Positions 1 through 64,000 of a stretch of 64,000 bases of DNA are shown one piece after another. The stretch's first letter is position 1, and each line of letters starts with the position of its first letter. The translations under genes and the position numbers were made by a program. The notes beneath the pieces were generated by a model. That model was not told the origin of the DNA. It was given only the letters and a program-made list of their open reading frames with translations, and searched no databases. Where the stretch lies: positions 1 through 64,000 of the forward strand of contig BQIV01000004.1 of the NCBI GenBank assembly GCA_021604005.1, written 5' to 3'. This DNA comes from Nitrospirales bacterium (GTDB taxonomy: Bacteria; Nitrospirota; Nitrospiria; Nitrospirales; UBA8639).

Positions 1-299
1 GCCCAGTATGAGAGGCGTTCACTCAACGGACTCTAGCGAAACCTTATCCTATCTCGCGGAATCCACATGCCCGGTCGAACGCAAGAACACACGTCAACCG
101 TATGAAAGAGTCGTGGCACGGCTAGAGCCTGCAGGCGTCAGGGCATAGGTACTAAGAAAAAGTTAAAAAACTATAGTTAGGTAATTTCTGGTTCGAACGA
201 AATTCCAGCCCTTCCCGATATTTTCAAATTTTTCGCTTAAGCAAGGACATATACCTAGATGTGTGAGGTCAGCTTGACCTGAGGTAAATAGAACGGAGG

Positions 300-360
300 G
301 TGGGGCAGATTGTGTCTTTGCAAAAAGTGGAGCCCTCATATAGGACCCGATCTGCCCCAC
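300..360. repeat. Perfect 11-bp inverted repeat, 39-nt spacer
   Basis: GTGGGGCAGAT at 300-310 is matched by its exact reverse complement at 350-360. The spacer is not itself strongly paired and no T-run follows on either side, so it does not look like a standard terminator. It could be the ends of a very small non-autonomous element or a protein binding site. No flanking direct repeat was seen. Confidence 0.6.
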
Positions 361-376
361 TCATATTATGAAGCCT

Positions 377-422
377 GGTTGCTCAGCGATGAGTCGTAGG
401 GTGTGTGGATCGCTGAGCAACC
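377..422. repeat. Perfect 14-bp inverted repeat, 18-nt loop
   Basis: GGTTGCTCAGCGAT at 377-390 pairs exactly with ATCGCTGAGCAACC at 409-422. The stem is GC-balanced and strong but lacks a downstream T-tract on either strand. Candidates are a structured RNA element, a recombination or operator site, or a hairpin left by a mobile element. It lies only 16 bp after the 300-360 repeat. Confidence 0.65.
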
Positions 423-836
423 GCAACCTCAAAGACCCGACTCCTTGAGAATTGCACCCTGTGAGGAAACGCGTTCCTGAGTAGGGTATGTATATTTTAC
501 TCCTCAATCGGGTTCTGTTTCAATTTAATCAAGGTTGATTTGTCGTGCCATTTGTTCATATGTACCTGTTCGCTTGACGGTATGCTCCCACCTTCATTGA
601 GGCCTGCCTGTATTCTTCCTGTCGTGTGTTTGTGCTCTTGTGCCGGCCATTGCCATAGGCACGAACGAGTGAGAACATCGAGCAACTTCGATAGAGACCG
701 TGTATGTTTTTTGCTCGATTTCTGTTGAGTTATTTTTTGATACCTGTCACTGATGATGGTTCATTTCAGCGATTCAAAAACGCACTTGAACTAACCGAGA
801 AGCAAGTGATATTGGACATCATCAGGAGGCGGTTTG

Positions 837-1310
837 ATGAGTGTGGGATTTCGAGTTCTAGTGTTGGTGTTGTGTAGTATCATGGCTCTCTGGAGTTGGA
901 CGAGCCTTGTATGGGCCGGCCCCGTGTTTCTGAACCGGCAAGCGTTTCCCCTTCCTCTGACGCTCCATGAAATGGGGCCGTTTCATAATAACTACCTCCG
1001 GACATTTGAAGTGTGGACCCAATGGAATAACGATGCCAATGACGCAGTGAAAATGAATATCCTCTTCACGTTTTATGATAGCGACTCCGGTGGGTCACGA
1101 ACGGGAGAGGATGGGAAGGATGATATTTTGATGAGTGTGATGCAGTCGGTTACCATTCCAGGTCAAGTGAGTAATTGGGGGAAAACATTTTATCTCACTG
1201 CGATCGGCGGGAAGATCAACCAAGGGTTTGACCATCTTGAAGAAGGGGCCGGCCTTGAACTCTATCTGGATGCGCAAGTGACATCCATTCAATACGTCTC
1301 CTCGGATTAA
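837..1310 (+). CDS. Secreted protein of unknown function
   Basis: This predicted exported protein has 157 residues. The ATG at 837 is chosen because AGGAGG lies at 824-829, seven bases upstream; a TTG at 834 is less likely. The first 28 residues form a signal peptide: a short start, a hydrophobic core rich in L, V and W, and a cleavage-like VWAG. The mature part is polar, with a D/G-rich stretch (DSDSGGSRTGEDGKDD) near residues 80-97 and alternating hydrophobic residues, as in beta structure. I recognise no family. The next gene on the same strand starts 176 bp later and is also secreted. Confidence 0.7.
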   Translation: MSVGFRVLVLVLCSIMALWSWTSLVWAGPVFLNRQAFPLPLTLHEMGPFHNNYLRTFEVWTQWNNDANDAVKMNILFTFYDSDSGGSRTGEDGKDDILMSVMQSVTIPGQVSNWGKTFYLTAIGGKINQGFDHLEEGAGLELYLDAQVTSIQYVSSD

Positions 1311-1486
1311 TGTTGCTATCGCTCTTCCTTATATTGTGTATCTCACGACCTCTTCTGGCCGAAGATTCGTGGGTTTTTCACCGTACATACAGAGGCAGGT
1401 GCTGGTGTTCGTTTTTGAGTATGCGCTCGCCCTTTTGTCTGGGTTATGTTGAAGTCTACTGAAGCAATCTCTGAAAGAGAATAGGT

Positions 1487-2107
1487 ATGAGAAAATTTTC
1501 AGCTACCGATTTTGCCATGAGATGTCTGAACGCATTCTGTTGCCTGTTCCTCGTTCTTCCTCTAGAGGCTCAGGCCTTTGAGATTGCGAATGGTGACTTT
1601 GAGTCGGGTGACCTCTCAGGCTGGACCGTATTTGAAACTCCGAATGGTTCGTTGGGTGGTGAGAGCTTTCCTCGTTGTGTCGACTTCGATATGAAGGGTG
1701 ACGGACGCGTCTCCAAGAGCGTCATGTTTAAGGTGGGTCAACGACAGTATCAAGCCGGTGGGCCGTCACTTGCGGGTGGAGGAATGTATACGCATGTTCA
1801 ACTTCCTGGAGGACGTCTGGAGGTGACGGCCGATATTGCCTCCTCCTATTCCTCTCCGAAAGATCGCCGGAATTTGTCTGGAGGAATGATTGAATTGTTA
1901 ATCGATGGAGACGTTATTGCCAGTCATGATTTCGGCCCCATCCCAACCGCGACGACACAACGTGAACAATTACGTGGTCTTGTTCATCTTGCGGCAGGGA
2001 TGCATGAAGTGCGCATTCGGATTCAACGCCCATTTCGAAGTCTAGCCTATGACCAAGCTCCACACCAATATCTCGATAATGTTCAACTGAAAGCGGTTTC
2101 CCCTTAA
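1487..2107 (+). CDS. Secreted jelly-roll-type protein, unknown ligand
   Basis: This protein has 206 residues. An N-terminal signal sequence (about residues 1-31, hydrophobic core CCLFLVLPLEAQA) precedes NGDFESGDLSGWTV. That opening is typical of secreted beta-sandwich domains of the carbohydrate-binding-module type, often found in PEP-CTERM proteins. The end YLDNVQLKAV fits the last strand of such a fold. Unlike many relatives it has no C-terminal PEP-CTERM anchor, so it is probably periplasmic or released. Sugar binding is only an inference from the fold. The ribosome binding site is weak. Confidence 0.65.
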   Translation: MRKFSATDFAMRCLNAFCCLFLVLPLEAQAFEIANGDFESGDLSGWTVFETPNGSLGGESFPRCVDFDMKGDGRVSKSVMFKVGQRQYQAGGPSLAGGGMYTHVQLPGGRLEVTADIASSYSSPKDRRNLSGGMIELLIDGDVIASHDFGPIPTATTQREQLRGLVHLAAGMHEVRIRIQRPFRSLAYDQAPHQYLDNVQLKAVSP

Positions 2108-2249
2108 CGTCCTCATTCTGTCCGTGTCCTTCTTGCCTTGATCCCGATTCATGGCCGCATGCATTCTCTGGCGTAGAGTCCTCACGGGGCTTAAGTCGGG
2201 TTCATGAGGTACCGATAAAAGAAAGATCATCCACGAGTATTCTCAACCG

Positions 2250-2612
2250 ATGGGATTGAACATGGTTATATCTGAAAAGAAAGTCAACGATCAGGTCATC
2301 ATCGAAAAATTTGTCGGGTGCTTCGATCAAAATGCTCGACAGGATTTTAAATGGAGAATCGATATGGCGGTGAACGATGGTCTTCGTTTTATTATTCTGA
2401 ATATGACGGAAGTGTCGTTCATTGATAGCGCAGCCTTAGGATGGTTAGTGCTCTCACAACGGCGCTTTCAACGTATCCATGGGAAGTTGAGCATTGTGGC
2501 GCAACAGGGATTCGTTCGGGATATTCTTGACCTGACTGAAATTTCAGAATGGATTCCAGTGTTTGAGTCAGAAGATGAAGCGGTGTCTTTCATTTCCACA
2601 GTCTCTGCATAA
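2250..2612 (+). CDS. STAS-domain protein (anti-sigma factor antagonist type)
   Basis: This is a single STAS domain of 120 residues. The motif FIDSAALGWL (about residues 54-63) matches the conserved phosphorylation loop of SpoIIAA/RsbV proteins, where the serine after Asp is phosphorylated by a partner kinase. Such proteins release a sigma factor or modulate a signalling complex by partner switching. No RsbW-type kinase is adjacent, so the partner is unknown. ATG at 2250 is used; the in-frame ATG at 2262 is an alternative, and neither has a good ribosome binding site. The PilZ gene 58 bp downstream suggests a shared signalling role, possibly in motility or biofilm. Confidence 0.85.
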   Translation: MGLNMVISEKKVNDQVIIEKFVGCFDQNARQDFKWRIDMAVNDGLRFIILNMTEVSFIDSAALGWLVLSQRRFQRIHGKLSIVAQQGFVRDILDLTEISEWIPVFESEDEAVSFISTVSA

Positions 2613-2670
2613 ATGCGTGTGATCGAAGTGCACGTGACGTTATAGACTCTCGTGTTCTCCAAACCGTAAG

Positions 2671-3051
2671 ATGACGACGACATCTCAAAAAGAGCGACGT
2701 GATGGTTTTCGAGCTCGTGTGGTTCACGGCCTGAACCTCGATGCCGAATTACGGTGTAGTAAAAACAAGGCCTGGTCCAGTACGGCGTTGAACTTGAGTC
2801 TCAATGGGGTCTTGTTAGAGTTTCCGAAAGGTCATGTCCCCTCACTACATGTTGATGAAAAAGTCTCGGTGAAGCTCTGTTGTCAGGACGATAGCATCTG
2901 GGTTCCCGGTGTGGTCAGGCATCAACATGCGGGCAGGGTCGGAATCTATTTCCCCGAATTCATGCATGCAAGTGCCAAATCCACTGAACAGATAATTTCG
3001 CGAATCTTGCGTGCCGTTGAGCGTGGGTGGTTGCGTCAGAACGCCAAATAA
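2671..3051 (+). CDS. PilZ-domain protein (c-di-GMP receptor type)
   Basis: This protein has 126 residues. Two PilZ hallmarks are present: an arginine-rich start (KERRDGFR, about residues 7-14) and NLSLNGVLLEF (about 41-51), corresponding to the (D/N)xSxxG loop. These two elements together bind cyclic di-GMP in characterised members. There is no attached catalytic or transmembrane part, so it probably acts as a small soluble adaptor. It follows the STAS gene on the same strand and may be cotranscribed with it. Its output target cannot be told from the sequence. Confidence 0.85.
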   Translation: MTTTSQKERRDGFRARVVHGLNLDAELRCSKNKAWSSTALNLSLNGVLLEFPKGHVPSLHVDEKVSVKLCCQDDSIWVPGVVRHQHAGRVGIYFPEFMHASAKSTEQIISRILRAVERGWLRQNAK

Positions 3052-3373
3052 TCTTCACTCGACGTTCTTCTCCTTTCCTATACATCCATTATCCTAAACG
3101 GTAGCCGAGCGTGAAAAAGCTTTGCACACTCTGTGTGTGCAGAGGACATGTTCTCGGTGTATGAAGATCAGCAATGGAAAGCCTAGCCACGATCATTTCG
3201 GGTTCCATGCCATGTAAGAGGACAACCTTGGGTGAACATCTCGTTGCGGCCCAGTAGTTGCGTTTCAGGTGGCCAGGCGTGCAGACGTTCGTGATCCAAC
3301 GGCTGTTTTTAGGATTATTCTTTTTTTGCTAAGAATGCCTGTTTACGTCGAGGTGATGGCGAATTGTCGCGTG
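3052..3373. other. Convergent intergenic region
   Basis: This lies between the ends of the PilZ gene (plus) and the RusA-like gene (minus). It contains a small hairpin, TGCACAC at 3123-3129 with GTGTGCA at 3135-3141, without a T-tract. A 77-residue open frame overlapping its right end (3269-3502) runs antisense into the RusA-like gene and has no support. Confidence 0.5.
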
Positions 3374-3991
3374 TTAGCCTTTGCGCGGAGCACGAATGTG
3401 AGGTGTGAGGGCACGCTGTTTCCCGGCGTGGGGTGTCTGGGGCTTAGTCCGAGCGGGAGGCATAGGCAGGTCTATGGACAGTGTGCATTCCATGCGAGGT
3501 GATTCGGCGTCCACCGATTTATATAAATGAATTTCTGTGATGCGATTGTCATTAATTTCCAGAGCGTGACATATGGCATCTTGGGAAATTTTAAGTCCTC
3601 CATCCAGATCTCGTCTCAGCGCAGTCTTAAAATAAAACCGGACAGACAGAATGAGTGCGTGCGTGTTGACATTGTGCTGGAGACTTGTGCGATGTGGTGA
3701 TGTGGACAGTGTCGACAAAATCTGCTGAGCGACAAGCGTTTTATATTGCCGACTTTTGGATGAGAGAATCCGTCGCCCATTGACCGTTGCATACTGCTGA
3801 TTGATACTTGGGGGAATGGGGAGGGTGAGGGTGAGTTCTTGAGGTGTCACGCGAAAGAATGGTGGGGGCATAGATGCTCCAGACGGCGGCAACGTAGCCA
3901 AACGTGCCACTGAGCCTTGAGCGGCGTTGCGGGACAGCGCAGGTGCTCCAGCAAGATCCTTGAGGCTATGAATGTGTATAGCGTGTGACAC
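3374..3991 (-). CDS. RusA-family crossover junction endodeoxyribonuclease-like protein
   Basis: This protein has 205 residues. From about residue 52 it reads as a RusA-like domain: LPIPPSINQQY at its start (the family has PPSxN), RRDLDGGLKISQDAICHAL with the conserved acidic residues and lysine, and a second acidic site at NDNRITEIHLYK. RusA resolves Holliday junctions as a dimer, usually in prophage or repair contexts. Here no phage genes surround it. The first 50 residues and the last 25 (proline and basic rich) are extensions beyond the domain, so the real start may be internal. It is transcribed in the same direction as mraZ, 80 bp downstream. Confidence 0.8.
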   Translation of the reverse strand: MSHAIHIHSLKDLAGAPALSRNAAQGSVARLATLPPSGASMPPPFFRVTPQELTLTLPIPPSINQQYATVNGRRILSSKSRQYKTLVAQQILSTLSTSPHRTSLQHNVNTHALILSVRFYFKTALRRDLDGGLKISQDAICHALEINDNRITEIHLYKSVDAESPRMECTLSIDLPMPPARTKPQTPHAGKQRALTPHIRAPRKG

Positions 3992-4071
3992 GAAGGGGAT
4001 AGGCGTTGGTCGAACGGTTGTGAAGCTTGACGTGCGTGTTATGTCGTTACGGAAGCTAGGCTATGTGCGCA

Positions 4072-4515
4072 TTACAAGAGGCTCAATAGTTTGCTTTGAA
4101 CCTCTTCAAACTTCTCGGCATTTTTCATGACGAATCGTCGCCAATCCGAAGGGTTCCAAATTTCAAGGCGGTGATACATTCCGACAATGACAATTTCCAT
4201 GTCATCTTCCAGAGGAATGGTCTTTCTGAGGCGTCCAGGAATCAACATTCGACCGGCCTTATCCATGTCTGAAGATGCCGCCTCGGACACGAGATAATGC
4301 ATGAATAGCCGACTTTGATCTTCATCGCACGTTTCTTTGGCTCGTTGGAGAACTTTTTCCCATTCGCTCGGCGAATAGGCCGAGAGTGGTAAGTCTTGCC
4401 CTTTCAAGAAGACAACGCCCGACTGCCCCTGTGCTTCTAGTTGCTCACGAATTGGGCTTGGAACCAGAAAGCGTCCCTTCTCATCAAGCTTACATGGATA
4501 TTGACCGGCAAACAT
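4072..4515 (-). CDS. mraZ: Transcriptional regulator MraZ
   Basis: This is a full-length MraZ of 147 residues with two AbrB-like (SpoVT/AbrB) halves. The first is FAGQYPCKLDEKGRFLVPS at residues 2-20 and the second is SSDMDKAGRMLIPGRLR near 80-96. The repeated DxKGR or DKAGR turns are the DNA-contact motifs. MraZ normally heads the division and cell wall (dcw) cluster just upstream of rsmH and represses it through tandem TGGGN repeats. Here neither rsmH, ftsL nor ftsI follows; the neighbours are comF and a RusA-like nuclease. No TGGG repeats were seen in its 157-bp upstream region, so autoregulation is not evident. Confidence 0.95.
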   Translation of the reverse strand: MFAGQYPCKLDEKGRFLVPSPIREQLEAQGQSGVVFLKGQDLPLSAYSPSEWEKVLQRAKETCDEDQSRLFMHYLVSEAASSDMDKAGRMLIPGRLRKTIPLEDDMEIVIVGMYHRLEIWNPSDWRRFVMKNAEKFEEVQSKLLSLL

Positions 4516-4567
4516 TCTCTCGGCTCTTCAGGGTAAGAATTATTGGTCTATTCCGACTTCTGTGCAT

Positions 4568-4595
4568 AGCATATCGTATGAAATGAAAATGTCAA
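4568..4595 (-). promoter_or_regulatory. Sigma-70-type promoter upstream of mraZ
   Basis: Reading the minus strand, TTGACA (4595-4590) is followed after 16 bases by TATGCT (4573-4568). It lies about 50 bp before the mraZ start with no other gene between. The -35 box is perfect and the -10 box matches four of six. Confidence 0.55.
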
Positions 4596-4672
4596 GTAGT
4601 TTTCCTTGAGGACATTTGCTCAATGTACATGTCGCATGGTGTTTGATCTCTCTCTCGTTTTACGTTGTTCTA

Positions 4673-5425
4673 TCAAAGTATTCTAGCCAATGTTACGACA
4701 TACACGTTCCCCGACCCCGCTTTTCGTAGCGTTTTGGCGCATTCATTGACGGTTGTTCCAGTCGTAAACACATCGTCAATAAGCAATATGTTTTTCTCTG
4801 TAATCGCTTGAGGGGATGTCACCGCAAAGCATCGACGAAGATTTTTTAAGCGGTCGTGTCGTGAAAGCCCAGTTTGCGGTGTCGTCTCCCGTGTCCGAAT
4901 TAATGTTCTGTAGTTCAGGGGAATATCAATATGCGCACTGAGGCGATGCGCCAGCAATAATGCTTGATTGTATTCACGCGTTCGTAGCCGAGTCGCATGC
5001 AAAGGAACGGGCATGATGAGATCGATGGGTGGAATGGCCTTCAAGGTGTTGATCATCAAACGAGTGAGTGGATCGGCCAACGAAATCTTTCCATAATATT
5101 TCAACAGTCCAATGGCTTCTTTGAGCGGAGATTGATATGGGTAGGGAGTCCAGGCTTGAGAAAAGGCCGGGGGGCGCGTCCGACATGAATGGCAATAATG
5201 CTGAGGATTGTGTTGTAAGGCGAAGGGCGAGGCAAAGGGTAGATTGCAGCGGGGGCACTTGGGTCCAGAGAGTGTATGAATGGTGTTCCAGCATGGTTGA
5301 CAAAAAAATGGAATAGGGTCGCCCCAGAGAGGAACGCTGCAATGTGCACAGGTGACCGGAAGCAGCGCATGCGAAAGTTTTTGGGACAGTTCCCGGGTGT
5401 GTCGTATGAAGGCATGTAAGCGCAT
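4673..5425 (-). CDS. comF: ComF-family phosphoribosyltransferase-like protein
   Basis: This protein has 250 residues. The N-terminal part carries paired cysteine motifs of a zinc-binding double ribbon (CAHC near 26-29, CQPC near 42-45, CPRC near 57-60, CHSC near 77-80). The C-terminal part is a type I phosphoribosyltransferase fold with the PRPP loop ILLIDDVFTTGTT near residues 214-226. ComF proteins are needed for DNA uptake in transformable bacteria; their enzymatic substrate is not established. The next gene on the same strand is mraZ, 157 bp on with its own promoter candidate. No clear ribosome binding site was seen at the start. Confidence 0.92.
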   Translation of the reverse strand: MRLHAFIRHTRELSQKLSHALLPVTCAHCSVPLWGDPIPFFCQPCWNTIHTLSGPKCPRCNLPFASPFALQHNPQHYCHSCRTRPPAFSQAWTPYPYQSPLKEAIGLLKYYGKISLADPLTRLMINTLKAIPPIDLIMPVPLHATRLRTREYNQALLLAHRLSAHIDIPLNYRTLIRTRETTPQTGLSRHDRLKNLRRCFAVTSPQAITEKNILLIDDVFTTGTTVNECAKTLRKAGSGNVYVVTLARIL

Positions 5426-5635
5426 TGGTGAGGATTCGGTCTATCGCGACCAACAGATATGATTGAGGGCACTTCTCCAACACGTCCTTGCATGTCCACA
5501 TAAATCCTGATTGTTAGAAGTGCCGTTGTGCAAGACATCGCCCTTTCCGTTGTGGGGGTGGGCCCCCCTGTGATATACGACGATCAGTTGGTATGGTAGC
5601 AGAGAGGACCATGGAGTGTTCACTAGCGAATCTGG

Positions 5636-6328
5636 GTGCCCGGTATTAGAAGTCAGGCGTATGTTGTGGTGATATTTCAACATGTTGTGAAGAATTATAC
5701 TCGCGGTTCTTCAGTCATTAGAGCCTTATCCGATGTTTCGCTCGACATAGCCGATGGCCAGTTTTGGTCGATCATGGGTCCGAGTGGAAGCGGGAAGAGT
5801 ACGGTCTTAAACCTGATCGCAGGATTAGATGTGCCGACATCAGGCGACATTTTTCTCAACGGTCAATCCACTCGCGGTTTTGGGGATCGAGAATGGACGA
5901 CGGTCCGAAGAGAGTGGCTGGGTATTGTGTTTCAAGCCTTCCATCTTGTGCCGGGTCTCACGGCTATGGAAAATGTGGCCCTTCCGCTTCGATTGCAAGG
6001 GAAATCGTCGCGCAGTATTCGCCAATCTGTTGAAAATATGCTAAAAATTGTTGGGCTCCAAGAGCGGGCTCAGCACCGTTCCAGTGAATTGTCGGGAGGT
6101 GAGCAACAGCGGGTTGCCATTGCTCGTGCATTTGTTCATGCGCCTCAACTTATTTTGGCTGATGAACCGACGGGGAATTTAGACTCGCAGAATGGTGTGG
6201 AAATCGTCTCGCTTCTCAAGCGTTGCTCTCAAGAATTCGGTCAAACCGTGATTCTGGCCACCCATTCAGATGCAGCTGCCGCGGCAGCAGACTTTCAAGT
6301 GACCTTACGTGATGGACAATTTTCCTAA
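5636..6328 (+). CDS. ABC transporter ATP-binding protein, LolD/MacB/YbbA group
   Basis: This protein has up to 230 residues. It has Walker A GPSGSGKST (about 45-53), Q-loop VFQAFHLVPG, the signature [14 protein letters not shown], Walker [14 protein letters not shown] and the H-loop ATHSD. The short length and the LDS after Walker B put it with ATPases that drive FtsX-type permeases for lipoproteins or hydrophobic cargo. The likely membrane partner is the large FtsX permease at 7636-10230, separated by two genes. The annotated start is GTG at 5636; GTG at 5669 would better match the family start. Its 3' end overlaps pyrD by 17 bp, implying translational coupling. Confidence 0.9.
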   Translation: MPGIRSQAYVVVIFQHVVKNYTRGSSVIRALSDVSLDIADGQFWSIMGPSGSGKSTVLNLIAGLDVPTSGDIFLNGQSTRGFGDREWTTVRREWLGIVFQAFHLVPGLTAMENVALPLRLQGKSSRSIRQSVENMLKIVGLQERAQHRSSELSGGEQQRVAIARAFVHAPQLILADEPTGNLDSQNGVEIVSLLKRCSQEFGQTVILATHSDAAAAAADFQVTLRDGQFS

Positions 6329-7259
6329 TTCAATAGATCTTTCGACAACCATTGCCGGCGTGTATTTTCCGACATGTTTGATGAATGCGTCCGGCGCTCG
6401 ATGTGTCACGCAACAAGATCTGCATCGACTAGGCGAGTCACATGCTGGGGCTATTGTGACGAAGTCGATGACTCCTCAGGAACGAAGCGGTAATCCCGAG
6501 CCTCGCTATGTGTCGTTTCCTGGAGGGTCGATTAACTCTATGGGACTTCCCAATCTTGGCTATCACGCCTATACCGAACTGATTCCGGATCTTCGTGTCT
6601 ACAACAAGCCTATCGTGGCTAGTATTGCCGGCCTCAAGCCTTCCGACTTTCTTGAAGCGGTTACGGCGGTGAATGACGCGAAGCCGGACCTCATGGAAAT
6701 TAATTTGTCGTGTCCCAATATTCCTGGAAAACCTCAGATTGGCTACGATCTTCACGCTTCTGAAGACTTGCTCCTGAAGATTCGTGATCGTGCCATTCCT
6801 CCCATTGGAGTGAAACTGCCTCCGTATTTTGATCCGGTTCATCATGAGGCGATGGCTGACATGCTGACTCGTGTCGGTGTGGCGTTTATTTCAGCCATTA
6901 ATTCCGTCGGAAACGGCCTTGTGTTGGATGCGGAGACCGAAACCGTGGTGATTAAACCAAAGGGCGGATTCGGGGGGATTGGCGGGCGAATCATTAAACC
7001 TGTTGCGCTTGCCAATGTACGAGCGTTTTATAAGTTAGTTGGGGAGCATATTCAGATTATTGGCACGGGAGGAGTTGAAACAGGGCAGGATGTATTTGAG
7101 CATCTCTTATGTGGGGCTTCCGCCGTGCAACTTGGCACGGTTCTGGTGAATGAACATGTCGAGGCCTTTGAACGTCTTGAGCGGGAATTAATGGACTGGC
7201 TTCGGAAAAAAGGCTACAGTTCTGTGGCGGAATGTCGAGGGAAGCTCAAGGAATTGTAA
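6312..7259 (+). CDS. pyrD: Dihydroorotate dehydrogenase, class 1A type
   Basis: This 315-residue FMN enzyme oxidises dihydroorotate to orotate in pyrimidine synthesis. The active-site segment NLSCPNIPGKPQ puts a cysteine at about residue 134; cysteine is the class 1 base, whereas membrane-bound class 2 enzymes use serine. The flanking sequence, such as GVKLPPYFD, NSVGNGL, KPKGGFGGIGG and IGTGGVETGQDVFEHLLCGA, closely resembles the fumarate-dependent class 1A enzyme known from Lactococcus. No PyrK-like subunit, as class 1B requires, lies nearby. ATG at 6312 is used, inside the end of the ABC ATPase gene; GTG at 6309 is possible. Confidence 0.93.
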   Translation: MDNFPNSIDLSTTIAGVYFPTCLMNASGARCVTQQDLHRLGESHAGAIVTKSMTPQERSGNPEPRYVSFPGGSINSMGLPNLGYHAYTELIPDLRVYNKPIVASIAGLKPSDFLEAVTAVNDAKPDLMEINLSCPNIPGKPQIGYDLHASEDLLLKIRDRAIPPIGVKLPPYFDPVHHEAMADMLTRVGVAFISAINSVGNGLVLDAETETVVIKPKGGFGGIGGRIIKPVALANVRAFYKLVGEHIQIIGTGGVETGQDVFEHLLCGASAVQLGTVLVNEHVEAFERLERELMDWLRKKGYSSVAECRGKLKEL

Positions 7260-7284
7260 CGGGACGTCTGGGTAATGTGTGTGG

Positions 7285-7527
7285 TTATTTGACCACTGAT
7301 CCTTTGGGGATCAGGCGAAGTGCAAGCGCTTGACGAAGAAGTTGGGCGACATTTCGAACGCGAAGGCGCCGCATAAGATTAAACCGGTGAACCTCCACAG
7401 TTCGAACGCTAATATCAAGCCGTTCACCAATTTCACGATTCGTGTACCCCTGTGCGACAAGTCTGAGGATTTCTTTTTGCCTGGTGGTCAGGGACTGTTC
7501 ATCGTTCTGATTTGTTGAAGGATTCAC
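7285..7527 (-). CDS. Small LuxR-type helix-turn-helix regulator
   Basis: This 80-residue protein consists almost only of a GerE/LuxR DNA-binding domain. LTTRQKEILRLVAQGYTNRE (about 13-32) and ISVRTVEVHRFNLMRRL (about 39-55) are the scaffold and recognition helices. It has no receiver or ligand-binding part, unlike NarL-type regulators, so it may act constitutively, as a truncated derivative, or through a protein partner. It lies antisense between pyrD and the FtsX permease. Its targets are unknown. Confidence 0.88.
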   Translation of the reverse strand: MNPSTNQNDEQSLTTRQKEILRLVAQGYTNREIGERLDISVRTVEVHRFNLMRRLRVRNVAQLLRQALALRLIPKGSVVK

Positions 7528-7635
7528 ATCTCAATCCCGTCTAGAGGGCTGGGTTTCGGTTCGGTTTTCCCACGTAAACTCACGCATCTTTGTCTAGTTA
7601 ATTTACCATAAGCTTATATCCTGAGACAACACTCC

Positions 7636-10230
7636 ATGTATGCAGTGTTTAAAGCTATATTGTTGCTTGTTCATGAACATCTCAGAGCACGTCCAGTCCG
7701 TACGGGTTTGACCATTCTTGGCGTGGCCATTGGCGTCTCGGCCTGGCTTGCAATCCGGTTGGTGAATGGTGAAGTGTTTCGATCGTTCGAGGCCTCTGTG
7801 CAAACGGTGGTCGGCGAAGCTTCGATTCAGATTTCCGGGCAGGACGGAGAGTTTAATGAACGTCTATTGCGTCGCATTCGGGCGCATCCTGCTCTTCTGT
7901 CGGCTCATCCCGTCCTTAAGGTGTCCGCATCGGTTCAAACAGGTGACGCTCTGGCTCAAGAGATCCAGATTCTTGGCGTGGACCTGCTTGAGCTCATGTC
8001 CATGGATGGGCTGAATGTCTCTAAGGGCCAGGAGGTAAAGCGGGCGGAGTCCAATCTGGAAGTCCTCTTGTCTCTGGATTCTCTATTCGTCGGTGATGGG
8101 TTAGGCAAAAAAATGGGATGGGACGTGGGTGACCGCCTTGAGGTCTCTGCCGGAGAACGGACCGTTCAATTTCAGATACGCGGCTTCATCGTTCCGTCCA
8201 GCCCGGCCCGTCGACAATTGGCTCACATGGCTGTACTCGATATTGCGACCGCACAATCCGTGTTCGGGCATGAAGGCCGGTTAACTCATGTCAATCTTGT
8301 CCTGTCCAAGGATGCAGACGTTTCGAGTGTGCTGGAAGAGCTTAAGGCGATGCTTCCGTCTCATATGACACTGACCCGTACGAGCCGGCGCACGCAACAG
8401 GTTGATGCGATGGTGAAGGTCTTTCAGTTTAATTTGACGATGTTGAGTACTGTTGGTCTTCTAGTTGGTCTGTTTCTGGTCTACAACGCCATGTCATTTT
8501 CGGTGGTGCAGCATCGACGGGAAATAGGAATTTTGCGGGCAATAGGCATGTCACGCAAGCAGATTAGCCTCGTCTTTGCATTTGAGTCCATGGTTGTTGG
8601 CATATTCGGCGGTCTTATCGGCTGTGGCCTCGGTTTTATCATGGCGCAGGTGCTCTCGTCGCTCGTGCGTCAAAGTGTGACGGATTTGTACGGTGTGGTG
8701 ACGGTTGATGTGGAGGCGTTGTCTTTCCCCATGATAGTTGAAGGTGGAGGTTTGGGGGTTGTCGTGGCATTAATCGGAGCGCTTCGCCCATGTTGGGAGG
8801 CGAGTGGGACGATGCCGGTTCGAGCCTTGGCTCCCGGTGACTATGAGGAGGTGACGACGCGGCATGGCAGTTTCTGGGCATGGATGGCCTTGGGATTTTT
8901 TGTGATGGCTGGAACATTCAGCAGCTTTCAACCCGTTCACGGTGTTCCTCTATTTGGGTATGCGGCGGTATTTCTCCTGTTACTGGGCTGTACGTTATTG
9001 GGACCGCTTTTCATTCGAAGTATACAGGTGTTCAAAAGGACGTCTCTCTCCAGTGAGTGGAGTACGTCCAGTTTATTGGCTGCCGAACAGTTGGTTCGAA
9101 ATCCAGGGAGAAGTAGTGTCACGCTGTCTGCACTCGTTATCGGGCTTGCAATTATGGTGGGTGTTGGGGCCATGATTCAAAGTTTTCGGTATACCGTGGA
9201 GTTATGGATTGACCAAACCATGATGGCTGATGTGATTGTGGCTCCGACTCTGTGGTGGGAAGGAAACGATCGTGACAAAGAAGCTGCAGCCTTATCGTCC
9301 GAGTTGTTGCGCGAGGTACGGAACATTCCCGGTGTCACCGCGATTGACCCCTACCGTGAAGTCCAGGCGTTAGCTGAGGGAGTGCAGGTCGTCTTAGTCT
9401 CTCGAGATATCGGGTTGCATGTCGAACGCAGCAAGTATTTATTCGAATCCGGTGATTCCGACTCAATCTTACACCGTATGATCGATCAACGTGGCGTGAT
9501 TATTTCAGAGGTATTAGGCGAACGTTTGGGTGTGCAACAAGGTGATGTCATGACTATTGCGACGCCTCAAGGCTTGAAAGAGTTTCTGGTCTTGGGAAGA
9601 TTTTTTGACTATTCAACGGATGGCGGGAAAGTGGTGATGGATCAGCGTGTGTATCAGGAACTCTGGTTGGATCGCGAGGCCAGTGTCTTTGCTGTCTATC
9701 TCGAGTCTGGAACGGAATTAGCGCTGGCACGCAGTCGAATTGAAGCACGCCTAGGCCTAACGCAACCCATTACCACCATAAGTAATGCCGAACTGCGAGC
9801 GGAAATCCTCGACATTTTTGATCGGACCTTTCGTGTGACCTACGTGTTGGAGTTGATTGCGCTGTGTGTGGCGGTGTTAGGCATTGTGAACACGTTGATC
9901 ACTGCCATTCTTGAACGGCAACGAGAACTGGCAACGTTACGCGCATTGGGAGCCAGTTCAACCCAAATTCAACAATTGGTATTTTGGGAGTCGGGGTACC
10001 TTTCGGTGTTAGGGGCTTTTCTTGGTGTCGTGGGTGGGTTAGCCCTATCGGTACTCTTAGTGAAAGTGATTAATAAGCAATCATTTGGTTGGACCATTCA
10101 GCTGATGATTCCGTCTCTTACCATTGTCGAGGCGGTTTGTATTGCAGCCGTAGCCGGACTATTGGCAGGGTATATTCCGGCTAGGTTGGCGTCAAAGCAA
10201 ACCATTGCAGAGGGGTTGAGGTATGAATAG
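7636..10230 (+). CDS. ABC transporter permease with two FtsX domains
   Basis: This 864-residue inner-membrane protein opens with a transmembrane start (GLTILGVAIGVSAWLAIRLV, about 22-41), then a large periplasmic MacB-type domain. The first FtsX core is around 260-420 (the TM stretch ends in EIGILRAIGMSRKQI), and a membrane spacer and a second N-terminal helix lie around 480-510. A second periplasmic domain and a second FtsX core follow (ELATLRALGASSTQIQQLVF near 770-790). This is the YbbP-like architecture of fused permease halves. It probably works with the ATPase at 5636-6328 to move lipids, lipoproteins or other hydrophobic molecules. The substrate is unknown. Confidence 0.88.
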   Translation: MYAVFKAILLLVHEHLRARPVRTGLTILGVAIGVSAWLAIRLVNGEVFRSFEASVQTVVGEASIQISGQDGEFNERLLRRIRAHPALLSAHPVLKVSASVQTGDALAQEIQILGVDLLELMSMDGLNVSKGQEVKRAESNLEVLLSLDSLFVGDGLGKKMGWDVGDRLEVSAGERTVQFQIRGFIVPSSPARRQLAHMAVLDIATAQSVFGHEGRLTHVNLVLSKDADVSSVLEELKAMLPSHMTLTRTSRRTQQVDAMVKVFQFNLTMLSTVGLLVGLFLVYNAMSFSVVQHRREIGILRAIGMSRKQISLVFAFESMVVGIFGGLIGCGLGFIMAQVLSSLVRQSVTDLYGVVTVDVEALSFPMIVEGGGLGVVVALIGALRPCWEASGTMPVRALAPGDYEEVTTRHGSFWAWMALGFFVMAGTFSSFQPVHGVPLFGYAAVFLLLLGCTLLGPLFIRSIQVFKRTSLSSEWSTSSLLAAEQLVRNPGRSSVTLSALVIGLAIMVGVGAMIQSFRYTVELWIDQTMMADVIVAPTLWWEGNDRDKEAAALSSELLREVRNIPGVTAIDPYREVQALAEGVQVVLVSRDIGLHVERSKYLFESGDSDSILHRMIDQRGVIISEVLGERLGVQQGDVMTIATPQGLKEFLVLGRFFDYSTDGGKVVMDQRVYQELWLDREASVFAVYLESGTELALARSRIEARLGLTQPITTISNAELRAEILDIFDRTFRVTYVLELIALCVAVLGIVNTLITAILERQRELATLRALGASSTQIQQLVFWESGYLSVLGAFLGVVGGLALSVLLVKVINKQSFGWTIQLMIPSLTIVEAVCIAAVAGLLAGYIPARLASKQTIAEGLRYE

Positions 10231-10249
10231 AAAGACTGCTTGATTCCTG

Positions 10250-11251
10250 TTACGAGGCTGTTGCGGCTTCGGGTTGATAGGTTACTTCAACGGTAAAGCC
10301 GAGGTCTTCAATCATGTTTTGGACTTCGGCCGCGGGTTGACCTGGTGTGGTGAGGTATCCATCGACAAAGAGTGAGTCGGCGACATACAGAGCCAGGGGT
10401 TGTAATGATCGAAGGTTCCATTCTCGGCCACCGGCGGCACGAATTTCTCGCCGTGGATGCAGGAATCGAAACATGCAGAGGATTTTGAGGCACCGGCGTG
10501 GTGTGAGCTGGTGCTTCCCTTCAAATGGTGTTCCGGGAACCGGGTGCAGCATGTTGAGTGGGATCGAGTCTGGATCAAGGTCTCGAAGCGAAAAGGCTAA
10601 GTCGACGAGGTCTTCATCGGATTCACCCATTCCGATGATGCCTCCAGAACAGAGTTCCAGCCCAGCCGCTCGTGCGTGTTTAAGTGTGGCTAGTCGATCG
10701 GCAAATGTGTGCGTCGTACAAATCGATGCATGATACGCTTCGCTGGTGTTGAGATTATGGTTGATGCGATCCACTCCTGCCGCTTTGAGCTCTTTCGCTT
10801 GACCTTCATTCAACAATCCTAACGAACAACAGACTTGAATCGGCATTTCTTCTTTGATCTGTTTCACCGCAGTTGAAATTTGAGCAATTTCGCGATCAAG
10901 TGGGGAACGACCGCTGATGACCACACAAAAGCGTTGGGCCTTGGCTTTAGCAGCCCGTCGTGCACCTTGAAGCATGTCTTTGGGAGAGACCAGTGCGTAG
11001 CGGTCAATCTCTGCCGTCGAAACCGATGATTGCGAGCAATAGTGACAATCTTCCTGACAGGCTCCACTTTTTGCATTCAGTAGCATTTGTAATCGCACCG
11101 TGTTCCCAAAGTGGGTACGTCGAATGCGGTAGGCGGCGTTGATCAGGTCAAGTAATTGATCGTCTGGTGTGTGGAGCAGGGTAAGAGACTCTGCTCTGGT
11201 TAGGCAGGTATCTGCGAGTGCGCGGTCTGTGAGATCGAGTAAGTCAGTCAT
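10250..11251 (-). CDS. bioB: Biotin synthase
   Basis: This 333-residue radical SAM enzyme inserts sulfur into dethiobiotin in the last step of biotin synthesis. The [4Fe-4S] motif CQEDCHYCSQ is at about residues 60-69. The radical SAM barrel continues with CVVISGRSP, INHNLNTSEAYH and GIIGMGESDEDLVDLA; cysteines in VCCSLG and the conserved arginine-rich region before RAAGGREWNL supply the second cluster site. Length is normal. No other bio gene is in the window, so it stands apart from a biotin operon. It converges on the FtsX permease with a 19-bp gap. Confidence 0.96.
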   Translation of the reverse strand: MTDLLDLTDRALADTCLTRAESLTLLHTPDDQLLDLINAAYRIRRTHFGNTVRLQMLLNAKSGACQEDCHYCSQSSVSTAEIDRYALVSPKDMLQGARRAAKAKAQRFCVVISGRSPLDREIAQISTAVKQIKEEMPIQVCCSLGLLNEGQAKELKAAGVDRINHNLNTSEAYHASICTTHTFADRLATLKHARAAGLELCSGGIIGMGESDEDLVDLAFSLRDLDPDSIPLNMLHPVPGTPFEGKHQLTPRRCLKILCMFRFLHPRREIRAAGGREWNLRSLQPLALYVADSLFVDGYLTTPGQPAAEVQNMIEDLGFTVEVTYQPEAATAS

Positions 11252-11314
11252 GTGAGTCCTCTATATATTTCAGGCTTAAATGCTATCGGGCCCGTAGCCT
11301 ACCGTACATCTGTT

Positions 11315-11752
11315 TTAACTGCCATATTTAGCGGTAGCTGTTGGCGTTGGGTCCGTAGGTTGGTAAGCACGGGATGGTAGTTGTTCGTGCGCAAGGTCGG
11401 GAATGGGAATGCGTGGAGCATCCGACCACATTTTTTCCAGCGCGTAGAATTGTCGAATCTCTGTTTTAAAGACATGCCCCACGATATTTTCATAGTCCAG
11501 TAAGATCCACATTGAGGTCCCGGCCCCCTCTATAAGCGGAGTCGTATGATATGTTGCGGCAATTTCTTGCGTAATATTATTGGCAATGGCCTTGACCTGA
11601 CGCTCGGATTCCCCTGAAGCTAAGATAAAGTAGTCTGCGATTGAGGTGAGCTCCCGCACGTCCAGAATGATGACATCCAACGCCTTTTTACTTAAGGCCG
11701 CTTCTGCAATGGCAATGGCTTTGAGTTGGGAATGTGGGATGTCAGAATTCAC
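11315..11752 (-). CDS. rsfS: Ribosomal silencing factor RsfS
   Basis: This 145-residue RsfS/Iojap protein binds ribosomal protein L14 and blocks subunit joining when nutrients are low. The conserved core is present: LDVRELTSIADYFILASG (about 30-47), RQVKAIANNI (about 52-61) and the family end in EGAGTSMWILLDYENIVGHVF (about 75-95). A tail of about 40 residues rich in P and T extends past the usual end. It starts 5 bp after nadD stops, the common nadD-rsfS arrangement, so both are surely cotranscribed. Confidence 0.95.
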   Translation of the reverse strand: MNSDIPHSQLKAIAIAEAALSKKALDVIILDVRELTSIADYFILASGESERQVKAIANNITQEIAATYHTTPLIEGAGTSMWILLDYENIVGHVFKTEIRQFYALEKMWSDAPRIPIPDLAHEQLPSRAYQPTDPTPTATAKYGS

Positions 11753-11757
11753 AAATA

Positions 11758-12423
11758 TTAGACCTGAAATAAATGATGTTTAAGTATATAAGATTCTAGA
11801 GAGGGCGGCAACCAATGTGAAACGTCTCGCCCTTCTCGTATAGATGTTCGAATTGACGATGCCGAGGCTTCGCACGGAGGCAATGAGAGGAATGTGAGTT
11901 GTGTGCCCGTAGGGAGGGGAATTTCAAGTCTTTGTATCTGTCCACTCTCAAGATTCCGTAGACTGTGCGGCGAGATGGGGGGTAAGCAGGTCACCGATGG
12001 CACTTTGGTGAAATCGGCAGATGGTCGTGAGCAGACAATGAAATTGCATAGCTGCAAAAGACGAGTCGCGCTTTTCCACGTATGCAAGTCCAAAAAGGCA
12101 TCAAGGCCGATGATGAACGACCAGCGAGTGACGTCTTGATGTTGTTGTTGAAGCGTGATGAGTGTATCAACCGTATAGGAGACGCCGGTGGCGTGTATTT
12201 CAATATCCGACACGGAAAAGGTCGGATGGGACTCAAGTGCCAGGTGAACCATAGCGAGTCGATGGTGTGCTGGCGCAAGTGACGTGGATTGTTTGTGTGG
12301 CGGATCTCCAGTAGGAATGAAAATGATGCGATCAAGATGACATTTCGTTTGTGCGTGTCCCGCAATGTGGAGATGACAGGAATGAATGGGATTGAAGGTT
12401 CCACCGAAGAGTCCGATGTGCAT
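11758..12423 (-). CDS. nadD: Nicotinate-nucleotide adenylyltransferase
   Basis: This 221-residue enzyme makes deamido-NAD from nicotinate mononucleotide and ATP. The N-terminal nucleotidyltransferase motif GLFGGTFNPIHSCHLHIA (about 4-21) has the paired histidines; the family usually has GHL where this protein has CHL, a mild oddity. FIPTGDPPHK (about 35-44) and the C-terminal ASSIRTSIREG (about 190-200, the ISSTxIR motif) complete the signature. It follows proB by 157 bp and precedes rsfS by 5 bp. Confidence 0.95.
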   Translation of the reverse strand: MHIGLFGGTFNPIHSCHLHIAGHAQTKCHLDRIIFIPTGDPPHKQSTSLAPAHHRLAMVHLALESHPTFSVSDIEIHATGVSYTVDTLITLQQQHQDVTRWSFIIGLDAFLDLHTWKSATRLLQLCNFIVCSRPSADFTKVPSVTCLPPISPHSLRNLESGQIQRLEIPLPTGTQLTFLSLPPCEASASSIRTSIREGRDVSHWLPPSLESYILKHHLFQV

Positions 12424-12481
12424 AGGCTAAATTAATAGAGGAAGTAAAAGGTAAAATGTGACATAGGCAATTGGGGAAGTC

Positions 12482-12517
12482 GTGAAGTGTGAAGCGTGAA
12501 GCGTGAAGCGTGAAGCG
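12482..12517. repeat. Short tandem repeat of GTGAAGC units
   Basis: Five consecutive 7-bp units of the form GTGAAG(C/T) lie between proB and nadD, about 60 bp before the nadD start. The unit GCGTGAAGCG also occurs in the dispersed repeat at 53076-53143 and, inverted, near 16540. This suggests one family of intergenic repeats. Confidence 0.7.
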
Positions 12518-12580
12518 CAAGGGGTGGCAGGGGACATGTGTGACATGCAGTATGATACGTTCAACATTGCGCTTTTCTTG

Positions 12581-13702
12581 CTAGAGTAAAACCATGTTGT
12601 CTCGGTGGATGACTTCTTCGTATTCACGTTTGCCAAACTGTTTCTGGATGTCCCGGGTATTGCGTCCCTTGATGTCTCGAAGAATCTGGGCTGAATAATT
12701 GACTAAGCCCTTCGCGAATTCTCTGTCTTTCTTATCAATGCACGTGACCGGATCTCCTGCATTAAACTGACCTTTGACGTCAAGAATGCCTGAAGGTAAA
12801 AGGCTTTTCCCGCGTTGTTGTAAGGCCTCAACGGCGCCTTGGTCTAATTGGAGTTGTCCTTTAGAACGTAAGGTGAAGGCAATCCACTGTTTTCGGCTGT
12901 TCAGGGGACTGATGTGGGGAAGAAAGAATGTGCCGCCAGATTTCCCTTGTAATACCGTAGGCAGCAAGCCCTGTATCTCTCCATTCAGCAGTAAGGTCGA
13001 GACGCCAAATCGCGCAACATGTTTGGCTGCGTGAATCTTGGTGACCATTCCCCCCCGGCTTTCCTGGCTTCTCGAGACCCCTGCCGTATGCTCGATGGCT
13101 TTGGTAAATTTTTCGACTAATGGAATCAAGGTTGCCGAAGGTTGCTGTCGTGGGTCGGCGGTAAAGAGGCCATCAACATCTGAGAGAATGACTAAAAGAT
13201 CGGCATCGACTAGGTGTGCAACTTGGCCGGCCAAGCTGTCATTGTCGCCAAACCGGATTTCATCGACAGAGACGGAATCATTTTCATTGATAATCGGGAT
13301 GACGTCATACTTTAAGAGAGAGGTGAGCGTATGGCGGGCATTCAGAAAGCGTTTTCGATCGGCAAGGTCTTGGTGCGTTAGCAGAATTTGCGCAACCGTG
13401 TCCCCTGTTTTTTCAAAAGACTTTTCATACGCGCGGATGAGCCGGCTTTGTCCCACGGCGGCAGCGGCTTGCTTTAGGGGAATCGACTGCGGGTAGGCTT
13501 TAAGGCCCAGTGGTTGAATGCCTGCGACGATGGCCCCGGATGACACGATGACGACTTGTCGGTTCGTGGCATGGATCTGTGCGAGGTCGCTGACGATAGA
13601 GGCGATCTGGGCCACGCGAAGGCCTCCATCGCGAGAGGCTACTAAGCTGCTGCCAATTTTGACGACGAGGCGTTTGGCTTGTGCTAAAAGCTGGGCTCGC
13701 AT
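12581..13702 (-). CDS. proB: Glutamate 5-kinase
   Basis: This 373-residue enzyme phosphorylates glutamate in the first step of proline synthesis. The amino-acid kinase domain is visible: VVKIGSSLVASRDGG (about 13-27), IVSSGAIVAG (52-61), PIINENDSVSVDEIRFGDND (about 136-155) and ILSDVDGLFTADPR (172-185). A C-terminal PUA domain follows (about 280-370, with SLLPSGILDVKG and INAGDPV-like FNAGDPVTC). Its start overlaps the end of obgE by 19 bp. No proA is nearby. Confidence 0.95.
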   Translation of the reverse strand: MRAQLLAQAKRLVVKIGSSLVASRDGGLRVAQIASIVSDLAQIHATNRQVVIVSSGAIVAGIQPLGLKAYPQSIPLKQAAAAVGQSRLIRAYEKSFEKTGDTVAQILLTHQDLADRKRFLNARHTLTSLLKYDVIPIINENDSVSVDEIRFGDNDSLAGQVAHLVDADLLVILSDVDGLFTADPRQQPSATLIPLVEKFTKAIEHTAGVSRSQESRGGMVTKIHAAKHVARFGVSTLLLNGEIQGLLPTVLQGKSGGTFFLPHISPLNSRKQWIAFTLRSKGQLQLDQGAVEALQQRGKSLLPSGILDVKGQFNAGDPVTCIDKKDREFAKGLVNYSAQILRDIKGRNTRDIQKQFGKREYEEVIHRDNMVLL

Positions 13703-14706
13703 GTGTTTCTCATGTTGGAGACGTGTTGCGCTAAGAAAGAGAGCAAAGGTGAAAGCCCATCACGAGTCACAGCGGAAATTGAGAAGAATGCATAGTGGTG
13801 GGCCTGACAGTAGTCTTGTAAGGTTTGTCGTAACTCTCCCGTGCCCTGACTATCTATTTTAGTGGCAACAACAGCAAAGGGCCGTTGTGCTAAAGCGGCG
13901 TCGAAGGATTCCAGTTCATGTTTGAGCGTGAGAAAGCTTGTCACGGGATCATCCACCGACCATTCTGAAATATCAATCAAAAAGAGCAGATAGGCTGTGC
14001 GTTGAATGTGTCGCAGGAACTGAAACCCCAAGCCTTTTCCTTCATGAGCGCCTTCAATGAGTCCTGGAATGTCCGCCACGACGAAGCTTTGGTCTTCGCT
14101 AACGCTGACGACGCCGAGGTGTGGACGGAGGGTGGTGAATGGATAGCTGGCAATTTCCGGGTGAGCAGAAGAAATTGATGAGATGAGTGTGGATTTGCCG
14201 GCATTGGGCAATCCCACCAGTCCCACATCTGCAAGGAGCTTCAATTCTAAAATTAATGAACGTTCTTCCCCTGGAATGCCGGTTTCGAATTGCCGGGGGG
14301 CACGATTGGTCGGGGTCGCAAACGTTGCATTCCCGCGGCCGCCTTTCCCTCCATGCGCAATGATGACGGTCTGTTGATCACTGATAAGGTCTGCAAGGAT
14401 GGTTTCAGTTTCGGCATCCTTGACAATGGTACCGATCGGGACAGGAATGATCACGTTCTCCCCTGCGCTTCCTGAGCGGTTTGCGCCTTGTCCGTATTGT
14501 CCTGAGGGGGCTTCGTAATGACGGAGGTATCGAAAGTCGAGCAACGTTGAAACGCGTGTTGTGGCCTGGAAGATGATGTTGCCGCCATGGCCGCCGTCAC
14601 CTCCGTCAGGGCCTCCTCGAGGGACAAACTTTTCCCGGCGAAAACTGCAGGCACCATTACCACCCGAGCCAGCCTTCACAACAATGTGGGCTTGATCAAT
14701 AAACAT
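13684..14706 (-). CDS. obgE: GTPase ObgE/CgtA
   Basis: This 340-residue ribosome-associated GTPase acts in 50S assembly and the stringent response. It has a glycine-rich Obg fold (about 1-157, with GSGGNGACSFRREK and PRGGPDGGDGGHGG) and a G domain with G1 GLPNAGKST (about 165-173), G2/G3 PFTTLRPHLG and VADIPGLIEGAHEGKGLG, and G4 ATKID. It lacks the variable acidic C-terminal extension seen in some relatives. It lies downstream of rplU and rpmA, a widely conserved order, and overlaps proB. Confidence 0.97.
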   Translation of the reverse strand: MFIDQAHIVVKAGSGGNGACSFRREKFVPRGGPDGGDGGHGGNIIFQATTRVSTLLDFRYLRHYEAPSGQYGQGANRSGSAGENVIIPVPIGTIVKDAETETILADLISDQQTVIIAHGGKGGRGNATFATPTNRAPRQFETGIPGEERSLILELKLLADVGLVGLPNAGKSTLISSISSAHPEIASYPFTTLRPHLGVVSVSEDQSFVVADIPGLIEGAHEGKGLGFQFLRHIQRTAYLLFLIDISEWSVDDPVTSFLTLKHELESFDAALAQRPFAVVATKIDSQGTGELRQTLQDYCQAHHYAFFSISAVTRDGLSPLLSFLAQHVSNMRNTCEPSF

Positions 14707-14801
14707 GAATGTCCTTGTGGCTCAGGAAGATAGTGGTCGTAATGAATGCGAGGGAGGGATTCGTGCGAGTAGCCGAATTGAAGCGAAGGCTCTCGCGTTG
14801 A

Positions 14802-15056
14802 TCACGAAGACGGGTAGATGCTCACTTTTCGCCGGTCTTTACTTCCTTCAAATTTCACCGTGCCGCTCACTTTTGCGAAGAGGGTGTAGTCTTTTCCCAG
14901 TCCGACATTCATGCCAGGATAAAACTTCGTGCCACGTTGTCGAACAATGATGCTCCCGGCACAGACGGCCTCGCCTCCGTACGCTTTTACTCCAAGGTAC
15001 TGAGGATTGCTGTCGCGACCATTTCGAGAGGAGCCTCCTCCTTTTTTATGTGCCAT
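14802..15056 (-). CDS. rpmA: 50S ribosomal protein L27
   Basis: This is an 84-residue L27. It begins [17 protein letters not shown], the flexible N-terminal tail that reaches the peptidyl transferase centre, followed by [20 protein letters not shown] and [10 protein letters not shown]. No cleavable N-terminal prepeptide of the Firmicutes type is present. It lies 28 bp after rplU and 95 bp before obgE in one transcript. Confidence 0.97.
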
Positions 15057-15084
15057 GTGTCGATTCTCCGTTCCAGGTAAATGC

Positions 15085-15402
15085 TTAAGAAGGGTTTACG
15101 ATTTCAGCAATTCGAATTTGCGTGAATCCCTGCCGGTGTCCTTTTGTCCGACGATAATTTTTTCGCCGTTTTTTCTTGAAGACACGAATTGTTCGAGTTC
15201 TTCCATGGCGAAGAATTTCGGCTTTTACCGCTGCATGTTCGATTTTAGGATGACCGAATATTGCGCCACTGTCATTGTGGATGGATCGTACATCAGGAAG
15301 TTCAATGACAGTTCCAACATCCCCGGTCAACGATTCTACTTGAAGCACCACCCCAGGTTCTGCCCGGTATTGCTTCCCGCCAGTCTCAATAATAGCATAC
15401 AT
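15085..15402 (-). CDS. rplU: 50S ribosomal protein L21
   Basis: This is a 105-residue L21. [17 protein letters not shown] opens the beta barrel and [20 protein letters not shown] is the basic rRNA-binding end. It is first in the run rplU-rpmA-obgE-proB-nadD-rsfS and sits behind a strong promoter at 15429-15456. GGGAG lies just ahead of the start codon on the minus strand. Confidence 0.97.
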
Positions 15403-15428
15403 ACATATTCTCCCTTATTGTGCTGATT

Positions 15429-15456
15429 ATTATCATGAGGCTTAAAAAGGTGTCAA
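15429..15456 (-). promoter_or_regulatory. Sigma-70-type promoter for the rplU operon
   Basis: On the minus strand a perfect TTGACA (15456-15451) is followed after 16 bases by GATAAT (15434-15429), five of six to consensus. It lies about 27 bp before the rplU start, giving a very short leader. Confidence 0.7.
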
Positions 15457-15492
15457 GATTTTAGCCGTATCTCATTCCGGCCAATACGTTCG

Positions 15493-15521
15493 TTGACAGT
15501 CAATCAAGCCACTGTTATATA
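15493..15521 (+). promoter_or_regulatory. Sigma-70-type promoter for ilvE
   Basis: TTGACA at 15493-15498 is followed after exactly 17 bases by TATATA at 15516-15521, five of six to consensus, about 48 bp before the ilvE ATG. It diverges from the rplU promoter, whose -35 box lies only 36 bp away. Confidence 0.7.
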
Positions 15522-15568
15522 CCAGGCAGTTCGCGGTGTGTGCGGCTGTATTGCTAGGATTTCTTACT

Positions 15569-16486
15569 ATGGACACTCCAAGTCAAAAAATCTGGATGGA
15601 TGGGACGTTCGTTGAATGGAATGAGGCATCCGTTCATGTGTTAACGCATTCTCTCCACTATGGGTTGGCTGCGTTTGAGGGGATTCGTTGTTATCAAGGG
15701 GTGGAAGGGTCGGCGATTTTTCGTTTGTCGGAGCATGTCGACCGCCTGTTCGAATCAGCACATATCACGATGATGACGATTCCTTTTTCGAAAAAAGACG
15801 TGACCGAAGCTATTATTGAGACGGTTCGCATCAATGACCTAAAGTCCTGTTATATCCGGCCGATTGTGTATCTTGGCTATGGTCCCATGGGGGTATATCC
15901 AGGAGACAACCCTGTTCGATTAGCGATTGCAGCATGGCCGTGGGGTGCGTACCTTGGAGACGATGCTCTCGCCAATGGAATCCGTGCAAAAATATCGTCG
16001 TTCACACGTCATCATGTGAATGTGTCGATGACGCGTGCCAAGATCTCTGGTTACTATGTCAACTCAATACTGGCGAAGTGGGAAGCGAAGAAGTCCGGGT
16101 ACGAAGAGTCTATTCTTCTAGATCCGGACGGATATGTGGCTGAAGGAACCGGTGAAAACGTATTTATTGTCAGCAAAGGCATCTTGAAGACGACTCCTCT
16201 GACTTCAATTTTAGAAGGCATTACGCGAAGCTCGATGATTCAGTTGGCCAGGGACAAGAATATTGAAGTTGTCGAAGAGCGTTTTACGCGCGATGCGATG
16301 TACGTGGCCGATGAGATTTTTTTAACCGGGACGGCTGCTGAAGTCACGCCGGTTCGAGAACTAGATGACCGGGTCATTGGCTCAGGCAAGCCTGGTCTCA
16401 TCACAAGTACCCTGCAAAAAGGGTTCTTCAGTATTGTCCAAGGAAAAGATCCTGTCTATGCCCATTGGCTTATGCCAGTTGGCTAA
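15569..16486 (+). CDS. ilvE: Branched-chain amino acid aminotransferase
   Basis: This 305-residue class IV PLP aminotransferase carries out the last step of valine, leucine and isoleucine synthesis. Visible are WMDGTFVEW at the start, LHYGLAAFEGIRCY (about 29-42), the Schiff-base lysine in NVSMTRAKISGYYVNSILAK, GYEESILLDPDGYVAEGTGENVF and FLTGTAAEVTPVRELD. The ATG at 15569 is chosen for TAGGAT nine bases upstream and the family start; an upstream in-frame codon at 15536 lies within the promoter leader. It is monocistronic and ends against the dispersed repeat at 16538. Confidence 0.95.
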   Translation: MDTPSQKIWMDGTFVEWNEASVHVLTHSLHYGLAAFEGIRCYQGVEGSAIFRLSEHVDRLFESAHITMMTIPFSKKDVTEAIIETVRINDLKSCYIRPIVYLGYGPMGVYPGDNPVRLAIAAWPWGAYLGDDALANGIRAKISSFTRHHVNVSMTRAKISGYYVNSILAKWEAKKSGYEESILLDPDGYVAEGTGENVFIVSKGILKTTPLTSILEGITRSSMIQLARDKNIEVVEERFTRDAMYVADEIFLTGTAAEVTPVRELDDRVIGSGKPGLITSTLQKGFFSIVQGKDPVYAHWLMPVG

Positions 16487-16537
16487 TCCCCTCTTTTCCG
16501 CAACATGCGGATCTCATTGTGCACATCTTTATACGAG

Positions 16538-16596
16538 ATACGCTTCACGCTTGCGCGCCGAAGCGCGCAGGCACGAACGACGAGATACGTTTCCCC
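16538..16596. repeat. Dispersed intergenic repeat, copy A
   Basis: The 29-bp core at 16538-16566 (ATACGCTTCACGCTTGCGCG and onward) matches the reverse complement of 53108-53136 exactly. Downstream, GCAGGCACGA is also shared with copy B after an 8-bp difference (TACAGCGC, absent here), and ACGAGATACG follows. The core can fold on itself (GCGCGCCGAAGCGCGC). It sits between the 3' ends of ilvE and secG, so it may also act as a bidirectional terminator or mRNA end. Confidence 0.8.
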
Positions 16597-16621
16597 CATC
16601 TGCGAGATACGATTCGCGTTT

Positions 16622-17017
16622 TTATTCTTTGGCTGCTGGCGCAGGAACCGCTTCTGTGGATGCTTTGGATGGCTCAGAAGAAGCAGGAGCTGGTTCCGTT
16701 GACGTAGCGGCAGGTGCTGACTCGACGTCGTTTGCCGACGTGTCATTTTTGGCAGGTGTCGACAAGTCGATCACGGATGATGCGGTGTTTTCTTGTTTTG
16801 ATAACAGGGCAAGGCTTAATGAACTGAGCATGAAGATAATAGCCGCTCCAACGGTGACCTTGCTGAGGAAAGTTCCTGGGCCTCGACTTCCAAAGACCGT
16901 TTGACTTGACCCTCCGAATGCGGCACCGATTTCGGCACCTTTCCCCGCTTGCAACAAAATAGCGGCAATCATCAAAAAGCACACAATGAGGTGGATCACA
17001 ACGGTCAAGGTATACAT
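16622..17017 (-). CDS. secG: Protein translocase subunit SecG
   Basis: This is a 131-residue SecG. Two membrane helices (about 2-21 and 53-72) flank the conserved cytoplasmic loop LLQAGKGAEIGAAFGGSSQTVFGSRG, with the family core GAAFGG and the G-x-F-LSK turn. After residue 75 there is a tail of about 55 residues rich in A, P, S and E, as in many SecG proteins. It follows tpiA by 22 bp, the frequent pgk-tpiA-secG order. Confidence 0.93.
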   Translation of the reverse strand: MYTLTVVIHLIVCFLMIAAILLQAGKGAEIGAAFGGSSQTVFGSRGPGTFLSKVTVGAAIIFMLSSLSLALLSKQENTASSVIDLSTPAKNDTSANDVESAPAATSTEPAPASSEPSKASTEAVPAPAAKE

Positions 17018-17039
17018 AGACTATTCCGATATTTCCTGG

Positions 17040-17804
17040 TTATACAGAGGAATGGTGTGCAGAGGCTATAATCTTAGCAAATGAGTCTGGATTGAGACAA
17101 GCTTTTCCTACCAACGCTCCATTTATCTGTGGGGAGGTAAAGAGGCTGTCAGCATTTTCAGGGTTCACGCTTCCTCCATAGAGAATACGAATGGATTCGC
17201 GAGTGACTCCCCAAGTCTTTTCTATCATCGTCCCAATATACGCATGGACCTCCGTGGCTTGGTCAACGGTCGCGGCCTTTCCCGTGCCGATTGCCCACAC
17301 CGGCTCATAGGCAATCGTCACACTTTTCATTTGTTCTGCCGTCATCTCATGCAGTCCCTCAAGAAGCTGGTGTTCTATGACGGAATTGGTCTGTCCCGTC
17401 TCACGCTCTGTCAGTAATTCTCCAACGCAGAGAATTGGTCGTAGTTGGTGGGAGAGCGCCAAGTGAACTTTCTTGTTAATCAGGGCGTTCCCTTCACCAA
17501 AATGTTGGCGTCGTTCAGAATGCCCAAGGATGACATAGGTGCACCCAAGATCTTTAATCATCAATGGGGAAATTTCACCGGTCAATGCCCCTTCGTTTTC
17601 AGAGGAGGCGTTCTGTGCGGCAAGTGCGATAGATGTCGTATGCAATCCATTATGGAGAGCATGGAGTGCCGTAAACGGAGGCGCCATCACGACATCGACA
17701 GCGTATTCCTCATGGTAGAGTTGAAGAAAGTCTTGGAGAAAGCTGCGCGCTTCCGTAGCGGTCTTGTACATCTTCCAATTGCCGGCAATCAGTGGTCGTT
17801 GCAT
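17040..17804 (-). CDS. tpiA: Triosephosphate isomerase
   Basis: This 254-residue glycolytic isomerase interconverts glyceraldehyde 3-phosphate and dihydroxyacetone phosphate. The catalytic residues are visible: Lys in AGNWKMYK (about 7-14), His in ILGHSERRQ (about 95-103) and Glu in AYEPVWAIGTGK (about 167-178). The phosphate loop ILYGGSVNPENA is also present. It lies between pgk and secG on one strand. Confidence 0.97.
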   Translation of the reverse strand: MQRPLIAGNWKMYKTATEARSFLQDFLQLYHEEYAVDVVMAPPFTALHALHNGLHTTSIALAAQNASSENEGALTGEISPLMIKDLGCTYVILGHSERRQHFGEGNALINKKVHLALSHQLRPILCVGELLTERETGQTNSVIEHQLLEGLHEMTAEQMKSVTIAYEPVWAIGTGKAATVDQATEVHAYIGTMIEKTWGVTRESIRILYGGSVNPENADSLFTSPQINGALVGKACLNPDSFAKIIASAHHSSV

Positions 17805-17861
17805 AGAGTTGTTGGGCTTAGAGTGGGAAGACTGAAAGATGTTGTAGAGAAAGAAGCATAT

Positions 17862-19058
17862 TTACGGTCGATTCGGGAGCGCGGCTAGGCCGGGCATGTG
17901 TTTTCCTTCAAGAAGTTGGAGTGCCGCCCCGCCACCTGTTGAAATAAAGGCCATACTGTCGGATTCGCCAGCTCTATGGACAGCAAGGGCCGTATCTCCA
18001 CCTCCCACAACCGTCTTCGCATACGCATTGGCGACGGCATGCGCCATTGAGAGAGTGCCGCGAGAAAATGCATCCCGCTCAAAGACCCCCATCGGTCCGT
18101 TCCACAAGATTGTTTTCGCGTTTTCGACGGCTTCGCTAAAGAGTTTGACCGATGCTGGGCCGATATCCATTCCATACCACCCCTCGGGAATTTCTTGAAT
18201 TGTGACAATTTTTGTCTCAGCACTCGGTTCTAGACTTGCCGCAACCACACAGTCTACCGGCAGATAAAACTTCACTCCCCGGCTCAGAGCATGCTCTTGA
18301 ATCCCCTTGGCAAACTCCAGCATATCTTCTTCTACCAGAGATCGTCCGATTCCATGTCCCATGGCCTTGATAAAGGTAAATGCCATGCCTCCGCCAATGA
18401 TGACCTTGTCCACACGTTTCCCAAGGTTTTCAATGACCCCGATTTTTCCGGATACCTTTGCGCCTCCAAGAATGGCTACAAACGGTCGCACCGGGTTTTC
18501 AACAACACCTTCCAGCGCTTCGACTTCCCGCTTCATGAGATAGCCGGCCGCAGACATCTTCATGAACTTTGTAATGCCAACAGTCGACGCATGAGATCGA
18601 TGTGCCGTCCCAAAGGCTTCGTTGACATACACGTCACCGAGGGAGGCTAATTGTGACGCAAACGTTTCATCATTTTGTTCTTCTTCAGCATGAAATCGTA
18701 AATTTTCTAGAAGTAGCACGTCGCCGGACTTCATTTGGCCAACCAATGTCTTTACCTCGTCTCCTAAGCAGTCATGTGCAAAGACGACCGGTTTATCGAG
18801 AAGACGCTGCAGTCGTTTGGCAACAGGCGCTAAACTCAATTTGGGGTCGGGTTTCCCATCGGGTCGCCCTAAATGCGAGCAGAGGATGACGCTGGCGCCT
18901 TCGTCAACGGCATGGTTGATCGTTGGCAATGCCGCGCGGATGCGCGAGTCGTCGGTAATTTGTCCGGCATCATCGAGGGGGACGTTGAAGTCAACGCGTA
19001 TGATCACGCGCTTGTTTCGCAGGTCGATATGATCGATGGTTTGTTTGGTTAGGTTCAT
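17862..19058 (-). CDS. pgk: Phosphoglycerate kinase
   Basis: This is a 398-residue enzyme of normal length. The substrate-binding RVDFNVPLDD (about 21-30), HLGRPDGKPDPK (about 61-72), LLENLRFHAEEE, the hinge ILGGAKVSGKIGVIENL, and the nucleotide site WNGPMGVFE and GGGDTA near the C terminus are all seen. It is cotranscribed between gap and tpiA. GGGGGACC just upstream of the start can serve as a ribosome binding site. Confidence 0.97.
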   Translation of the reverse strand: MNLTKQTIDHIDLRNKRVIIRVDFNVPLDDAGQITDDSRIRAALPTINHAVDEGASVILCSHLGRPDGKPDPKLSLAPVAKRLQRLLDKPVVFAHDCLGDEVKTLVGQMKSGDVLLLENLRFHAEEEQNDETFASQLASLGDVYVNEAFGTAHRSHASTVGITKFMKMSAAGYLMKREVEALEGVVENPVRPFVAILGGAKVSGKIGVIENLGKRVDKVIIGGGMAFTFIKAMGHGIGRSLVEEDMLEFAKGIQEHALSRGVKFYLPVDCVVAASLEPSAETKIVTIQEIPEGWYGMDIGPASVKLFSEAVENAKTILWNGPMGVFERDAFSRGTLSMAHAVANAYAKTVVGGGDTALAVHRAGESDSMAFISTGGGAALQLLEGKHMPGLAALPNRP

Positions 19059-19130
19059 GAGGTCCCCCTTTTTTTACGCGAAATACATTATCGCAAACGG
19101 GGTAAGGAACCAGGGACGGCAGGTCCCTAA

Positions 19131-20150
<1,020 letters not shown>

Positions 20151-20194
20151 TTAGGTTTTTCTTCTAGTTGTGAGTAAATAAATAGTGTGACTGG

Positions 20195-20223
20195 ATGGTA
20201 CTGGCCCCTGTGACTTAAGTCAA
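20195..20223 (-). promoter_or_regulatory. Candidate promoter for gap-pgk-tpiA-secG
   Basis: On the minus strand TTGACT (20223-20218) and TACCAT (20200-20195) are spaced by 17 bases, matching five and four positions of the sigma-70 boxes. It lies between trpS and gap with no better candidate in the 170-bp gap. Confidence 0.4.
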
Positions 20224-20305
20224 GAAGTGCACGGAATGAATTTTAAAAAGTTGCTTGCATAGTGAAATGGAACATTATAAGAGAAGCCCTGCTTGTTGGG
20301 GATTC

Positions 20306-21286
20306 TTAAATTTTCATCGCTTCTTTGACATCCTGCATGGTTTCATGCGCAATGGTTGAGGCCTTGTCCCGTCCTTCCTGAATAATATTGTCGAGATAAT
20401 CGGGTTTTGCCGTCAATTCGGTACGGACTTCCCAGGACGGAGCCAATCGTTCGACCATGACATCGGCGACGAGTTTTTTGCAGTCTATGCAGCCGATCGC
20501 GGCTGCCCTACAGTCCTGATTAACCTGTTCCTGTACTGCACGGGGAGAAAGGATTTTGTGAAAATCATAGACTGGGCAGACATCGGGATTGCCTTTGTCC
20601 GTTCGCCGAACTCTAGCTGGATCGGTCACCATGGTTTTAAGTTTTTGGCGGATTTCAGGTTCTGAGTCAGACAAATTAATGGTGTTGTGATAACTTTTAC
20701 TCATCTTGCGGCCATCGGTGCCGGTCACCTTCGGAAATCGCGTGAGATGCTCTTTGGGCTCTGGAAACACCGGTTGGTACAAGTTGTTGAAACGTCTGGC
20801 TAATTCTCGCGTTAACTCTAAATGTGGGAGTTGGTCTTTGCCGACAGGAACGAAGTCGGGTTTATACAGCAGAATGTCTGCTGCCTGAAGGACGGGATAC
20901 CCCAGAAAGCCATACGTTGTCAGGTCTTTTTCGGTGATTTCTTCTTGTTTCTCTTTATACGTTGGGTTCCGTTCGAGCCATGGAACGGGCACGATCATGG
21001 ATAGTAGCAGATGAAGTATCGCATGATCAGGGACCGAGGATTGGACAAAGACGGTTGAACGGGTTGGGTCGATCCCGGTAGCCAGCCAATCGATCAGCAG
21101 ACTCTGGGTGTACTCTTTAATTCGGCTGGTGTCTGCATAATTGGTTGAAAGGGCGTGCCAATCAGCTACGAAAAAGAAGCACTGGTATTGGTCTTGAAGG
21201 GCTTTCCAATTGTCGAGTGCTCCGAGAAGGTTTCCCAGATGAAGATGTCCGCTTGGTTGCATTCCGCTTAAGACTCGGTTCGACAC
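20306..21286 (-). CDS. trpS: Tryptophanyl-tRNA synthetase
   Basis: This 326-residue class I synthetase has the HIGH-type motif PSGHLHLGNLLG (about 11-22), the substrate pocket ADWHALSTNY, PVLQAADILLYKPDFVPVG, and the KMSKS loop GRKMSKSYHN (about 193-202). Its length is normal. It starts 18 bp downstream of the site-2 protease gene and may be cotranscribed with it. trpS next to an M50 protease is a recurrent gene order. Confidence 0.96.
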   Translation of the reverse strand: MSNRVLSGMQPSGHLHLGNLLGALDNWKALQDQYQCFFFVADWHALSTNYADTSRIKEYTQSLLIDWLATGIDPTRSTVFVQSSVPDHAILHLLLSMIVPVPWLERNPTYKEKQEEITEKDLTTYGFLGYPVLQAADILLYKPDFVPVGKDQLPHLELTRELARRFNNLYQPVFPEPKEHLTRFPKVTGTDGRKMSKSYHNTINLSDSEPEIRQKLKTMVTDPARVRRTDKGNPDVCPVYDFHKILSPRAVQEQVNQDCRAAAIGCIDCKKLVADVMVERLAPSWEVRTELTAKPDYLDNIIQEGRDKASTIAHETMQDVKEAMKI

Positions 21287-21304
21287 AAAAAGACTCCTTT
21301 ATGA

Positions 21305-22027
21305 TTACAGGATTTCGCTTGGAAGCACGGTAGCCGCAAGTACTTGAATGACGGATCCAATGATCGTACCAATAATATGCACATGCGGTTCAACCATAAT
21401 AATACCCAGGATCACAAACATGCCATAGGGTTCTATGCGACTGAGGGTCATGGCTGACGCTGGCGGAAGAAGACTTGTCATGATTCTTCCTCCATCAAGC
21501 GGGGGCACGGGGAGTAAGTTGAACACCATGAGCACGACATTAATCAAGATGGAAAAAAGGCTCATGGCTGCCAACGGCAATAAGATCATGCCCAATACAT
21601 CACTGCGGGATTCTACACCCGGCTGCGGCGGCCAATTTTGGGCAATCGATGGATCGAGCACAAAAATCACGCTGAGGAGCAGTGCACTGCCAATAGCCAA
21701 TACCAGATTCATGGCTGGTCCTGCAGCGGCGACGAGTGCCATGTCACGACGTGGATTGTGCAAGCGCCGGGCATCGATGGGCACAGGTTTTGCCCATCCA
21801 ATTAAGAACCCGCCCGGCATCAAAAAGCACATCAGTGGGACGATAATCGACCCCCATGTATCAATGTGTGCGAGAGGATTGAGGGTCAATCTTCCTGCTA
21901 ACTGCGCTGTGGAATCTCCAAAAAAATTGGCGACCCAGCCATGGGCGTACTCATGCAGAACAATGGCAAAGATGAGCGGTAATGCCCGGTACGAAATCGC
22001 GTGAAGAATGGGTGCAATGTCATCCAT
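21305..22027 (-). CDS. Site-2 protease family (M50) membrane metalloprotease
   Basis: This 240-residue zinc protease is embedded in the inner membrane. HEYAHGW (about 26-32) is the HExxH active-site helix and NLLPVPPLDGGRI (about 181-193) provides the third zinc ligand. Several hydrophobic segments flank both. It lacks a PDZ domain, so it belongs to the short SpoIVFB/YwhC-like group rather than RseP. The ATG at 22027 is chosen because it follows the upstream stop by four bases; a TTG at 22063 would overlap. The substrate is unknown. Confidence 0.9.
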   Translation of the reverse strand: MDDIAPILHAISYRALPLIFAIVLHEYAHGWVANFFGDSTAQLAGRLTLNPLAHIDTWGSIIVPLMCFLMPGGFLIGWAKPVPIDARRLHNPRRDMALVAAAGPAMNLVLAIGSALLLSVIFVLDPSIAQNWPPQPGVESRSDVLGMILLPLAAMSLFSILINVVLMVFNLLPVPPLDGGRIMTSLLPPASAMTLSRIEPYGMFVILGIIMVEPHVHIIGTIIGSVIQVLAATVLPSEIL

Positions 22028-22031
22028 GATG

Positions 22032-23984
22032 TTAATGAATTTGAACGAATCGACCGTTGTCAACTTGGAGTATATAAATCTTACGATTCAGGACGCCAGT
22101 GGAGCCAAACGAGGCGAAGCTGTTCAACGCCGGGAGGTCGTGGCGGAGCAGAAATTGCTTGCGGACATCGGTGCCGGATGTCGCGCCATTGCGAATGGCG
22201 TCAAGGACCAGCCAGGCGGCATCGTAGGCTTGGACGGCAAACAATGAGGGGGCTGACCCAAAGCGAGTCCGATACCGTTCGATAAATGTATGGACTGATG
22301 GATCGGGACTGTCCAGAAAAAACCCATCGGTGAAAATCCCATGGTCAATCCCGTGTCTGGCCCAACGAAAAATTTCGGGGTTATGCCAACTGTTGGCGCC
22401 TAAGAGCGGGGTGTTGATGTCATAAAAGGCTAATTGCGATGAGATCAGCGCCAGGTTGACCGGCTTGCCCGGGACAAAAATGGCATCGAAACCCGGTGTA
22501 TAAATCATCTTCTTTTTTTTCTTTTTCTTCCCTCTCTTTTTCTTCGATGTTTTTTCCTCTTCTAGCGTACCGTATAACGAAAGATCTGTGTCTTTTAGCC
22601 GGATAATCTGTTCTGCGACATCGGTTTGTTCTTCGGAGTACTGTTCGACCGCAATCAATTCACCCCCGAAGTATTCGACGGCTTGCGTGAAGAGTTGGCT
22701 CATCTCGCGTCCATAGGCTGTTTGAGGCGCGATAATACAAAACCGCGTATGTCCCAGTTGGTTCATAGCATAGTCCACCAATTGGCGAACTTGTAATGTG
22801 GCGGTCAAGGCGGTGCTAAACCAATATGAACCAAAGCGGCGAACATCTAACAGGGTTGCTGATGGCGTCACCATCGGGACTTCATAGTCGTCGGCCAAAT
22901 AGGCAATACTCTGAATTTCACGCGAGAGTAAGGGGCCGATAGCGGCTATTGGTTTAAAATCATTGAGAACCTGTTCGATTTCAGAACGCAAGGGATTGAC
23001 GGTGGTAGCAGTATCTTTCACGACAAGACCGACGGACGATAACCCTAATTGCTGCTTGCCGTCTTCTAGAGCAAGGCGAATGCCATTTAATGAGTCTGTC
23101 CCAAAGGTTTTGAGTGGTCCGGAAGAGGGGAGAAATGCCGCGATGACATGCGTATTGATTTTGATTTTATGCATGAAGGACTGTAAGAGCGCCATGGCGG
23201 TTTGGGCGTAGGGGTGTTCGGGAAAGTGCTGCAGAAACATTCGGATGTCACGTTCGGCCAAGACTTCATCACCATGGGATGTATGCAACTCGATTAATCG
23301 GATGGTGGCGAGATCGCCTGGATAGCGGTCGGGATAGGCCTCAATGAGATTGTGTAAGGACGATTCATCCATGGCTTGAAGGATCATGTCTTGAATGATG
23401 GACTTGAGCGCTGCGCGTTGCTCGTAGTCAACCAGAGCGATCTCCTCCAAGGCGGACTTGATTGCATCGACATGTTGGCCTTGGGTGATATACGCCTCTC
23501 GTAATTGGCTTAAGGCCTCTTGTCGAATGCCTGGGCTCGCAGCAAAGTTGAAGACTTGCTGCAGAACGGTCAAGGCACGTTCAGGCTGTTCGAGGGTCAG
23601 GTAGAGTTGTCCGAGAAGCAAACGGGTTTCATTGGCCAAGGGCGACATGGGAAATTCATCCAGTAACTGCTCCATAATTGAGGCGGCGCTTTGCTCGTGA
23701 TTGGTCGTTCGTAAAATGGCCGCTTGCAGGAAGTAGGCTTCTTGTAGGATAGATGGAGGTGGCTGCCGGTCAATCAATGACTCCAATGTCGACAGGGCTT
23801 CGTCGAATTCTTGGATTTCAAAGTTTGTTTTCGCTTTATCGAGAAGCGTTTGGTCGGAATAGCTCTGTTGTTGTGCCACAATAATCGGTGCAGGGGTATC
23901 AGACGAATTGGCCCGGACAGACCATGGAAGCCAGACTTCACTAACAAGAAAAAGACCCGCAAGGAGAAGAACGGTGACACGCAT
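22032..23984 (-). CDS. Exported TPR and periplasmic-binding-fold protein, LpoA-like
   Basis: This protein has 650 residues. A signal peptide (about 1-26) is followed by TPR-like helical repeats (about 40-270), such as FDEALSTLESLIDRQPPPSILQEAYFLQAA, then a type I periplasmic-binding fold (about 280-650; PSSGPLKTFGTDSLNGIRLAL, IGPLLSREIQSIAYLADDYE, FCIIAPQTAYGREMSQLFTQ). This TPR plus LivJ-like architecture is that of LpoA, the activator of penicillin-binding protein 1A, though amino-acid sensing cannot be excluded. No lipobox cysteine is evident. Odd feature: a lysine-rich insert (EEEKTSKKKRGKKKKKKK, about 487-504) in the binding fold. Confidence 0.8.
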   Translation of the reverse strand: MRVTVLLLAGLFLVSEVWLPWSVRANSSDTPAPIIVAQQQSYSDQTLLDKAKTNFEIQEFDEALSTLESLIDRQPPPSILQEAYFLQAAILRTTNHEQSAASIMEQLLDEFPMSPLANETRLLLGQLYLTLEQPERALTVLQQVFNFAASPGIRQEALSQLREAYITQGQHVDAIKSALEEIALVDYEQRAALKSIIQDMILQAMDESSLHNLIEAYPDRYPGDLATIRLIELHTSHGDEVLAERDIRMFLQHFPEHPYAQTAMALLQSFMHKIKINTHVIAAFLPSSGPLKTFGTDSLNGIRLALEDGKQQLGLSSVGLVVKDTATTVNPLRSEIEQVLNDFKPIAAIGPLLSREIQSIAYLADDYEVPMVTPSATLLDVRRFGSYWFSTALTATLQVRQLVDYAMNQLGHTRFCIIAPQTAYGREMSQLFTQAVEYFGGELIAVEQYSEEQTDVAEQIIRLKDTDLSLYGTLEEEKTSKKKRGKKKKKKKMIYTPGFDAIFVPGKPVNLALISSQLAFYDINTPLLGANSWHNPEIFRWARHGIDHGIFTDGFFLDSPDPSVHTFIERYRTRFGSAPSLFAVQAYDAAWLVLDAIRNGATSGTDVRKQFLLRHDLPALNSFASFGSTGVLNRKIYILQVDNGRFVQIH

Positions 23985-24148
23985 GAATAAGGAGAGAGTC
24001 TGTGTGGTTTGTTCTATTCCGTCTACAGCGTGAATGGGATATGGCGAATGTGAGAGAGAAGCACGTTGCCGTTGTCTTTAGGACAGTAGCAACTCTCCTT
24101 ATAATCAGTGTACCAAAAGAACGACGTAAGCGCTAATATACATAGAGT

Positions 24149-25090
24149 ATGAAATCCATGAACAGCGAAACCGAGCAAGACCGCACCATGGATGTTGTGA
24201 TTGAAGACTATCTCACCTCGTTGCGTATTGAGGGCGGGTTGGCCTCCAATACGCTCGCGGCCTACCGACGTGATTTGCAAAAATTACAGATTTTTCTGAC
24301 CACGAAAAAGATCACGCAATTTGTCGATGTCTCAAAAGAGGTCTTTCAGGCATTTCGCCGAGAGTTGAGAGAGCAGCAGCTGGCGGCATCGTCTATCGCC
24401 CGCTGTTTAGCCGCGGTTCGCGGGTTTTATCGGTTTCTCGGAGTCGAAGGCTCCAGGCCTGCGTTGCTCGCGCCATTGATGGGAGCCCCGAGGCAATGGT
24501 CGCGATTACCCAAGGTGTTGAATGAGATAGAGGTGACGCAACTACTGGATTTACCACTCCAACGGAGTTCTGAAGACCTTCGTGATGCGGCGATGGTGGA
24601 ATTGTTATATGCCACGGGGCTTCGCGTGTCGGAATTGATTCATTTAGAGTTATCCCATGTCAATCGAGACGTCGGCTATGTGCTTGCCACTGGGAAGCGA
24701 GACAAGCAACGCGTGGTACCGCTTGGCGAAAAGGCCAACCACATACTTACCGAATATATGAATCACGCCCGTCCACAGCTCTTGAAGAAACGCATCTCGC
24801 AGGCCCTTTTTCTCACACGGAGAGGGCAGCCATTCACGAGGCAAGGATTTTGGAAAATGCTGCAGGCGCGCGCCAAGCGAGCCGGCATTACAAAGCCCAT
24901 TTCCCCTCACATGCTTCGTCACTCATTCGCCACGCATCTCTTGGAACATGGCGCCGATCTCCGATCGGTGCAAATGATGCTGGGCCACACCAGCATCGCC
25001 ACCACCCAAATCTACACCCATGTCGAAGAGGCCCGTCTCAAAAAAATTCACACCGAATTGTTTCCGAGGAAAGAACGAAGACGCAGCTGA
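24149..25090 (+). CDS. Tyrosine recombinase, XerC/XerD family
   Basis: This 313-residue protein has a SAM-like N-terminal core-binding domain (about 14-105, LTSLRIEGGLASNTLAAYRRDL) and a catalytic domain. The catalytic residues are Arg in ATGLRVSEL (about 160), Lys in TGKRDKQR (about 185), HMLRHSFATHL with His and Arg (about 253-263), His in LGHTSI and Tyr in QIYTHV (about 290). Length and sequence fit chromosomal dimer resolution at dif rather than a phage or integron integrase. No dif site was recognised nearby. Confidence 0.9.
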   Translation: MKSMNSETEQDRTMDVVIEDYLTSLRIEGGLASNTLAAYRRDLQKLQIFLTTKKITQFVDVSKEVFQAFRRELREQQLAASSIARCLAAVRGFYRFLGVEGSRPALLAPLMGAPRQWSRLPKVLNEIEVTQLLDLPLQRSSEDLRDAAMVELLYATGLRVSELIHLELSHVNRDVGYVLATGKRDKQRVVPLGEKANHILTEYMNHARPQLLKKRISQALFLTRRGQPFTRQGFWKMLQARAKRAGITKPISPHMLRHSFATHLLEHGADLRSVQMMLGHTSIATTQIYTHVEEARLKKIHTELFPRKERRRS

Positions 25091-25310
25091 GTCAGCATTG
25101 TTCAGTGGGTTAGATATATAGCCCTGGTTGTACATCTTGATTGGCTTTGGACGTACTTTATGATTTTTTGTGAAATTTTTCATATTGACAAATAAGTTTA
25201 AAGGTGTATGCTATTTTTCGGACTCGCAAAAGCGTGCGTGGTAACATGCTGAATATAGCGGTCTTTTCTAAAGTGTTTTTTCAATTCCCAGTGCGGGGGG
25301 AGATGAAAGA
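25091..25310 (+). other. Intergenic region before the zinc-ribbon gene
   Basis: This AT-rich stretch follows the recombinase gene. TTGACA at 25187-25192, followed by TATGCT near 25206, could form a promoter, but the spacing is short. No gene is visible. Confidence 0.3.
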
Positions 25311-25481
25311 ATGGTCATAGATGAGCAGCATGTCCGCTGTCCAGACTGCGGTCGGTATCAATGTCTTGGACAATTTTCTCTCTTGCAAATTAAATGTGAG
25401 AAATGTAAATTGCGTTTTCAGGTTACAAATGCAGAGGGAAGCCTGATATTTTCCAAGCTTTCTCCTGTAGAAAAAAAGTAA
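25311..25481 (+). CDS. Com-like zinc-ribbon small protein, copy 1
   Basis: This is a 56-residue protein starting at ATG 25311. Its core VRCPDCGRYQCLGQFS followed by IKCEKCKLRFQV has two CxxC pairs 16 residues apart, like the zinc finger of phage Mu Com and its chromosomal relatives. Mu Com binds mRNA to control translation; the role of such chromosomal copies is unknown. GGGGGGAGATG lies about 10-20 bases upstream. A terminator follows at 25521, then a PEP-CTERM gene. A paralogue with the same core and same context is at 42976-43194. Confidence 0.8.
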   Translation: MVIDEQHVRCPDCGRYQCLGQFSLLQIKCEKCKLRFQVTNAEGSLIFSKLSPVEKK

Positions 25482-25520
25482 AAGACTCGTAGCCTATTTG
25501 CGCCAGCTAGAGCGCCCAAG

Positions 25521-25558
25521 GGCCATTCTTCTTTTTTGAGGAATGGTCTTTTTTTATT
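25521..25558 (+). terminator. Rho-independent terminator after zinc-ribbon gene 1
   Basis: The arm GGCCATTCTTC (25521-25531) pairs with GAGGAATGGTC (25538-25548), with two wobble pairs and a six-T loop, and a run of T follows. It separates the zinc-ribbon gene from the VWA gene. Confidence 0.85.
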
Positions 25559-25666
25559 TTAATATCAGTATGTTTATGGATGACGCCACCTACAAGAATA
25601 GAACAATCAAAATGATCGAGATGGCCTTATGAATCTATTATGTCCAGTTTAGGGAGGGAATGTGCA

Positions 25667-26509
25667 ATGTTGAAAAACGTAAAAGTGGTGTTTCTTGCCA
25701 CAATGTTGTGGATGACGATTGGAATTCCTGGTTTGTCCAAAGCGGATACGATGTTGGGCATTATCATGGACTCTTCTGGGAGTATCAGTAACAGTGAATT
25801 TAACCTTATGGCGACCGGGATTTCCAATGCTCTTAATACGTTTCTGCCAACGGATGGGAGTTTCTCAGTTGGTGTCGTGCAATTTTCAAGTAGTGCAGCA
25901 ACCACCGTCGCTCCAACAATCATTGACTCGCAATCCACACTGACAAGTGTGACCAATGCGTTACAGGTTCGAGCCTTTGGGGGGTCGACATCAATCGGAG
26001 ATGGAATTCAGCTCATGAATGATAACGCGGATGCGGCGGGATGGTTTGTCGATCCGAATGACGATGTTCTCTATAATGTGATTACCGACGGGCAAAATAA
26101 TACGAATACAGCTCTCCTTCCGACTGCAGTGAATAATGCCCGAAATTTGGGGGTGGATGGTGTTAGTGCTGAAGGTATTGGAACTGGAGTGGACACAGCG
26201 GAACTCCTTAGTATTATTCACCCAAATCCTAATGCTGGGATTGTTTCGCCTGGAAATATTCCGGACCCCAGATCGCAAGGCTTTGTTGTACTTGCGAATG
26301 ATTTCTCAGATTTTGAAGCCGTCTTTGCAGCCAAAATCCAACAAGTCGTGACTCCAGGTCCAGGCCCAAGTCCAGGCCCAGGTCCAGGCCCAAGTCCAGT
26401 TCCTGGTCCGGGTCCAGCACCCGTTCCGGAACCAGGGACGATATTTTTGTTTGGGTCAGGCCTGATGGGACTGGTGTGGTGGAAGATAAAGAAGAGTGCG
26501 GCTTTTTAA
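25667..26509 (+). CDS. VWA-domain protein with PEP-CTERM sorting signal
   Basis: This protein has 280 residues. A signal peptide (about 1-24) precedes a von Willebrand A domain with MIDAS metal-site residues DSSGS (about 31-35) and VITDGQNN (about 143-150). A Pro/Gly/Ser linker of about 25 residues (repeated PGPGPSPGPG) leads to the sorting signal VPEPGTIFLFGSGLMGLVWW and a basic end KIKKS. PEP-CTERM proteins are processed by an exosortase and go to the surface or matrix; no exosortase is in the window. The start is set by AGGGAGGG at 25651-25658. VWA domains often bind other proteins; the ligand is unknown. Confidence 0.9.
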   Translation: MLKNVKVVFLATMLWMTIGIPGLSKADTMLGIIMDSSGSISNSEFNLMATGISNALNTFLPTDGSFSVGVVQFSSSAATTVAPTIIDSQSTLTSVTNALQVRAFGGSTSIGDGIQLMNDNADAAGWFVDPNDDVLYNVITDGQNNTNTALLPTAVNNARNLGVDGVSAEGIGTGVDTAELLSIIHPNPNAGIVSPGNIPDPRSQGFVVLANDFSDFEAVFAAKIQQVVTPGPGPSPGPGPGPSPVPGPGPAPVPEPGTIFLFGSGLMGLVWWKIKKSAAF

Positions 26510-26536
26510 TTACTTCGCCATTGAAGTTTGTTACCG

Positions 26537-26582
26537 AACCCCCGTTTTCTCATCGATAACTGAGAAAACGGGGGTTTTTTCT
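26537..26582 (+). terminator. Strong terminator after the VWA PEP-CTERM gene
   Basis: A perfect 16-bp stem (AACCCCCGTTTTCTCA at 26537-26552 with its complement at 26561-26576) and an 8-nt loop are followed by a T-run. It ends transcription 28 bp after the stop codon. Confidence 0.95.
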
Positions 26583-26941
26583 ACTTCGGAATCCTTACTC
26601 AATGACACGCCGTGGTGTCTTGTTGAGAAAGATTATTGCGAATCCAAATGCACATCAGTATGCTTGAACACGATACATGCAAGACCTTGTGGGTCTCACA
26701 TACATTCGATATCGTCACTCACTCATCCAACTGCTCTCTGTATTACAGGTGTCCAAATCCAATTGGACTATGAGGGTGTTCAACGCGGTATCCAACGCCA
26801 AACATCGGAAGGTTATACCCGCTTGGATTGACTGACAATGCTTGACGTGTTCTCTCACGTATTGGAGATCAAACCTGTACACGGTGGCGCTGTATCGTTT
26901 CGGTATAACTGATCGGCTATAAGTCAAAATCCTTCAAAGCC
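26583..26941. other. Convergent intergenic region, no gene seen
   Basis: This lies between the VWA terminator and the end of the caspase-like gene. Short open frames on both strands lack ribosome sites and protein-like composition. I see no repeats or structures. Confidence 0.5.
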
Positions 26942-28207
26942 TCATGGAAAACATGCCGATGAAGTATCCTCACTCTTTGACTGAATAGAGGCTGTGCAAT
27001 TTAAGGTCGCACGAGTGCCTTCTGGAATTGATCGCCCTCTTGGTTCAACCTTTGCCACTAAGCCATGTGGATATGATGCTACTACTGTTGCCTGAACATG
27101 TGTGGCTGTTCCAAAAGAAATAGGTTGCTCGGGCAGATAGAGTTTCCAGACCGACCCTAGGAATTGCTCTGTATTGCCTGTAATGTTCAACAGAACGCGC
27201 CCGCCCGTAATAGGTTGAACTGAAACCCAGGATGTTCGGAATCTCCGTGTTGTTTGGTTGTTTGGTGTTGTTTGATTCGTGCGGGAAGTGTCAAGAAGGA
27301 AAATTGGCTCGTTTAGCCTATGGGGCGGGGCTTCGAGTTGTGGCTGAGGCATGCGTTGTTGATGGAATCGTGTCGTCAGCTTGCCAAGGTAATCTTGTGT
27401 TTTTTGAAACACTTCGTGATTAGTTGCTCCGAGAGAAATAGCCTCAAGTGTTCGAAAAAAAGAATACGTAAAGATGCCGTGCTCTCTTCCGTCCACCATC
27501 GCGTCAAGCGATCGTTCATGGGCGGCAGCGCTGGTCATAAACACATAACGTTCGGAAAAGAGTGGCGTAACTCCACGGGGACGAGATACCAGATTTTCAT
27601 AAAGATCTAACCGGGTATCACGTGGAATTGACCGAGTCCGTACCTCTCCGCTCCTGGTGGCAGTTCCTGAATGGCAGGAGTCGAAAACAATGATCGCTCC
27701 GTCGGTTTTCAGTTTAGAAAGAATGTGTTCCAACTCATCGTCCGTAATATCGGGAACTCCTTCGGTTCGAGCATCATATGGAACGAGGGTTTCATCGAAT
27801 TGGTCATCGAGTTCATCACCGTTAAGATCTTTCACTTGGGAACCATGGCCAGAATAATGTATGTAGAGGAAATCGTGCGGCCGAGCATCTCGAACGATTT
27901 TTCGTAAAGCCCTCAAAATCCGCTTACGGGTAGCGGCCTGATCCACTAATAATTTCGTATGATGCTGGGTGAACCCAAATCGACTGGTCAGCACCTGACG
28001 CATGACGTGGATATCATTCCTGGACCCCGGCAGTGGTGGAAGCTGATCGTGTTGATAGTGGCTAATCCCAATGAGCAGGGCCCGGCGAGTCGAGGAGGCC
28101 GACCCCGTTTCTTGCGGCCAGCCCCGGGTTTCGAATGCCATGTGATGGATAAGGACAAGTGAGAAAGTCCAAATGAGCCAGGTCTTCTTCGTCATGCTTC
28201 GTGACAT
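26942..28207 (-). CDS. Exported caspase-family (C14) protease
   Basis: This protein has 421 residues. A signal peptide (MTKKTWLIWTFSLVLIHHMA) leads to a caspase-like domain starting RALLIGISHYQ. The catalytic histidine is in YIHYSGHGSQ (about residue 119) and the cysteine in IVFDSCHSGTATR (about 176), both intact, so activity is likely. Members of this fold cleave after basic or acidic residues; no specificity can be read here. The C-terminal third (about 300-420) is an extra beta-rich domain of unknown role. The ATG at 28207 is chosen for AAGGGA five bases upstream. It is divergent from the sigma/anti-sigma/CHAT operon. Confidence 0.9.
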   Translation of the reverse strand: MSRSMTKKTWLIWTFSLVLIHHMAFETRGWPQETGSASSTRRALLIGISHYQHDQLPPLPGSRNDIHVMRQVLTSRFGFTQHHTKLLVDQAATRKRILRALRKIVRDARPHDFLYIHYSGHGSQVKDLNGDELDDQFDETLVPYDARTEGVPDITDDELEHILSKLKTDGAIIVFDSCHSGTATRSGEVRTRSIPRDTRLDLYENLVSRPRGVTPLFSERYVFMTSAAAHERSLDAMVDGREHGIFTYSFFRTLEAISLGATNHEVFQKTQDYLGKLTTRFHQQRMPQPQLEAPPHRLNEPIFLLDTSRTNQTTPNNQTTRRFRTSWVSVQPITGGRVLLNITGNTEQFLGSVWKLYLPEQPISFGTATHVQATVVASYPHGLVAKVEPRGRSIPEGTRATLNCTASIQSKSEDTSSACFP

Positions 28208-28786
28208 GTCGATCCCTTGGGACATGTTATACGACTCACTGTTGCGTGTTGACGGATGAAAAAAGAGCGTAATGTATTTTAGTGTTAATCTCAAGACTGT
28301 CGGCTTGCGAGCGGCTCAGAACCAGCATAGAACGCCGACGGTCAAAAGTTGTTCTAGATGAAGACCGCACACATATTAGTGGAAACGTCTTTCCTCCGAG
28401 TGGTGAATGCGTCAAGTGAATAGGGGGAAGATGGTCATGTATCGCCTCAGGTTTTGCTGAAGGTTCTTGAACGGCGAAGCTGAGTCGAATATCCGCGCGG
28501 GCAGTGTCGTGGAATGTGCGCGATAGACTGTTCGATTATTTTAGCAGTCTTGGAAAGACTAAGCCGGAAATTCAATCGGACAAGCGGCGACATACAGGCC
28601 TGGATATTTAATGGCTATTCGGATATTCTCATTCCACCATTCAACATGACTTTGCCGTATTACCATTTTGGTGATGCCACGGACGTGTCCCAGCGCGGCA
28701 AGTCCCAATTCGGTCTAGGTGAGATTGTCTTCGAGGAAGCGGGGTTCTTGAAGGATGAACTTTTGGATTTTCCAGAACGACTAACG
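28208..28786. other. Divergent intergenic region, caspase and sigma genes
   Basis: This is about 580 bp between divergent starts. An open frame in phase with the sigma gene extends back to 28514, but the extra 91 residues do not resemble an ECF sigma factor. Promoters for both units must lie here; no consensus sigma-70 boxes stand out, which would fit an alternative sigma factor. That is inference. Confidence 0.4.
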
Positions 28787-29368
28787 ATGGGTCAATACGA
28801 AGAGTCTCCAGATGAAGACCTTCTGGCATGGTCGGTAAAGGGCGAACTGGCTTTTGAGGCATTCTATCACCGTCATAAACAGAAACTTTTCGGTTTTGTG
28901 TTGCAACAGCTAGGCGATAAGGACTCTGCCGAAATCGTTTTCCAAAATGTGATGCTTGCAGTGAGAGACGGTGCAAAGACTTTTGAGGGCCGTGCCAACG
29001 TTTCCACATGGATGTGTCGAATCGCGAAAAACAAAGTCATAGATTTCATTCGTACGCGTTCACGCAAAGAACCAAATGTGGTCGCGATAGAAACCATCGA
29101 AGACTTCGTCGATCCGTCGGAAAGTCCAAGTGACAGAATGGAGAAGAAGGATCTTACTGATGCCATGCAACGGGCAATTTGGACATTGTCTCTGGAACAT
29201 CGCCGTGTTCTTTATCTAACCTTCCATTTTTATCTGTCTTACCAGGAAGTCGCTTTAGTGGAAGGAATACCTGTCGGAACCGTGAGATCGCGACTATCAT
29301 TGGCCAAACGCAAGTTAGCTGACGCATTAGCAGAAGGTTGCATCCCCGCGAGGGCATCGCATGAGTGA
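28787..29368 (+). CDS. ECF-type RNA polymerase sigma factor
   Basis: This protein has 193 residues from ATG 28787. Region 2 is seen as FEAFYHRHKQKLFGFVLQQL with the following ANVSTWMCRIAKNKVIDFIR (about 25-90). Region 4 is LSLEHRRVLYLTFHFYLSYQ and IPVGTVRSRLSLAKRKL (about 135-185), the -35-binding helix-turn-helix. Region 3 is absent, as in ECF factors. The frame stays open 91 codons upstream, so the start is uncertain and no clear ribosome site was found. It overlaps the anti-sigma gene by 8 bp, which implies tight co-expression. Confidence 0.9.
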   Translation: MGQYEESPDEDLLAWSVKGELAFEAFYHRHKQKLFGFVLQQLGDKDSAEIVFQNVMLAVRDGAKTFEGRANVSTWMCRIAKNKVIDFIRTRSRKEPNVVAIETIEDFVDPSESPSDRMEKKDLTDAMQRAIWTLSLEHRRVLYLTFHFYLSYQEVALVEGIPVGTVRSRLSLAKRKLADALAEGCIPARASHE

Positions 29369-30101
29369 GCACCCCACGTCGAACCCAACGACTGATCCAG
29401 TAACCGATTTATTACCCTGGTTTGTGACGGAAAGACTCAATGACTCGGATCGTCAAGCCGTCGAGCAACACTTGCCAGGCTGCGAGCATTGCCAAAGAGA
29501 ATTGGAATATGTGCGCCGGCTTCAACATGACCTCGAGGAAAGCTATGCAACGCTTCCAGAGCCTTCGCCTGAGGTGTACGCGAGAATACAAAGGGGAGCT
29601 CTACAGGAAGAGACTTCGTTTAGGCCGAAACCGGATCCCAATGATCATCAAGAGAGTCGGAGTTGGCTGTCCGTAGCCGAAGAGAGGTTACGACCCTTAT
29701 GGAACGTCAGGTGGGTCCCAGCTCTGGTGGGGCTTCTTATTGTAGGCCAAACCACTTTGCTTATGTGGGACCGGTTGATCCTCCCACAAGATGATCGGAA
29801 GGAGACTCCGGATATCGTTACAGGGCCAGTCACCGAACGATCGCTTAAGCCGGGAATTCCCCAAGTTCCCTCCCTCTTATCGACAGTGGAAATTCAATTG
29901 GCATTTCAAGAAGGGGCATCAGAACAAGATCTTCGATCGGTAATGCATCGATTGAATGGGCAGATTGTCGATGGACCGTCTCCTGAAGGTGTGTACGTGG
30001 TAGAGGTATCGACGAATGATATACGCGCTCTTGATGAGCAAATCCAGGTTCTCCGTAGCAAGAGTGATCTCATTCGAATAGCGAAACGATTGTATCCCTA
30101 A
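29361..30101 (+). CDS. Membrane anti-sigma factor with zinc finger
   Basis: This protein has 246 residues. The N-terminal zinc-finger anti-sigma domain has VEQHLPGCEHCQREL (about 34-48; the H-x3-C-x2-C ligands of ZAS domains). One membrane helix follows (WVPALVGLLIVGQTTLLMW, about 119-137). The outer part (about 170-246, EGASEQDLRSVMHRLNGQIV then GPSPEGVYVVEV) resembles the propeptide-like N-terminal domain of subtilisin-type proteases. It therefore probably holds the ECF sigma at the membrane and senses a periplasmic cue, perhaps proteolysis. The last step is inference. It sits between the sigma and CHAT genes. Confidence 0.85.
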   Translation: MSEHPTSNPTTDPVTDLLPWFVTERLNDSDRQAVEQHLPGCEHCQRELEYVRRLQHDLEESYATLPEPSPEVYARIQRGALQEETSFRPKPDPNDHQESRSWLSVAEERLRPLWNVRWVPALVGLLIVGQTTLLMWDRLILPQDDRKETPDIVTGPVTERSLKPGIPQVPSLLSTVEIQLAFQEGASEQDLRSVMHRLNGQIVDGPSPEGVYVVEVSTNDIRALDEQIQVLRSKSDLIRIAKRLYP

Positions 30102-30119
30102 AGATCTGCAGATTTGTTG

Positions 30120-32654
30120 ATGAACCCAATTACGAAAACGTCTCTACAGCTTTCTCTGTTTGGTGAAATTATGGGTAAGTTATCGAAGTCTCATGATGTG
30201 ATGAACAAGGTCATTGGCATTGTGTGTATGACCGGTTTTCTGCTTGTCAGTGGATTCGTTTCGTCCTTTGAATGTCTAGCAAGTGCACAAGCAGCCCGTT
30301 CTGCCGAAGGCTATATGAAAACGGCCAAGGAGGCATATCACAAAGGTGTTGTGGGGAGTGCCGCCCTTCAATGGACAGAGGCGGCCCACTTGTATGAAAA
30401 AGAGGGCAACCTTCAGGGGCAGGCCCAAGCGCTTCTCTACCTTGGCCAGAGCCTTACGCGTATGGGGCACATCAACAAGGCCATTCTGACATTCGATGTT
30501 GCCAAAGACTTGGCGAATCAAGGGAACGACAAGCCTCTCATGGCTAGGATTCTCGGTAGTCTAGGAAATTCCAATTTTTTATTGGGTAGGGAAAAGGAAG
30601 CAGTCGATTATTTGACGCAGGGCCTTGAGTTGGCTCGAGTCGAAGCATTGTCCGCTCAAACGGGTGTGCTATTGAATGATGTGGGCAATGTCCAATTTGC
30701 GCTCAAGCAATATAATTCTGCGCTAGAAGCATACATTGAAAGTGCCGTGCTGTCGGAACAAACAGGAAATGACACCTTGTCATTCTTGGCTCTCATCAAT
30801 GCAGCTATGGCAGAGATTAAAGGCAATCTATATCATAATGCTCATGAGCGTCTTGAGCTGGCGCTCTCTAGGATTCAGTCCATTCCAGACTCCCATGACA
30901 AGGCTCAAGGGCTCTTGAAAATAGGCCTTGCATATGAAGACCTTCGGAAATCGCTTGTCCGCAACAATCTCCCGCCTTCAACGGCATTGACGGCAATGAG
31001 CCAAGCCGACAGCCAAACGGGTAAGCCGGATCTTGTAGTAATGCAAAAAGGTTTCACGCGTGAGGCATCGGAAGAGATGGATGACTCTGGTGTCGTGCTG
31101 AATAAGTCGGTCATGGCCTTTCAACAGGCTATCACCGTAGGCAAAAAGCTAGGAGACCACCGAGCGGAATCCTATGGGCACGGGTATCTCGGACGTGTGT
31201 ATGAACACGAAAGCGACTGGCATAAATCTTTGACGCATACACGCCAGGCTTTACATCTTGGTCAAAGGATGGCTGCGCCGGAATTGAACTATCGGTGGCA
31301 ATGGCAAATAGCCCGAGTACATCGAAAGGCGAATAATGATGACGAAGCCATGACCGCGTACCGGTCGGCCCTGAATACGCTTCATCCGATACGGCAAGAG
31401 CTGTTAGCAGGATACCAAGGGCGTAGACCGCCTTTTCGTGTAGGCATCGGATCGCTGTTCTTCGAGTATATTGATCTTCTCCTGCACAAGGCTTCCACGA
31501 CATCAAGTCCTCTGGAGTCTCAAGCCTATTTGGGGCAGGCGCAGAAAATCCTGGAAGAATTCAATGCCGCAGAGCTACAAGATTATTTTCAAGACCAGTG
31601 TGTCGAAACCGTAAAGACGCAGAGACTCGCCTTGGAGCACGTGCCCAAAGCAAAAAGCACCGCAGTCATCTATCCTGTCATCTTGCCGGGTCGTTTGGAA
31701 TTGTTGGTGAGGCTTCCGTCGGAATTAAAAACGTACCGAGTCGGGGTGAAGGCGCAACTTCTCACGCAGACGATTCATAGGTTTCGTGACAGCCTTGAAG
31801 ATCATGTTCAGGGAGCAACGGAAAGTACGCAGCATGCCCAACAGTTATATGATTGGCTTATTCGCCCTCTCCTGAAAGACTTGATGGAGGCTTCCATCAA
31901 CGTTCTGGTGTTCGTTCCCGATGGGCCTCTGCAGACTGTTCCCTTCGCCCCCCTCCATGACCGCATCCAAAACCGGTATTTAATCGATCAGTTTGCGTTG
32001 GCTGTCACGCCCGGCATCTCACTCACCGATCTTCGCCCCATGGATTCGGCGAATGTGAGAATTCTGGGTCTCGGTTTGAGCGAAACCGTCCGTGGGTTTC
32101 AATCCCTTCAATGGGTGACAGAGGAAATGAAGGCGCTTGAAGGTTTGTTCCCAAGCACCATCTTGCTTGATCAGGAATTTCAAGTTTCGAACATGGATCG
32201 TGAATTGAAAAGTCAGCAATACAATGTCGTGCACATCGCGACGCATGGAAAAGTCCAGGCAAAGGTGAACGATTCATTTGTTCAGGCATTTGACCAGAAA
32301 ATTACGATGGATCGTCTCGCCGACATGATTGGCGTGTATAAATTTGGCGCCCAGCCATTGGAACTTTTGACGCTCAGTGCGTGTGAAACGGCAGCCGGCG
32401 ATGATCGAGCAGCCTTAGGTCTTGCGGGTATTGCGATAAAGGCTGGGGCAAAAAGTGCATTGGCTAGTCTTTGGCCGATCGATGACGAAGCCACGTCAAA
32501 ATTGGTTTCGGAGTTTTATCGACAGATCTCTGAAGATCCTACGACTTCTAAAGCTGTCGCGCTCCAACGGGCTCAACAAATCCTCAAACGTCATCCACAA
32601 TACCGGCACCCTCGCTATTGGTCGCCGTTTCTCCTTATCGGCAATTGGCTATAA
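30120..32654 (+). CDS. TPR-CHAT protease-like protein
   Basis: This protein has about 844 residues. A signal-like hydrophobic segment (VIGIVCMTGFLLVSGFVSSF) ends near residue 45. TPR repeats follow (about 60-480; AEGYMKTAKEAYHKGVVGSA, LGQSLTRMGHINKAILTFD). The C-terminal CHAT domain (about 560-844) has the catalytic pair: His in VVHIATHG (about 709) and Cys in LTLSACETAAGDD (about 754), then GIAIKAGAKSALASLWPIDD. CHAT is a caspase/separase-like peptidase fold. ATG 30120 follows two in-frame TTG codons; ATG 30171 or 30201 would place the signal segment closer to the start. It begins 18 bp after the anti-sigma gene. Confidence 0.9.
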   Translation: MNPITKTSLQLSLFGEIMGKLSKSHDVMNKVIGIVCMTGFLLVSGFVSSFECLASAQAARSAEGYMKTAKEAYHKGVVGSAALQWTEAAHLYEKEGNLQGQAQALLYLGQSLTRMGHINKAILTFDVAKDLANQGNDKPLMARILGSLGNSNFLLGREKEAVDYLTQGLELARVEALSAQTGVLLNDVGNVQFALKQYNSALEAYIESAVLSEQTGNDTLSFLALINAAMAEIKGNLYHNAHERLELALSRIQSIPDSHDKAQGLLKIGLAYEDLRKSLVRNNLPPSTALTAMSQADSQTGKPDLVVMQKGFTREASEEMDDSGVVLNKSVMAFQQAITVGKKLGDHRAESYGHGYLGRVYEHESDWHKSLTHTRQALHLGQRMAAPELNYRWQWQIARVHRKANNDDEAMTAYRSALNTLHPIRQELLAGYQGRRPPFRVGIGSLFFEYIDLLLHKASTTSSPLESQAYLGQAQKILEEFNAAELQDYFQDQCVETVKTQRLALEHVPKAKSTAVIYPVILPGRLELLVRLPSELKTYRVGVKAQLLTQTIHRFRDSLEDHVQGATESTQHAQQLYDWLIRPLLKDLMEASINVLVFVPDGPLQTVPFAPLHDRIQNRYLIDQFALAVTPGISLTDLRPMDSANVRILGLGLSETVRGFQSLQWVTEEMKALEGLFPSTILLDQEFQVSNMDRELKSQQYNVVHIATHGKVQAKVNDSFVQAFDQKITMDRLADMIGVYKFGAQPLELLTLSACETAAGDDRAALGLAGIAIKAGAKSALASLWPIDDEATSKLVSEFYRQISEDPTTSKAVALQRAQQILKRHPQYRHPRYWSPFLLIGNWL

Positions 32655-32686
32655 CGCAGGTTGTTCTTGAGGCGTGTGGTGGCTAC

Positions 32687-33301
32687 CTATGAGGACGTGC
32701 AGTCGGAATGAGATGAGGATTCTCGGCCAATATTGTCAGACATGAGGGCGACGGTAAATTGTTCGACAAACCCCAGTCGAAGAGTCGGCAGATTCGTTCG
32801 ATTTTTTTCAACTCTATCGGGATTTTCTAAAAACGCAGGACTGGCTAAAAAGTCTTCCGGCTCGAGTGGGAGTATGTCACGTCCCCCCTGAACGAAACTG
32901 CTCAATTGCCCGCCTTTCTGTGCCGCACACCGAGCGGTCATGATGGTCGTGACTTGTAAAAGGTTTTCAGGCAACGGGGCGATGGTCCCGCTCAAATTCT
33001 GAACTGGGGCCCGAATGTTTACCGAACCGCTGACTCCAAATTGGGAAGAGGCATTGATGGTACTCAATGGATCCACCAGAACGACATTTCCAACGAGCTC
33101 AATAGATCCGCCATCGATATGATGCACATTCCCAATCTGAGTAATGACAGTGCCCAACGTACCATCAGACGATACATTTGTTAGCACTCGCCCGTATCCT
33201 ACTTGGAGGAACGTATGTAGTAGAAAAAGGGCTGTGACGAAGGATACCAATGTAAACAAGGAGCGTTTGCTATGAAACTGAAAAGCGTAGAGTTTGAACA
33301 T
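32687..33301 (-). CDS. Internally deleted miniature of a TpsA exoprotein
   Basis: This protein has 204 residues from ATG 33301. Residues to about 63 match the signal and opening of the large exoprotein at 38076-41024 (SSDGTLGTVITQIGNVHHID), then it jumps directly to that protein's last part (SIELVGNVVLVDPLSTINAS and beyond). About 2.3 kb, meaning most of the TPS secretion domain and all beta-helix repeats, is missing at the junction near 33110-33114. The frame is kept. It retains the tail motif ARCAAQ...SSF...GRD..PLEPEDF. Without a full TPS domain it is unlikely to be secreted by a TpsB partner. It may be a decaying copy or a donor cassette for recombination. Confidence 0.8.
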   Translation of the reverse strand: MFKLYAFQFHSKRSLFTLVSFVTALFLLHTFLQVGYGRVLTNVSSDGTLGTVITQIGNVHHIDGGSIELVGNVVLVDPLSTINASSQFGVSGSVNIRAPVQNLSGTIAPLPENLLQVTTIMTARCAAQKGGQLSSFVQGGRDILPLEPEDFLASPAFLENPDRVEKNRTNLPTLRLGFVEQFTVALMSDNIGRESSSHSDCTSS

Positions 33302-33320
33302 GAGAGATAGGCGTTTGTAT

Positions 33321-33352
33321 AAAAACCCTGGTTGGCTCAAGGACCAACCGGG
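33321..33352 (-). terminator. Probable terminator for the 839-residue protein gene
   Basis: GGTTGG (33330-33335) pairs with CCAACC (33344-33349), and two further G-C pairs extend the stem past a bulged base. On the minus strand it is followed by GGGTTTTTATAC. It would end transcripts coming from 33540-36059. The alternative is the left-end hairpin of a small mobile element (see 33413-33513). Confidence 0.5.
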
Positions 33353-33412
33353 CCATGCTTACACAAGTTTGTAGGAATTACAACTATGTCCCATCTATTG
33401 AAGCGAAAGTAT

Positions 33413-33513
33413 CCCACCTGTCAGGGTGGGGGTGAGAGCCAGGAGCCGCAACGCGGCTCATGCGAAGCATGTAGCAAAAGAGATCACGGCTGTGAGGCCG
33501 TGGAGTTTCACTA
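33413..33513 (+). ncRNA. Chain of four hairpins, IS200/IS605-end or omega-RNA-like
   Basis: Within 90 bp four hairpins follow each other on the plus strand: CCCACC/GGTGGG (33413-33430), GAGCCGC-AAC-GCGGCTC (33443-33459), ATGC-GAA-GCAT (33460-33470) and CACGGC/GCCGTG (33485-33502). GAGTTTCAC follows. A CACGGC..GCCGTGG hairpin followed by such a tail is typical of the right ends of IS200/IS605-type elements, where guide (omega) RNA is encoded. No tnpA, tnpB or iscB gene is present, so this would be a solitary end or a non-autonomous derivative. Family assignment is from memory of such ends, not from a search. Confidence 0.45.
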
Positions 33514-33539
33514 CGTGAGCGCATTAACTCGAGGTTTTT

Positions 33540-36059
33540 TTAGAAGGTTGTTTCATACGTATAGTCTTTATAAAGCCACCGCCCGTTTATTTTCGTCCAG
33601 AGCCGCACATAGATCGGGTCCCCAGTTAAAGGGATGCTGGTGATCTGAGTCGTCGTCTTTGTTCCCTGCGACTGTGCGTAGAGGTTGCCCCAGGGCTTGG
33701 TGCTGACTGATTCTAGGGAAGTGCCGATCCCAAGCCAGTACTGGGTTACCTCGAAGCCTTGCGTCCAGTGAAACGTCACTGTTGATGAGGTCAGTGTGGT
33801 GCTGGGGCGTGGTACTTGCATTTGGGCATGTGGCGTGGACTTCTCTGTGAGATACGTATAATCCTCATAGAGCCACCGCCCGTTTATTTTCGTCCAGAGC
33901 CGCACATAGATCGGGTCTCCAGTTAAAGGGATGTTGGTGACCTGAGCCGTCGTCTTTGTTCCCTGCGACTGTGCGTAGAGGTTGCCCCAGGGCTTGGTGC
34001 TGACTGATTCTAGGGAGGTACCGATTCCCATCCAGTATTGAGTTGCGCCCTGGCCTGGATTCCATTCAAAGGTTACCGCGTTCTCGGTAATTAGCAATCC
34101 AGCCATAGGTGAAGTGATCTTTCCCTTGCGCCCCTGAGCTGTATCATAGAACGGATTGAATTCCGATTCGGCAAACATGTTCCAGGCCGTAGCCGCTATA
34201 TGTAACCGTTGCAGTAATTGAAATCCAAAGCCACTCGTCACACCTGAGTGGCTTGCTGCTACGATTCCCTGGCCGGTTCCCTCTCCAGGGAAATGAGTAG
34301 CTTGCGCACGTCGCAGTTCTTCTCGTAAGTTACTGCCAGATACCGTTTGACCAGCGATGTCATAGGCAACCGCCATCTGGGCTGTTCCCTCAAACCAGAC
34401 GCCATCTTGGTCATCATTAAAATCAAATCCTTCAAACCCGTCATGAATTGTATGATGATTCTGTTCGGCACAAGTTAGAATCTGAGCGTACAGATTGGAG
34501 GCATCTTTCAATGCCAATACACTCCAGGATTGAGTGTCCAGGGGCAATTGCCCTGACTGCTCATTGCGCATATTAGGATTAATAGTACCGGCAAAAAAAC
34601 ATCCGGCTTGTGGATCGTACATCTGATCAATGAAGGCGCGGGCATGTAGAGCGGCTTCGTGCCATTTTGGTTCTCTCGTTAATTGAAACAATGTTGAAAA
34701 TCCCGCAAACACATCCAAGTTGTGTTCAGTACTTGCCCATGGCCGTGGAATCGGATTGTTACTTTCAGGGTCGTCCATTCCGCCTTGGAAACCTTTGAAT
34801 TTTCCATTGGTATTTTGAAATGTGAGTATAAACTCACCAAGGCGTTTAGCCGTTTCCAAGTAGATTGACTCTCCAGTAGTTTGATGCAGCGCCAAGAGGG
34901 CTATCATGACCCACGAGTTATTGCCTACATCAACACTTTTCTGTTCCACTTCAATGAAACGCTGCTGATCTTCGAGAAAGATTCCTGGAATGGGAACAGT
35001 CCCAATAAAGTTGTTAGGAATCCATCCGGGCGGCAGGGTAAGGTCACCTGCCATGTAGGCGGTTCGAATCCGAGCTATCTCTCCCTGCGAATCCCGGAAG
35101 TTAGGATGTCGATCGTGTTGTGATGCATAGACAAAGGCATCCCCTATGAGTTTTGCTCGTCGAATGCTATCAGGAGAGCCATCAGCTAAGAAGGCGAGAA
35201 GTACTGTGGCATTGTCATAGGAAAATGCTAAGTTTCGAAGCACAAAATCAAAGTCATCGAATGCCCCAAGTGCTGGTTGATGCGGCTCGGTTGTAAAACT
35301 CCGAAGAAAACGTGGTTCGTTTAGCCTTTGCTCTCGACGCGAGCTGTTCAATTCATACTGAATATCATCAAGAAAAAAAACGGCTCCCCTAGGGTTTTTT
35401 TGAGCATTGGCAATCCATCCGAATCCACCCAGAACATAACTCAAATCATGATTCGCTACATCGATTTCATATTGTTGCCAGGTTGATGTCAGGGTTACCG
35501 ATTGTTTCACCACCGGAGTAGACCCGGGAAAGGAAGTCGTAGGGTTGCCCGTCATGGGATCCCGACCAACCCCACCCATGAAGAATTCGATCTGCTCACC
35601 TCCTTGTTGTCCTCGTGCCCAAAATATGAGTCTCGTTGCACCGGTCAGATCAACTCCAGCATTGGGTACTGCACCGAAATTCAAGACAGGAGCGGTCGCC
35701 GTCGGAGGCAATGTGCCATTTAACAGGTAGAAGCCACCAATGGCCCCAGTATTGGTCACCACAAATTCACAGCGGATGGCGGTCGCACCAGAATGAGGAT
35801 TGTTCGTTGCCGTGCCGCTTATCGTAACTGGAGCATGTTGGTCGGGAATTTTGGCCCAAGCATGAAAGTGATTCCCTGCCGAACTCACATCATCGTAAAG
35901 GGGGAATCTGTCATGGTACTGGTCCATAACGGCTTTCAAATACTTAAGGCTAGCTTCCTGGGAAGTCTCTGCGAGGGTGAAAGTTGATGAAAAGGTCAAC
36001 AAAAAGAAAAGGGTTAATAAGACCTTATCCCATATTATGAAGTTACATTTGAAAGTCAT
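33540..36059 (-). CDS. Large secreted toroid-type protein with two C-terminal repeats
   Basis: This protein has 839 residues. A signal peptide (about 1-30) is followed by a CBM-like beta-sandwich (about 75-235, ending AVFFLDDIQYEL). A helical region (about 270-640) follows with NNSWVMIALLALHQTTGES, WASTEHNLDVFAGFSTLFQL and DTQSWSVLALKD, which looks like an (alpha/alpha) six-hairpin glycosidase toroid. Two copies of a 99-residue domain (about 645-740 and 745-839) end the protein; each has SLESVSTKPWGNLYAQSQGT and YVRLWTKINGRWL and is over 90 percent identical in DNA. It may act on a polysaccharide; the substrate is unknown. AAGGAGG lies 7 bases before the start. Confidence 0.75.
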   Translation of the reverse strand: MTFKCNFIIWDKVLLTLFFLLTFSSTFTLAETSQEASLKYLKAVMDQYHDRFPLYDDVSSAGNHFHAWAKIPDQHAPVTISGTATNNPHSGATAIRCEFVVTNTGAIGGFYLLNGTLPPTATAPVLNFGAVPNAGVDLTGATRLIFWARGQQGGEQIEFFMGGVGRDPMTGNPTTSFPGSTPVVKQSVTLTSTWQQYEIDVANHDLSYVLGGFGWIANAQKNPRGAVFFLDDIQYELNSSRREQRLNEPRFLRSFTTEPHQPALGAFDDFDFVLRNLAFSYDNATVLLAFLADGSPDSIRRAKLIGDAFVYASQHDRHPNFRDSQGEIARIRTAYMAGDLTLPPGWIPNNFIGTVPIPGIFLEDQQRFIEVEQKSVDVGNNSWVMIALLALHQTTGESIYLETAKRLGEFILTFQNTNGKFKGFQGGMDDPESNNPIPRPWASTEHNLDVFAGFSTLFQLTREPKWHEAALHARAFIDQMYDPQAGCFFAGTINPNMRNEQSGQLPLDTQSWSVLALKDASNLYAQILTCAEQNHHTIHDGFEGFDFNDDQDGVWFEGTAQMAVAYDIAGQTVSGSNLREELRRAQATHFPGEGTGQGIVAASHSGVTSGFGFQLLQRLHIAATAWNMFAESEFNPFYDTAQGRKGKITSPMAGLLITENAVTFEWNPGQGATQYWMGIGTSLESVSTKPWGNLYAQSQGTKTTAQVTNIPLTGDPIYVRLWTKINGRWLYEDYTYLTEKSTPHAQMQVPRPSTTLTSSTVTFHWTQGFEVTQYWLGIGTSLESVSTKPWGNLYAQSQGTKTTTQITSIPLTGDPIYVRLWTKINGRWLYKDYTYETTF

Positions 36060-36167
36060 AACATGACCTCCTTTAAATTCGTCTGACCATTAACTCTCAA
36101 CTATCCTAGTATTTATGGAATACACGAAGATGATCTTCGCAACCACCCTGCGAACGGATCCTGTTGT

Positions 36168-37829
36168 TTAGTCCGAACGCGATTTGTAGATGATTTTTCG
36201 AATTTCGTCGTTCTTGGGTCCTGTGAAAATTGATTGCCTCCATCGACCTATTCCTAAAAAGAAACTCTTCACTCTCGTAAGTGTCTGATCCGATTGAAGC
36301 TCTAAGATATCTAAGCCTAACCTGTTTGCGGAGGAGACTAAAACTTCGTCCTTTTCAGACACTGCCAAATTGTCGGCTAAGTCTATTTTCAGCGTCGATA
36401 CAATTTCGAAAGTGTTCATGTCGATCACGGTGACTTTTCCTCCCCGGTATCTTGGATTGCCAGCCGAGCCAGCGAGTGCATACTTCCCATCTGTGGTGTA
36501 CGCTACTTGGCCGATAAAATCCCCCTGCACAAAAACATAGGCGAGGCGTGACAAACTGGTAGAGTCATAAAATCCAATGTGGTTACTATTTAATCCTCCA
36601 TAGCTGGATTTAGCTAAAATCCTTCCATTTGGAGAGAGACTCACGTCACTCTGAAATCTACGTTCCCACGGTAATCGAGGTATCCAAGTTGTGTTGGTGA
36701 GCGTATTAATCAGTGTCATTCTATTGCGTGATGTGCGACAGTAAATCGTTTCACCGTCGAGCGATATCGTTGGGGTACCTGGAATAGCAGCTCCACCGTA
36801 TGACGAACCAGTGAGGATACTCACCGGCAAGGAAGGTTCTAAGATGTTCGTTTGACGATTTAAGACTTCCTTCCCTGAATACAGGCGAAGCCCATCAGGA
36901 GAAATGATGAATCCATTTGGTTGAATAGGCTCAGTGAAGTGCAGTTTTTCTGATTCTTCTTCGTGGAAGGAAGTGGAAAAGACTGAACCGTCTGCCATAT
37001 AAATTTCGGTTCGTTGAGGTGAGAGTCCGCGGATGTGTTTGTTGTCCAGCATGCCAAGAATAGTATCCCCATCTAGATCCAAGACAACAGTACCGTCTAG
37101 TCCCTGCCCCTCTGTGTCAGGACGAGATTTAACCACGTCCACATACACTAACCGTCGATCGCCTGTATAAAACTGATTGTTATATACAATGTGTTTGATG
37201 ATGTGTTCACGGTCACCACTTGGAGTTTCGATCGTGAGATTGATCACATTTTGTCCACTTGCGAGGGGAACTGTTGTGACGAAGTTGCTCTCGCTATCCT
37301 TTTGGACAGGAATTTCGTTTACAAAGACGTGGTTGTCAGCATCGGTATTCCCCGAAACAACCATCGTTGGGAGATTCGTATTCAATACGTCAGGGAGTGC
37401 TCGGAACTCGATAATTGGCGGAATTGCGGATGTGTCATATTCATAGTCCTGAAAGAGCCATTCCCCATTAATCTTGGACCATAGGCGTACGTGTATCGGT
37501 TGGCCCGTCAACGGTATGTCGGAGATTGTTACGGATGTGCTGGTCTGTTGCGATTGAGCATAGATGTTTCCCCAAGGTTTGCTCGCCACGGAGGTAAGGG
37601 TCGTGCCCATGCCCAGCCAGATTTCTGAGACCCCTTGCCCCGAGGTCCAGGTAAAGGTGATTTCCGAGGTGGTGAGCACGGTACCAGGGGCTGGACTTTT
37701 CATTGCGGATGGTGATGTGGCGTGCCCCCATGCGGTGTTATTACCTACCAATGGGCTTACTAGACAAAAGAAAATGAGAACGAACGTCTTGAGCTTCTCT
37801 GACATTTTTTGTTTCAAGCAATTAATCAT
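36168..37829 (-). CDS. Secreted beta-propeller protein with SKPWGN-type domain
   Basis: This protein has 553 residues. After a signal peptide (about 1-36) comes one copy of the repeat domain found twice in the preceding gene (FTWTSGQGVSEIWLGMGTTL, SKPWGNIYAQS, HVRLWSKINGEWLFQDYEYD). An Ig-like domain follows (about 140-225, LASGQNVINLTIETPSGD), then a WD40/YVTN-like propeller (about 235-550; SPDGLRLYSGKEV, SLDGETIYCRTSRN, TTDGKYALAGSAGN). Propellers of this kind usually bind proteins or sugars. The start is fixed by AGGAGG six bases before ATG 37829. It lies upstream of, and probably with, 33540-36059. Confidence 0.8.
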   Translation of the reverse strand: MINCLKQKMSEKLKTFVLIFFCLVSPLVGNNTAWGHATSPSAMKSPAPGTVLTTSEITFTWTSGQGVSEIWLGMGTTLTSVASKPWGNIYAQSQQTSTSVTISDIPLTGQPIHVRLWSKINGEWLFQDYEYDTSAIPPIIEFRALPDVLNTNLPTMVVSGNTDADNHVFVNEIPVQKDSESNFVTTVPLASGQNVINLTIETPSGDREHIIKHIVYNNQFYTGDRRLVYVDVVKSRPDTEGQGLDGTVVLDLDGDTILGMLDNKHIRGLSPQRTEIYMADGSVFSTSFHEEESEKLHFTEPIQPNGFIISPDGLRLYSGKEVLNRQTNILEPSLPVSILTGSSYGGAAIPGTPTISLDGETIYCRTSRNRMTLINTLTNTTWIPRLPWERRFQSDVSLSPNGRILAKSSYGGLNSNHIGFYDSTSLSRLAYVFVQGDFIGQVAYTTDGKYALAGSAGNPRYRGGKVTVIDMNTFEIVSTLKIDLADNLAVSEKDEVLVSSANRLGLDILELQSDQTLTRVKSFFLGIGRWRQSIFTGPKNDEIRKIIYKSRSD

Positions 37830-38075
37830 GATGAACCTCCTAATTTTTGAAAATTGCACAAAAAACTGCGAAACTCTTTCAGAGACTGTCAGTGTTCCTT
37901 TTTATTCATTGACCTTTTCGATCTACAGAAAAAATTTACTCAAGAAGTCACGATGGAACCAACAGCAGTAGGCAAGGTATTTAGTCGTATGAGAAGGTAA
38001 AAAGGTTCAAAAGAAAAAGACCAAGCAGGAGAAATCCGAACCAATCAAGGAATGGCCGGAAGAAATACGGATGGC

Positions 38076-41024
38076 TTACTGTAGGGAAAGGCTAGGAGCA
38101 CAGTGGGGAGATGCAAAGGAAGAAAGTAGGCTAAAAGTATTCTGGCTCTCTAGAGCCTTCCTTGGTTGGGTGAAGCCGAGGCGACGCGCGAACATCTCTG
38201 AAGAGTAATCTTGGTCCTTCTTATGGACAGTGCTCCCTGGGTTTTCTAGGAAAGTAGGGCTGGCCAAGAAATCTTCCGGCTCCAGCGGGAGTGTATCACG
38301 TCCACTCTGAATAAAACTGCTCAATTCACCATCTTTCTGTGCCGCACACCGAGCGGTCATGATGATCGTGATTTGTAAAAGGTTTTCAGGCAACGGGGCG
38401 ATGGTCCCGCTCAAATTCTGAACTGGGGCCCGAATGTTGACCGAACCGCTGACTCCAAATTGGGACGAGGCATTGATGGTACTCAATGGGTCCACTAGAA
38501 CGACATTTCCAATGAGTTCAATAGATCCGCCAGTTCCAGAAACCGCCGTAGCAAGCAATTGACTGTTCTGCAGCGTAATGAATTGCGGATCGAGACTGAT
38601 CGTGCCTCCAGTGGTTAGCTCATTACCCTCCACCTTAGCCTCAATCGTGCTATCCAGGAGTTGAATGCTCTGATCGGCTGTCAATTTAATATTCCCGCCG
38701 GAGGCGATGTCTGCAGAAGTTACGATCGAGGCATCATTGAGAGTAATGGCGTCTGTAGCAGTAATGTTGATTTCACCGGCGTCGTTCACCCCGGTACTGC
38801 GTGCAGAGATTCCTGCGCCTGGTTGAAGCGCAACTTGATTGGCTGTAACGGTAATCTCTCCCCCAGCTCCAGCCCCTACTCCCTGGGAGGTCGAAAATAC
38901 TCCCCCTTGAAACAATCCACGGTCCGAGAGCCCCAATCCCGATACTGTGACCGTATCGGTCGCAACAACGGTGATGGATCCTCCCTTGCCTGGCCCGGTG
39001 GTACTGGTATCGATCTCAGCCCTCTCTTTGATTGTCACATTCTTAGCTTTGACTGCAATATCTCCCGCATCTCCGACTCCACCTGAAACTGCATGTAACC
39101 CACTGGTAATTGTTCCATTGCTGGTTTCACCTGACCCCGAAAGGGTTATGTCCCTGTTAGCTACAACCTTAAGAGAGCCCCCTTCACCAGGCCCCAGGGT
39201 ACTGCTATCAATAGTTGCTCCTCCAGTCACTACCACATTCCCTGCCTCAATTTGGATGTCACCGGCATTCCCAACTACATCAAGGATAGCCACCACGTTT
39301 CCATCCAAAACCATCGCTTCGCCATTGCCTGCAGTTGACAATATCCCAGTGGGTGAAAAGCTCTGCGGATTATTATCAGACATTATCATGCTCTCATTAC
39401 CCGTGATGCGCACATTTCCTCCATTTCCAGGGCCGTTGGTGATACTGGTGACAACTGCACCGTTTTTAATGGATACATTCTTTGCTGTAACTGTAACGCC
39501 GCCGGCATCACCAACATCAACAATGGAGGCCACATTACCTTCATTGTCCAAAATAACGCCTTCTGCGGCTGAGGATAAAATCCCACTTGGTAGTACCAAA
39601 CTGTTTGGGTTAGCGCCGGATAGTGTGATGGTTTCGTTGGCGGTGATATGGACGGCTCCTCCGTTTCCAGGGCCGTTTGTAATGCTATTGATTGCCCCTC
39701 CATTTTGCATAGTCACATTTTTTGCCGTTACCGATATGGCACCTGCATTCCCGACTTCGGTGATGAATACTACATTACCTTCATTATCCCTAATGGCCCC
39801 GTTCTCAACGGACGAAAACAAACCAGTTGGTCTTTTCAAGCCATTACCGTTCAAATCCGAACCATCAACCGTGATAATCTCTTTGGTTATAATACTCAAA
39901 TCACCTGCATCCCCTGGGCCGTTGGTAAAACTTAAGATTAGGGCTTCGTCAGAGATAGTCACATTTTCAGCTTGTACCTTCACATCACCTGCGTTGCCAA
40001 CTCCCAGAAATGTTCCTGTAGACAAGCGTGCACCATTCGTGACTTCGACATCATTCGTTATTTGTATATCGATTGCGGTTGACGCGCCATCCAGGCTCCC
40101 AATGGTAGTTGATGATATTGTTGCATTATCGATCATTAAGCGGCCGCTCCGAATGACTACGGTTCCCCCACGACCGTTGCCTCCGGCAAATTCAGGTATC
40201 CCATCAACATCAATTAGTGTATTGGGTGCCAGCGTAATCTTTCCATGTTGAGCTGCTGATACCTTAACCTCAGCTCCCTCTTGACTTAAGGATATTTCAC
40301 CTGGTGAGTCAAAGCTGACCAGATGGACCTGTCCACCAGGAGCACTAAGTGTGGGAATAAACTGTTGGGTAAAGAAAGGATTCCCATGAGTCTCAATATC
40401 ACCGGCGGTTACCGAGAGCGTTTGACCTTCTGAAACGGCAAGAGCACTCTGGTTGATGGTAATCCCGGCTGGGCTCTCACCTAAAAACCCAAATGCTTCA
40501 ACCGGGGCCGTGCTCAGCACACCGTCTTGCTCAAGATCGGTGTGAAATTCCATGCCATCCTCAAATTGTAAAAAGTCCGCGGTGCTCACATAAAACGATC
40601 CACTCAGATTCAACCGGGCATTGGGACCAAAGAGCACACCGGCGGGATTGAGCAGAAACAGGTTGGCGCCATCGATCGAAGAGTGAAGGATGCCGTCGAT
40701 ATCCGAGCGCATCCCACCCGTCACGCGACTGAGGATATTTTCGATACCATTTGGTCCATGGAAACTCGCAATGTCACCGGTGCCCACACTGAACTGATCG
40801 AAACTATGGAACTGATTCGGACCTGTGATCATTCCACCATCGATATGATGCACATTACCAATCTGGCTGACGGCAGTGCCTAACGTCCCGTCAGACGAAA
40901 TGTTTGTTTGTACTTGTCCGTACATCTCTGGGGGGAACGTGTGTAGAGGTAAGACGATCGTGAGGTATGACAGCGCTAAGCGAAAGACTTTGAAATGTAA
41001 CCACACTGCATGATGAGTGGACAT
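38076..41024 (-). CDS. Two-partner-secretion exoprotein (TpsA, filamentous haemagglutinin type)
   Basis: This protein has 982 residues. After the signal peptide a TPS secretion domain (about 38-165) shows SSDGTLGTAVSQIGNVHHID, ILSRVTGG and NLFLLNPAGVLFGPNARL, the conserved NPxG region. Residues 240-850 form a beta helix with repeats of about 65-75 residues carrying SITNGPGNGG-type turns and VTAKNV-type strands. The tail ARCAAQKDGELSSFIQSGRD then LPLEPEDFLASP is like that of cyanobacterial and Nitrospirota TpsA proteins. It would cross the outer membrane through a TpsB/FhaC porin, which is not in the window. Role: probable adhesin or matrix protein. Confidence 0.9.
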   Translation of the reverse strand: MSTHHAVWLHFKVFRLALSYLTIVLPLHTFPPEMYGQVQTNISSDGTLGTAVSQIGNVHHIDGGMITGPNQFHSFDQFSVGTGDIASFHGPNGIENILSRVTGGMRSDIDGILHSSIDGANLFLLNPAGVLFGPNARLNLSGSFYVSTADFLQFEDGMEFHTDLEQDGVLSTAPVEAFGFLGESPAGITINQSALAVSEGQTLSVTAGDIETHGNPFFTQQFIPTLSAPGGQVHLVSFDSPGEISLSQEGAEVKVSAAQHGKITLAPNTLIDVDGIPEFAGGNGRGGTVVIRSGRLMIDNATISSTTIGSLDGASTAIDIQITNDVEVTNGARLSTGTFLGVGNAGDVKVQAENVTISDEALILSFTNGPGDAGDLSIITKEIITVDGSDLNGNGLKRPTGLFSSVENGAIRDNEGNVVFITEVGNAGAISVTAKNVTMQNGGAINSITNGPGNGGAVHITANETITLSGANPNSLVLPSGILSSAAEGVILDNEGNVASIVDVGDAGGVTVTAKNVSIKNGAVVTSITNGPGNGGNVRITGNESMIMSDNNPQSFSPTGILSTAGNGEAMVLDGNVVAILDVVGNAGDIQIEAGNVVVTGGATIDSSTLGPGEGGSLKVVANRDITLSGSGETSNGTITSGLHAVSGGVGDAGDIAVKAKNVTIKERAEIDTSTTGPGKGGSITVVATDTVTVSGLGLSDRGLFQGGVFSTSQGVGAGAGGEITVTANQVALQPGAGISARSTGVNDAGEINITATDAITLNDASIVTSADIASGGNIKLTADQSIQLLDSTIEAKVEGNELTTGGTISLDPQFITLQNSQLLATAVSGTGGSIELIGNVVLVDPLSTINASSQFGVSGSVNIRAPVQNLSGTIAPLPENLLQITIIMTARCAAQKDGELSSFIQSGRDTLPLEPEDFLASPTFLENPGSTVHKKDQDYSSEMFARRLGFTQPRKALESQNTFSLLSSFASPHCAPSLSLQ

Positions 41025-41414
41025 TAGTAATCGTCGTTCGTATGAATTCTAAAGATGTTGCAAGGAAGACGGCATGCTCGCATAAGATTGAAATAATTGC
41101 AACTTTTCAGGGAACCAATTCTCTTAAATTGGTCCGCAAAGTGTAGCCCAACAAATTTTATCGAACACAACATGCTCTTGAAGTAACCGTGACTCCCAGT
41201 GGTTGAACACGCATATGTTCATGCCGGAGCCTTCGCTCGTTACAAGAATATGAGGTGGGTTTTAGGGCCAGTGTGAATGCCGTCGCTCGTCCTCTCGTAA
41301 GCCAAAAAAAGATTTTTTCTCCTCCTCTGAACCTTTTTGTGCTCTGTAACGACTAATCAGGCAATCACGCTATTGTTCTTGGATTTTTTACAACCCTATG
41401 TGAGGAGGTGGCTC
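41025..41414. other. Divergent intergenic region
   Basis: This lies between the TpsA start and the outer-membrane barrel gene. It contains the small inverted pair CCAATTCTCTTAAATTGG around 41115-41132 and little else. No gene or clear promoter was identified. Confidence 0.4.
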
Positions 41415-42026
41415 ATGCGAAGGAATTCTTTGTCCATTTTAGCTGTGTTATGTGGATTAATACTGGTTTTTGGATTGCCTGGCATTGTGCAGGCTGATAG
41501 CGGCGCTGAGGAGAAGGGGTGGATTGTTTCGGGGGCAGGTGGTGTCTTTATCCCATTTCAAGGTGACGCGGGCTTTAGTGGTATTGCTCAAATCATGACA
41601 AAAATTTCACCTCAGACGCGTTTGGGAGTGGAGTTGGACTACACACAATTCGATACCAAAATTTTTAAAGTCAAGAACGTCGAAGTCAAGTCGTATAGCT
41701 TGCGCGGACTCATGCAGTATTTTTTCAAAAAGGAAGGCCTATCGCCGTATGTTGGAGCAGGTATTGGCCTGTCTCTCAATCAGTTAGACAAGAAAAAAAT
41801 CGAGCGGGGTAGACCGGAACTTGACGTGGTCAATAAATTTGGGTTCGGCGCGGGGTTTATTGGTCTTGCCGGAGTTGAAGTTCCGCTAGCCAGCCGTGTG
41901 GCATTTTTTGCTGAAGGGCGGCTTCATGGAGCATTCCAAGTTACGCGGGTTGAAGGAGGGGAAGGAACATCTGTGGAGAGTCTCAGCGGTCTATCCGGAC
42001 TCGGGGGGCTACGTGTGCTCTTTTAG
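41415..42026 (+). CDS. Outer-membrane beta-barrel protein
   Basis: This protein has 203 residues. The signal peptide MRRNSLSILAVLCGLILVFG ends near AQAD-like VQADS. The rest alternates polar and hydrophobic residues in strand-length units (TRLGVELDYTQFD, SYSLRGLMQYFF, LSPYVGAGIGLSLNQLD, GLAGVEVPLASRVAFFAEGRLH) and ends in LGGLRVLF, with the terminal phenylalanine used for Bam-dependent insertion. It fits the OmpA-like eight-strand barrel group. GAGGAGG at 41402-41408 fixes ATG 41415. It may form one transcript with the lipoprotein genes that follow. Confidence 0.85.
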   Translation: MRRNSLSILAVLCGLILVFGLPGIVQADSGAEEKGWIVSGAGGVFIPFQGDAGFSGIAQIMTKISPQTRLGVELDYTQFDTKIFKVKNVEVKSYSLRGLMQYFFKKEGLSPYVGAGIGLSLNQLDKKKIERGRPELDVVNKFGFGAGFIGLAGVEVPLASRVAFFAEGRLHGAFQVTRVEGGEGTSVESLSGLSGLGGLRVLF

Positions 42027-42085
42027 TCACTGAAACGAAAAGCCGTGAGCCACCTTACCTAATACTCTTATAGCGAGGTATTTGT

Positions 42086-42274
42086 ATGAAGATGTTGATT
42101 CTTGTTCTGCCACTTATTCTGAGTGGGTGCGTCTACATGTTTGAAGGCGATCCAACTGCATCGTGCAATGACGTCAAAGCAAAAATAGTCGGTGCAGATA
42201 GCGAGGGAATGAAAGAACAGGGTTCTGCTATGGCTTGCACTTTTTCGCATGCGCCTTCAACTTCTCAAGCGTGA
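42086..42274 (+). CDS. Small lipoprotein
   Basis: This protein has 62 residues. The signal LILVLPLILSGC is a clear lipobox with the lipidated cysteine at residue 15. The mature part has only 48 residues, with two more cysteines (SCNDVKAK and MACTF) that could pair. GCGAGG lies about 10 bases upstream. No family is recognised. It sits between a barrel gene and a second lipoprotein gene. Confidence 0.65.
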   Translation: MKMLILVLPLILSGCVYMFEGDPTASCNDVKAKIVGADSEGMKEQGSAMACTFSHAPSTSQA

Positions 42275-42321
42275 AATCTCAATATTTTGATTCATATCAA
42301 GATATGAAAGGAGTTCAGAGA

Positions 42322-42954
42322 ATGAGGACAATACCCTTAGCCTTCCTCCTACTGGTGACATCAATCGGACTCGAAGGTTGTCAACTAGGTATTTCAGCGT
42401 TAGTGGATCGTGATGAACTGATCAAATCGGCGAATCCAGCGAGCATGAAGGTCAATTTACTTGCAACAGCGAGGGATGTTCGCCCTTCGCAAGGCAATCA
42501 TGCCGGTCGACATACCTTTACACTGTTTATGATCCCGACGTTTGAAGTCAAAGTGCAAAATGGGGCTCTCAATCAAACCATTCCTGCATACCTCAAGGAA
42601 GGGTTGGAGTCTTCAGGTTACGATGTGACGATGGTCAATGAACTCAGTCAAGCCGACGGCCCGAGTTTGGTCGTTCAAATCGACGAACTCAAGAACAATC
42701 TGTTCAGTTGGTTGTACCCACTGGGCATCGTGACCGGTGGAGCCAAATTCTGTTTAGCCCTTGTGGATTCAGATGGGAAGACTATGTGGGTGCGGGAAAC
42801 CGAAGGAAACAGTGGAGTCATGCTTTCGCTTCTCTATATGTCCGGGTTTGAGACTCGGGTCAAAGATGATCTCACAACCAATCTGAGCCAAATGCTTCAA
42901 ATCGTGGGTTCAGACGAATTCAAAAGTGTCCTGAGAAATGCACAAGCCAGCTAA
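42322..42954 (+). CDS. Lipoprotein of unknown function
   Basis: This protein has 210 residues. AAGGAG eight bases upstream fixes ATG 42322. The signal sequence LLLVTSIGLEGC ends in a lipobox-like site (residue 20). The mature protein has a mixed alpha/beta pattern: VQNGALNQTIPAYLKEGLES, YDVTMV, GPSLVVQIDELKNN and TMWVRETEGNSG. It recalls YajG-like or DUF4136-like envelope lipoproteins, but I cannot assign a family. It is followed at once by a zinc-ribbon gene. Confidence 0.7.
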   Translation: MRTIPLAFLLLVTSIGLEGCQLGISALVDRDELIKSANPASMKVNLLATARDVRPSQGNHAGRHTFTLFMIPTFEVKVQNGALNQTIPAYLKEGLESSGYDVTMVNELSQADGPSLVVQIDELKNNLFSWLYPLGIVTGGAKFCLALVDSDGKTMWVRETEGNSGVMLSLLYMSGFETRVKDDLTTNLSQMLQIVGSDEFKSVLRNAQAS

Positions 42955-42975
42955 TTGTTGGAGCGTGTTCTTTCT

Positions 42976-43194
42976 ATGAAAAGCAATACATTTTCTTCAC
43001 GGACAGACTCTAATGCTCATCATGTTCGATGTCCGACGTGCGACCGCTACCTCTGTTTCGGTCAATTTTCAATGTTGCATTTAAAATGTCAAAGGTGTAA
43101 GGTGCTCTTGAAGGTTGACAACCGAGGAGAAACGCTGGATTTTCAGCGTCTCTCTAAAAAGTTTACGTTTCAGCACAGCACGAAGCGCCTGTAG
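42976..43194 (+). CDS. Com-like zinc-ribbon small protein, copy 2
   Basis: This protein has 72 residues. VRCPTCDRYLCFGQFS followed by LKCQRCKVLLKV is plainly paralogous to 25311-25481, with the same 16-residue spacing between CxxC pairs. Flanking residues differ: a longer N terminus and a basic tail (SKKFTFQHSTKRL). As with copy 1, a terminator and then a PEP-CTERM-like frame follow. ATG 42976 is used; a TTG at 42955 abuts the previous stop codon. Function is unknown; Mu Com itself is an mRNA-binding translational regulator. Confidence 0.75.
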   Translation: MKSNTFSSRTDSNAHHVRCPTCDRYLCFGQFSMLHLKCQRCKVLLKVDNRGETLDFQRLSKKFTFQHSTKRL

Positions 43195-43200
43195 TCGGAT

Positions 43201-43240
43201 AAAGGCCATTTCTCTTTTACAAGGAGGAATGGCCTTTTGT
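43201..43240 (+). terminator. Terminator after zinc-ribbon gene 2
   Basis: AAAGGCCATTTCTC (43201-43214) pairs with GAGGAATGGCCTTT (43224-43237) with one wobble, followed by a short T-run. The same AAGGCCATT stem is used at 25521 and 43602. Confidence 0.8.
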
Positions 43241-43306
43241 GTTTGTATGGGAATCGTTGAGGGGAGTGCGGAGCGAGATGCTTTACACGCAGATTGATGT
43301 GCTTGG

Positions 43307-43552
43307 ATGATGGTTGTGACTCAAACGTTCGATGCCGTGGGTGTGGGCATCTCGAATTTAGTCTTGAACAACATGAGATTGACGGGCAGTACCGGAAGCC
43401 CAGGAGGAATATTTGAAATTACCCCTGTGTCTCTAGAAAATGGGAAAATCACCGTTGCACCTGTGCCAACTCCGGCTTCTCTCTCGCTATTGCTTACGAG
43501 TTTAGCCGCGCTTATTGGCATTCGGCGATTTGGGACAAAGGAGTCAATTTAG
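43307..43552 (+). pseudogene. Remnant of a PEP-CTERM-type protein gene
   Basis: The 81-residue frame lacks a ribosome binding site and a signal peptide. Its last 30 residues, VPTPASLSLLLTSLAALIGI followed by RRFG, are a PEP-CTERM-like sorting tail with VPTPAS replacing VPEPAS. The first 45 residues (VGVGISNLVLNNMRLTGSTG) look like the end of a secreted beta-rich protein. I read it as the 3' end of a gene whose front was lost. A functional short protein is less likely. Confidence 0.5.
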
Positions 43553-43601
43553 TAGAAACTTAAGAAGTTCCTCGCTCCACAATTCTAAGCGCCTGTTTCA
43601 C

Positions 43602-43645
43602 AAAAGGCCATTTCTTTCCAAATTGAGGAGAAATGGCCTTTTATG
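43602..43645 (+). terminator. Terminator after the PEP-CTERM remnant
   Basis: A perfect 14-bp stem, AAAAGGCCATTTCT (43602-43615) with its complement at 43629-43642. The 25 bp before it (AAGCGCCTGT...) also resemble the sequence before the terminator at 43201, so the terminator region looks duplicated. Confidence 0.85.
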
Positions 43646-43812
43646 TTTTCGAGGTATGACAACGTGTTATGGAATTTTTAACGTTACGATTTCGCAGAAG
43701 CATAAAGCGGTAATGAATTTGTAGCAAACATAGTCATCGTTTCGATGACGTACGCATAAGATTTCGAACTGTTTCATCAATTGTTTAAGACTATTGCTAG
43801 GGAGGGCGGACT

Positions 43813-45291
43813 ATGAAACTGCAGGCACTGTGGGTCAGAAAGAACCGAATTTGTTCTGGAATGCTTGTCGCACTCGTGCTGTGCATTGGGCTTTTAGCAT
43901 TCAATATTCCTGCTTTTGCTCAAACACCAGACCCAGACCTTAACAACGATGGAACGGTAGATAGCGTGGATGGATCGATTGTGGGAAGTTGTTTCGGTGC
44001 AGATTTTTCTGAGAATCCGCAGTGTACTTGCGCCGATACCGATGGCAATAAAGTCATAGATTTAACGGACGTAAACTTTGTCAAAGATGCGCTTGGGCGG
44101 TCAGGGTTTCCTGTCGGGCCAAATGCCTGCGTTATCTCGAATGACGTTCCTGTTGCGGATGCGGGTCGTGATCAAAAATTTTCTGCTGGCGACATGATTA
44201 AATTAGATGGAAGCGGATCCAGTGATCCGGATAGTGATCCTTTAACGTTTCTTTGGCGGATCACGTCAGAACCTTCCGGAAGCGCGGCGGTCCTCGATGA
44301 CCCAACGGCGGTAATGCCGACGTTTCTTGCCAATGTGCCTGGGACTTATATCGTAAAACTCGTTGTTAATGACGGCAAGGAGAATAGTGCGCCAGATACC
44401 GTCATTATTAGTACCGATAACTTGCCTCCCGTAGCGGATGCCGGTCCGGACCAGCTGGTCATGGTTGGAGACTCTGTGAAGTTAGATGGTCGTAACTCGA
44501 GTGATCCAGATGACGATTCCATAACGTTTCAATGGCAGTTGACATCGGTGCCGGTTGGCAGCACGGCTACATTGTTGGATGGAACGGGAACAATGCCAAC
44601 GTTTCTCGCAGATCTGCCAGGTGTGTATGTGGCACGACTCATTGTCAACGATGGGACCTTCAATGGTGAACCAGATGAGGTTGTCATTACGGCGATAGAT
44701 GATGGTGTCCTCACATGCGGAGATCTCCTATCGGGTTCGATAGATGAGGCCGGGGAAGTCGATACGTTCACCTTCACAGGTCAAGAGAATCAAGTAGTGG
44801 CAGTGACGATCACGGGGACGCAGATGGCGGCGAAAGTCTTCGGGCCATCAGGTAGTCCGATTATCGGGTTCTTTAGCAGAACGCAGCGGGTGGTGACATT
44901 GCCTGAGAATGGGACATATGTCATTGAGGTGGTGGGGAGTTCGTTTGTGGCAACGGGGGACTATAGCTTGGGGCTGGAGTGTCTCGCCCCACCAAGCCCG
45001 GATGCGGTGGCGTTGAGTTGTGGAAGTTTGGCGCCGGGGAATATTGCGGCGGCATCGGAGGCCGATCTGTTCACGTTCAGTGGGACCGCGGGGCAAGTGG
45101 TGGCGGTGACGATCACGGGGACGCAGATGGCGGCGAAAGTCTTCGGGCCATCAGGTAGTCCGATTATCGGGTTCTTTAGCAGAACGCAGCGGGTGGTGAC
45201 GTTGCCTGAGAATGGGACGTATGTCATTGAGGTGGTGGGGAGTTCGTTTGTGGCGACGGGGGACTATAGCTTGGAGTTGGAGTGTCCCTGA
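43813..45291 (+). CDS. Secreted dockerin/PKD/PPC multidomain protein
   Basis: This protein has 492 residues. A signal peptide (about 1-37, ends AFAQ) is followed by a dockerin-like pair of calcium loops (DLNNDGTVDSVDGSIV and DTDGNKVIDLTDVNFV, about 43-95). Two PKD/REJ-type domains come next (about 112-200 and 202-295; ADAGRDQKFSAGDMIKLDGS, ADAGPDQLVMVGDSVKLDGR). Two PPC-like domains follow (about 297-392 and 398-492) whose core halves are almost identical. It is probably a cell-surface or matrix protein binding calcium. No cohesin partner was seen. AGGGAGGG precedes the ATG. Confidence 0.85.
   Translation: MKLQALWVRKNRICSGMLVALVLCIGLLAFNIPAFAQTPDPDLNNDGTVDSVDGSIVGSCFGADFSENPQCTCADTDGNKVIDLTDVNFVKDALGRSGFPVGPNACVISNDVPVADAGRDQKFSAGDMIKLDGSGSSDPDSDPLTFLWRITSEPSGSAAVLDDPTAVMPTFLANVPGTYIVKLVVNDGKENSAPDTVIISTDNLPPVADAGPDQLVMVGDSVKLDGRNSSDPDDDSITFQWQLTSVPVGSTATLLDGTGTMPTFLADLPGVYVARLIVNDGTFNGEPDEVVITAIDDGVLTCGDLLSGSIDEAGEVDTFTFTGQENQVVAVTITGTQMAAKVFGPSGSPIIGFFSRTQRVVTLPENGTYVIEVVGSSFVATGDYSLGLECLAPPSPDAVALSCGSLAPGNIAAASEADLFTFSGTAGQVVAVTITGTQMAAKVFGPSGSPIIGFFSRTQRVVTLPENGTYVIEVVGSSFVATGDYSLELECP
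44803..45288 (+). repeat. Near-identical duplication inside the PPC domains
   Basis: About 185 bp starting at 44803 recur from 45106 with only a few differences (period 303 bp, 101 codons). The differences are mostly third-position A to G. This points to a recent in-frame duplication or gene conversion. Confidence 0.9.
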
Positions 45292-45485
45292 CCTAAATTT
45301 TGGAAGTCAGAGATCTCTTACTTCTCAACACTATCTCGCGCTGCTCGTCAGGTTTTGAGAGTTGGGATTACGGCAGCAGTTTGGCAATGGTGATGGAGGT
45401 CTGTGGGAAGTGGAGTGGGGCTGCTGATTCGGTAGCCGTGACAACGGCATGATTTTGCTAAGAAGACGTCGCTGCCTGTTTTGAA

Positions 45486-45523
45486 AGAGGTGGTTCTTTC
45501 GAAAAAAACCGCCTCTCTTTTTT
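45486..45523 (+). terminator. Terminator after the dockerin/PKD/PPC gene
   Basis: AGAGGTGGTT (45486-45495) pairs with AACCGCCTCT (45507-45516), with one wobble, and is followed by CTTTTTT. It lies 195 bp past the stop codon, just before the convergent lyase-like gene. Confidence 0.75.
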
Positions 45524-45555
45524 GGTGTTGCTCGGAGAGCATAACTCTTCTTTGG

Positions 45556-46509
45556 TTATCGGTCGGGTATTCGTGTGTGGCTGATGATGAGTTGGTCGTA
45601 CCAGATGTGTCCGACCGGATGGGTGTGTTTTTTGTTTTTTCTGGTTTGATACGGTAAAAACCACAATTTGCCGTAGCCTTTGTTGTTGCGGAGTTTTTTC
45701 TCGAAATCGATTGCGAGCGCACTTTGATGTCCTTCGCGGGAAACCCACAGCCGAATCCGGCTTTTCTTGCCTGGTCGTCCATGCGTGAGGCCAATTTGAA
45801 AGGTCATCCATTCGTCAGGCACATATTGGATGCATGATGAGGAATTGTTTGGCCATGCAGACCGGAGACAATAGCTGTCTCCTCCAGGTTGATAGTTAAA
45901 GTCGTAACGCCCTGCTTTGGTGACGAATCCTTCGTTAAAGCCACAGGCATGATACATGTTGGGGTAGCCATGTTGATCCGTATTGACGATCACGATTTCG
46001 TTGCTGGAGCAAGAGGATTCATCGGCCGCACCGATCATGCCCTGTTTCCAGCCGGCGCCAGGTTTAAATTGTGTTTCTAAAAAGGTTTTGGAAAAGCGTT
46101 GTTTCCATTGAATAAAGACTTCCTGCCCGGGGCCAATTGATTTCCCATCCAGGTAGTCGGCAAAGCGAACGTGGTACTGTCCCGACCCACCGCTCCCACT
46201 ATTTGACGGGACGATAAAGAGTAGGCTGCCGTCGACAATCTCGGGACAGCCTTTTGTCGGGTCACTCTTCAGTTTCTCGCATTTCCCATCGTTAGACGTG
46301 ATGGCTTCCCTCAGGTTGCTCTTGTCGGTTGGTATCGGGTCGTTGAAATCCTGACAGAAAATAGTAGTCGGCTGTTGGCAAAGCGCTGAAAATTCCATGA
46401 CCGGTTGTTCGAGCGGAGGAGGCGGTGTGTACATAAATATTCCGCATCCCGAAGTTGTCAGTAGTATCAGTACGATCGTTAGAATCATGGGGTTCTTACA
46501 CATATTCAT
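45556..46509 (-). CDS. Secreted polysaccharide-lyase-like lipoprotein
   Basis: This protein has 317 residues. The signal MILTIVLILLTTSGC is a lipobox (cysteine near residue 22). The mature part reads as a concanavalin-type beta-sandwich: FCQDFNDPIP, QYHVRFADYLDGKSIGPGQE, VFIQWKQRFSKTFL, YVPDEWMTFQIGLTHG, GYGKLWFLPYQTRK and WYDQLIISHTRIPDR. This resembles polysaccharide lyase or glucanase jelly rolls, but no catalytic set could be confirmed, so it may only bind sugars. GGAGCC precedes the start closely. It converges with the dockerin gene. Confidence 0.65.
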   Translation of the reverse strand: MNMCKNPMILTIVLILLTTSGCGIFMYTPPPPLEQPVMEFSALCQQPTTIFCQDFNDPIPTDKSNLREAITSNDGKCEKLKSDPTKGCPEIVDGSLLFIVPSNSGSGGSGQYHVRFADYLDGKSIGPGQEVFIQWKQRFSKTFLETQFKPGAGWKQGMIGAADESSCSSNEIVIVNTDQHGYPNMYHACGFNEGFVTKAGRYDFNYQPGGDSYCLRSAWPNNSSSCIQYVPDEWMTFQIGLTHGRPGKKSRIRLWVSREGHQSALAIDFEKKLRNNKGYGKLWFLPYQTRKNKKHTHPVGHIWYDQLIISHTRIPDR

Positions 46510-46743
46510 TTTGGCTCCATTATTTATTTGAAGGGGGCCCCATCATAATCATCCGAGACCAATGTTGGAAACCATACCAAATCAGGCCTGAGAGTGAAAT
46601 GCCATCTGACTACGTCTGGCTTGAAATGCTCATTCGGAATTTCTTGAAGTTCCTGATTCTGATGTTGATAAGTTGCAATTCCAAAAAGGCTTGTGGCAGG
46701 CTAAACCCCTATTTGAGCCTTAATTTTAGGAGGGTGGATCATT

Positions 46744-46929
46744 ATGAAATACAAGAAACAAGTTCATTATGTGAAAGGGGTGTTTACCTGCCCTAAATGT
46801 CATCAAACGTTTGTGCAAGAAAAATGGCTAGAAGAGTGGCGGGTACGCTGCCACAAATGCGATTACCGAGGGACGTTAACGCATGTGTCGGTTGAAGAGC
46901 ACATGGATGAAGAGATTGAACGGCGATAA
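46744..46929 (+). CDS. Small zinc-ribbon protein
   Basis: This protein has 61 residues. CPKC (about 16-19) and CHKC (about 36-39) form a zinc ribbon; the basic start KYKKQVHYVKG and acidic end EEHMDEEIERR are notable. GGAGGG at 46730-46735 gives good support. It is not closely similar to the two Com-like proteins. Function is unknown; such ribbons often bind nucleic acid or partner proteins. Confidence 0.75.
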   Translation: MKYKKQVHYVKGVFTCPKCHQTFVQEKWLEEWRVRCHKCDYRGTLTHVSVEEHMDEEIERR

Positions 46930-47004
46930 ACGTTTAACGATGTTTAGCAGGCCTGCTGGTTCCTGTTTGTTGATTACTTTCCCCTCCTTTCATGTGGGAG
47001 CGTT

Positions 47005-47679
47005 ATGGTGAAAGCATCTGTGAACTGCTCTTCGCTTCATTCGCCTTCGGAGTTTAGATTTCTTCAAATATGGTGTTATTTCTGTGTTGGGTTTCTGTCC
47101 TGGGCATCGGTTAGTGTTGCCCAGGTAGCCGTTACGACAGAAACACATGAAATGGTTAGGGTGCTTGTCACCTACCATTCACTGACGGGAAGCACGGAAA
47201 AGATGGCTATGGGTGTCGTGGAGGGAGCGAAGTCGGTCCCAGGCACCGAAGTGACTGTGAAACGAGTTGGCGATGTGACGGCCGAAGAATTATTCGAGAG
47301 TGATGCGCTCATTGTTGGATCGCCTGTGTATTGGTCCAATATGTCGGGAGAAGTGAAAACCTTCTTTGATAATTGGCAATTCAAGTTTGGCGTGTTCCCT
47401 GAGTTTAAAATGCAAAATAAAGTTGGGGCAGCTTTTGCAACCGGCGGGCAAGTCTCGAGTGGTAAGGAAGTGACGATGCTCACCATCCTTGCGGCCATGC
47501 TCGGGAATAAGATGATTATTGTGAGTGAAGGAGGTGCCTTTGGTGCATCGGCCACCACTGAAGGCCACAGCCCAGGTATTGATCGGCAAGAGTTGACTGA
47601 TGCACAAACGTTAGGGAAGCGAGTGGCCGAGGTGGCCTGGATGATAAAGCGGGGAACGTCAGAGTCCATTAAGGAATGA
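47005..47679 (+). CDS. Flavodoxin/WrbA-like protein with N-terminal signal
   Basis: This protein has 224 residues. The flavodoxin domain begins at about residue 50: VRVLVTYHSLTGSTEKMAMG is the FMN phosphate loop, then ALIVGSPVYWSNMSGEVKTF, FATGGQVSSGKE and a final helix. The fold is that of WrbA or NADPH-dependent FMN reductase proteins. Unusually, the best start (GGGAG four bases before ATG 47005) adds about 49 residues with a hydrophobic stretch IWCYFCVGFLSWASVSVAQV, like a Sec signal. ATG 47152 would remove it but has no ribosome site. Export of FMN protein would be unusual. Confidence 0.8.
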   Translation: MVKASVNCSSLHSPSEFRFLQIWCYFCVGFLSWASVSVAQVAVTTETHEMVRVLVTYHSLTGSTEKMAMGVVEGAKSVPGTEVTVKRVGDVTAEELFESDALIVGSPVYWSNMSGEVKTFFDNWQFKFGVFPEFKMQNKVGAAFATGGQVSSGKEVTMLTILAAMLGNKMIIVSEGGAFGASATTEGHSPGIDRQELTDAQTLGKRVAEVAWMIKRGTSESIKE

Positions 47680-47999
47680 TGACGTCAAAGACTTCCGTGA
47701 CATCATGAAAAATGACTATTTAAAAGGTCGCTGATTCAGTAGCCGTTCATTCTTCCACATTTTCAATGACTTCTTTCTTCGACCCCACCTAGAACCGCAT
47801 AATAATTTTACTGGTTCTTAGCCATTTTGAGCGTCCTTCGTTTCTATCTATAGTTCAACGAATTCAAAAAAAACGCGTTTCTGATATTGAACTGCTGCAC
47901 GGCTTTCTCGCGATATCTCAATATATCGAGAGACGAAATTTGCTATTATGATCACACATCGAGGTTTTTGGGTTGTCGAGTTGAGAGGTTCACGCAGAA
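47680..47999. other. Intergenic region, no gene seen
   Basis: TTCAACGAATTC and an AT-rich stretch lie near 47855-47885. A short motif CTGATTC(A/G)GTAGCCGT at 47731-47746 also occurs at 45423-45438, each time after a gene end. No promoter or terminator is clear. Confidence 0.4.
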
Positions 48000-48851
48000 A
48001 TGCGAAAGCGATTTCGTGCAAAAAGCCGTGTCGGAATCCCAGCGAGTCGGCCAGGAGGTCAGAGAGGCCGTCGTTCAGTCAAGGAACGGGTCAAGAAGCT
48101 TGCGAAACAGCGGGACGAATTCCAGGCTCAGTGGCAACAATTGTATGAGCATTGTACCGATTCTGAAAGCCGCACCCGTTTAGTCGGATTACGCGAGCAG
48201 TTTAATCGACAGAAGCGTGGAGTCTCAGAGCCGGCTCAGGTCGAAACAGAAGTTGCTGTCTTGATGCATGCGGCAGGGTTTTCTATTGCCTTTCTTGAAG
48301 AGTCGCACATGCGAACGGCAGACTTAGAATGTTACCTCGGCAACGAGAGATTGTTCGTTGAAGTCACCGCAATTGTCCCAAGCTCTTCAAGTTGGCGTGA
48401 TGGGTGGACGACCGTCTCTCGAGATGTGGACGACACCGGTTGGGACGATGATTTCCATCACGATGCTCTCATTCGTCGACTGATTGCCAGAATGGCGGAA
48501 AAAGCCAGGCAACTCGATCGATATTGTGCGCCGGTGCTCCTGGCGATCACCATTCCACCGATGGAGTGGTTGGAGGAGAAGTCCACTCAGGACTATGTCG
48601 ATCTTCAGCGTTTGGCCGGCTTACTCAGTACCGCCCTTGCCAGCATTCCGCAATTGAGTGCAGTCTTACTCACCTGTTGGAATCTTTCGGCCAAGCCTGC
48701 TCGATCCAACATACGATTACAGAATGCAGCGTGGGTGACTCGTTCCGACGCAGCAACGATTTTACCGAGAATCCGTTTGTTGGTGACGAATACTTCTGGG
48801 ACGTATCGTCTTGGCGACAAAGAGATTGTTGCGTTAAAGACTGTCCTCTAG
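48000..48851 (+). CDS. Orphan PD-(D/E)xK-nuclease-like protein
   Basis: This protein has 283 residues. The basic, arginine-rich N terminus (MRKRFRAKSR and RRSVKERVKKLAKQ) is probably helical. From about residue 80, VETEVAVLMHAAGFSIAFLE, then TADLECYLGNERLFVEVTAI gives the pattern E, D and ExT expected of a PD-(D/E)xK-type fold, with threonine where many have lysine. The later part (PVLLAITIPPMEWLE, AVLLTCWNL) fits the rest of such a fold. No methyltransferase or other restriction gene is adjacent. Nuclease activity is an inference. Confidence 0.55.
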   Translation: MRKRFRAKSRVGIPASRPGGQRGRRSVKERVKKLAKQRDEFQAQWQQLYEHCTDSESRTRLVGLREQFNRQKRGVSEPAQVETEVAVLMHAAGFSIAFLEESHMRTADLECYLGNERLFVEVTAIVPSSSSWRDGWTTVSRDVDDTGWDDDFHHDALIRRLIARMAEKARQLDRYCAPVLLAITIPPMEWLEEKSTQDYVDLQRLAGLLSTALASIPQLSAVLLTCWNLSAKPARSNIRLQNAAWVTRSDAATILPRIRLLVTNTSGTYRLGDKEIVALKTVL

Positions 48852-48872
48852 AGATGGGACATGTTGTGTGCT

Positions 48873-49187
48873 TTATGGAAGGGAAGCCTGAAGGTCTTCG
48901 AGACTTTTAATGACCATGAGGTCGCCGTTTTCTGTTGCCACACTGATGCCCTTTGTACACACTTCACGGCATTGTTCGACATGCTCTATTTTTTGAAGAG
49001 CTTGGGCGAGGGCCATATAAGCTGCAGAATATGTCGGCTTCACGTCGATGCAACTTTTGAGCGCCGATATGGCTTCAGGCCAATTTTCATCTCCCATATA
49101 GGCTTTCCCGAGACCAAACCAGAGCGTTTCATCTTTGGGATCCATTTGTAACACTTTTTTAAACTGCTCGATTTTAGGGTTTGGCAT
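48873..49187 (-). CDS. Small TPR protein
   Basis: This protein has 104 residues made of tetratricopeptide repeats: PKDETLWFGLGKAYMGDENW, PEAISALKSCIDVKPTYSAA and YMALAQALQKIEHVEQCREV. There is no signal peptide, so it is probably cytosolic and mediates protein contacts. It converges with the nuclease-like gene with a 21-bp gap. Its partner is unknown. Confidence 0.85.
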   Translation of the reverse strand: MPNPKIEQFKKVLQMDPKDETLWFGLGKAYMGDENWPEAISALKSCIDVKPTYSAAYMALAQALQKIEHVEQCREVCTKGISVATENGDLMVIKSLEDLQASLP

Positions 49188-49423
49188 AAGTTGTATTGGC
49201 TAGTAATGTGTTTGTCTATTCAAAGCGTTGGATGGAAACGTATCATGAGACTGTTCTCGTTGTCTAACATACAGGCCTATGCTACGATTTGCCGATTGTT
49301 CCTTCCTGATTCACGTAACTCTTCTCCACACGATGTATCCAAAACGAGGTCTTGTGCGAGTATTTTCCTTCGTGATGAAATAGGGGCATGTTGTGACTGG
49401 AATCTATCGAAGGAGTTTTTGAG

Positions 49424-50368
49424 ATGGGCCGTGTAGGACTTGTTACTGATACCGCGTATTTGGACCATGAGATGGGTTCAGGTCATCCAGAATCACCTGA
49501 CCGACTGCGAGCGATACAGGCCCGCCTTCTGTCAACAGGCACGTCCGACCGGTTAATCCAGCTTCCCGCGCAATCGGCGCAAAAAAAATGGATTGAACTC
49601 GTCCACGAAACGTCATATATCAAAAAACTTGAAACGAAATCTCCGAGTTCAGGATATGCATCGCTGGATGCTGACACCACGCTTTGTCCGGGTTCGCTTC
49701 GCGCTGCCTATCTGGCAGCTGGAGGAGCTATGGCTGCGGCGGATGCAGTCATGGCCGGGCAGGTCGATCATGCGTTTTGTGCGGTTCGGCCACCGGGACA
49801 TCATGCCGAAGGCGATCGGGCCATGGGGTTTTGTGTGTTCAATAACGTGGCGATAGTTGCAAAATACCTTCAGGAACATCATGGGCTTGAGCGAGTGTTA
49901 ATTGTCGATTGGGACGTTCATCACGGTAATGGTACTCAGCACACCTTTTTTGAGGACCCTTCGGTCTTATTCTTTAGTACCCATCAATTTCCGTTTTATC
50001 CTGGAACGGGAACAGCGACGGAGACTGGCCGAGGTGATGGGAATGGGATGACGGTGAATGTTCCGATGCCGGGCGGCCAGGGGGATGAAGAGTATCGTGA
50101 GATTTTTCAAAGGGTGCTCGTTCCGGCCGCCAATCAATTTAAGCCCGATTGTGTGATCATTTCTGCCGGATTTGATGCCCATCACAACGACCCGTTGGCC
50201 AGTATGAATCTGACCGAAACAGGGTATGCTGATCTGACGCGGATTGTGCTGGATATTGCCGCACACCATGCTGCGGGCCGGGTGATTTCGTGTTTAGAAG
50301 GCGGCTATCATTTACAAGGGTTGGCGCAATCGGTTGATCAACATCTTCTCACGATGTTAGAGGCATGA
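49424..50368 (+). CDS. Histone-deacetylase-family amidohydrolase
   Basis: This protein has 314 residues. The zinc deacetylase fold is clear: GHPESPDRLRAI (about 19-30), RPPGHHAEGDRAMGFCVFNN (catalytic His pair, about 122-141), LIVDWDVHHGNGTQ (zinc ligands, about 162-175) and STHQFPFYPGTG. Bacterial members act on acetylated polyamines, acetoin pathway proteins or other N-acetyl compounds; the substrate cannot be told. Its stop overlaps the start of the multihaem cytochrome gene by four bases, so the two are translationally coupled. Confidence 0.93.
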   Translation: MGRVGLVTDTAYLDHEMGSGHPESPDRLRAIQARLLSTGTSDRLIQLPAQSAQKKWIELVHETSYIKKLETKSPSSGYASLDADTTLCPGSLRAAYLAAGGAMAAADAVMAGQVDHAFCAVRPPGHHAEGDRAMGFCVFNNVAIVAKYLQEHHGLERVLIVDWDVHHGNGTQHTFFEDPSVLFFSTHQFPFYPGTGTATETGRGDGNGMTVNVPMPGGQGDEEYREIFQRVLVPAANQFKPDCVIISAGFDAHHNDPLASMNLTETGYADLTRIVLDIAAHHAAGRVISCLEGGYHLQGLAQSVDQHLLTMLEA

Positions 50369-51663
50369 ATATGAAGCGCAAGCGTATACGGCGTGGTCCC
50401 GTGTTGTTCTTATTGACTATTGTTATAGGCATCTTGGTCTATATTTTTTATACCGAATTTCGTCCAACCGTTATTTTTGGTCTTCGCGATGATTATGCAC
50501 GAGCCATTCCGTTTCAAAAAGTCCCGGTTGGACTACGTAGTTTGAAAGCTGAAGATTGCGGGTCTTGTCATCAGGAAATTTATAAAGAATGGAAAACGAG
50601 TATTCATGCGCATGCGTATGACGATCCATTTTTTCAGGCCTATTGGAATAAAGATAAACATGTCTTTGTGTGTTTGAATTGCCATGCGCCTCTCGAAAAT
50701 CAACAACCGATGTTGATTCAAGATATTCCCAATGATCGTGTCGAACGCGCGACGCAAATTCCCAATTATCGCTATGAGAAGGGGTTTGAGAGAGAAGGCG
50801 TCACCTGTGCGGCCTGTCATGTACGTGATGGCGTGATTCACGGTCCCTTTGGAGACTCTGTTGCACCACATCCCACCAAGTTTGACCCGGCTTTTCGCAC
50901 GACTCAGATGTGTCACCGGTGTCATAGTGTGGTATCCGGACCATTTCAGTTTTATAATGGCGGCCCCTGTGGAACCTACACTGAATATGAAGGTGAGTTC
51001 TTTATGAAGGAAAAGGGGTTAATCTGTCAGAGTTGTCATATGCCCAAAGTGACCAGGCCTGTTGCCAAGGGTGGTCCTATACGGCATGGTCGCCGGCATC
51101 TGTGGCGGGGAGGACATGACCCTGAAATGATTAAGCGTGCGATTGCGGTACACGTTGTCGCTGATCCACCGCAGCCGGTACCGGGGGAGAGGGTTGATTT
51201 CACCTTGACCCTCATTAATGCCGGCGCCGGACATAAAATTCCGACGGGAGATCCGGACCGGCATTTTTCCGTTGAATTCGTCATTCTCGATGGTGAAGGC
51301 AATATTGTGGAGCATCAAGCTGAAACGATGGGACGGTGGATTCTCTGGCAGCCAGTGATTTTGGAAGTCTATGACAACCGTCTCTTACCGTTGGCCAGTC
51401 GAGATTATCAATTTGACTATGATTTACCAGAAAGGGCAACGGACTGGAAGGTTCAGGTGAAAATTCGCTACCATATTTTGACGGATGGACAACATGAAAT
51501 GCTGCGCGAAAGCTACGGGTTAACCGGAAATGATCCCTATGTATTTACTATCTATGAGCGAGATTTCCCGCTGAATGAAACCTTGTCCGTTGCGTTGGAT
51601 GCACAATCCACTGATCCGAGATTAGGATGTGCCAAGCCTGCAGACGCCAACACAGTGGGATAA
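50365..51663 (+). CDS. Membrane-anchored pentahaem cytochrome c, c554-like
   Basis: This protein has 432 residues. An N-terminal helix (VLFLLTIVIGILVYIFYTEF, about 13-32) anchors it. Five CxxCH haem sites follow: CGSCH, CLNCH, CAACH, CHRCH and CQSCH (between about 65 and 225). The C-terminal part (about 250-400) is a beta domain with AGHKIPTGDPDRHFSVEF. This arrangement is like the cytochrome c554 family, which carries electrons in nitrogen-cycle bacteria. Electron partners are not identified. It is followed 28 bp later by the rhodanese gene. Confidence 0.9.
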   Translation: MNMKRKRIRRGPVLFLLTIVIGILVYIFYTEFRPTVIFGLRDDYARAIPFQKVPVGLRSLKAEDCGSCHQEIYKEWKTSIHAHAYDDPFFQAYWNKDKHVFVCLNCHAPLENQQPMLIQDIPNDRVERATQIPNYRYEKGFEREGVTCAACHVRDGVIHGPFGDSVAPHPTKFDPAFRTTQMCHRCHSVVSGPFQFYNGGPCGTYTEYEGEFFMKEKGLICQSCHMPKVTRPVAKGGPIRHGRRHLWRGGHDPEMIKRAIAVHVVADPPQPVPGERVDFTLTLINAGAGHKIPTGDPDRHFSVEFVILDGEGNIVEHQAETMGRWILWQPVILEVYDNRLLPLASRDYQFDYDLPERATDWKVQVKIRYHILTDGQHEMLRESYGLTGNDPYVFTIYERDFPLNETLSVALDAQSTDPRLGCAKPADANTVG

Positions 51664-51690
51664 CTGTCTTGTGTGCATGAAGGAGACCCC

Positions 51691-52560
51691 ATGATTGAAG
51701 ACTTTTTAATTGACACGGAAACGTTGGCACAAAATCTGGGCCGAGAAGGATTGGTCATCATTGATGTTCGTGGCCCGGCCGCCTATTCTTCACATATTCC
51801 TGGCGCAGTGCATAGCACATGGCATGAATATAGTGATCCACAAGCGGTGGCAAAAGGCTTGTTAAATCCAGACATTAAAGCCATCGAACAACGGTTGCAA
51901 GCGTTAGGAATCAATCAGAACAGTGATGTCATTATCTATTCAAACCCGTTCGATAATTGGGGTGATGAAGGCCGAATGTATTGGATGTTGCAATACCTGG
52001 GACATCAGAGCGTCCGTATTCTTGATGGGGGATGGGTCAAGTGGGTCGCCGAACAGCGGCCGTATGAGCATCAAATGGTGCGAGTGCCGCCCGGTGATTT
52101 TACTGCATCGGTGCGCTCAGAGTTGATCATCTCGAAAGATCAGCTGAAGAAATTCGTGAAACAATCCAATCCAGGAATGGAAATCATTGATGCACGAAGT
52201 GTTGAGGAATATGCGGGGAAGGAAGTTGATGGATTGCCCAGAGCCGGGCATATTCCTATGGCCATTAATATGCCGTGGAGCGGATTTCTCAATTCAGATG
52301 CCACGGTGCGAGACCTGGATTCGATTAAGAAAATCTTTGAAGACCGAGGCATTGACCCGCAAAAAGAAATTATTACCTACTGTTTAGGCGGTGTTCGTGC
52401 CGCCTGGCTGTATTTTATCATGCGTCTGATCGATTTCGAGCATGTCAAGTGTTATCCAGGATCGTGGTGGGAATGGAGCCGAGATTTTGCGGCTCCCGTT
52501 GAAAAAGATGTGCGGTTGTTGCATAAGGTATCCAATCCGGCGGAAGTAAAGCCATCTTGA
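51691..52560 (+). CDS. Sulfurtransferase with two rhodanese domains
   Basis: This protein has 289 residues. It has an N-terminal rhodanese-like domain (VIIDVRGPAAYSSHIPGAVH, about 20-39) and a C-terminal active domain (IDARSVEEYAGKE; catalytic cysteine in YCLGGVRAAW, about 231-240). This is the layout of thiosulfate or 3-mercaptopyruvate sulfurtransferases. The loop CLGGVR differs from the usual CRxGxR or CGSGVT, so the sulfur donor is uncertain. AAGGAG five bases upstream sets ATG 51691. No signal peptide was seen, so it is probably cytosolic. Confidence 0.9.
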   Translation: MIEDFLIDTETLAQNLGREGLVIIDVRGPAAYSSHIPGAVHSTWHEYSDPQAVAKGLLNPDIKAIEQRLQALGINQNSDVIIYSNPFDNWGDEGRMYWMLQYLGHQSVRILDGGWVKWVAEQRPYEHQMVRVPPGDFTASVRSELIISKDQLKKFVKQSNPGMEIIDARSVEEYAGKEVDGLPRAGHIPMAINMPWSGFLNSDATVRDLDSIKKIFEDRGIDPQKEIITYCLGGVRAAWLYFIMRLIDFEHVKCYPGSWWEWSRDFAAPVEKDVRLLHKVSNPAEVKPS

Positions 52561-52639
52561 TCTTCGCGCGGAGGCATGCGAGGATGTAAGGGCTAAACGT
52601 TTCTTCATTTCTGCTTTTTATAAACGAAGGAGGTTGCAG

Positions 52640-52996
52640 ATGATCCGAATGGTTGGTACAAAGGCAATGGTTGTTGGGAGTGTGATGGTGCTCTTATCTT
52701 TAGGGGCATTTTCATCTTCCGCAGTGGCCGATATGAACCCTCATGTCACAGAGGCCATTGCACATGCTGAAGGCGCGGCAAAACATGGTGGGGAAGGCCA
52801 TGCCGATGCATTGGTAACTCATGCTGAAGAAGCGCTGACTCATGCGCAAGCCGCCCAGAAAGATGTCCAGAATCCGCATTTGGATGAGGGGGTGAGTGAG
52901 TTAGAGGCGGCGATTGAACATGGAAAGCAAGGCCATGCTGATGTTGGAACAAAGCATGCCAATAATGCCGTGATGCATATGAAAGAAGTTCACTGA
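52640..52996 (+). CDS. Small metal-binding protein, SmbP-like
   Basis: This protein has 118 residues. A signal peptide (about 1-29, ending AVA) is followed by a helical histidine-rich repeat: VTEAIAHAEGAAKHGGEGHA, LVTHAEEALTHAQAAQ, ELEAAIEHGKQGHADVGTKH. Histidines recur about every seven residues, as in SmbP of Nitrosomonas europaea, a periplasmic protein that binds copper and other divalent metals. A role in metal storage or buffering is inferred. AAGGAGG six bases upstream fixes ATG 52640, and a strong terminator follows. Confidence 0.88.
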   Translation: MIRMVGTKAMVVGSVMVLLSLGAFSSSAVADMNPHVTEAIAHAEGAAKHGGEGHADALVTHAEEALTHAQAAQKDVQNPHLDEGVSELEAAIEHGKQGHADVGTKHANNAVMHMKEVH

Positions 52997-53021
52997 TTTA
53001 TTAGGTTTTGATGACCAGACG

Positions 53022-53053
53022 GGCGGGTAGGGGACCCCCTACCCGCCTTTTTT
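53022..53053 (+). terminator. Terminator after the SmbP-like gene
   Basis: A perfect 11-bp GC-rich stem (GGCGGGTAGGG at 53022-53032 and CCCTACCCGCC at 53037-53047) with a four-base loop is followed by six T. Confidence 0.95.
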
Positions 53054-53075
53054 GTTTAGCCAGGTGTTTGAAATA

Positions 53076-53143
53076 CCGTATTTCGTAGCTCGTGCCTGCG
53101 CGCTGTAGCGCTTCGGCGCGCAAGCGTGAAGCGTATAGCCGTG
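53076..53143. repeat. Dispersed intergenic repeat, copy B (inverted)
   Basis: Reverse-complemented, this contains the same 29-bp core as 16538-16566, plus the shared GCAGGCACGA and a degenerate ACGAGATACG. It has eight extra bases (TACAGCGC) next to the core that copy A lacks. The remaining part of this gap up to 53352 shows no gene. Confidence 0.8.
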
Positions 53144-53352
53144 CCAATAAACTTCTGAATGTTTGTTGCTTATTATCGCGCTGTGCCAGTGAGAATGGTG
53201 CAACCGGATATTATTTTGGTTTCGCTATACCTCGTAAAAATTTGAAAGGCTCTTAATGCAAGATACGAAAGACGAACAACAAACGACAATTTTGGGGCGA
53301 CGACATACGGTTTTCTCGCAGGGTACGTGATGGCATGTGTTAGGGGTGAGTC

Positions 53353-54141
53353 ATGCGAGTTGGATTCTATCAATACGCTCCTCGATTTGGCGCGATTCAG
53401 GATAACTTAGATGCGGTCATCGACCGCTTGGAGTCGGTCGATTGTGATCTGCTCGTGTTACCGGAATTGGCCATGTCCGGTTATCAATTCTGCTCGGGTG
53501 AAGAGGTCGCACGATTGGCTGAATCTGTGCCTGACGGACCGACGACCCAACGACTGATGGAGTTGGCGAAACGGCGTCAGTGCTCGATTGTTGTCGGGTT
53601 AGCGGAACACCATGCCGGAACGTTGTATAATTCGGCTGTATTGGTAGGACCGTTAGGGTGTATGGGCGTGTACCGAAAAGTTCATTTATTTTTTGAAGAG
53701 ACGTTATTTTTTTCACCGGGAAACTTGGGTTTTCAAGTTTGGCCTATTGGCGATACACGTATCGGTCTGTTGATTTGCTTTGACTGGTTTTATCCTGAAG
53801 CTGCCCGAACGTTGGCCCTCATGGGGGCGGATATTCTGTGTCATCCATCGAATCTTGTTCTTCCCCACTGTCCCGATGCTATGGTGACTCGCTGTTTGGA
53901 GAACCGAGTCTTTAGCATTACCGCGAATCGAATTGGTGAAGAAGCGCGGGGAGACAAGCCAGCCTTGCGTTTTATTGGAAAAAGTGAAATTATCTCTCCG
54001 TCGGGGAACATTTTACATCGTTCGTCCGAGACGGAATCGGAACTGGTTTTGCTGGACATCGATCCCATGCAAGCGCGCGATAAAAACTTGAATCCCTATA
54101 ATGATCTGTTACGGGACCGTTATCCTCAATATTATAAATAA
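53353..54141 (+). CDS. Carbon-nitrogen hydrolase (nitrilase superfamily)
   Basis: This protein has 262 residues. The catalytic Glu-Lys-Cys triad is visible: LPELAMSGYQF (Glu about 37), YRKVHLFFEE (Lys about 112) and LLICFDWFYPEAAR (Cys about 141). This fold hydrolyses amides or nitriles; omega-amidase or N-carbamoyl-type activity is possible, but substrate residues cannot be resolved. It is a lone gene, flanked by the SmbP region and a lipoprotein gene. Confidence 0.88.
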   Translation: MRVGFYQYAPRFGAIQDNLDAVIDRLESVDCDLLVLPELAMSGYQFCSGEEVARLAESVPDGPTTQRLMELAKRRQCSIVVGLAEHHAGTLYNSAVLVGPLGCMGVYRKVHLFFEETLFFSPGNLGFQVWPIGDTRIGLLICFDWFYPEAARTLALMGADILCHPSNLVLPHCPDAMVTRCLENRVFSITANRIGEEARGDKPALRFIGKSEIISPSGNILHRSSETESELVLLDIDPMQARDKNLNPYNDLLRDRYPQYYK

Positions 54142-54309
54142 TGTTTGTGTGTCCTCTTTGCAATTACGGTAATTGAGGCTATTCTATAGATACGTGACGT
54201 GTTCCTGAGGGTTGAAATATCGCAGGTGTTGGGCTGATGGCGAGATTGCACGGATGGTGAGCAACAAGTGGTACAGGAGCGCCGATCGCTAACATAAGGG
54301 AGGAAGTTC

Positions 54310-55038
54310 ATGAGAATCGTGTTGGTCAGTGCCATAATGATAATGACCGTGGTGTTATCAGGTTGTATGGTTTCGAAGTCGACGTATGAGGCGGCGGTTT
54401 CTGATATGGAGTCCGCGAAGGCCGAATTAGAGAAAATGCGAATGCATCGGGATGCACTTGATCAGCAAATGAAAACTCTCAAAAATGCGAATGAGTCGAT
54501 TTCGACGGATTTGGAGATGATGACGGCAGAGGTCCAACGAATCAAAGAAGGCCGAAAAGGAGAGCAGGCACTCTTACAAAACCGTCAAAAAGACATGGAG
54601 CGAAATCTCAAGCAGGTGCTGGTAAAGCACAAACGGTTGGCGAAGGAATATCAAAAGGTAAAAAGCCAGAATGCTGCATTAAAGGATACAGTCGTCCGAT
54701 ATCAGAAAGAATTAAAGGCCAACAGAGAAAAGAAAGTCGCAGCCATGGCCCCTTCCTCATCTTCGAAAAATTCCCTTGGGCCGACGGGCATGCCAGACAT
54801 GAAGTCTGCCGCAACAGCTGGTGCCCGGTCTTCCGTGCCAGTAAAGAAAATGCAGTTAGTCAATATCAACAAAGCATCGGCAAGCGATCTCATCTTGTTT
54901 CTCGGATTGACGAAAAAAGTCGCCGATGAGGTTGTGGCGAATCGTCCGTACCGCTTACGGGGTGAACTTGTGGCCAAGCAAGTGGTGCCGAAGGCGACGT
55001 TTGATGTGATCAAAGATCGAATTACGGCCGCTCGGTAA
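54310..55038 (+). CDS. Coiled-coil lipoprotein with ComEA-like helix-hairpin-helix
   Basis: This protein has 242 residues. Signal IMTVVLSGC gives a lipidated cysteine at residue 19. A long coiled coil follows (about 25-140; AELEKMRMHRDALDQQM, QVLVKHKRLAKEYQKVKSQN). After an S/P/A linker (about 145-180) comes a helix-hairpin-helix domain (LVNINKASASDLILFLGLTK, about 182-201, then KKVADEVVANRPY). That domain binds DNA in ComEA. Attached to a lipid anchor and coiled coil, it may hold DNA or another ligand at the envelope. AGGGAGGA lies about 6 bases upstream. Confidence 0.8.
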   Translation: MRIVLVSAIMIMTVVLSGCMVSKSTYEAAVSDMESAKAELEKMRMHRDALDQQMKTLKNANESISTDLEMMTAEVQRIKEGRKGEQALLQNRQKDMERNLKQVLVKHKRLAKEYQKVKSQNAALKDTVVRYQKELKANREKKVAAMAPSSSSKNSLGPTGMPDMKSAATAGARSSVPVKKMQLVNINKASASDLILFLGLTKKVADEVVANRPYRLRGELVAKQVVPKATFDVIKDRITAAR

Positions 55039-55227
55039 GAATCGCTGAGAAAATGAGTGAGTGTTGGCGGGGGCTCACAGCTCTTGAAGAGATCATTGAA
55101 TTCACCCCCCCCAAGGCTAAAGGTAAAAGCTTCACGTTTAAAGTTTGGCAGAACGCTTTAGACTTTAAACCTTAAACTTTCTGGTTTTGCCTGAATGCTG
55201 CTGCCGGGATATTTCTCACATTCCTTT
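55039..55227. repeat. Convergent intergenic region with AAACTTTAAAG-type inverted repeats
   Basis: Around 55136-55182, TTTAAAGTTT and ACTTTAAACCTTAAACTTT give imperfect inverted pairs next to AGCTTCACG, a fragment also found in the GTGAAGC repeats. It may be a degenerate member of the intergenic repeat family. No gene. Confidence 0.5.
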
Positions 55228-55947
55228 TCAGAGGGCTCGATCTTCAGTAATGACGCCGTCTTCAAGGTGGATCAATCGGTCGGATTGCGCGGAAAGCTTT
55301 TCATTATGCGTGACAATCACAAATGCCGTCCCTCGCCGTTGATTTAAATTCCTCAACATTGTAAATAACGAATCTCCGGTATGGCTGTCTAAGTTGCCTG
55401 TTGGTTCATCCGCCAGAACAAGGTCCGGGTTTCGAATCAAGGCTCTGGCGACCGCAATGCGCTGTTGTTCCCCACCTGAGAGTTCCCCCGGTTTATGATG
55501 CATTCGGTGAGAGAGTCCGACTTCTTCCAGCAAAGCCTTGGCGGCTTCTCGGGATGCGTCTTTGGGTTGTCGTTGAATGAGGGCTGGGAGATAGGTGTTT
55601 TCAAGTGCCGTAAATTCCGGAAGGAGATGATGAAATTGAAAGACAAAGCCGAGGCGTCGATTGCGAAAGTCCGCTAAGGCGGATTCGGTCATGCCGAGCA
55701 GTTGTTGCCCTTCATAGGTCAGCAGGCCTTGGGTCGGTTTATCCAGTGTGCCCATAATATGGAGTAAGGTACTTTTTCCTGCCCCCGACGCCCCGATAAT
55801 GGAGATCATTTCTTGACGATGAATGGTCAAGTGAATCCCTTTTAAAATGTCGACACGTTGTTGTTCTAAATAAAATGTCTTGTGCAAATCTTGAATCTCA
55901 AGTAACGGTGCACGTGAGGACTGTGGTGGAGAGGCAGGCTCATTCAT
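55228..55947 (-). CDS. lolD: Lipoprotein-releasing ABC ATPase LolD
   Basis: This is a 239-residue ATPase of the LolCDE system, which extracts outer-membrane lipoproteins from the inner membrane. Walker [10 protein letters not shown] (about 41-49), [15 protein letters not shown], Walker [14 protein letters not shown] and H-loop VTHNE are all present. ATG 55947 overlaps the lolC stop by 8 bp; a GTG at 55959 is possible. With lolC it forms an operon downstream of lysS. It is distinct from the ATPase at 5636. Confidence 0.92.
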
Positions 55948-57217
55948 AGCGAAGTGCACTCACGGGATTGAGTTTGGCGGCCTGCCATGACGGGTACAGG
56001 GTAGCGGCAAAGCTGATGATGATGGCTGAAATGGCGACAAGCGCCACATCCATTCCAAGGACATGAACCGGAATCTTCGAGATGTAATAGACGGAGGCAT
56101 CAAACGTCCAGTAATTTTGAATCAACCATAAGAATGTATAACCGAGCGGAATTCCGATAGCCGTTCCGGTTAAACCAATCACGAGTCCATTGAGCATGAA
56201 GATACGCATGATGGATTTAGGGGTCGATCCCATTGCTTTCAAGATTGCGATTTCGCGCTGCTTTTCATTCACAATCATGGTTAACGTTCCCACGATATTA
56301 AAAGAGGCTACGAGCGTGATGAGGACAAGAAGGAGGAACATCATGGTCTTTTCAAGCTTAAGGGCCGAAAATAAATTGCGGTTGAGATGCATCCAATCCT
56401 TTGCGGAAACGGATGGGCCGAGCGTCATTTCAATGTCTTGTGCGATGGAATTGGCCTGAAAGACATCGTCAACCTTAATTTGGATGCCGGTGACGGTATC
56501 TCCCAGGTTAAAAAATTCCTGTGCTTGCGTGAGTGAAATATAGGCCAACGAGGAATCATATTCATACATGCCGGATTCAAAAATTCCGACCACCACGAAT
56601 GGGCGGATCTTGGGGGTCATGGAGAGCGCATTAATCGGACCAACCGGTGAAACAACATTGACGGGATCCCCGAGAAATAGACCGAGGCGGGCAGCCAATT
56701 CTTTCCCAAGGAAAATCCCTGGTTTCCTCTTGGTGGATGGCTTTGTCGGGGGCGTGGTTTGCGAATGCGGTGATTTCAATGAGGCTGGAGGATATTCAAG
56801 GTCAGGTAGGGCACCATATTTCAGATTTGAGACTAATTCCGTTACTTGAGATTCTTTTTCCGGGTGTATGCCTCGTAGGATAATCCCTTGTACCCCTGAT
56901 TTCGATGAGAGAAGGACTTGTTTATAAATAAACGGTGCCGCGGCAAGGGTGTGAGGTATTTTTTCCACCTGTTTGAGTACCGTTGTATAGTTGCTCATAT
57001 TGGGGATTCCACGTTCTTGGACAATGATATGTGCTGTCGTCCCAAGGATTTTTGATTGAAGGTCCTCTTTGAATCCGGTCATAATTCCCAATGTGCCGAT
57101 GAGCGCGGCAACGCCAAGGGTAATCCCGGCAATGGAAATAAATGTATTGAGGGAAATGGTTCGTTGGCGTCGTTTGGCCCGAAGATAACGAAGCCCGACG
57201 AATATTTCGTAGGGCAT
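55940..57217 (-). CDS. lolC: Lipoprotein-releasing permease LolC/LolE
   Basis: This is a 425-residue permease. An N-terminal helix (TISLNTFISIAGITLGVAAL) is followed by a periplasmic domain (about 45-265) and three membrane helices with the FtsX core EIAILKAMGSTPKSIMRIFM. The single permease gene suggests a homodimer rather than separate LolC and LolE. ATG 57217 lies two bases after the lysS stop; GTG 57223 would overlap. It is adjacent to lolD. Confidence 0.92.
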   Translation of the reverse strand: MPYEIFVGLRYLRAKRRQRTISLNTFISIAGITLGVAALIGTLGIMTGFKEDLQSKILGTTAHIIVQERGIPNMSNYTTVLKQVEKIPHTLAAAPFIYKQVLLSSKSGVQGIILRGIHPEKESQVTELVSNLKYGALPDLEYPPASLKSPHSQTTPPTKPSTKRKPGIFLGKELAARLGLFLGDPVNVVSPVGPINALSMTPKIRPFVVVGIFESGMYEYDSSLAYISLTQAQEFFNLGDTVTGIQIKVDDVFQANSIAQDIEMTLGPSVSAKDWMHLNRNLFSALKLEKTMMFLLLVLITLVASFNIVGTLTMIVNEKQREIAILKAMGSTPKSIMRIFMLNGLVIGLTGTAIGIPLGYTFLWLIQNYWTFDASVYYISKIPVHVLGMDVALVAISAIIISFAATLYPSWQAAKLNPVSALRYE

Positions 57218-57219
57218 GC

Positions 57220-58707
57220 TCACAAGGATGTATCCGGACGAAGCTGAGGAAAGAGGATGACATCTCGAATCGAGGCTTGATTGGTCAGAAGCATCACGAG
57301 CCGGTCGATGCCGATTCCTTCACCGGCCGTCGGGGGCATACCATATTCCAAGGCACGCAGAAAGTCTTCGTCGAGATAGTGAGCTTCATCATCGCCGGCT
57401 GCGCGTTGTTCGACTTGTCCCTCAAAGCGTTGCCGTTGGTCGATGGGATCATTCAGCTCTGAAAATCCATTGGCCAGTTCTCGGCCACCGACAAATAATT
57501 CAAAGCGGTCGGTTAAGGCGGGATTTGCGTCCTTCCGTCGAGCGAGTGGAGAGATTTCAATTGGGAAATCCGTAATAAACGTAGGCTGTATTAATGTCGG
57601 TTCTACCGTGGCCTCAAACAGTTGCGTCAAGACAGGAATCAATCCCTTTTCCGGTTCGATGTGGACATTGAGTGACTTGGCGACGTCGACGGCTTTCTCC
57701 AGGTCCGTGACTATAGATGGATCGACCTGATTGACTTCCACAACGGCATCTAAATACGGCATGCGGCGCCACGGAGGGGCCAAGTCGATAGACTGTCCTT
57801 GATAGTCAATCGTCGTCGTGCCACATACGGTGGTCGCAAGGTCTGAAAACAGTTCCTCGGTGAGTGTCATGAGATCATGATAGTCCGCATAGGCTTGGTA
57901 GAATTCCAACATCGTAAATTCCGGATTATGAATCGTTGAAATCCCTTCATTTCGGAAATTCCGGTTGATCTCGAAGACCCGGCGAAGTCCACCGACAATA
58001 AGACGTTTGAGATATAGCTCCGGGGCAATCCGCAAATAGAGATCAATGTCCAAGGTGTTGTGATGAGTCACAAAGGGACGGGCTGCCGCTCCGCCAGGAA
58101 TCGGCTGCATCATAGGGGTTTCGACTTCCAAGAACCCACGTTCAGTGAGAAAACGTCGAATCTGTGAAACAATCTGACTCCGCATACGAAAGGTGCGGTG
58201 AATGTCGGGGTTTGCGATGAGATCGACATACCGTTGCCGGTATCGTGTTTCGATGTCCGTGAGCCCATGCCATTTTTCCGGCAAAGGACGCAATCCTTTG
58301 GCTAAAAACACAAACGTCTTGACTTCAACCGTCAGTTCATCTGTTTTGGTTCGAAATAATCGTCCTTCTACTCCAATCCAATCACCAAGGTCGAACTCTT
58401 TAGAGATCGTATACGGTTCTATTCCGACCACATCTTGCTTCAGGTAGACTTGAAGCCGGTCGCCTCCGTCTTGCAAGGTGGCGAATGCGGCTTTCCCGAA
58501 TCGTCTCAACGCCACGATGCGCCCAGCAATTTTGCAGGCAATATGATGTGTCTCTAATGCTTCTTTCTGTTTGGAGCTATAGGACGCAATGATCTCTGCA
58601 ACGGTATGTGTCGGTTCGTAACGACGGCCGTAGGGAGAAACCCCAAGGCCTTGTAGTGTATCAAGCTTTTCTAATCGCTGAACTTGTTGGTCGTTTAATT
58701 CATCCAT
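57220..58707 (-). CDS. lysS: Lysyl-tRNA synthetase, class II
   Basis: This 495-residue enzyme has an N-terminal OB-fold anticodon domain (about 55-150, IAGRIVALRRFGKAAFATLQ) and a class II catalytic domain with motif 1 (FLEVETPMMQPIPGGAAARP), motif 2 (FEINRNFRNEGISTIHNPEF) and motif 3 (GIGIDRLVMLLTNQASIRDV). It lies between prfB and lolC on one strand, about 100 bp after prfB. Confidence 0.97.
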   Translation of the reverse strand: MDELNDQQVQRLEKLDTLQGLGVSPYGRRYEPTHTVAEIIASYSSKQKEALETHHIACKIAGRIVALRRFGKAAFATLQDGGDRLQVYLKQDVVGIEPYTISKEFDLGDWIGVEGRLFRTKTDELTVEVKTFVFLAKGLRPLPEKWHGLTDIETRYRQRYVDLIANPDIHRTFRMRSQIVSQIRRFLTERGFLEVETPMMQPIPGGAAARPFVTHHNTLDIDLYLRIAPELYLKRLIVGGLRRVFEINRNFRNEGISTIHNPEFTMLEFYQAYADYHDLMTLTEELFSDLATTVCGTTTIDYQGQSIDLAPPWRRMPYLDAVVEVNQVDPSIVTDLEKAVDVAKSLNVHIEPEKGLIPVLTQLFEATVEPTLIQPTFITDFPIEISPLARRKDANPALTDRFELFVGGRELANGFSELNDPIDQRQRFEGQVEQRAAGDDEAHYLDEDFLRALEYGMPPTAGEGIGIDRLVMLLTNQASIRDVILFPQLRPDTSL

Positions 58708-58718
58708 TGGTAACCCTG

Positions 58719-58803
58719 TCGTTCGTCGCTCGTATTTCGTATCTCGTTTATGAAAAGTGAGCTCAACCTTCTTTTTCGAACGACGAGCAACGAGCGACGC
58801 AAT
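58719..58803. repeat. Imperfect inverted repeat of the dispersed family
   Basis: GTCGTTCGTCGCTCGT near 58721 is matched in inverted form by CGACGAGCAACGAGCGACG near 58783. ATTTCGTATCTCGT in the left arm is the complement of the ACGAGATACG motif at 16589 and 16538. The element fills the prfB-lysS gap. Confidence 0.7.
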
Positions 58804-58808
58804 ACGGT

Positions 58809-59916
58809 TTACGCTTCACCAGAGACGGCCTTTCGGAGGTACGCTTCAATGAAAGGGGTTAATGCCCCATCCATGACGGCGGGGACGTTACCAGACTCGT
58901 GATTCGTTCGGTGGTCTTTCACCATTTGATAAGGTTGAAACACATAGGAACGAATCTGACTGCCCCAGGCGATGTCCTTTTTTTCGCCAACGATATTTTG
59001 AAATTCCGCCTCTTTCTTTTGTTGTTCCAGCTCGAAGAGTTTGCCTTTCAGCACGCGCATGGCTCCCATGCGATTTTGCAGTTGAGAGCGTTCGTTCTGG
59101 CATTGGACGACAATACCTGTGGGAATATGGGTCATGCGTATAGCCGTTTCCACCTTATTGACGTTCTGGCCACCGGCTCCCCCAGCGCGAAACGTATCAA
59201 TTTTGAGATCTTTATCGTCAATCGTAACTTCCACGTCATCATCAAGTTCCGGATACACCCCAACTGCGACGAATGAAGTATGGCGTCGTTTATTCGCATC
59301 AAAAGGAGAAATCCTTACTAATCGATGGACGCCCGCTTCGGCCTTTAAATAGCCATAGGCATTGAGGCCGGAAATTCCAAGTGTGGCACTCTTGATTCCA
59401 GCTTCGTCTCCAGGCTGCAAGTCAATCGTTTCGACTTTATACCCTTTTTCCTCTGCCCAGCGAACGTACATCCGCATGAGCATTTGTCCCCAATCTTGAG
59501 ATTCTGTGCCTCCGGCTCCTGGATATAGACTCAAAATGGCCGGGCGATGGTCATGTGGACCAGAAAGGAGACGTTCGAGTTGCCAGGCCTCCAGGGCCGT
59601 TTCGATTTGCTGTAAACCGGAGTCCAATTCCTGTAGAAGTTCAGCATCCTCCTCTTCCTTCGTGAGTTCAACGAGGGCTTCCAGGTCGCTATACTGCCGC
59701 TCAAAATCTGTGACGCGCTGAATATCACGTTCAATCGTCGCTTGTCGACGACCGACTTTCGCCGCGTTATTCGCGTCTTTCCAAAAATCTGGTTGAGCGG
59801 TTTCTTGTTCGAGCTCGTCGAGTTCAGTCTTTAGGCGAGGGAGGTCAAAGAGACCTCCGTAGGTCGGTAATGTGATTGGCAATATGGGTCATGCGGGTCC
59901 GAATGTCTTCAAGCAT
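58809..59916 (-). CDS. prfB: Peptide chain release factor 2, programmed +1 frameshift
   Basis: RF2 ends translation at UGA and UAA. The real start is ATG 59916, with AAGGAG upstream. The first 23 codons ([20 protein letters not shown]...) end at an in-frame TGA (59847-59845). A +1 slip at CTT continues as [14 protein letters not shown], giving about 368 residues, the normal RF2 length. The SPF specificity tripeptide ([11 protein letters not shown]) and GGQ catalytic loop ([12 protein letters not shown]) are present. A start in the second frame upstream would not match the family. The neighbours are lnt (upstream) and lysS. Confidence 0.97.
59844..59859 (-). promoter_or_regulatory. prfB autoregulatory frameshift site
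   Basis: Reading the minus strand: CGGAGG, a Shine-Dalgarno-like stimulator, then three bases TCT, then CTT TGA C. The three-base spacing and the CTT-TGA-C slip site equal those of the E. coli prfB site. When RF2 is scarce the ribosome slips by +1 and makes more RF2. Confidence 0.97.
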
Positions 59917-59964
59917 TCTGGTCTCCTTTTTTTAAGTCATGTCGTTAAGTCTGAGATGTCTTAT

Positions 59965-60105
59965 GGGCACCTCTAAAAACCGTCCTTTTCCGCGATTGCG
60001 ACGTCAGTCACGTGCTCAAATCCTCATGTATGCCTTTATACACTGCGGTTTTTCGCGCGCGACTTCCTTGCCCTCACGAAAAAATCCTGGTTTTTAGAGG
60101 TGCCC
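59965..60105. mobile_element. MITE-like element, 141 bp, 17-bp terminal inverted repeats
   Basis: GGGCACCTCTAAAAACC at 59965-59981 is the exact inverted complement of 60089-60105. TTAT flanks both ends (59961-59964 and 60106-60109), as a target duplication would. There is no coding capacity inside. The right TTAT supplies the lnt stop codon (TAA on the minus strand), so insertion occurred exactly at the end of lnt. It may also act as a terminator or transcript hairpin between lnt and prfB. Confidence 0.85.
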
Positions 60106-61680
60106 TTATATATTGGCCTGACGAGTTCGACGATGTTGATGCCACACACATATGGTCAGCAGTATAACACAACTCCAAGCAAACATATCTCCATTTTGCG
60201 AATAAAATGTTGTTGTTGTGCGAAGTGGGATGGTTCCAGTCAGCGCTTCTTGTGTGAAAATTGGCGTGGTGGCGAGAATGTGACCCGTGGGCGCAATAAA
60301 TCCGGAAATTCCGGTATTCGCAGATCGAGCAAAGGCTAAGCGATTTTCTACAGCTCGAAAGACTACCATCCCAAAATGTTGATAGGGCGCAACTGAATCA
60401 CCAAACCAGGCATCGTTCGTAATAGTAACGAGGAAATCCGCGCCCTCCTTGGCCATGCGCCTGACCAAATCTGGGAAAATCACTTCAAAGCAAATGGCTA
60501 CGCCAAAGTTGAGAGTTGGCCGTTCATCGTTTTGCGGTAAGGTGATGGTCATGGGACCGACGCCGGACCGAAAGTCTCCAATGCCTACGACAAGCTTATC
60601 GAGGAAAAATAATATGGTTCGGAGTGGAATGTATTCGCCAAATGGGACAAGGTGGCGTTTATCATATCGTCCGGCAATTTCTCCTTCAGGCAGTAACAGA
60701 TAGGCACTGTTCATGAGATAGGGACTGCCGTCTTGGTGGCGACGAAGGGTCGGACTTCCAAACAGCAAAGGGGTATTGGTCTCCTGGACAATCAAGGCTA
60801 CTTGTTGTTGATAATTGGGTTCTCGCTCAAAGAAGAACGGCGTGGCCGATTCAGGCCAAATTAAAAGATCAGTTTCTTTAGCGGCTTGGCGACTTAGGGT
60901 GTTATAGCGGTTGACCGTTTCTTGACGGTAGGTTTCATCCCATTTTTTAGCCTGATCAATATTGCCTTGCACGACGCCCACTCTGAGCGAACCGGCTGTG
61001 GTACGGCCTTCGGTATACCGATCGAGTTGCCACATTCCATAGACGAGCGTGAGTCCGAGCATCCCAATGGTGGATGCAACCGTGGGCCAGGGGAAAGGCA
61101 TTGATCCGTTATCCAGTTTACCTTTACCCCAGCAGATGAACTGAAAGATCGCCACATTGGCTGACACAATGATGAATGAAAGTCCGTAGACGCCGGTGAT
61201 ATCGGCAATCTGAATGACGGAGAGCCATTGATATTGTGAATAGCCGAGCAGTGCCCAGGGAAACCCACTGAACAGAGAAGTTCGAAGTAGTTCGAGGGCA
61301 ACCCAGAGGCTTGGGGCGGCTAGCCACATGACGAGGTGGGACGAGTGTTGGAACCAGGACACTCCCAACGTGTACAGTCCGACATAGAGTCCGAGATAGC
61401 TTGCGAGTAATATCATTAACAGAATGCTTACCACTAACGGCACCTGACCATACGAATGCATGGCGGTAATTACCCAATTTACTGTCCCAGCGAATCCCAG
61501 GGTTCCCGCAAACCATCCCCACCAGAATGAGTGTTTCGGCGAGAGGCCGTCAGTCGCTACATGAAGCGGGACTAACAGGATCCAGGCCAGCCAGCCTAAA
61601 TCTAAGTTGGGAAAGCACAGGGGGTACAATATTCCGGTGAGAAAGACGGCAAGGAGTCGTGGTGTGGAAAAAGTCTTCAC
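60106..61680 (-). CDS. lnt: Apolipoprotein N-acyltransferase
   Basis: This 524-residue inner-membrane enzyme adds the third acyl chain to lipoproteins. The N-terminal half has six or more membrane helices. The nitrilase-type domain (about 225-480) has the triad Glu in IWPESATPFFF (about 279), Lys in YDKRHLVPFGEY (about 340) and Cys in VAICFEVIFPDLVRRM (about 391). A final helix closes the protein. The stop codon lies in the TTAT duplication of the MITE-like element. prfB, lysS, lolC and lolD follow on the same strand, so lipoprotein maturation and export genes are clustered. Confidence 0.95.
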   Translation of the reverse strand: MKTFSTPRLLAVFLTGILYPLCFPNLDLGWLAWILLVPLHVATDGLSPKHSFWWGWFAGTLGFAGTVNWVITAMHSYGQVPLVVSILLMILLASYLGLYVGLYTLGVSWFQHSSHLVMWLAAPSLWVALELLRTSLFSGFPWALLGYSQYQWLSVIQIADITGVYGLSFIIVSANVAIFQFICWGKGKLDNGSMPFPWPTVASTIGMLGLTLVYGMWQLDRYTEGRTTAGSLRVGVVQGNIDQAKKWDETYRQETVNRYNTLSRQAAKETDLLIWPESATPFFFEREPNYQQQVALIVQETNTPLLFGSPTLRRHQDGSPYLMNSAYLLLPEGEIAGRYDKRHLVPFGEYIPLRTILFFLDKLVVGIGDFRSGVGPMTITLPQNDERPTLNFGVAICFEVIFPDLVRRMAKEGADFLVTITNDAWFGDSVAPYQHFGMVVFRAVENRLAFARSANTGISGFIAPTGHILATTPIFTQEALTGTIPLRTTTTFYSQNGDMFAWSCVILLTICVWHQHRRTRQANI

Positions 61681-61895
61681 AGGCTAAGGCTATTCGGTGG
61701 CAGGTCCGGTGTCGCAAAAAATGGTATCAGAAGATTCGGTAATTCTTTCGCGTTACACTATTTTCAAACAACTCATGCACTTGATGAGAGTCAAATCTCA
61801 GATGGCTGGGTGAGGTCGCGTGTGCGTTCATCCGTCACGATGAACTGGAATCTGGAAGGAATGATCAAGGGCGAAACATCATGCTGCCGTGATAG

Positions 61896-62087
61896 TTAGA
61901 CGGATTTTTGTACGAGTCCGGATCGAAGGCACCGTGTGCAGACTCGAATTCTCCGTGCCGCTCCTTTCACGAGAGCCTTGACGGTTTGAAGGTTTGGTCG
62001 AAAAACCCGTTTGGTTCGATTGTTTGCATGACTGACGTTGTTTCCAACTTGCCGAAGCTTTCCGCATATTTCACAGGCATAGGCCAT
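61896..62087 (-). CDS. rpmB: 50S ribosomal protein L28
   Basis: This 63-residue L28 has [10 protein letters not shown] with a CxxC pair at residues 5-8, [15 protein letters not shown], and a second CxxC (VCTRCLRSG) near the end. It is thus the zinc-binding (C+) form. AGGAG precedes ATG 62087. It is a single gene, with no rpmG next to it. Confidence 0.95.
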
Positions 62088-62212
62088 TGCATACTCTCCT
62101 ACTTGTCGTAATAGTTGTGGGGAACAAACGTCCTTGATACCATACGTTGTTGGTCGAAGACAAGTCTCGAAGGTGTGAATACTCGTTTGATTCTCCTAAG
62201 TATTATCAAAGA

Positions 62213-64000
62213 ATGATCATGGTGAGGCAAGGGGCAGCGGCAAGATTATACGACCTGTACATGACTTGGCAGTCGTTGCTAGGGCAACTCAGTGATACGC
62301 TTCCTTCGAATGCTCCTCCCGCTCCTGAACTGGTCCAGCCTTTTCCAGGAGATCAACAGGTTGGGGCAGTGCTCTCTCGGCAGATTTTTGAGCTATTGGG
62401 TCGTGGGATCTTTCCGTCACACCTTGAAGCCGATCTGGTGAGTTTGAGGCAATTATTTGTTGATTTCGATACGCTCCACTCTCAACAAGAGCGTCATACT
62501 CGTCTCTCTCAGGCTCAGAGCATGTTGAGTGGGTTACAGGTTTCTACCTGCCCTGTTGCCGCAGTGCAAAATAGTCAGCCTCGCCTGGCTCCAGTCGCCT
62601 TGAAAGCCAATTCCTCGCATACACATATGGTCAATCATGTGAATGAGACTCCGGGTGGAGAATTATGGAATCTTCCCATTCGATTTGGAAAAGGTGTTGG
62701 TCCCAGCCGGGCACGATTGTTGGAAAAGCTGGGCATTGTCACGGTTGAAGATGCCTTCTGGTTTCTCCCGTGGAGATATGAGGATTGGTCCACGATTATA
62801 CCCATTCACCAACTTCACCCTGCGATGAACGTGACGGTGTCCGGAAGTGTGACGTCTTGCCGGGTTCGACGTACGTCACGAAAGGGGGTGGTGATTGTCA
62901 CTATCACCATTGATGATGGAACCGGAGTCCTTGAGGCGGCGTTTTTCAATCAACCGTTTTTAGAGCAAGTTTTTGCTCCCGGGACGTCCCTGCTCTTACA
63001 TGGAGAGGTTGCCGTGGGGAATACGAACCGCGTATCCCTTCTCATGCGTGCACCTCAACATGAAGTGATTCGGCATGATAACGCGTCGGGTCATGGGGTG
63101 GGTCGCGTGGTTCCGGTGTACCATGAAACAAAAGGGATGACATCCCGGCAGTTTCGGCGAATTCTGATTGGGCTCCATGAGCGCTATGGCGATGCCATCG
63201 ACGAGATTCTCCCGCCTCATCTTTTGAAAAAACTACAACTGCCTACGTTACAGTCATCGGTAACCGCCCTGCATTTTCCAGAATGTACTGAGAATGTGGA
63301 AGAGCTGACTCATGGCATTACATGCGCTCACCGGCGGTTGGCGTTCGAAGAGCTGCTCTTGCTTCAACTGGCGCTAGCTGTCCGTCGGAGCATGATCAAA
63401 ACGGAATCGCGAGGGATTGAGTTTGCGGTGCAGAATCGGTTGGAGAAGGCATTTCGAGCGCTTCTGCCTTTTACATTAACCACGGCACAGGAACGAGTGA
63501 TTCAAGAAATTCAGTCGGATATGCAGGGTCCCATGTCTATGAATCGCCTGCTTCAGGGGGATGTCGGGTCAGGCAAGACGATGGTCGCGCTTCATGCGAT
63601 TGTGACAGCCTGCGGATCGGGCTATCAGGCGGCGTTGATGGCACCGACCGAAGTGTTAAGCGAGCAACATTTTTTAAACATTGAGCCGTATTGCAGTCAA
63701 TTAGGCATCACAGTGGTGCGTGTCAAAGGTAGCCAATCCGTTCAAGATCGTACGCGAGTGCTTCGGCAGCTTGCTTCAGGTCACGCTCAGGTGGCAGTGG
63801 GGACTCATGCGTTGCTGCAGCCAGCGGTCGAATTCAAGAACCTTGGGTTGGTCATTGTCGATGAACAACACAAGTTTGGAGTGGTGCAACGTGCCCAACT
63901 TCGTAAAAAGGGAACCCGTCCTCCCGATGTCTTGGTCATGACGGCAACGCCGATTCCTCGGACGCTGGCAATGACAGTGTACGGCGACTTGGATGTGTCC
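62213..64000 (+). CDS. recG: ATP-dependent DNA helicase RecG, 5' part
   Basis: This frame runs off the window after about 596 codons. RecG unwinds branched DNA and reverses stalled forks. A long N-terminal region (about 1-150) is followed by the wedge OB-fold (VTSCRVRRTSRKGVVIVTIT, TNRVSLLMRA). The helicase domain has Walker A LLQGDVGSGKT (about 446-456), the DEQH box IVDEQHKFG and the TATPIPRTLA motif. Start ATG 62213 is uncertain; ATG 62219 is equally possible, and no ribosome site is clear. It diverges from rpmB. Confidence 0.95.
   Translation, partial: MIMVRQGAAARLYDLYMTWQSLLGQLSDTLPSNAPPAPELVQPFPGDQQVGAVLSRQIFELLGRGIFPSHLEADLVSLRQLFVDFDTLHSQQERHTRLSQAQSMLSGLQVSTCPVAAVQNSQPRLAPVALKANSSHTHMVNHVNETPGGELWNLPIRFGKGVGPSRARLLEKLGIVTVEDAFWFLPWRYEDWSTIIPIHQLHPAMNVTVSGSVTSCRVRRTSRKGVVIVTITIDDGTGVLEAAFFNQPFLEQVFAPGTSLLLHGEVAVGNTNRVSLLMRAPQHEVIRHDNASGHGVGRVVPVYHETKGMTSRQFRRILIGLHERYGDAIDEILPPHLLKKLQLPTLQSSVTALHFPECTENVEELTHGITCAHRRLAFEELLLLQLALAVRRSMIKTESRGIEFAVQNRLEKAFRALLPFTLTTAQERVIQEIQSDMQGPMSMNRLLQGDVGSGKTMVALHAIVTACGSGYQAALMAPTEVLSEQHFLNIEPYCSQLGITVVRVKGSQSVQDRTRVLRQLASGHAQVAVGTHALLQPAVEFKNLGLVIVDEQHKFGVVQRAQLRKKGTRPPDVLVMTATPIPRTLAMTVYGDLDVS

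Follow-up and report, generated by a model that had tools for sequence, protein, structure and literature searches.

The conserved unit at this locus consists of the genes for an exported caspase, an ECF sigma factor, and a zinc-finger anti-sigma factor (ZAS), without the TPR-CHAT protease gene that follows the ZAS gene in the window, the 64-kb stretch of Nitrospirales DNA that was analysed. Anti-sigmas linked to such a caspase carry an arginine in their periplasmic linker, and we give about an even chance to the caspase being the site-1 protease of the membrane anti-sigma, with its cleavage starting release of the sigma factor.

The layout described in the original prediction is confirmed by the open reading frames (ORFs), profile matches, and residues at the locus (Table 1): the sigma and ZAS genes overlap by 8 bp (the sigma ORF ends at 29368 and ZAS starts at 29361), the TPR-CHAT gene follows 18 bp after ZAS when read from the ATG at 30120 (its ORF is open from a TTG at 30114), the gene for the exported caspase is divergent, and both proteases have their His/Cys pairs. 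Profile scores are 1e-28 for Peptidase_C14, 8e-12 for Sigma70_r2, 2e-9 for Sigma70_r4_2, 2e-5 for zf-HC2, and 1e-56 for CHAT, which is accompanied by TPR. The sigma protein has regions 2 and 4 only, as in ECF sigma factors, and most likely starts at the ATG at 28787, not at 28514. As expected of a ZAS whose gene overlaps a sigma gene, the anti-sigma has an Hx3CxxC motif, with H37, C41, and C44 invariant. The N termini of the caspase and CHAT proteins are signal-peptide-like hydrophobic stretches, and ZAS has one membrane segment. No terminator-like site is present between the ZAS and CHAT genes, and therefore sigma, ZAS, and CHAT plausibly form one operon.

Table 1 Features of the locus and of its predicted regulon in the window.
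Feature	Position	Strand	Remarks
Caspase/metacaspase-like exported protease (Peptidase_C14)	26942..28294	-	ORF, profile match, His150/Cys207
Predicted promoter site before sigma	28756..28784	+	2 bp from ATG 28787; predicted autoregulation of sigma-ZAS-CHAT
ECF sigma factor	28787..29368	+	193 aa from inferred ATG; ORF open from 28514
Zinc-finger anti-sigma (ZAS)	29361..30101	+	Single TM helix; C-terminal domain periplasmic, of ferredoxin fold
zf-HC2 domain of ZAS	29400..29495	+	Invariant H37, C41, C44
ZAS transmembrane helix, aa 119-140	29715..29780	+	
ZAS Arg160 codon, predicted cut site in disordered periplasmic linker (aa 141-169)	29838..29840	+	
ZAS periplasmic beta-alpha-beta-beta-alpha-beta domain, subtilisin-propeptide-like fold	29877..30092	+	
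Exported TPR-CHAT protease	30120..32654	+	His711/Cys757; 18 bp after ZAS
TpsA copy with internal deletion, convergent with CHAT	32687..33340	-	
563-aa exported protein, in the predicted regulon	36168..37859	-	
Second exact predicted promoter site	37981..38009	-	122 bp before 563-aa exported ORF
TpsA-type exoprotein	38076..41024	-	TPS domain 1.9e-40
Third exact predicted promoter site	41328..41356	+	~60 bp before likely ATG of outer-membrane protein gene
Outer-membrane beta-barrel-like protein, 229-aa ORF, predicted regulon member	41337..42026	+	Real start ~41415

ZAS and the caspase were each sought in the same 98 related genomes, with clear orthologues defined by E<1e-20 for ZAS and E<1e-88 for the caspase. 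Orthologues of both are found in an identical set of 15 of the 98 genomes and are absent from the rest (p=5e-18), and every ZAS/caspase pair adjoins an ECF sigma gene (15/15), a count that includes the ZAS of genome L034, which was hidden beneath an overlapping ORF and recovered separately. The linkage of caspase, sigma, and ZAS is well above chance. The caspase gene is divergent from sigma-ZAS in one family and directly downstream of ZAS in another, and the usual extra members of the module in relatives are at least one DUF4384 protein. A scan of GTDB genomes found the arrangement also in further Nitrospirota and in one gammaproteobacterium (L123). In a mirror-tree comparison, from which sigma was left out, ZAS and caspase distances correlate (0.64), which may merely track organism phylogeny. 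The original prediction had joined caspase, sigma, ZAS, and CHAT in one system; the first three are the part that holds, while the order sigma-ZAS-TPR-CHAT, which it had taken as diagnostic unless confined to one strain, is present in this genome only and in none of the 98 relatives.

The solved structures closest to the caspase are metacaspases (5e-37), and the protein has the features of the metacaspase/orthocaspase group (C14B), a His-Cys dyad and an acidic S1 pocket. H150, C207, D94, and D205 are invariant in 14 caspase orthologues, D94 and D205 being the two acidic residues with which the S1 pocket of this family takes up a basic residue (PMC6426788). By analogy with the specificity of that family (PMC6426788), the caspase would cleave after Arg or Lys. 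At 450 aa, the window caspase is shorter than the ~740-800-aa proteins of relatives, which add a C-terminal DUF4384 half, and it stops cleanly at the position where that half starts. No DUF4384 domain or remnant is found in the window or in the rest of the genome.

ZAS spans the membrane and has a periplasmic domain, as anti-sigmas of the regulated intramembrane proteolysis type require. In an AlphaFold model, the linker between the transmembrane helix and a confidently predicted ferredoxin-like domain has pLDDT <50, consistent with disorder. A fold search with the C-terminal domain matched various ferredoxin folds, subtilisin propeptides included, but none with E<0.001; homology of this domain with the prodomain of the linked subtilases was rejected, the match being at the level of fold only and lacking sequence support. 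Among the 33 ZAS proteins compared, the linker arginine is present in 25/25 that are caspase-linked and 0/8 that are subtilase-linked, a comparison that may stem from one ancestral split, in which case its p-value overstates the independence of the cases. In all 25, the arginine lies in the setting (I/V)xxR(G/S/A)(I/L/V), where it is frequently the sole basic residue of the linker and is followed by a small residue (G/S/A). All eight subtilase-linked proteins lack that stretch, including a paralogue that this genome carries on contig C67, and protease type (C14 or S8) tracks ZAS type. This distribution points to the caspase as the probable activator of the switch, through a cut at the arginine. 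Because the C14/S8 contrast may be a single evolutionary split, it is a strong hint of a cut site and not proof of one, and a membrane-proximal arginine such as R160 could be kept for other reasons.

The intergenic regions between caspase and sigma genes in relatives share the sequence TTGAAC-N16-CAGAC(A/T)(T/A)A before the caspase, and the motif precedes both caspase and DUF4384 genes in these genomes. A matrix built from the relatives' intergenic regions alone was scanned over the window, where it gives three sites near the top of the ranking (1, 4, and 7), before the 563-aa ORF, the outer-membrane-like ORF, and the sigma gene. All three read TGAAC-N16-ACGACTAA, and the whole genome holds exactly these three exact copies, with 0.14 expected. 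This string, probably the promoter recognized by this sigma factor, was fixed after the sites had been seen, and therefore the independent test is a comparison of genomes. Matches to a relaxed pattern are present in 15/15 genomes with the module (46 sites, some of which are the very caspase promoters that suggested the pattern) versus 4/83 others (seven sites, three of them from the fragmented genome G041), with p=2e-14, and the reversed pattern is rare in all genomes. Most sites unlinked to the module lie before genes whose products have signal peptides or begin like lipoproteins, and in one genome such a site precedes a gene for a papain-type protease. The exported and surface proteins of the predicted regulon bear out the link to surface proteins that had been proposed for the locus.

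Judging from these sites, the sigma factor probably transcribes an operon made up of its own gene, ZAS, and CHAT. Only 2 bp separate the site upstream of sigma from the start ATG, so the transcript would be leaderless or the promoter would serve only ZAS-CHAT. No site is found before the window caspase, before TpsA, or directly before CHAT. The notion of two proteases under the anti-sigma therefore applies to CHAT here and to the caspase in relatives, but not to the caspase of the window, which, with no promoter site and half its length lost, may no longer act as a site-1 protease.

Based on these observations, we propose a model that follows regulated intramembrane proteolysis, in which the signal, the cleavage of ZAS, the subsequent site-2 step, and what CHAT does are inferred. 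At rest, membrane-bound ZAS would hold the ECF sigma factor. On an envelope signal, the caspase would cleave ZAS after the invariant linker arginine (R160 here), in the disordered periplasmic stretch, removing the ferredoxin-fold sensor or inhibitor domain, and a resident intramembrane protease would then complete the breakdown of ZAS in a site-2 step. Once freed, the sigma factor would act on TGAAC-N16-(A/C)nGAC promoters to transcribe a regulon of exported or surface proteins and of its own protease, which is the caspase in relatives but here is CHAT, encoded within the sigma operon. This genome lacks the DUF4384 partners, the DUF4384 half of the caspase, and the caspase promoter, and TPR-CHAT fills the operon slot behind ZAS, where it is probably either an additional protease or a substitute for the caspase.

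The proteases could instead be outputs, with ZAS sensing the envelope otherwise, through a generic site-1 protease or a conformational change, and with the caspase, CHAT, and exported proteins as regulon effectors that process surface proteins such as TpsA. Such a role would agree with the position of the relatives' caspase behind the sigma factor's promoter, with a regulon composed of exported proteins (including the papain-type protease in one genome), and with the clustering of protease and TPS genes in two unrelated gammaproteobacteria. In a Chromatiales MAG (L157), genes for caspase-DUF4384, TPR-CHAT, TpsA, and TpsB are consecutive, with touching or overlapping ends, and adjoin genes for an ECF sigma factor and a kinase-DUF4384 protein, while Pseudomaricurvus (L133) has a run of three genes, for TpsB, a TPS-TPR-CHAT fusion, and caspase-DUF4384. 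However, a trigger protease with positive feedback fits these data equally, and proteases that are outputs leave unexplained why the linker arginine is exclusive to caspase-linked ZAS and why C14 or S8 type tracks ZAS type, so that we regard this reading as possible but somewhat doubtful. It is unlikely that TPR-CHAT, and not the caspase, acts on ZAS in this genome, with the truncated caspase a relic or serving another job. CHAT does adjoin ZAS behind a predicted autoregulated promoter, and in Craspase the TPR-CHAT protein Csx29 cleaves a sigma inhibitor, freeing an ECF sigma factor (PMC10028731). A 991-aa 'CHAT domain-containing protein' in the PDB (8rot/8rw5) matches ZAS at its N terminus (E 0.004) and, weakly, the CHAT profile at its C terminus (E 0.04), indicating that ZAS and CHAT occur fused. 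Yet the adjacency of ZAS and CHAT is unique among the 98 relatives, related TPR-CHAT proteins are TPS- or CHASE2-linked, the caspase retains its catalytic residues, and ZAS retains R160.

The local gene order is an assembly of the caspase/sigma/ZAS module with a CHAT gene of the TPS-cassette kind. TPR-CHAT relatives elsewhere lie beside TpsA/TpsB or a CHASE2 cyclase, in Nitrospirales with TpsA/TpsB, and in a CHAT tree with weak deep nodes the protein of the window stands by itself on a long branch and does not join the CHASE2-linked group. This company, and the TpsA remnant convergent with CHAT, would suit a TPR-CHAT that came from a TPS cassette and landed behind ZAS as an unrelated passenger, leaving a system of caspase, sigma, and ZAS only. 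We consider such a passenger very improbable, as caspase and CHAT genes are contiguous in the unrelated lineages of L157 and L133 and the TpsA gene region here lies between two further exact promoter sites. The same two gene clusters support the proposed association of caspase, CHAT, and TPS genes. The TpsA neighbours that had been described come down to one real TpsA gene 5 kb away, which has no promoter site; the copy adjoining CHAT is internally deleted. A two-partner secretion pair is not found within the window, which has the TPS domain, the sole TpsB of the genome being on contig C69. Overall, the original prediction is supported in part: it was right in spirit, the order it took as conserved is wrong, and the control of cell death that it suggested is not indicated.

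The preferred reading, with the caspase as site-1 protease, places the module near two known types of sigma control. Known site-1 proteases of the RseA/RsiW type are DegS, signal peptidase, and similar enzymes. As in those systems, the anti-sigma here has a ZAS domain, a single transmembrane helix, and a periplasmic domain, with site-1 and then site-2 cleavage presumed; no caspase-type site-1 protease for an anti-sigma was found in the literature searched. Craspase (type III-E CRISPR, with Csx29, Csx30, and CASP-sigma) likewise co-encodes a caspase-fold TPR-CHAT protein, a sigma inhibitor, and an ECF sigma factor. In contrast, a membrane ZAS serves as the inhibitor here, the proteases are apparently exported, and the conserved protease is of the C14 metacaspase type. 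By the ORF list, the window has no ORF >982 aa, as a Cas7-11-type effector would need, and no Cas-like neighbour; a close relationship in sequence between Csx29 and the window CHAT was also discounted, as Csx29 is not among the matches. In Myxococcus, the ZAS DdvA is paired with the ECF sigma factor DdvS, and 8rot is presumably full-length DdvA. In that single chain ZAS and CHAT are joined, whereas here they are separate ORFs and ZAS has a transmembrane segment and a ferredoxin-fold domain. Orthocaspases with DUF4384 share the C14-type p20 domain as well as DUF4384, with a family specificity for basic residues (PMC6426788), but the papers found do not describe the association with ECF and ZAS, the shared promoter, or the matching ZAS arginine. 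EACC1/EACC2 caspase conflict systems also have caspase and ECF sigma neighbourhoods, including TPR genes (PMC8195603). They differ in that the proteins here are exported and no variable effector is seen, and the EACC1-type caspase model scores 84 bits, below its cut-off of 140. A role in anti-phage defence was set aside, as matches are only to generic caspase, TPR, and weak BovA models. No ECF-caspase-ZAS or CHAT-TPS system was found in the literature searched.

To our knowledge, the cleavage targets of bacterial caspase homologues are largely unknown. The module names a specific candidate substrate and residue for one caspase family, together with its transcriptional output, and is therefore directly testable with a few expressed proteins. 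More broadly, and tentatively, with the odds slightly against it, exported Arg-specific metacaspase-type proteases may be dedicated site-1 proteases of membrane anti-sigmas that have the cut site built into the linker, with one ECF-ZAS chassis refitted with C14, S8, or CHAT proteases and the linker changing to match. Craspase already provides a precedent for a caspase-fold protease that frees an ECF sigma factor by cleaving its inhibitor (PMC10028731); the combination of a metacaspase-type protease, a membrane ZAS whose linker has a matching arginine, and a defined regulon was not found in the literature searched. If this is true, the sigma-releasing protease of Craspase would be part of a wider, CRISPR-independent coupling of caspase-fold proteases to ECF sigma factors.

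The 3' end of the caspase gene adjoins a gene for a VWA protein with a PEP-CTERM sorting signal (window 25640-26509, +). Two adjacent exported proteins (33540-36059 and 36168-37859, -) have in common a repeated domain with ~57% identity and the motif ...WLGxGT...KPWGN.YAQSQ. The gene at 32687-33340 (-) is a TpsA copy with an internal deletion, which keeps the N-terminal 66 and C-terminal ~130 residues of the TpsA exoprotein at 38076-41024, with identities of 54% and 74%, respectively.

Elsewhere in Nitrospirales, the regular neighbors of TPR-CHAT protease genes are TpsA/TpsB or a CHASE2-cyclase (loci L188-L199, L203; L200-L203, L053). A Chromatiales cluster (L157:4290-15096) comprises ECF, Ser/Thr kinase-DUF4384, caspase-DUF4384, TPR-CHAT, TpsA, and TpsB. 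Our literature search found no paper tying CHAT to two-partner secretion.

The window's own genome carries a second ECF-ZAS module, with an exported-looking subtilase in place of the caspase; several relatives (L021-L024, L050-L052) also have this type.

Coordinates of the subtilase-type module
Feature	Location	Strand
ECF	G000:C67 (L049) 6747-7463	-
ZAS	G000:C67 (L049) 6098-6727	-
S8 subtilase	G000:C67 (L049) 4777-6165	-

The fragmented genome G041 has three good promoter-motif sites, on contigs C8 and C108; the caspase/sigma/ZAS module was looked for in this genome and not found, and may be located in an assembly gap. In the related genome G071, an exported papain-type protease (L228:1659-2867) is encoded downstream of a promoter-motif site and is possibly a further protease of the sigma regulon.
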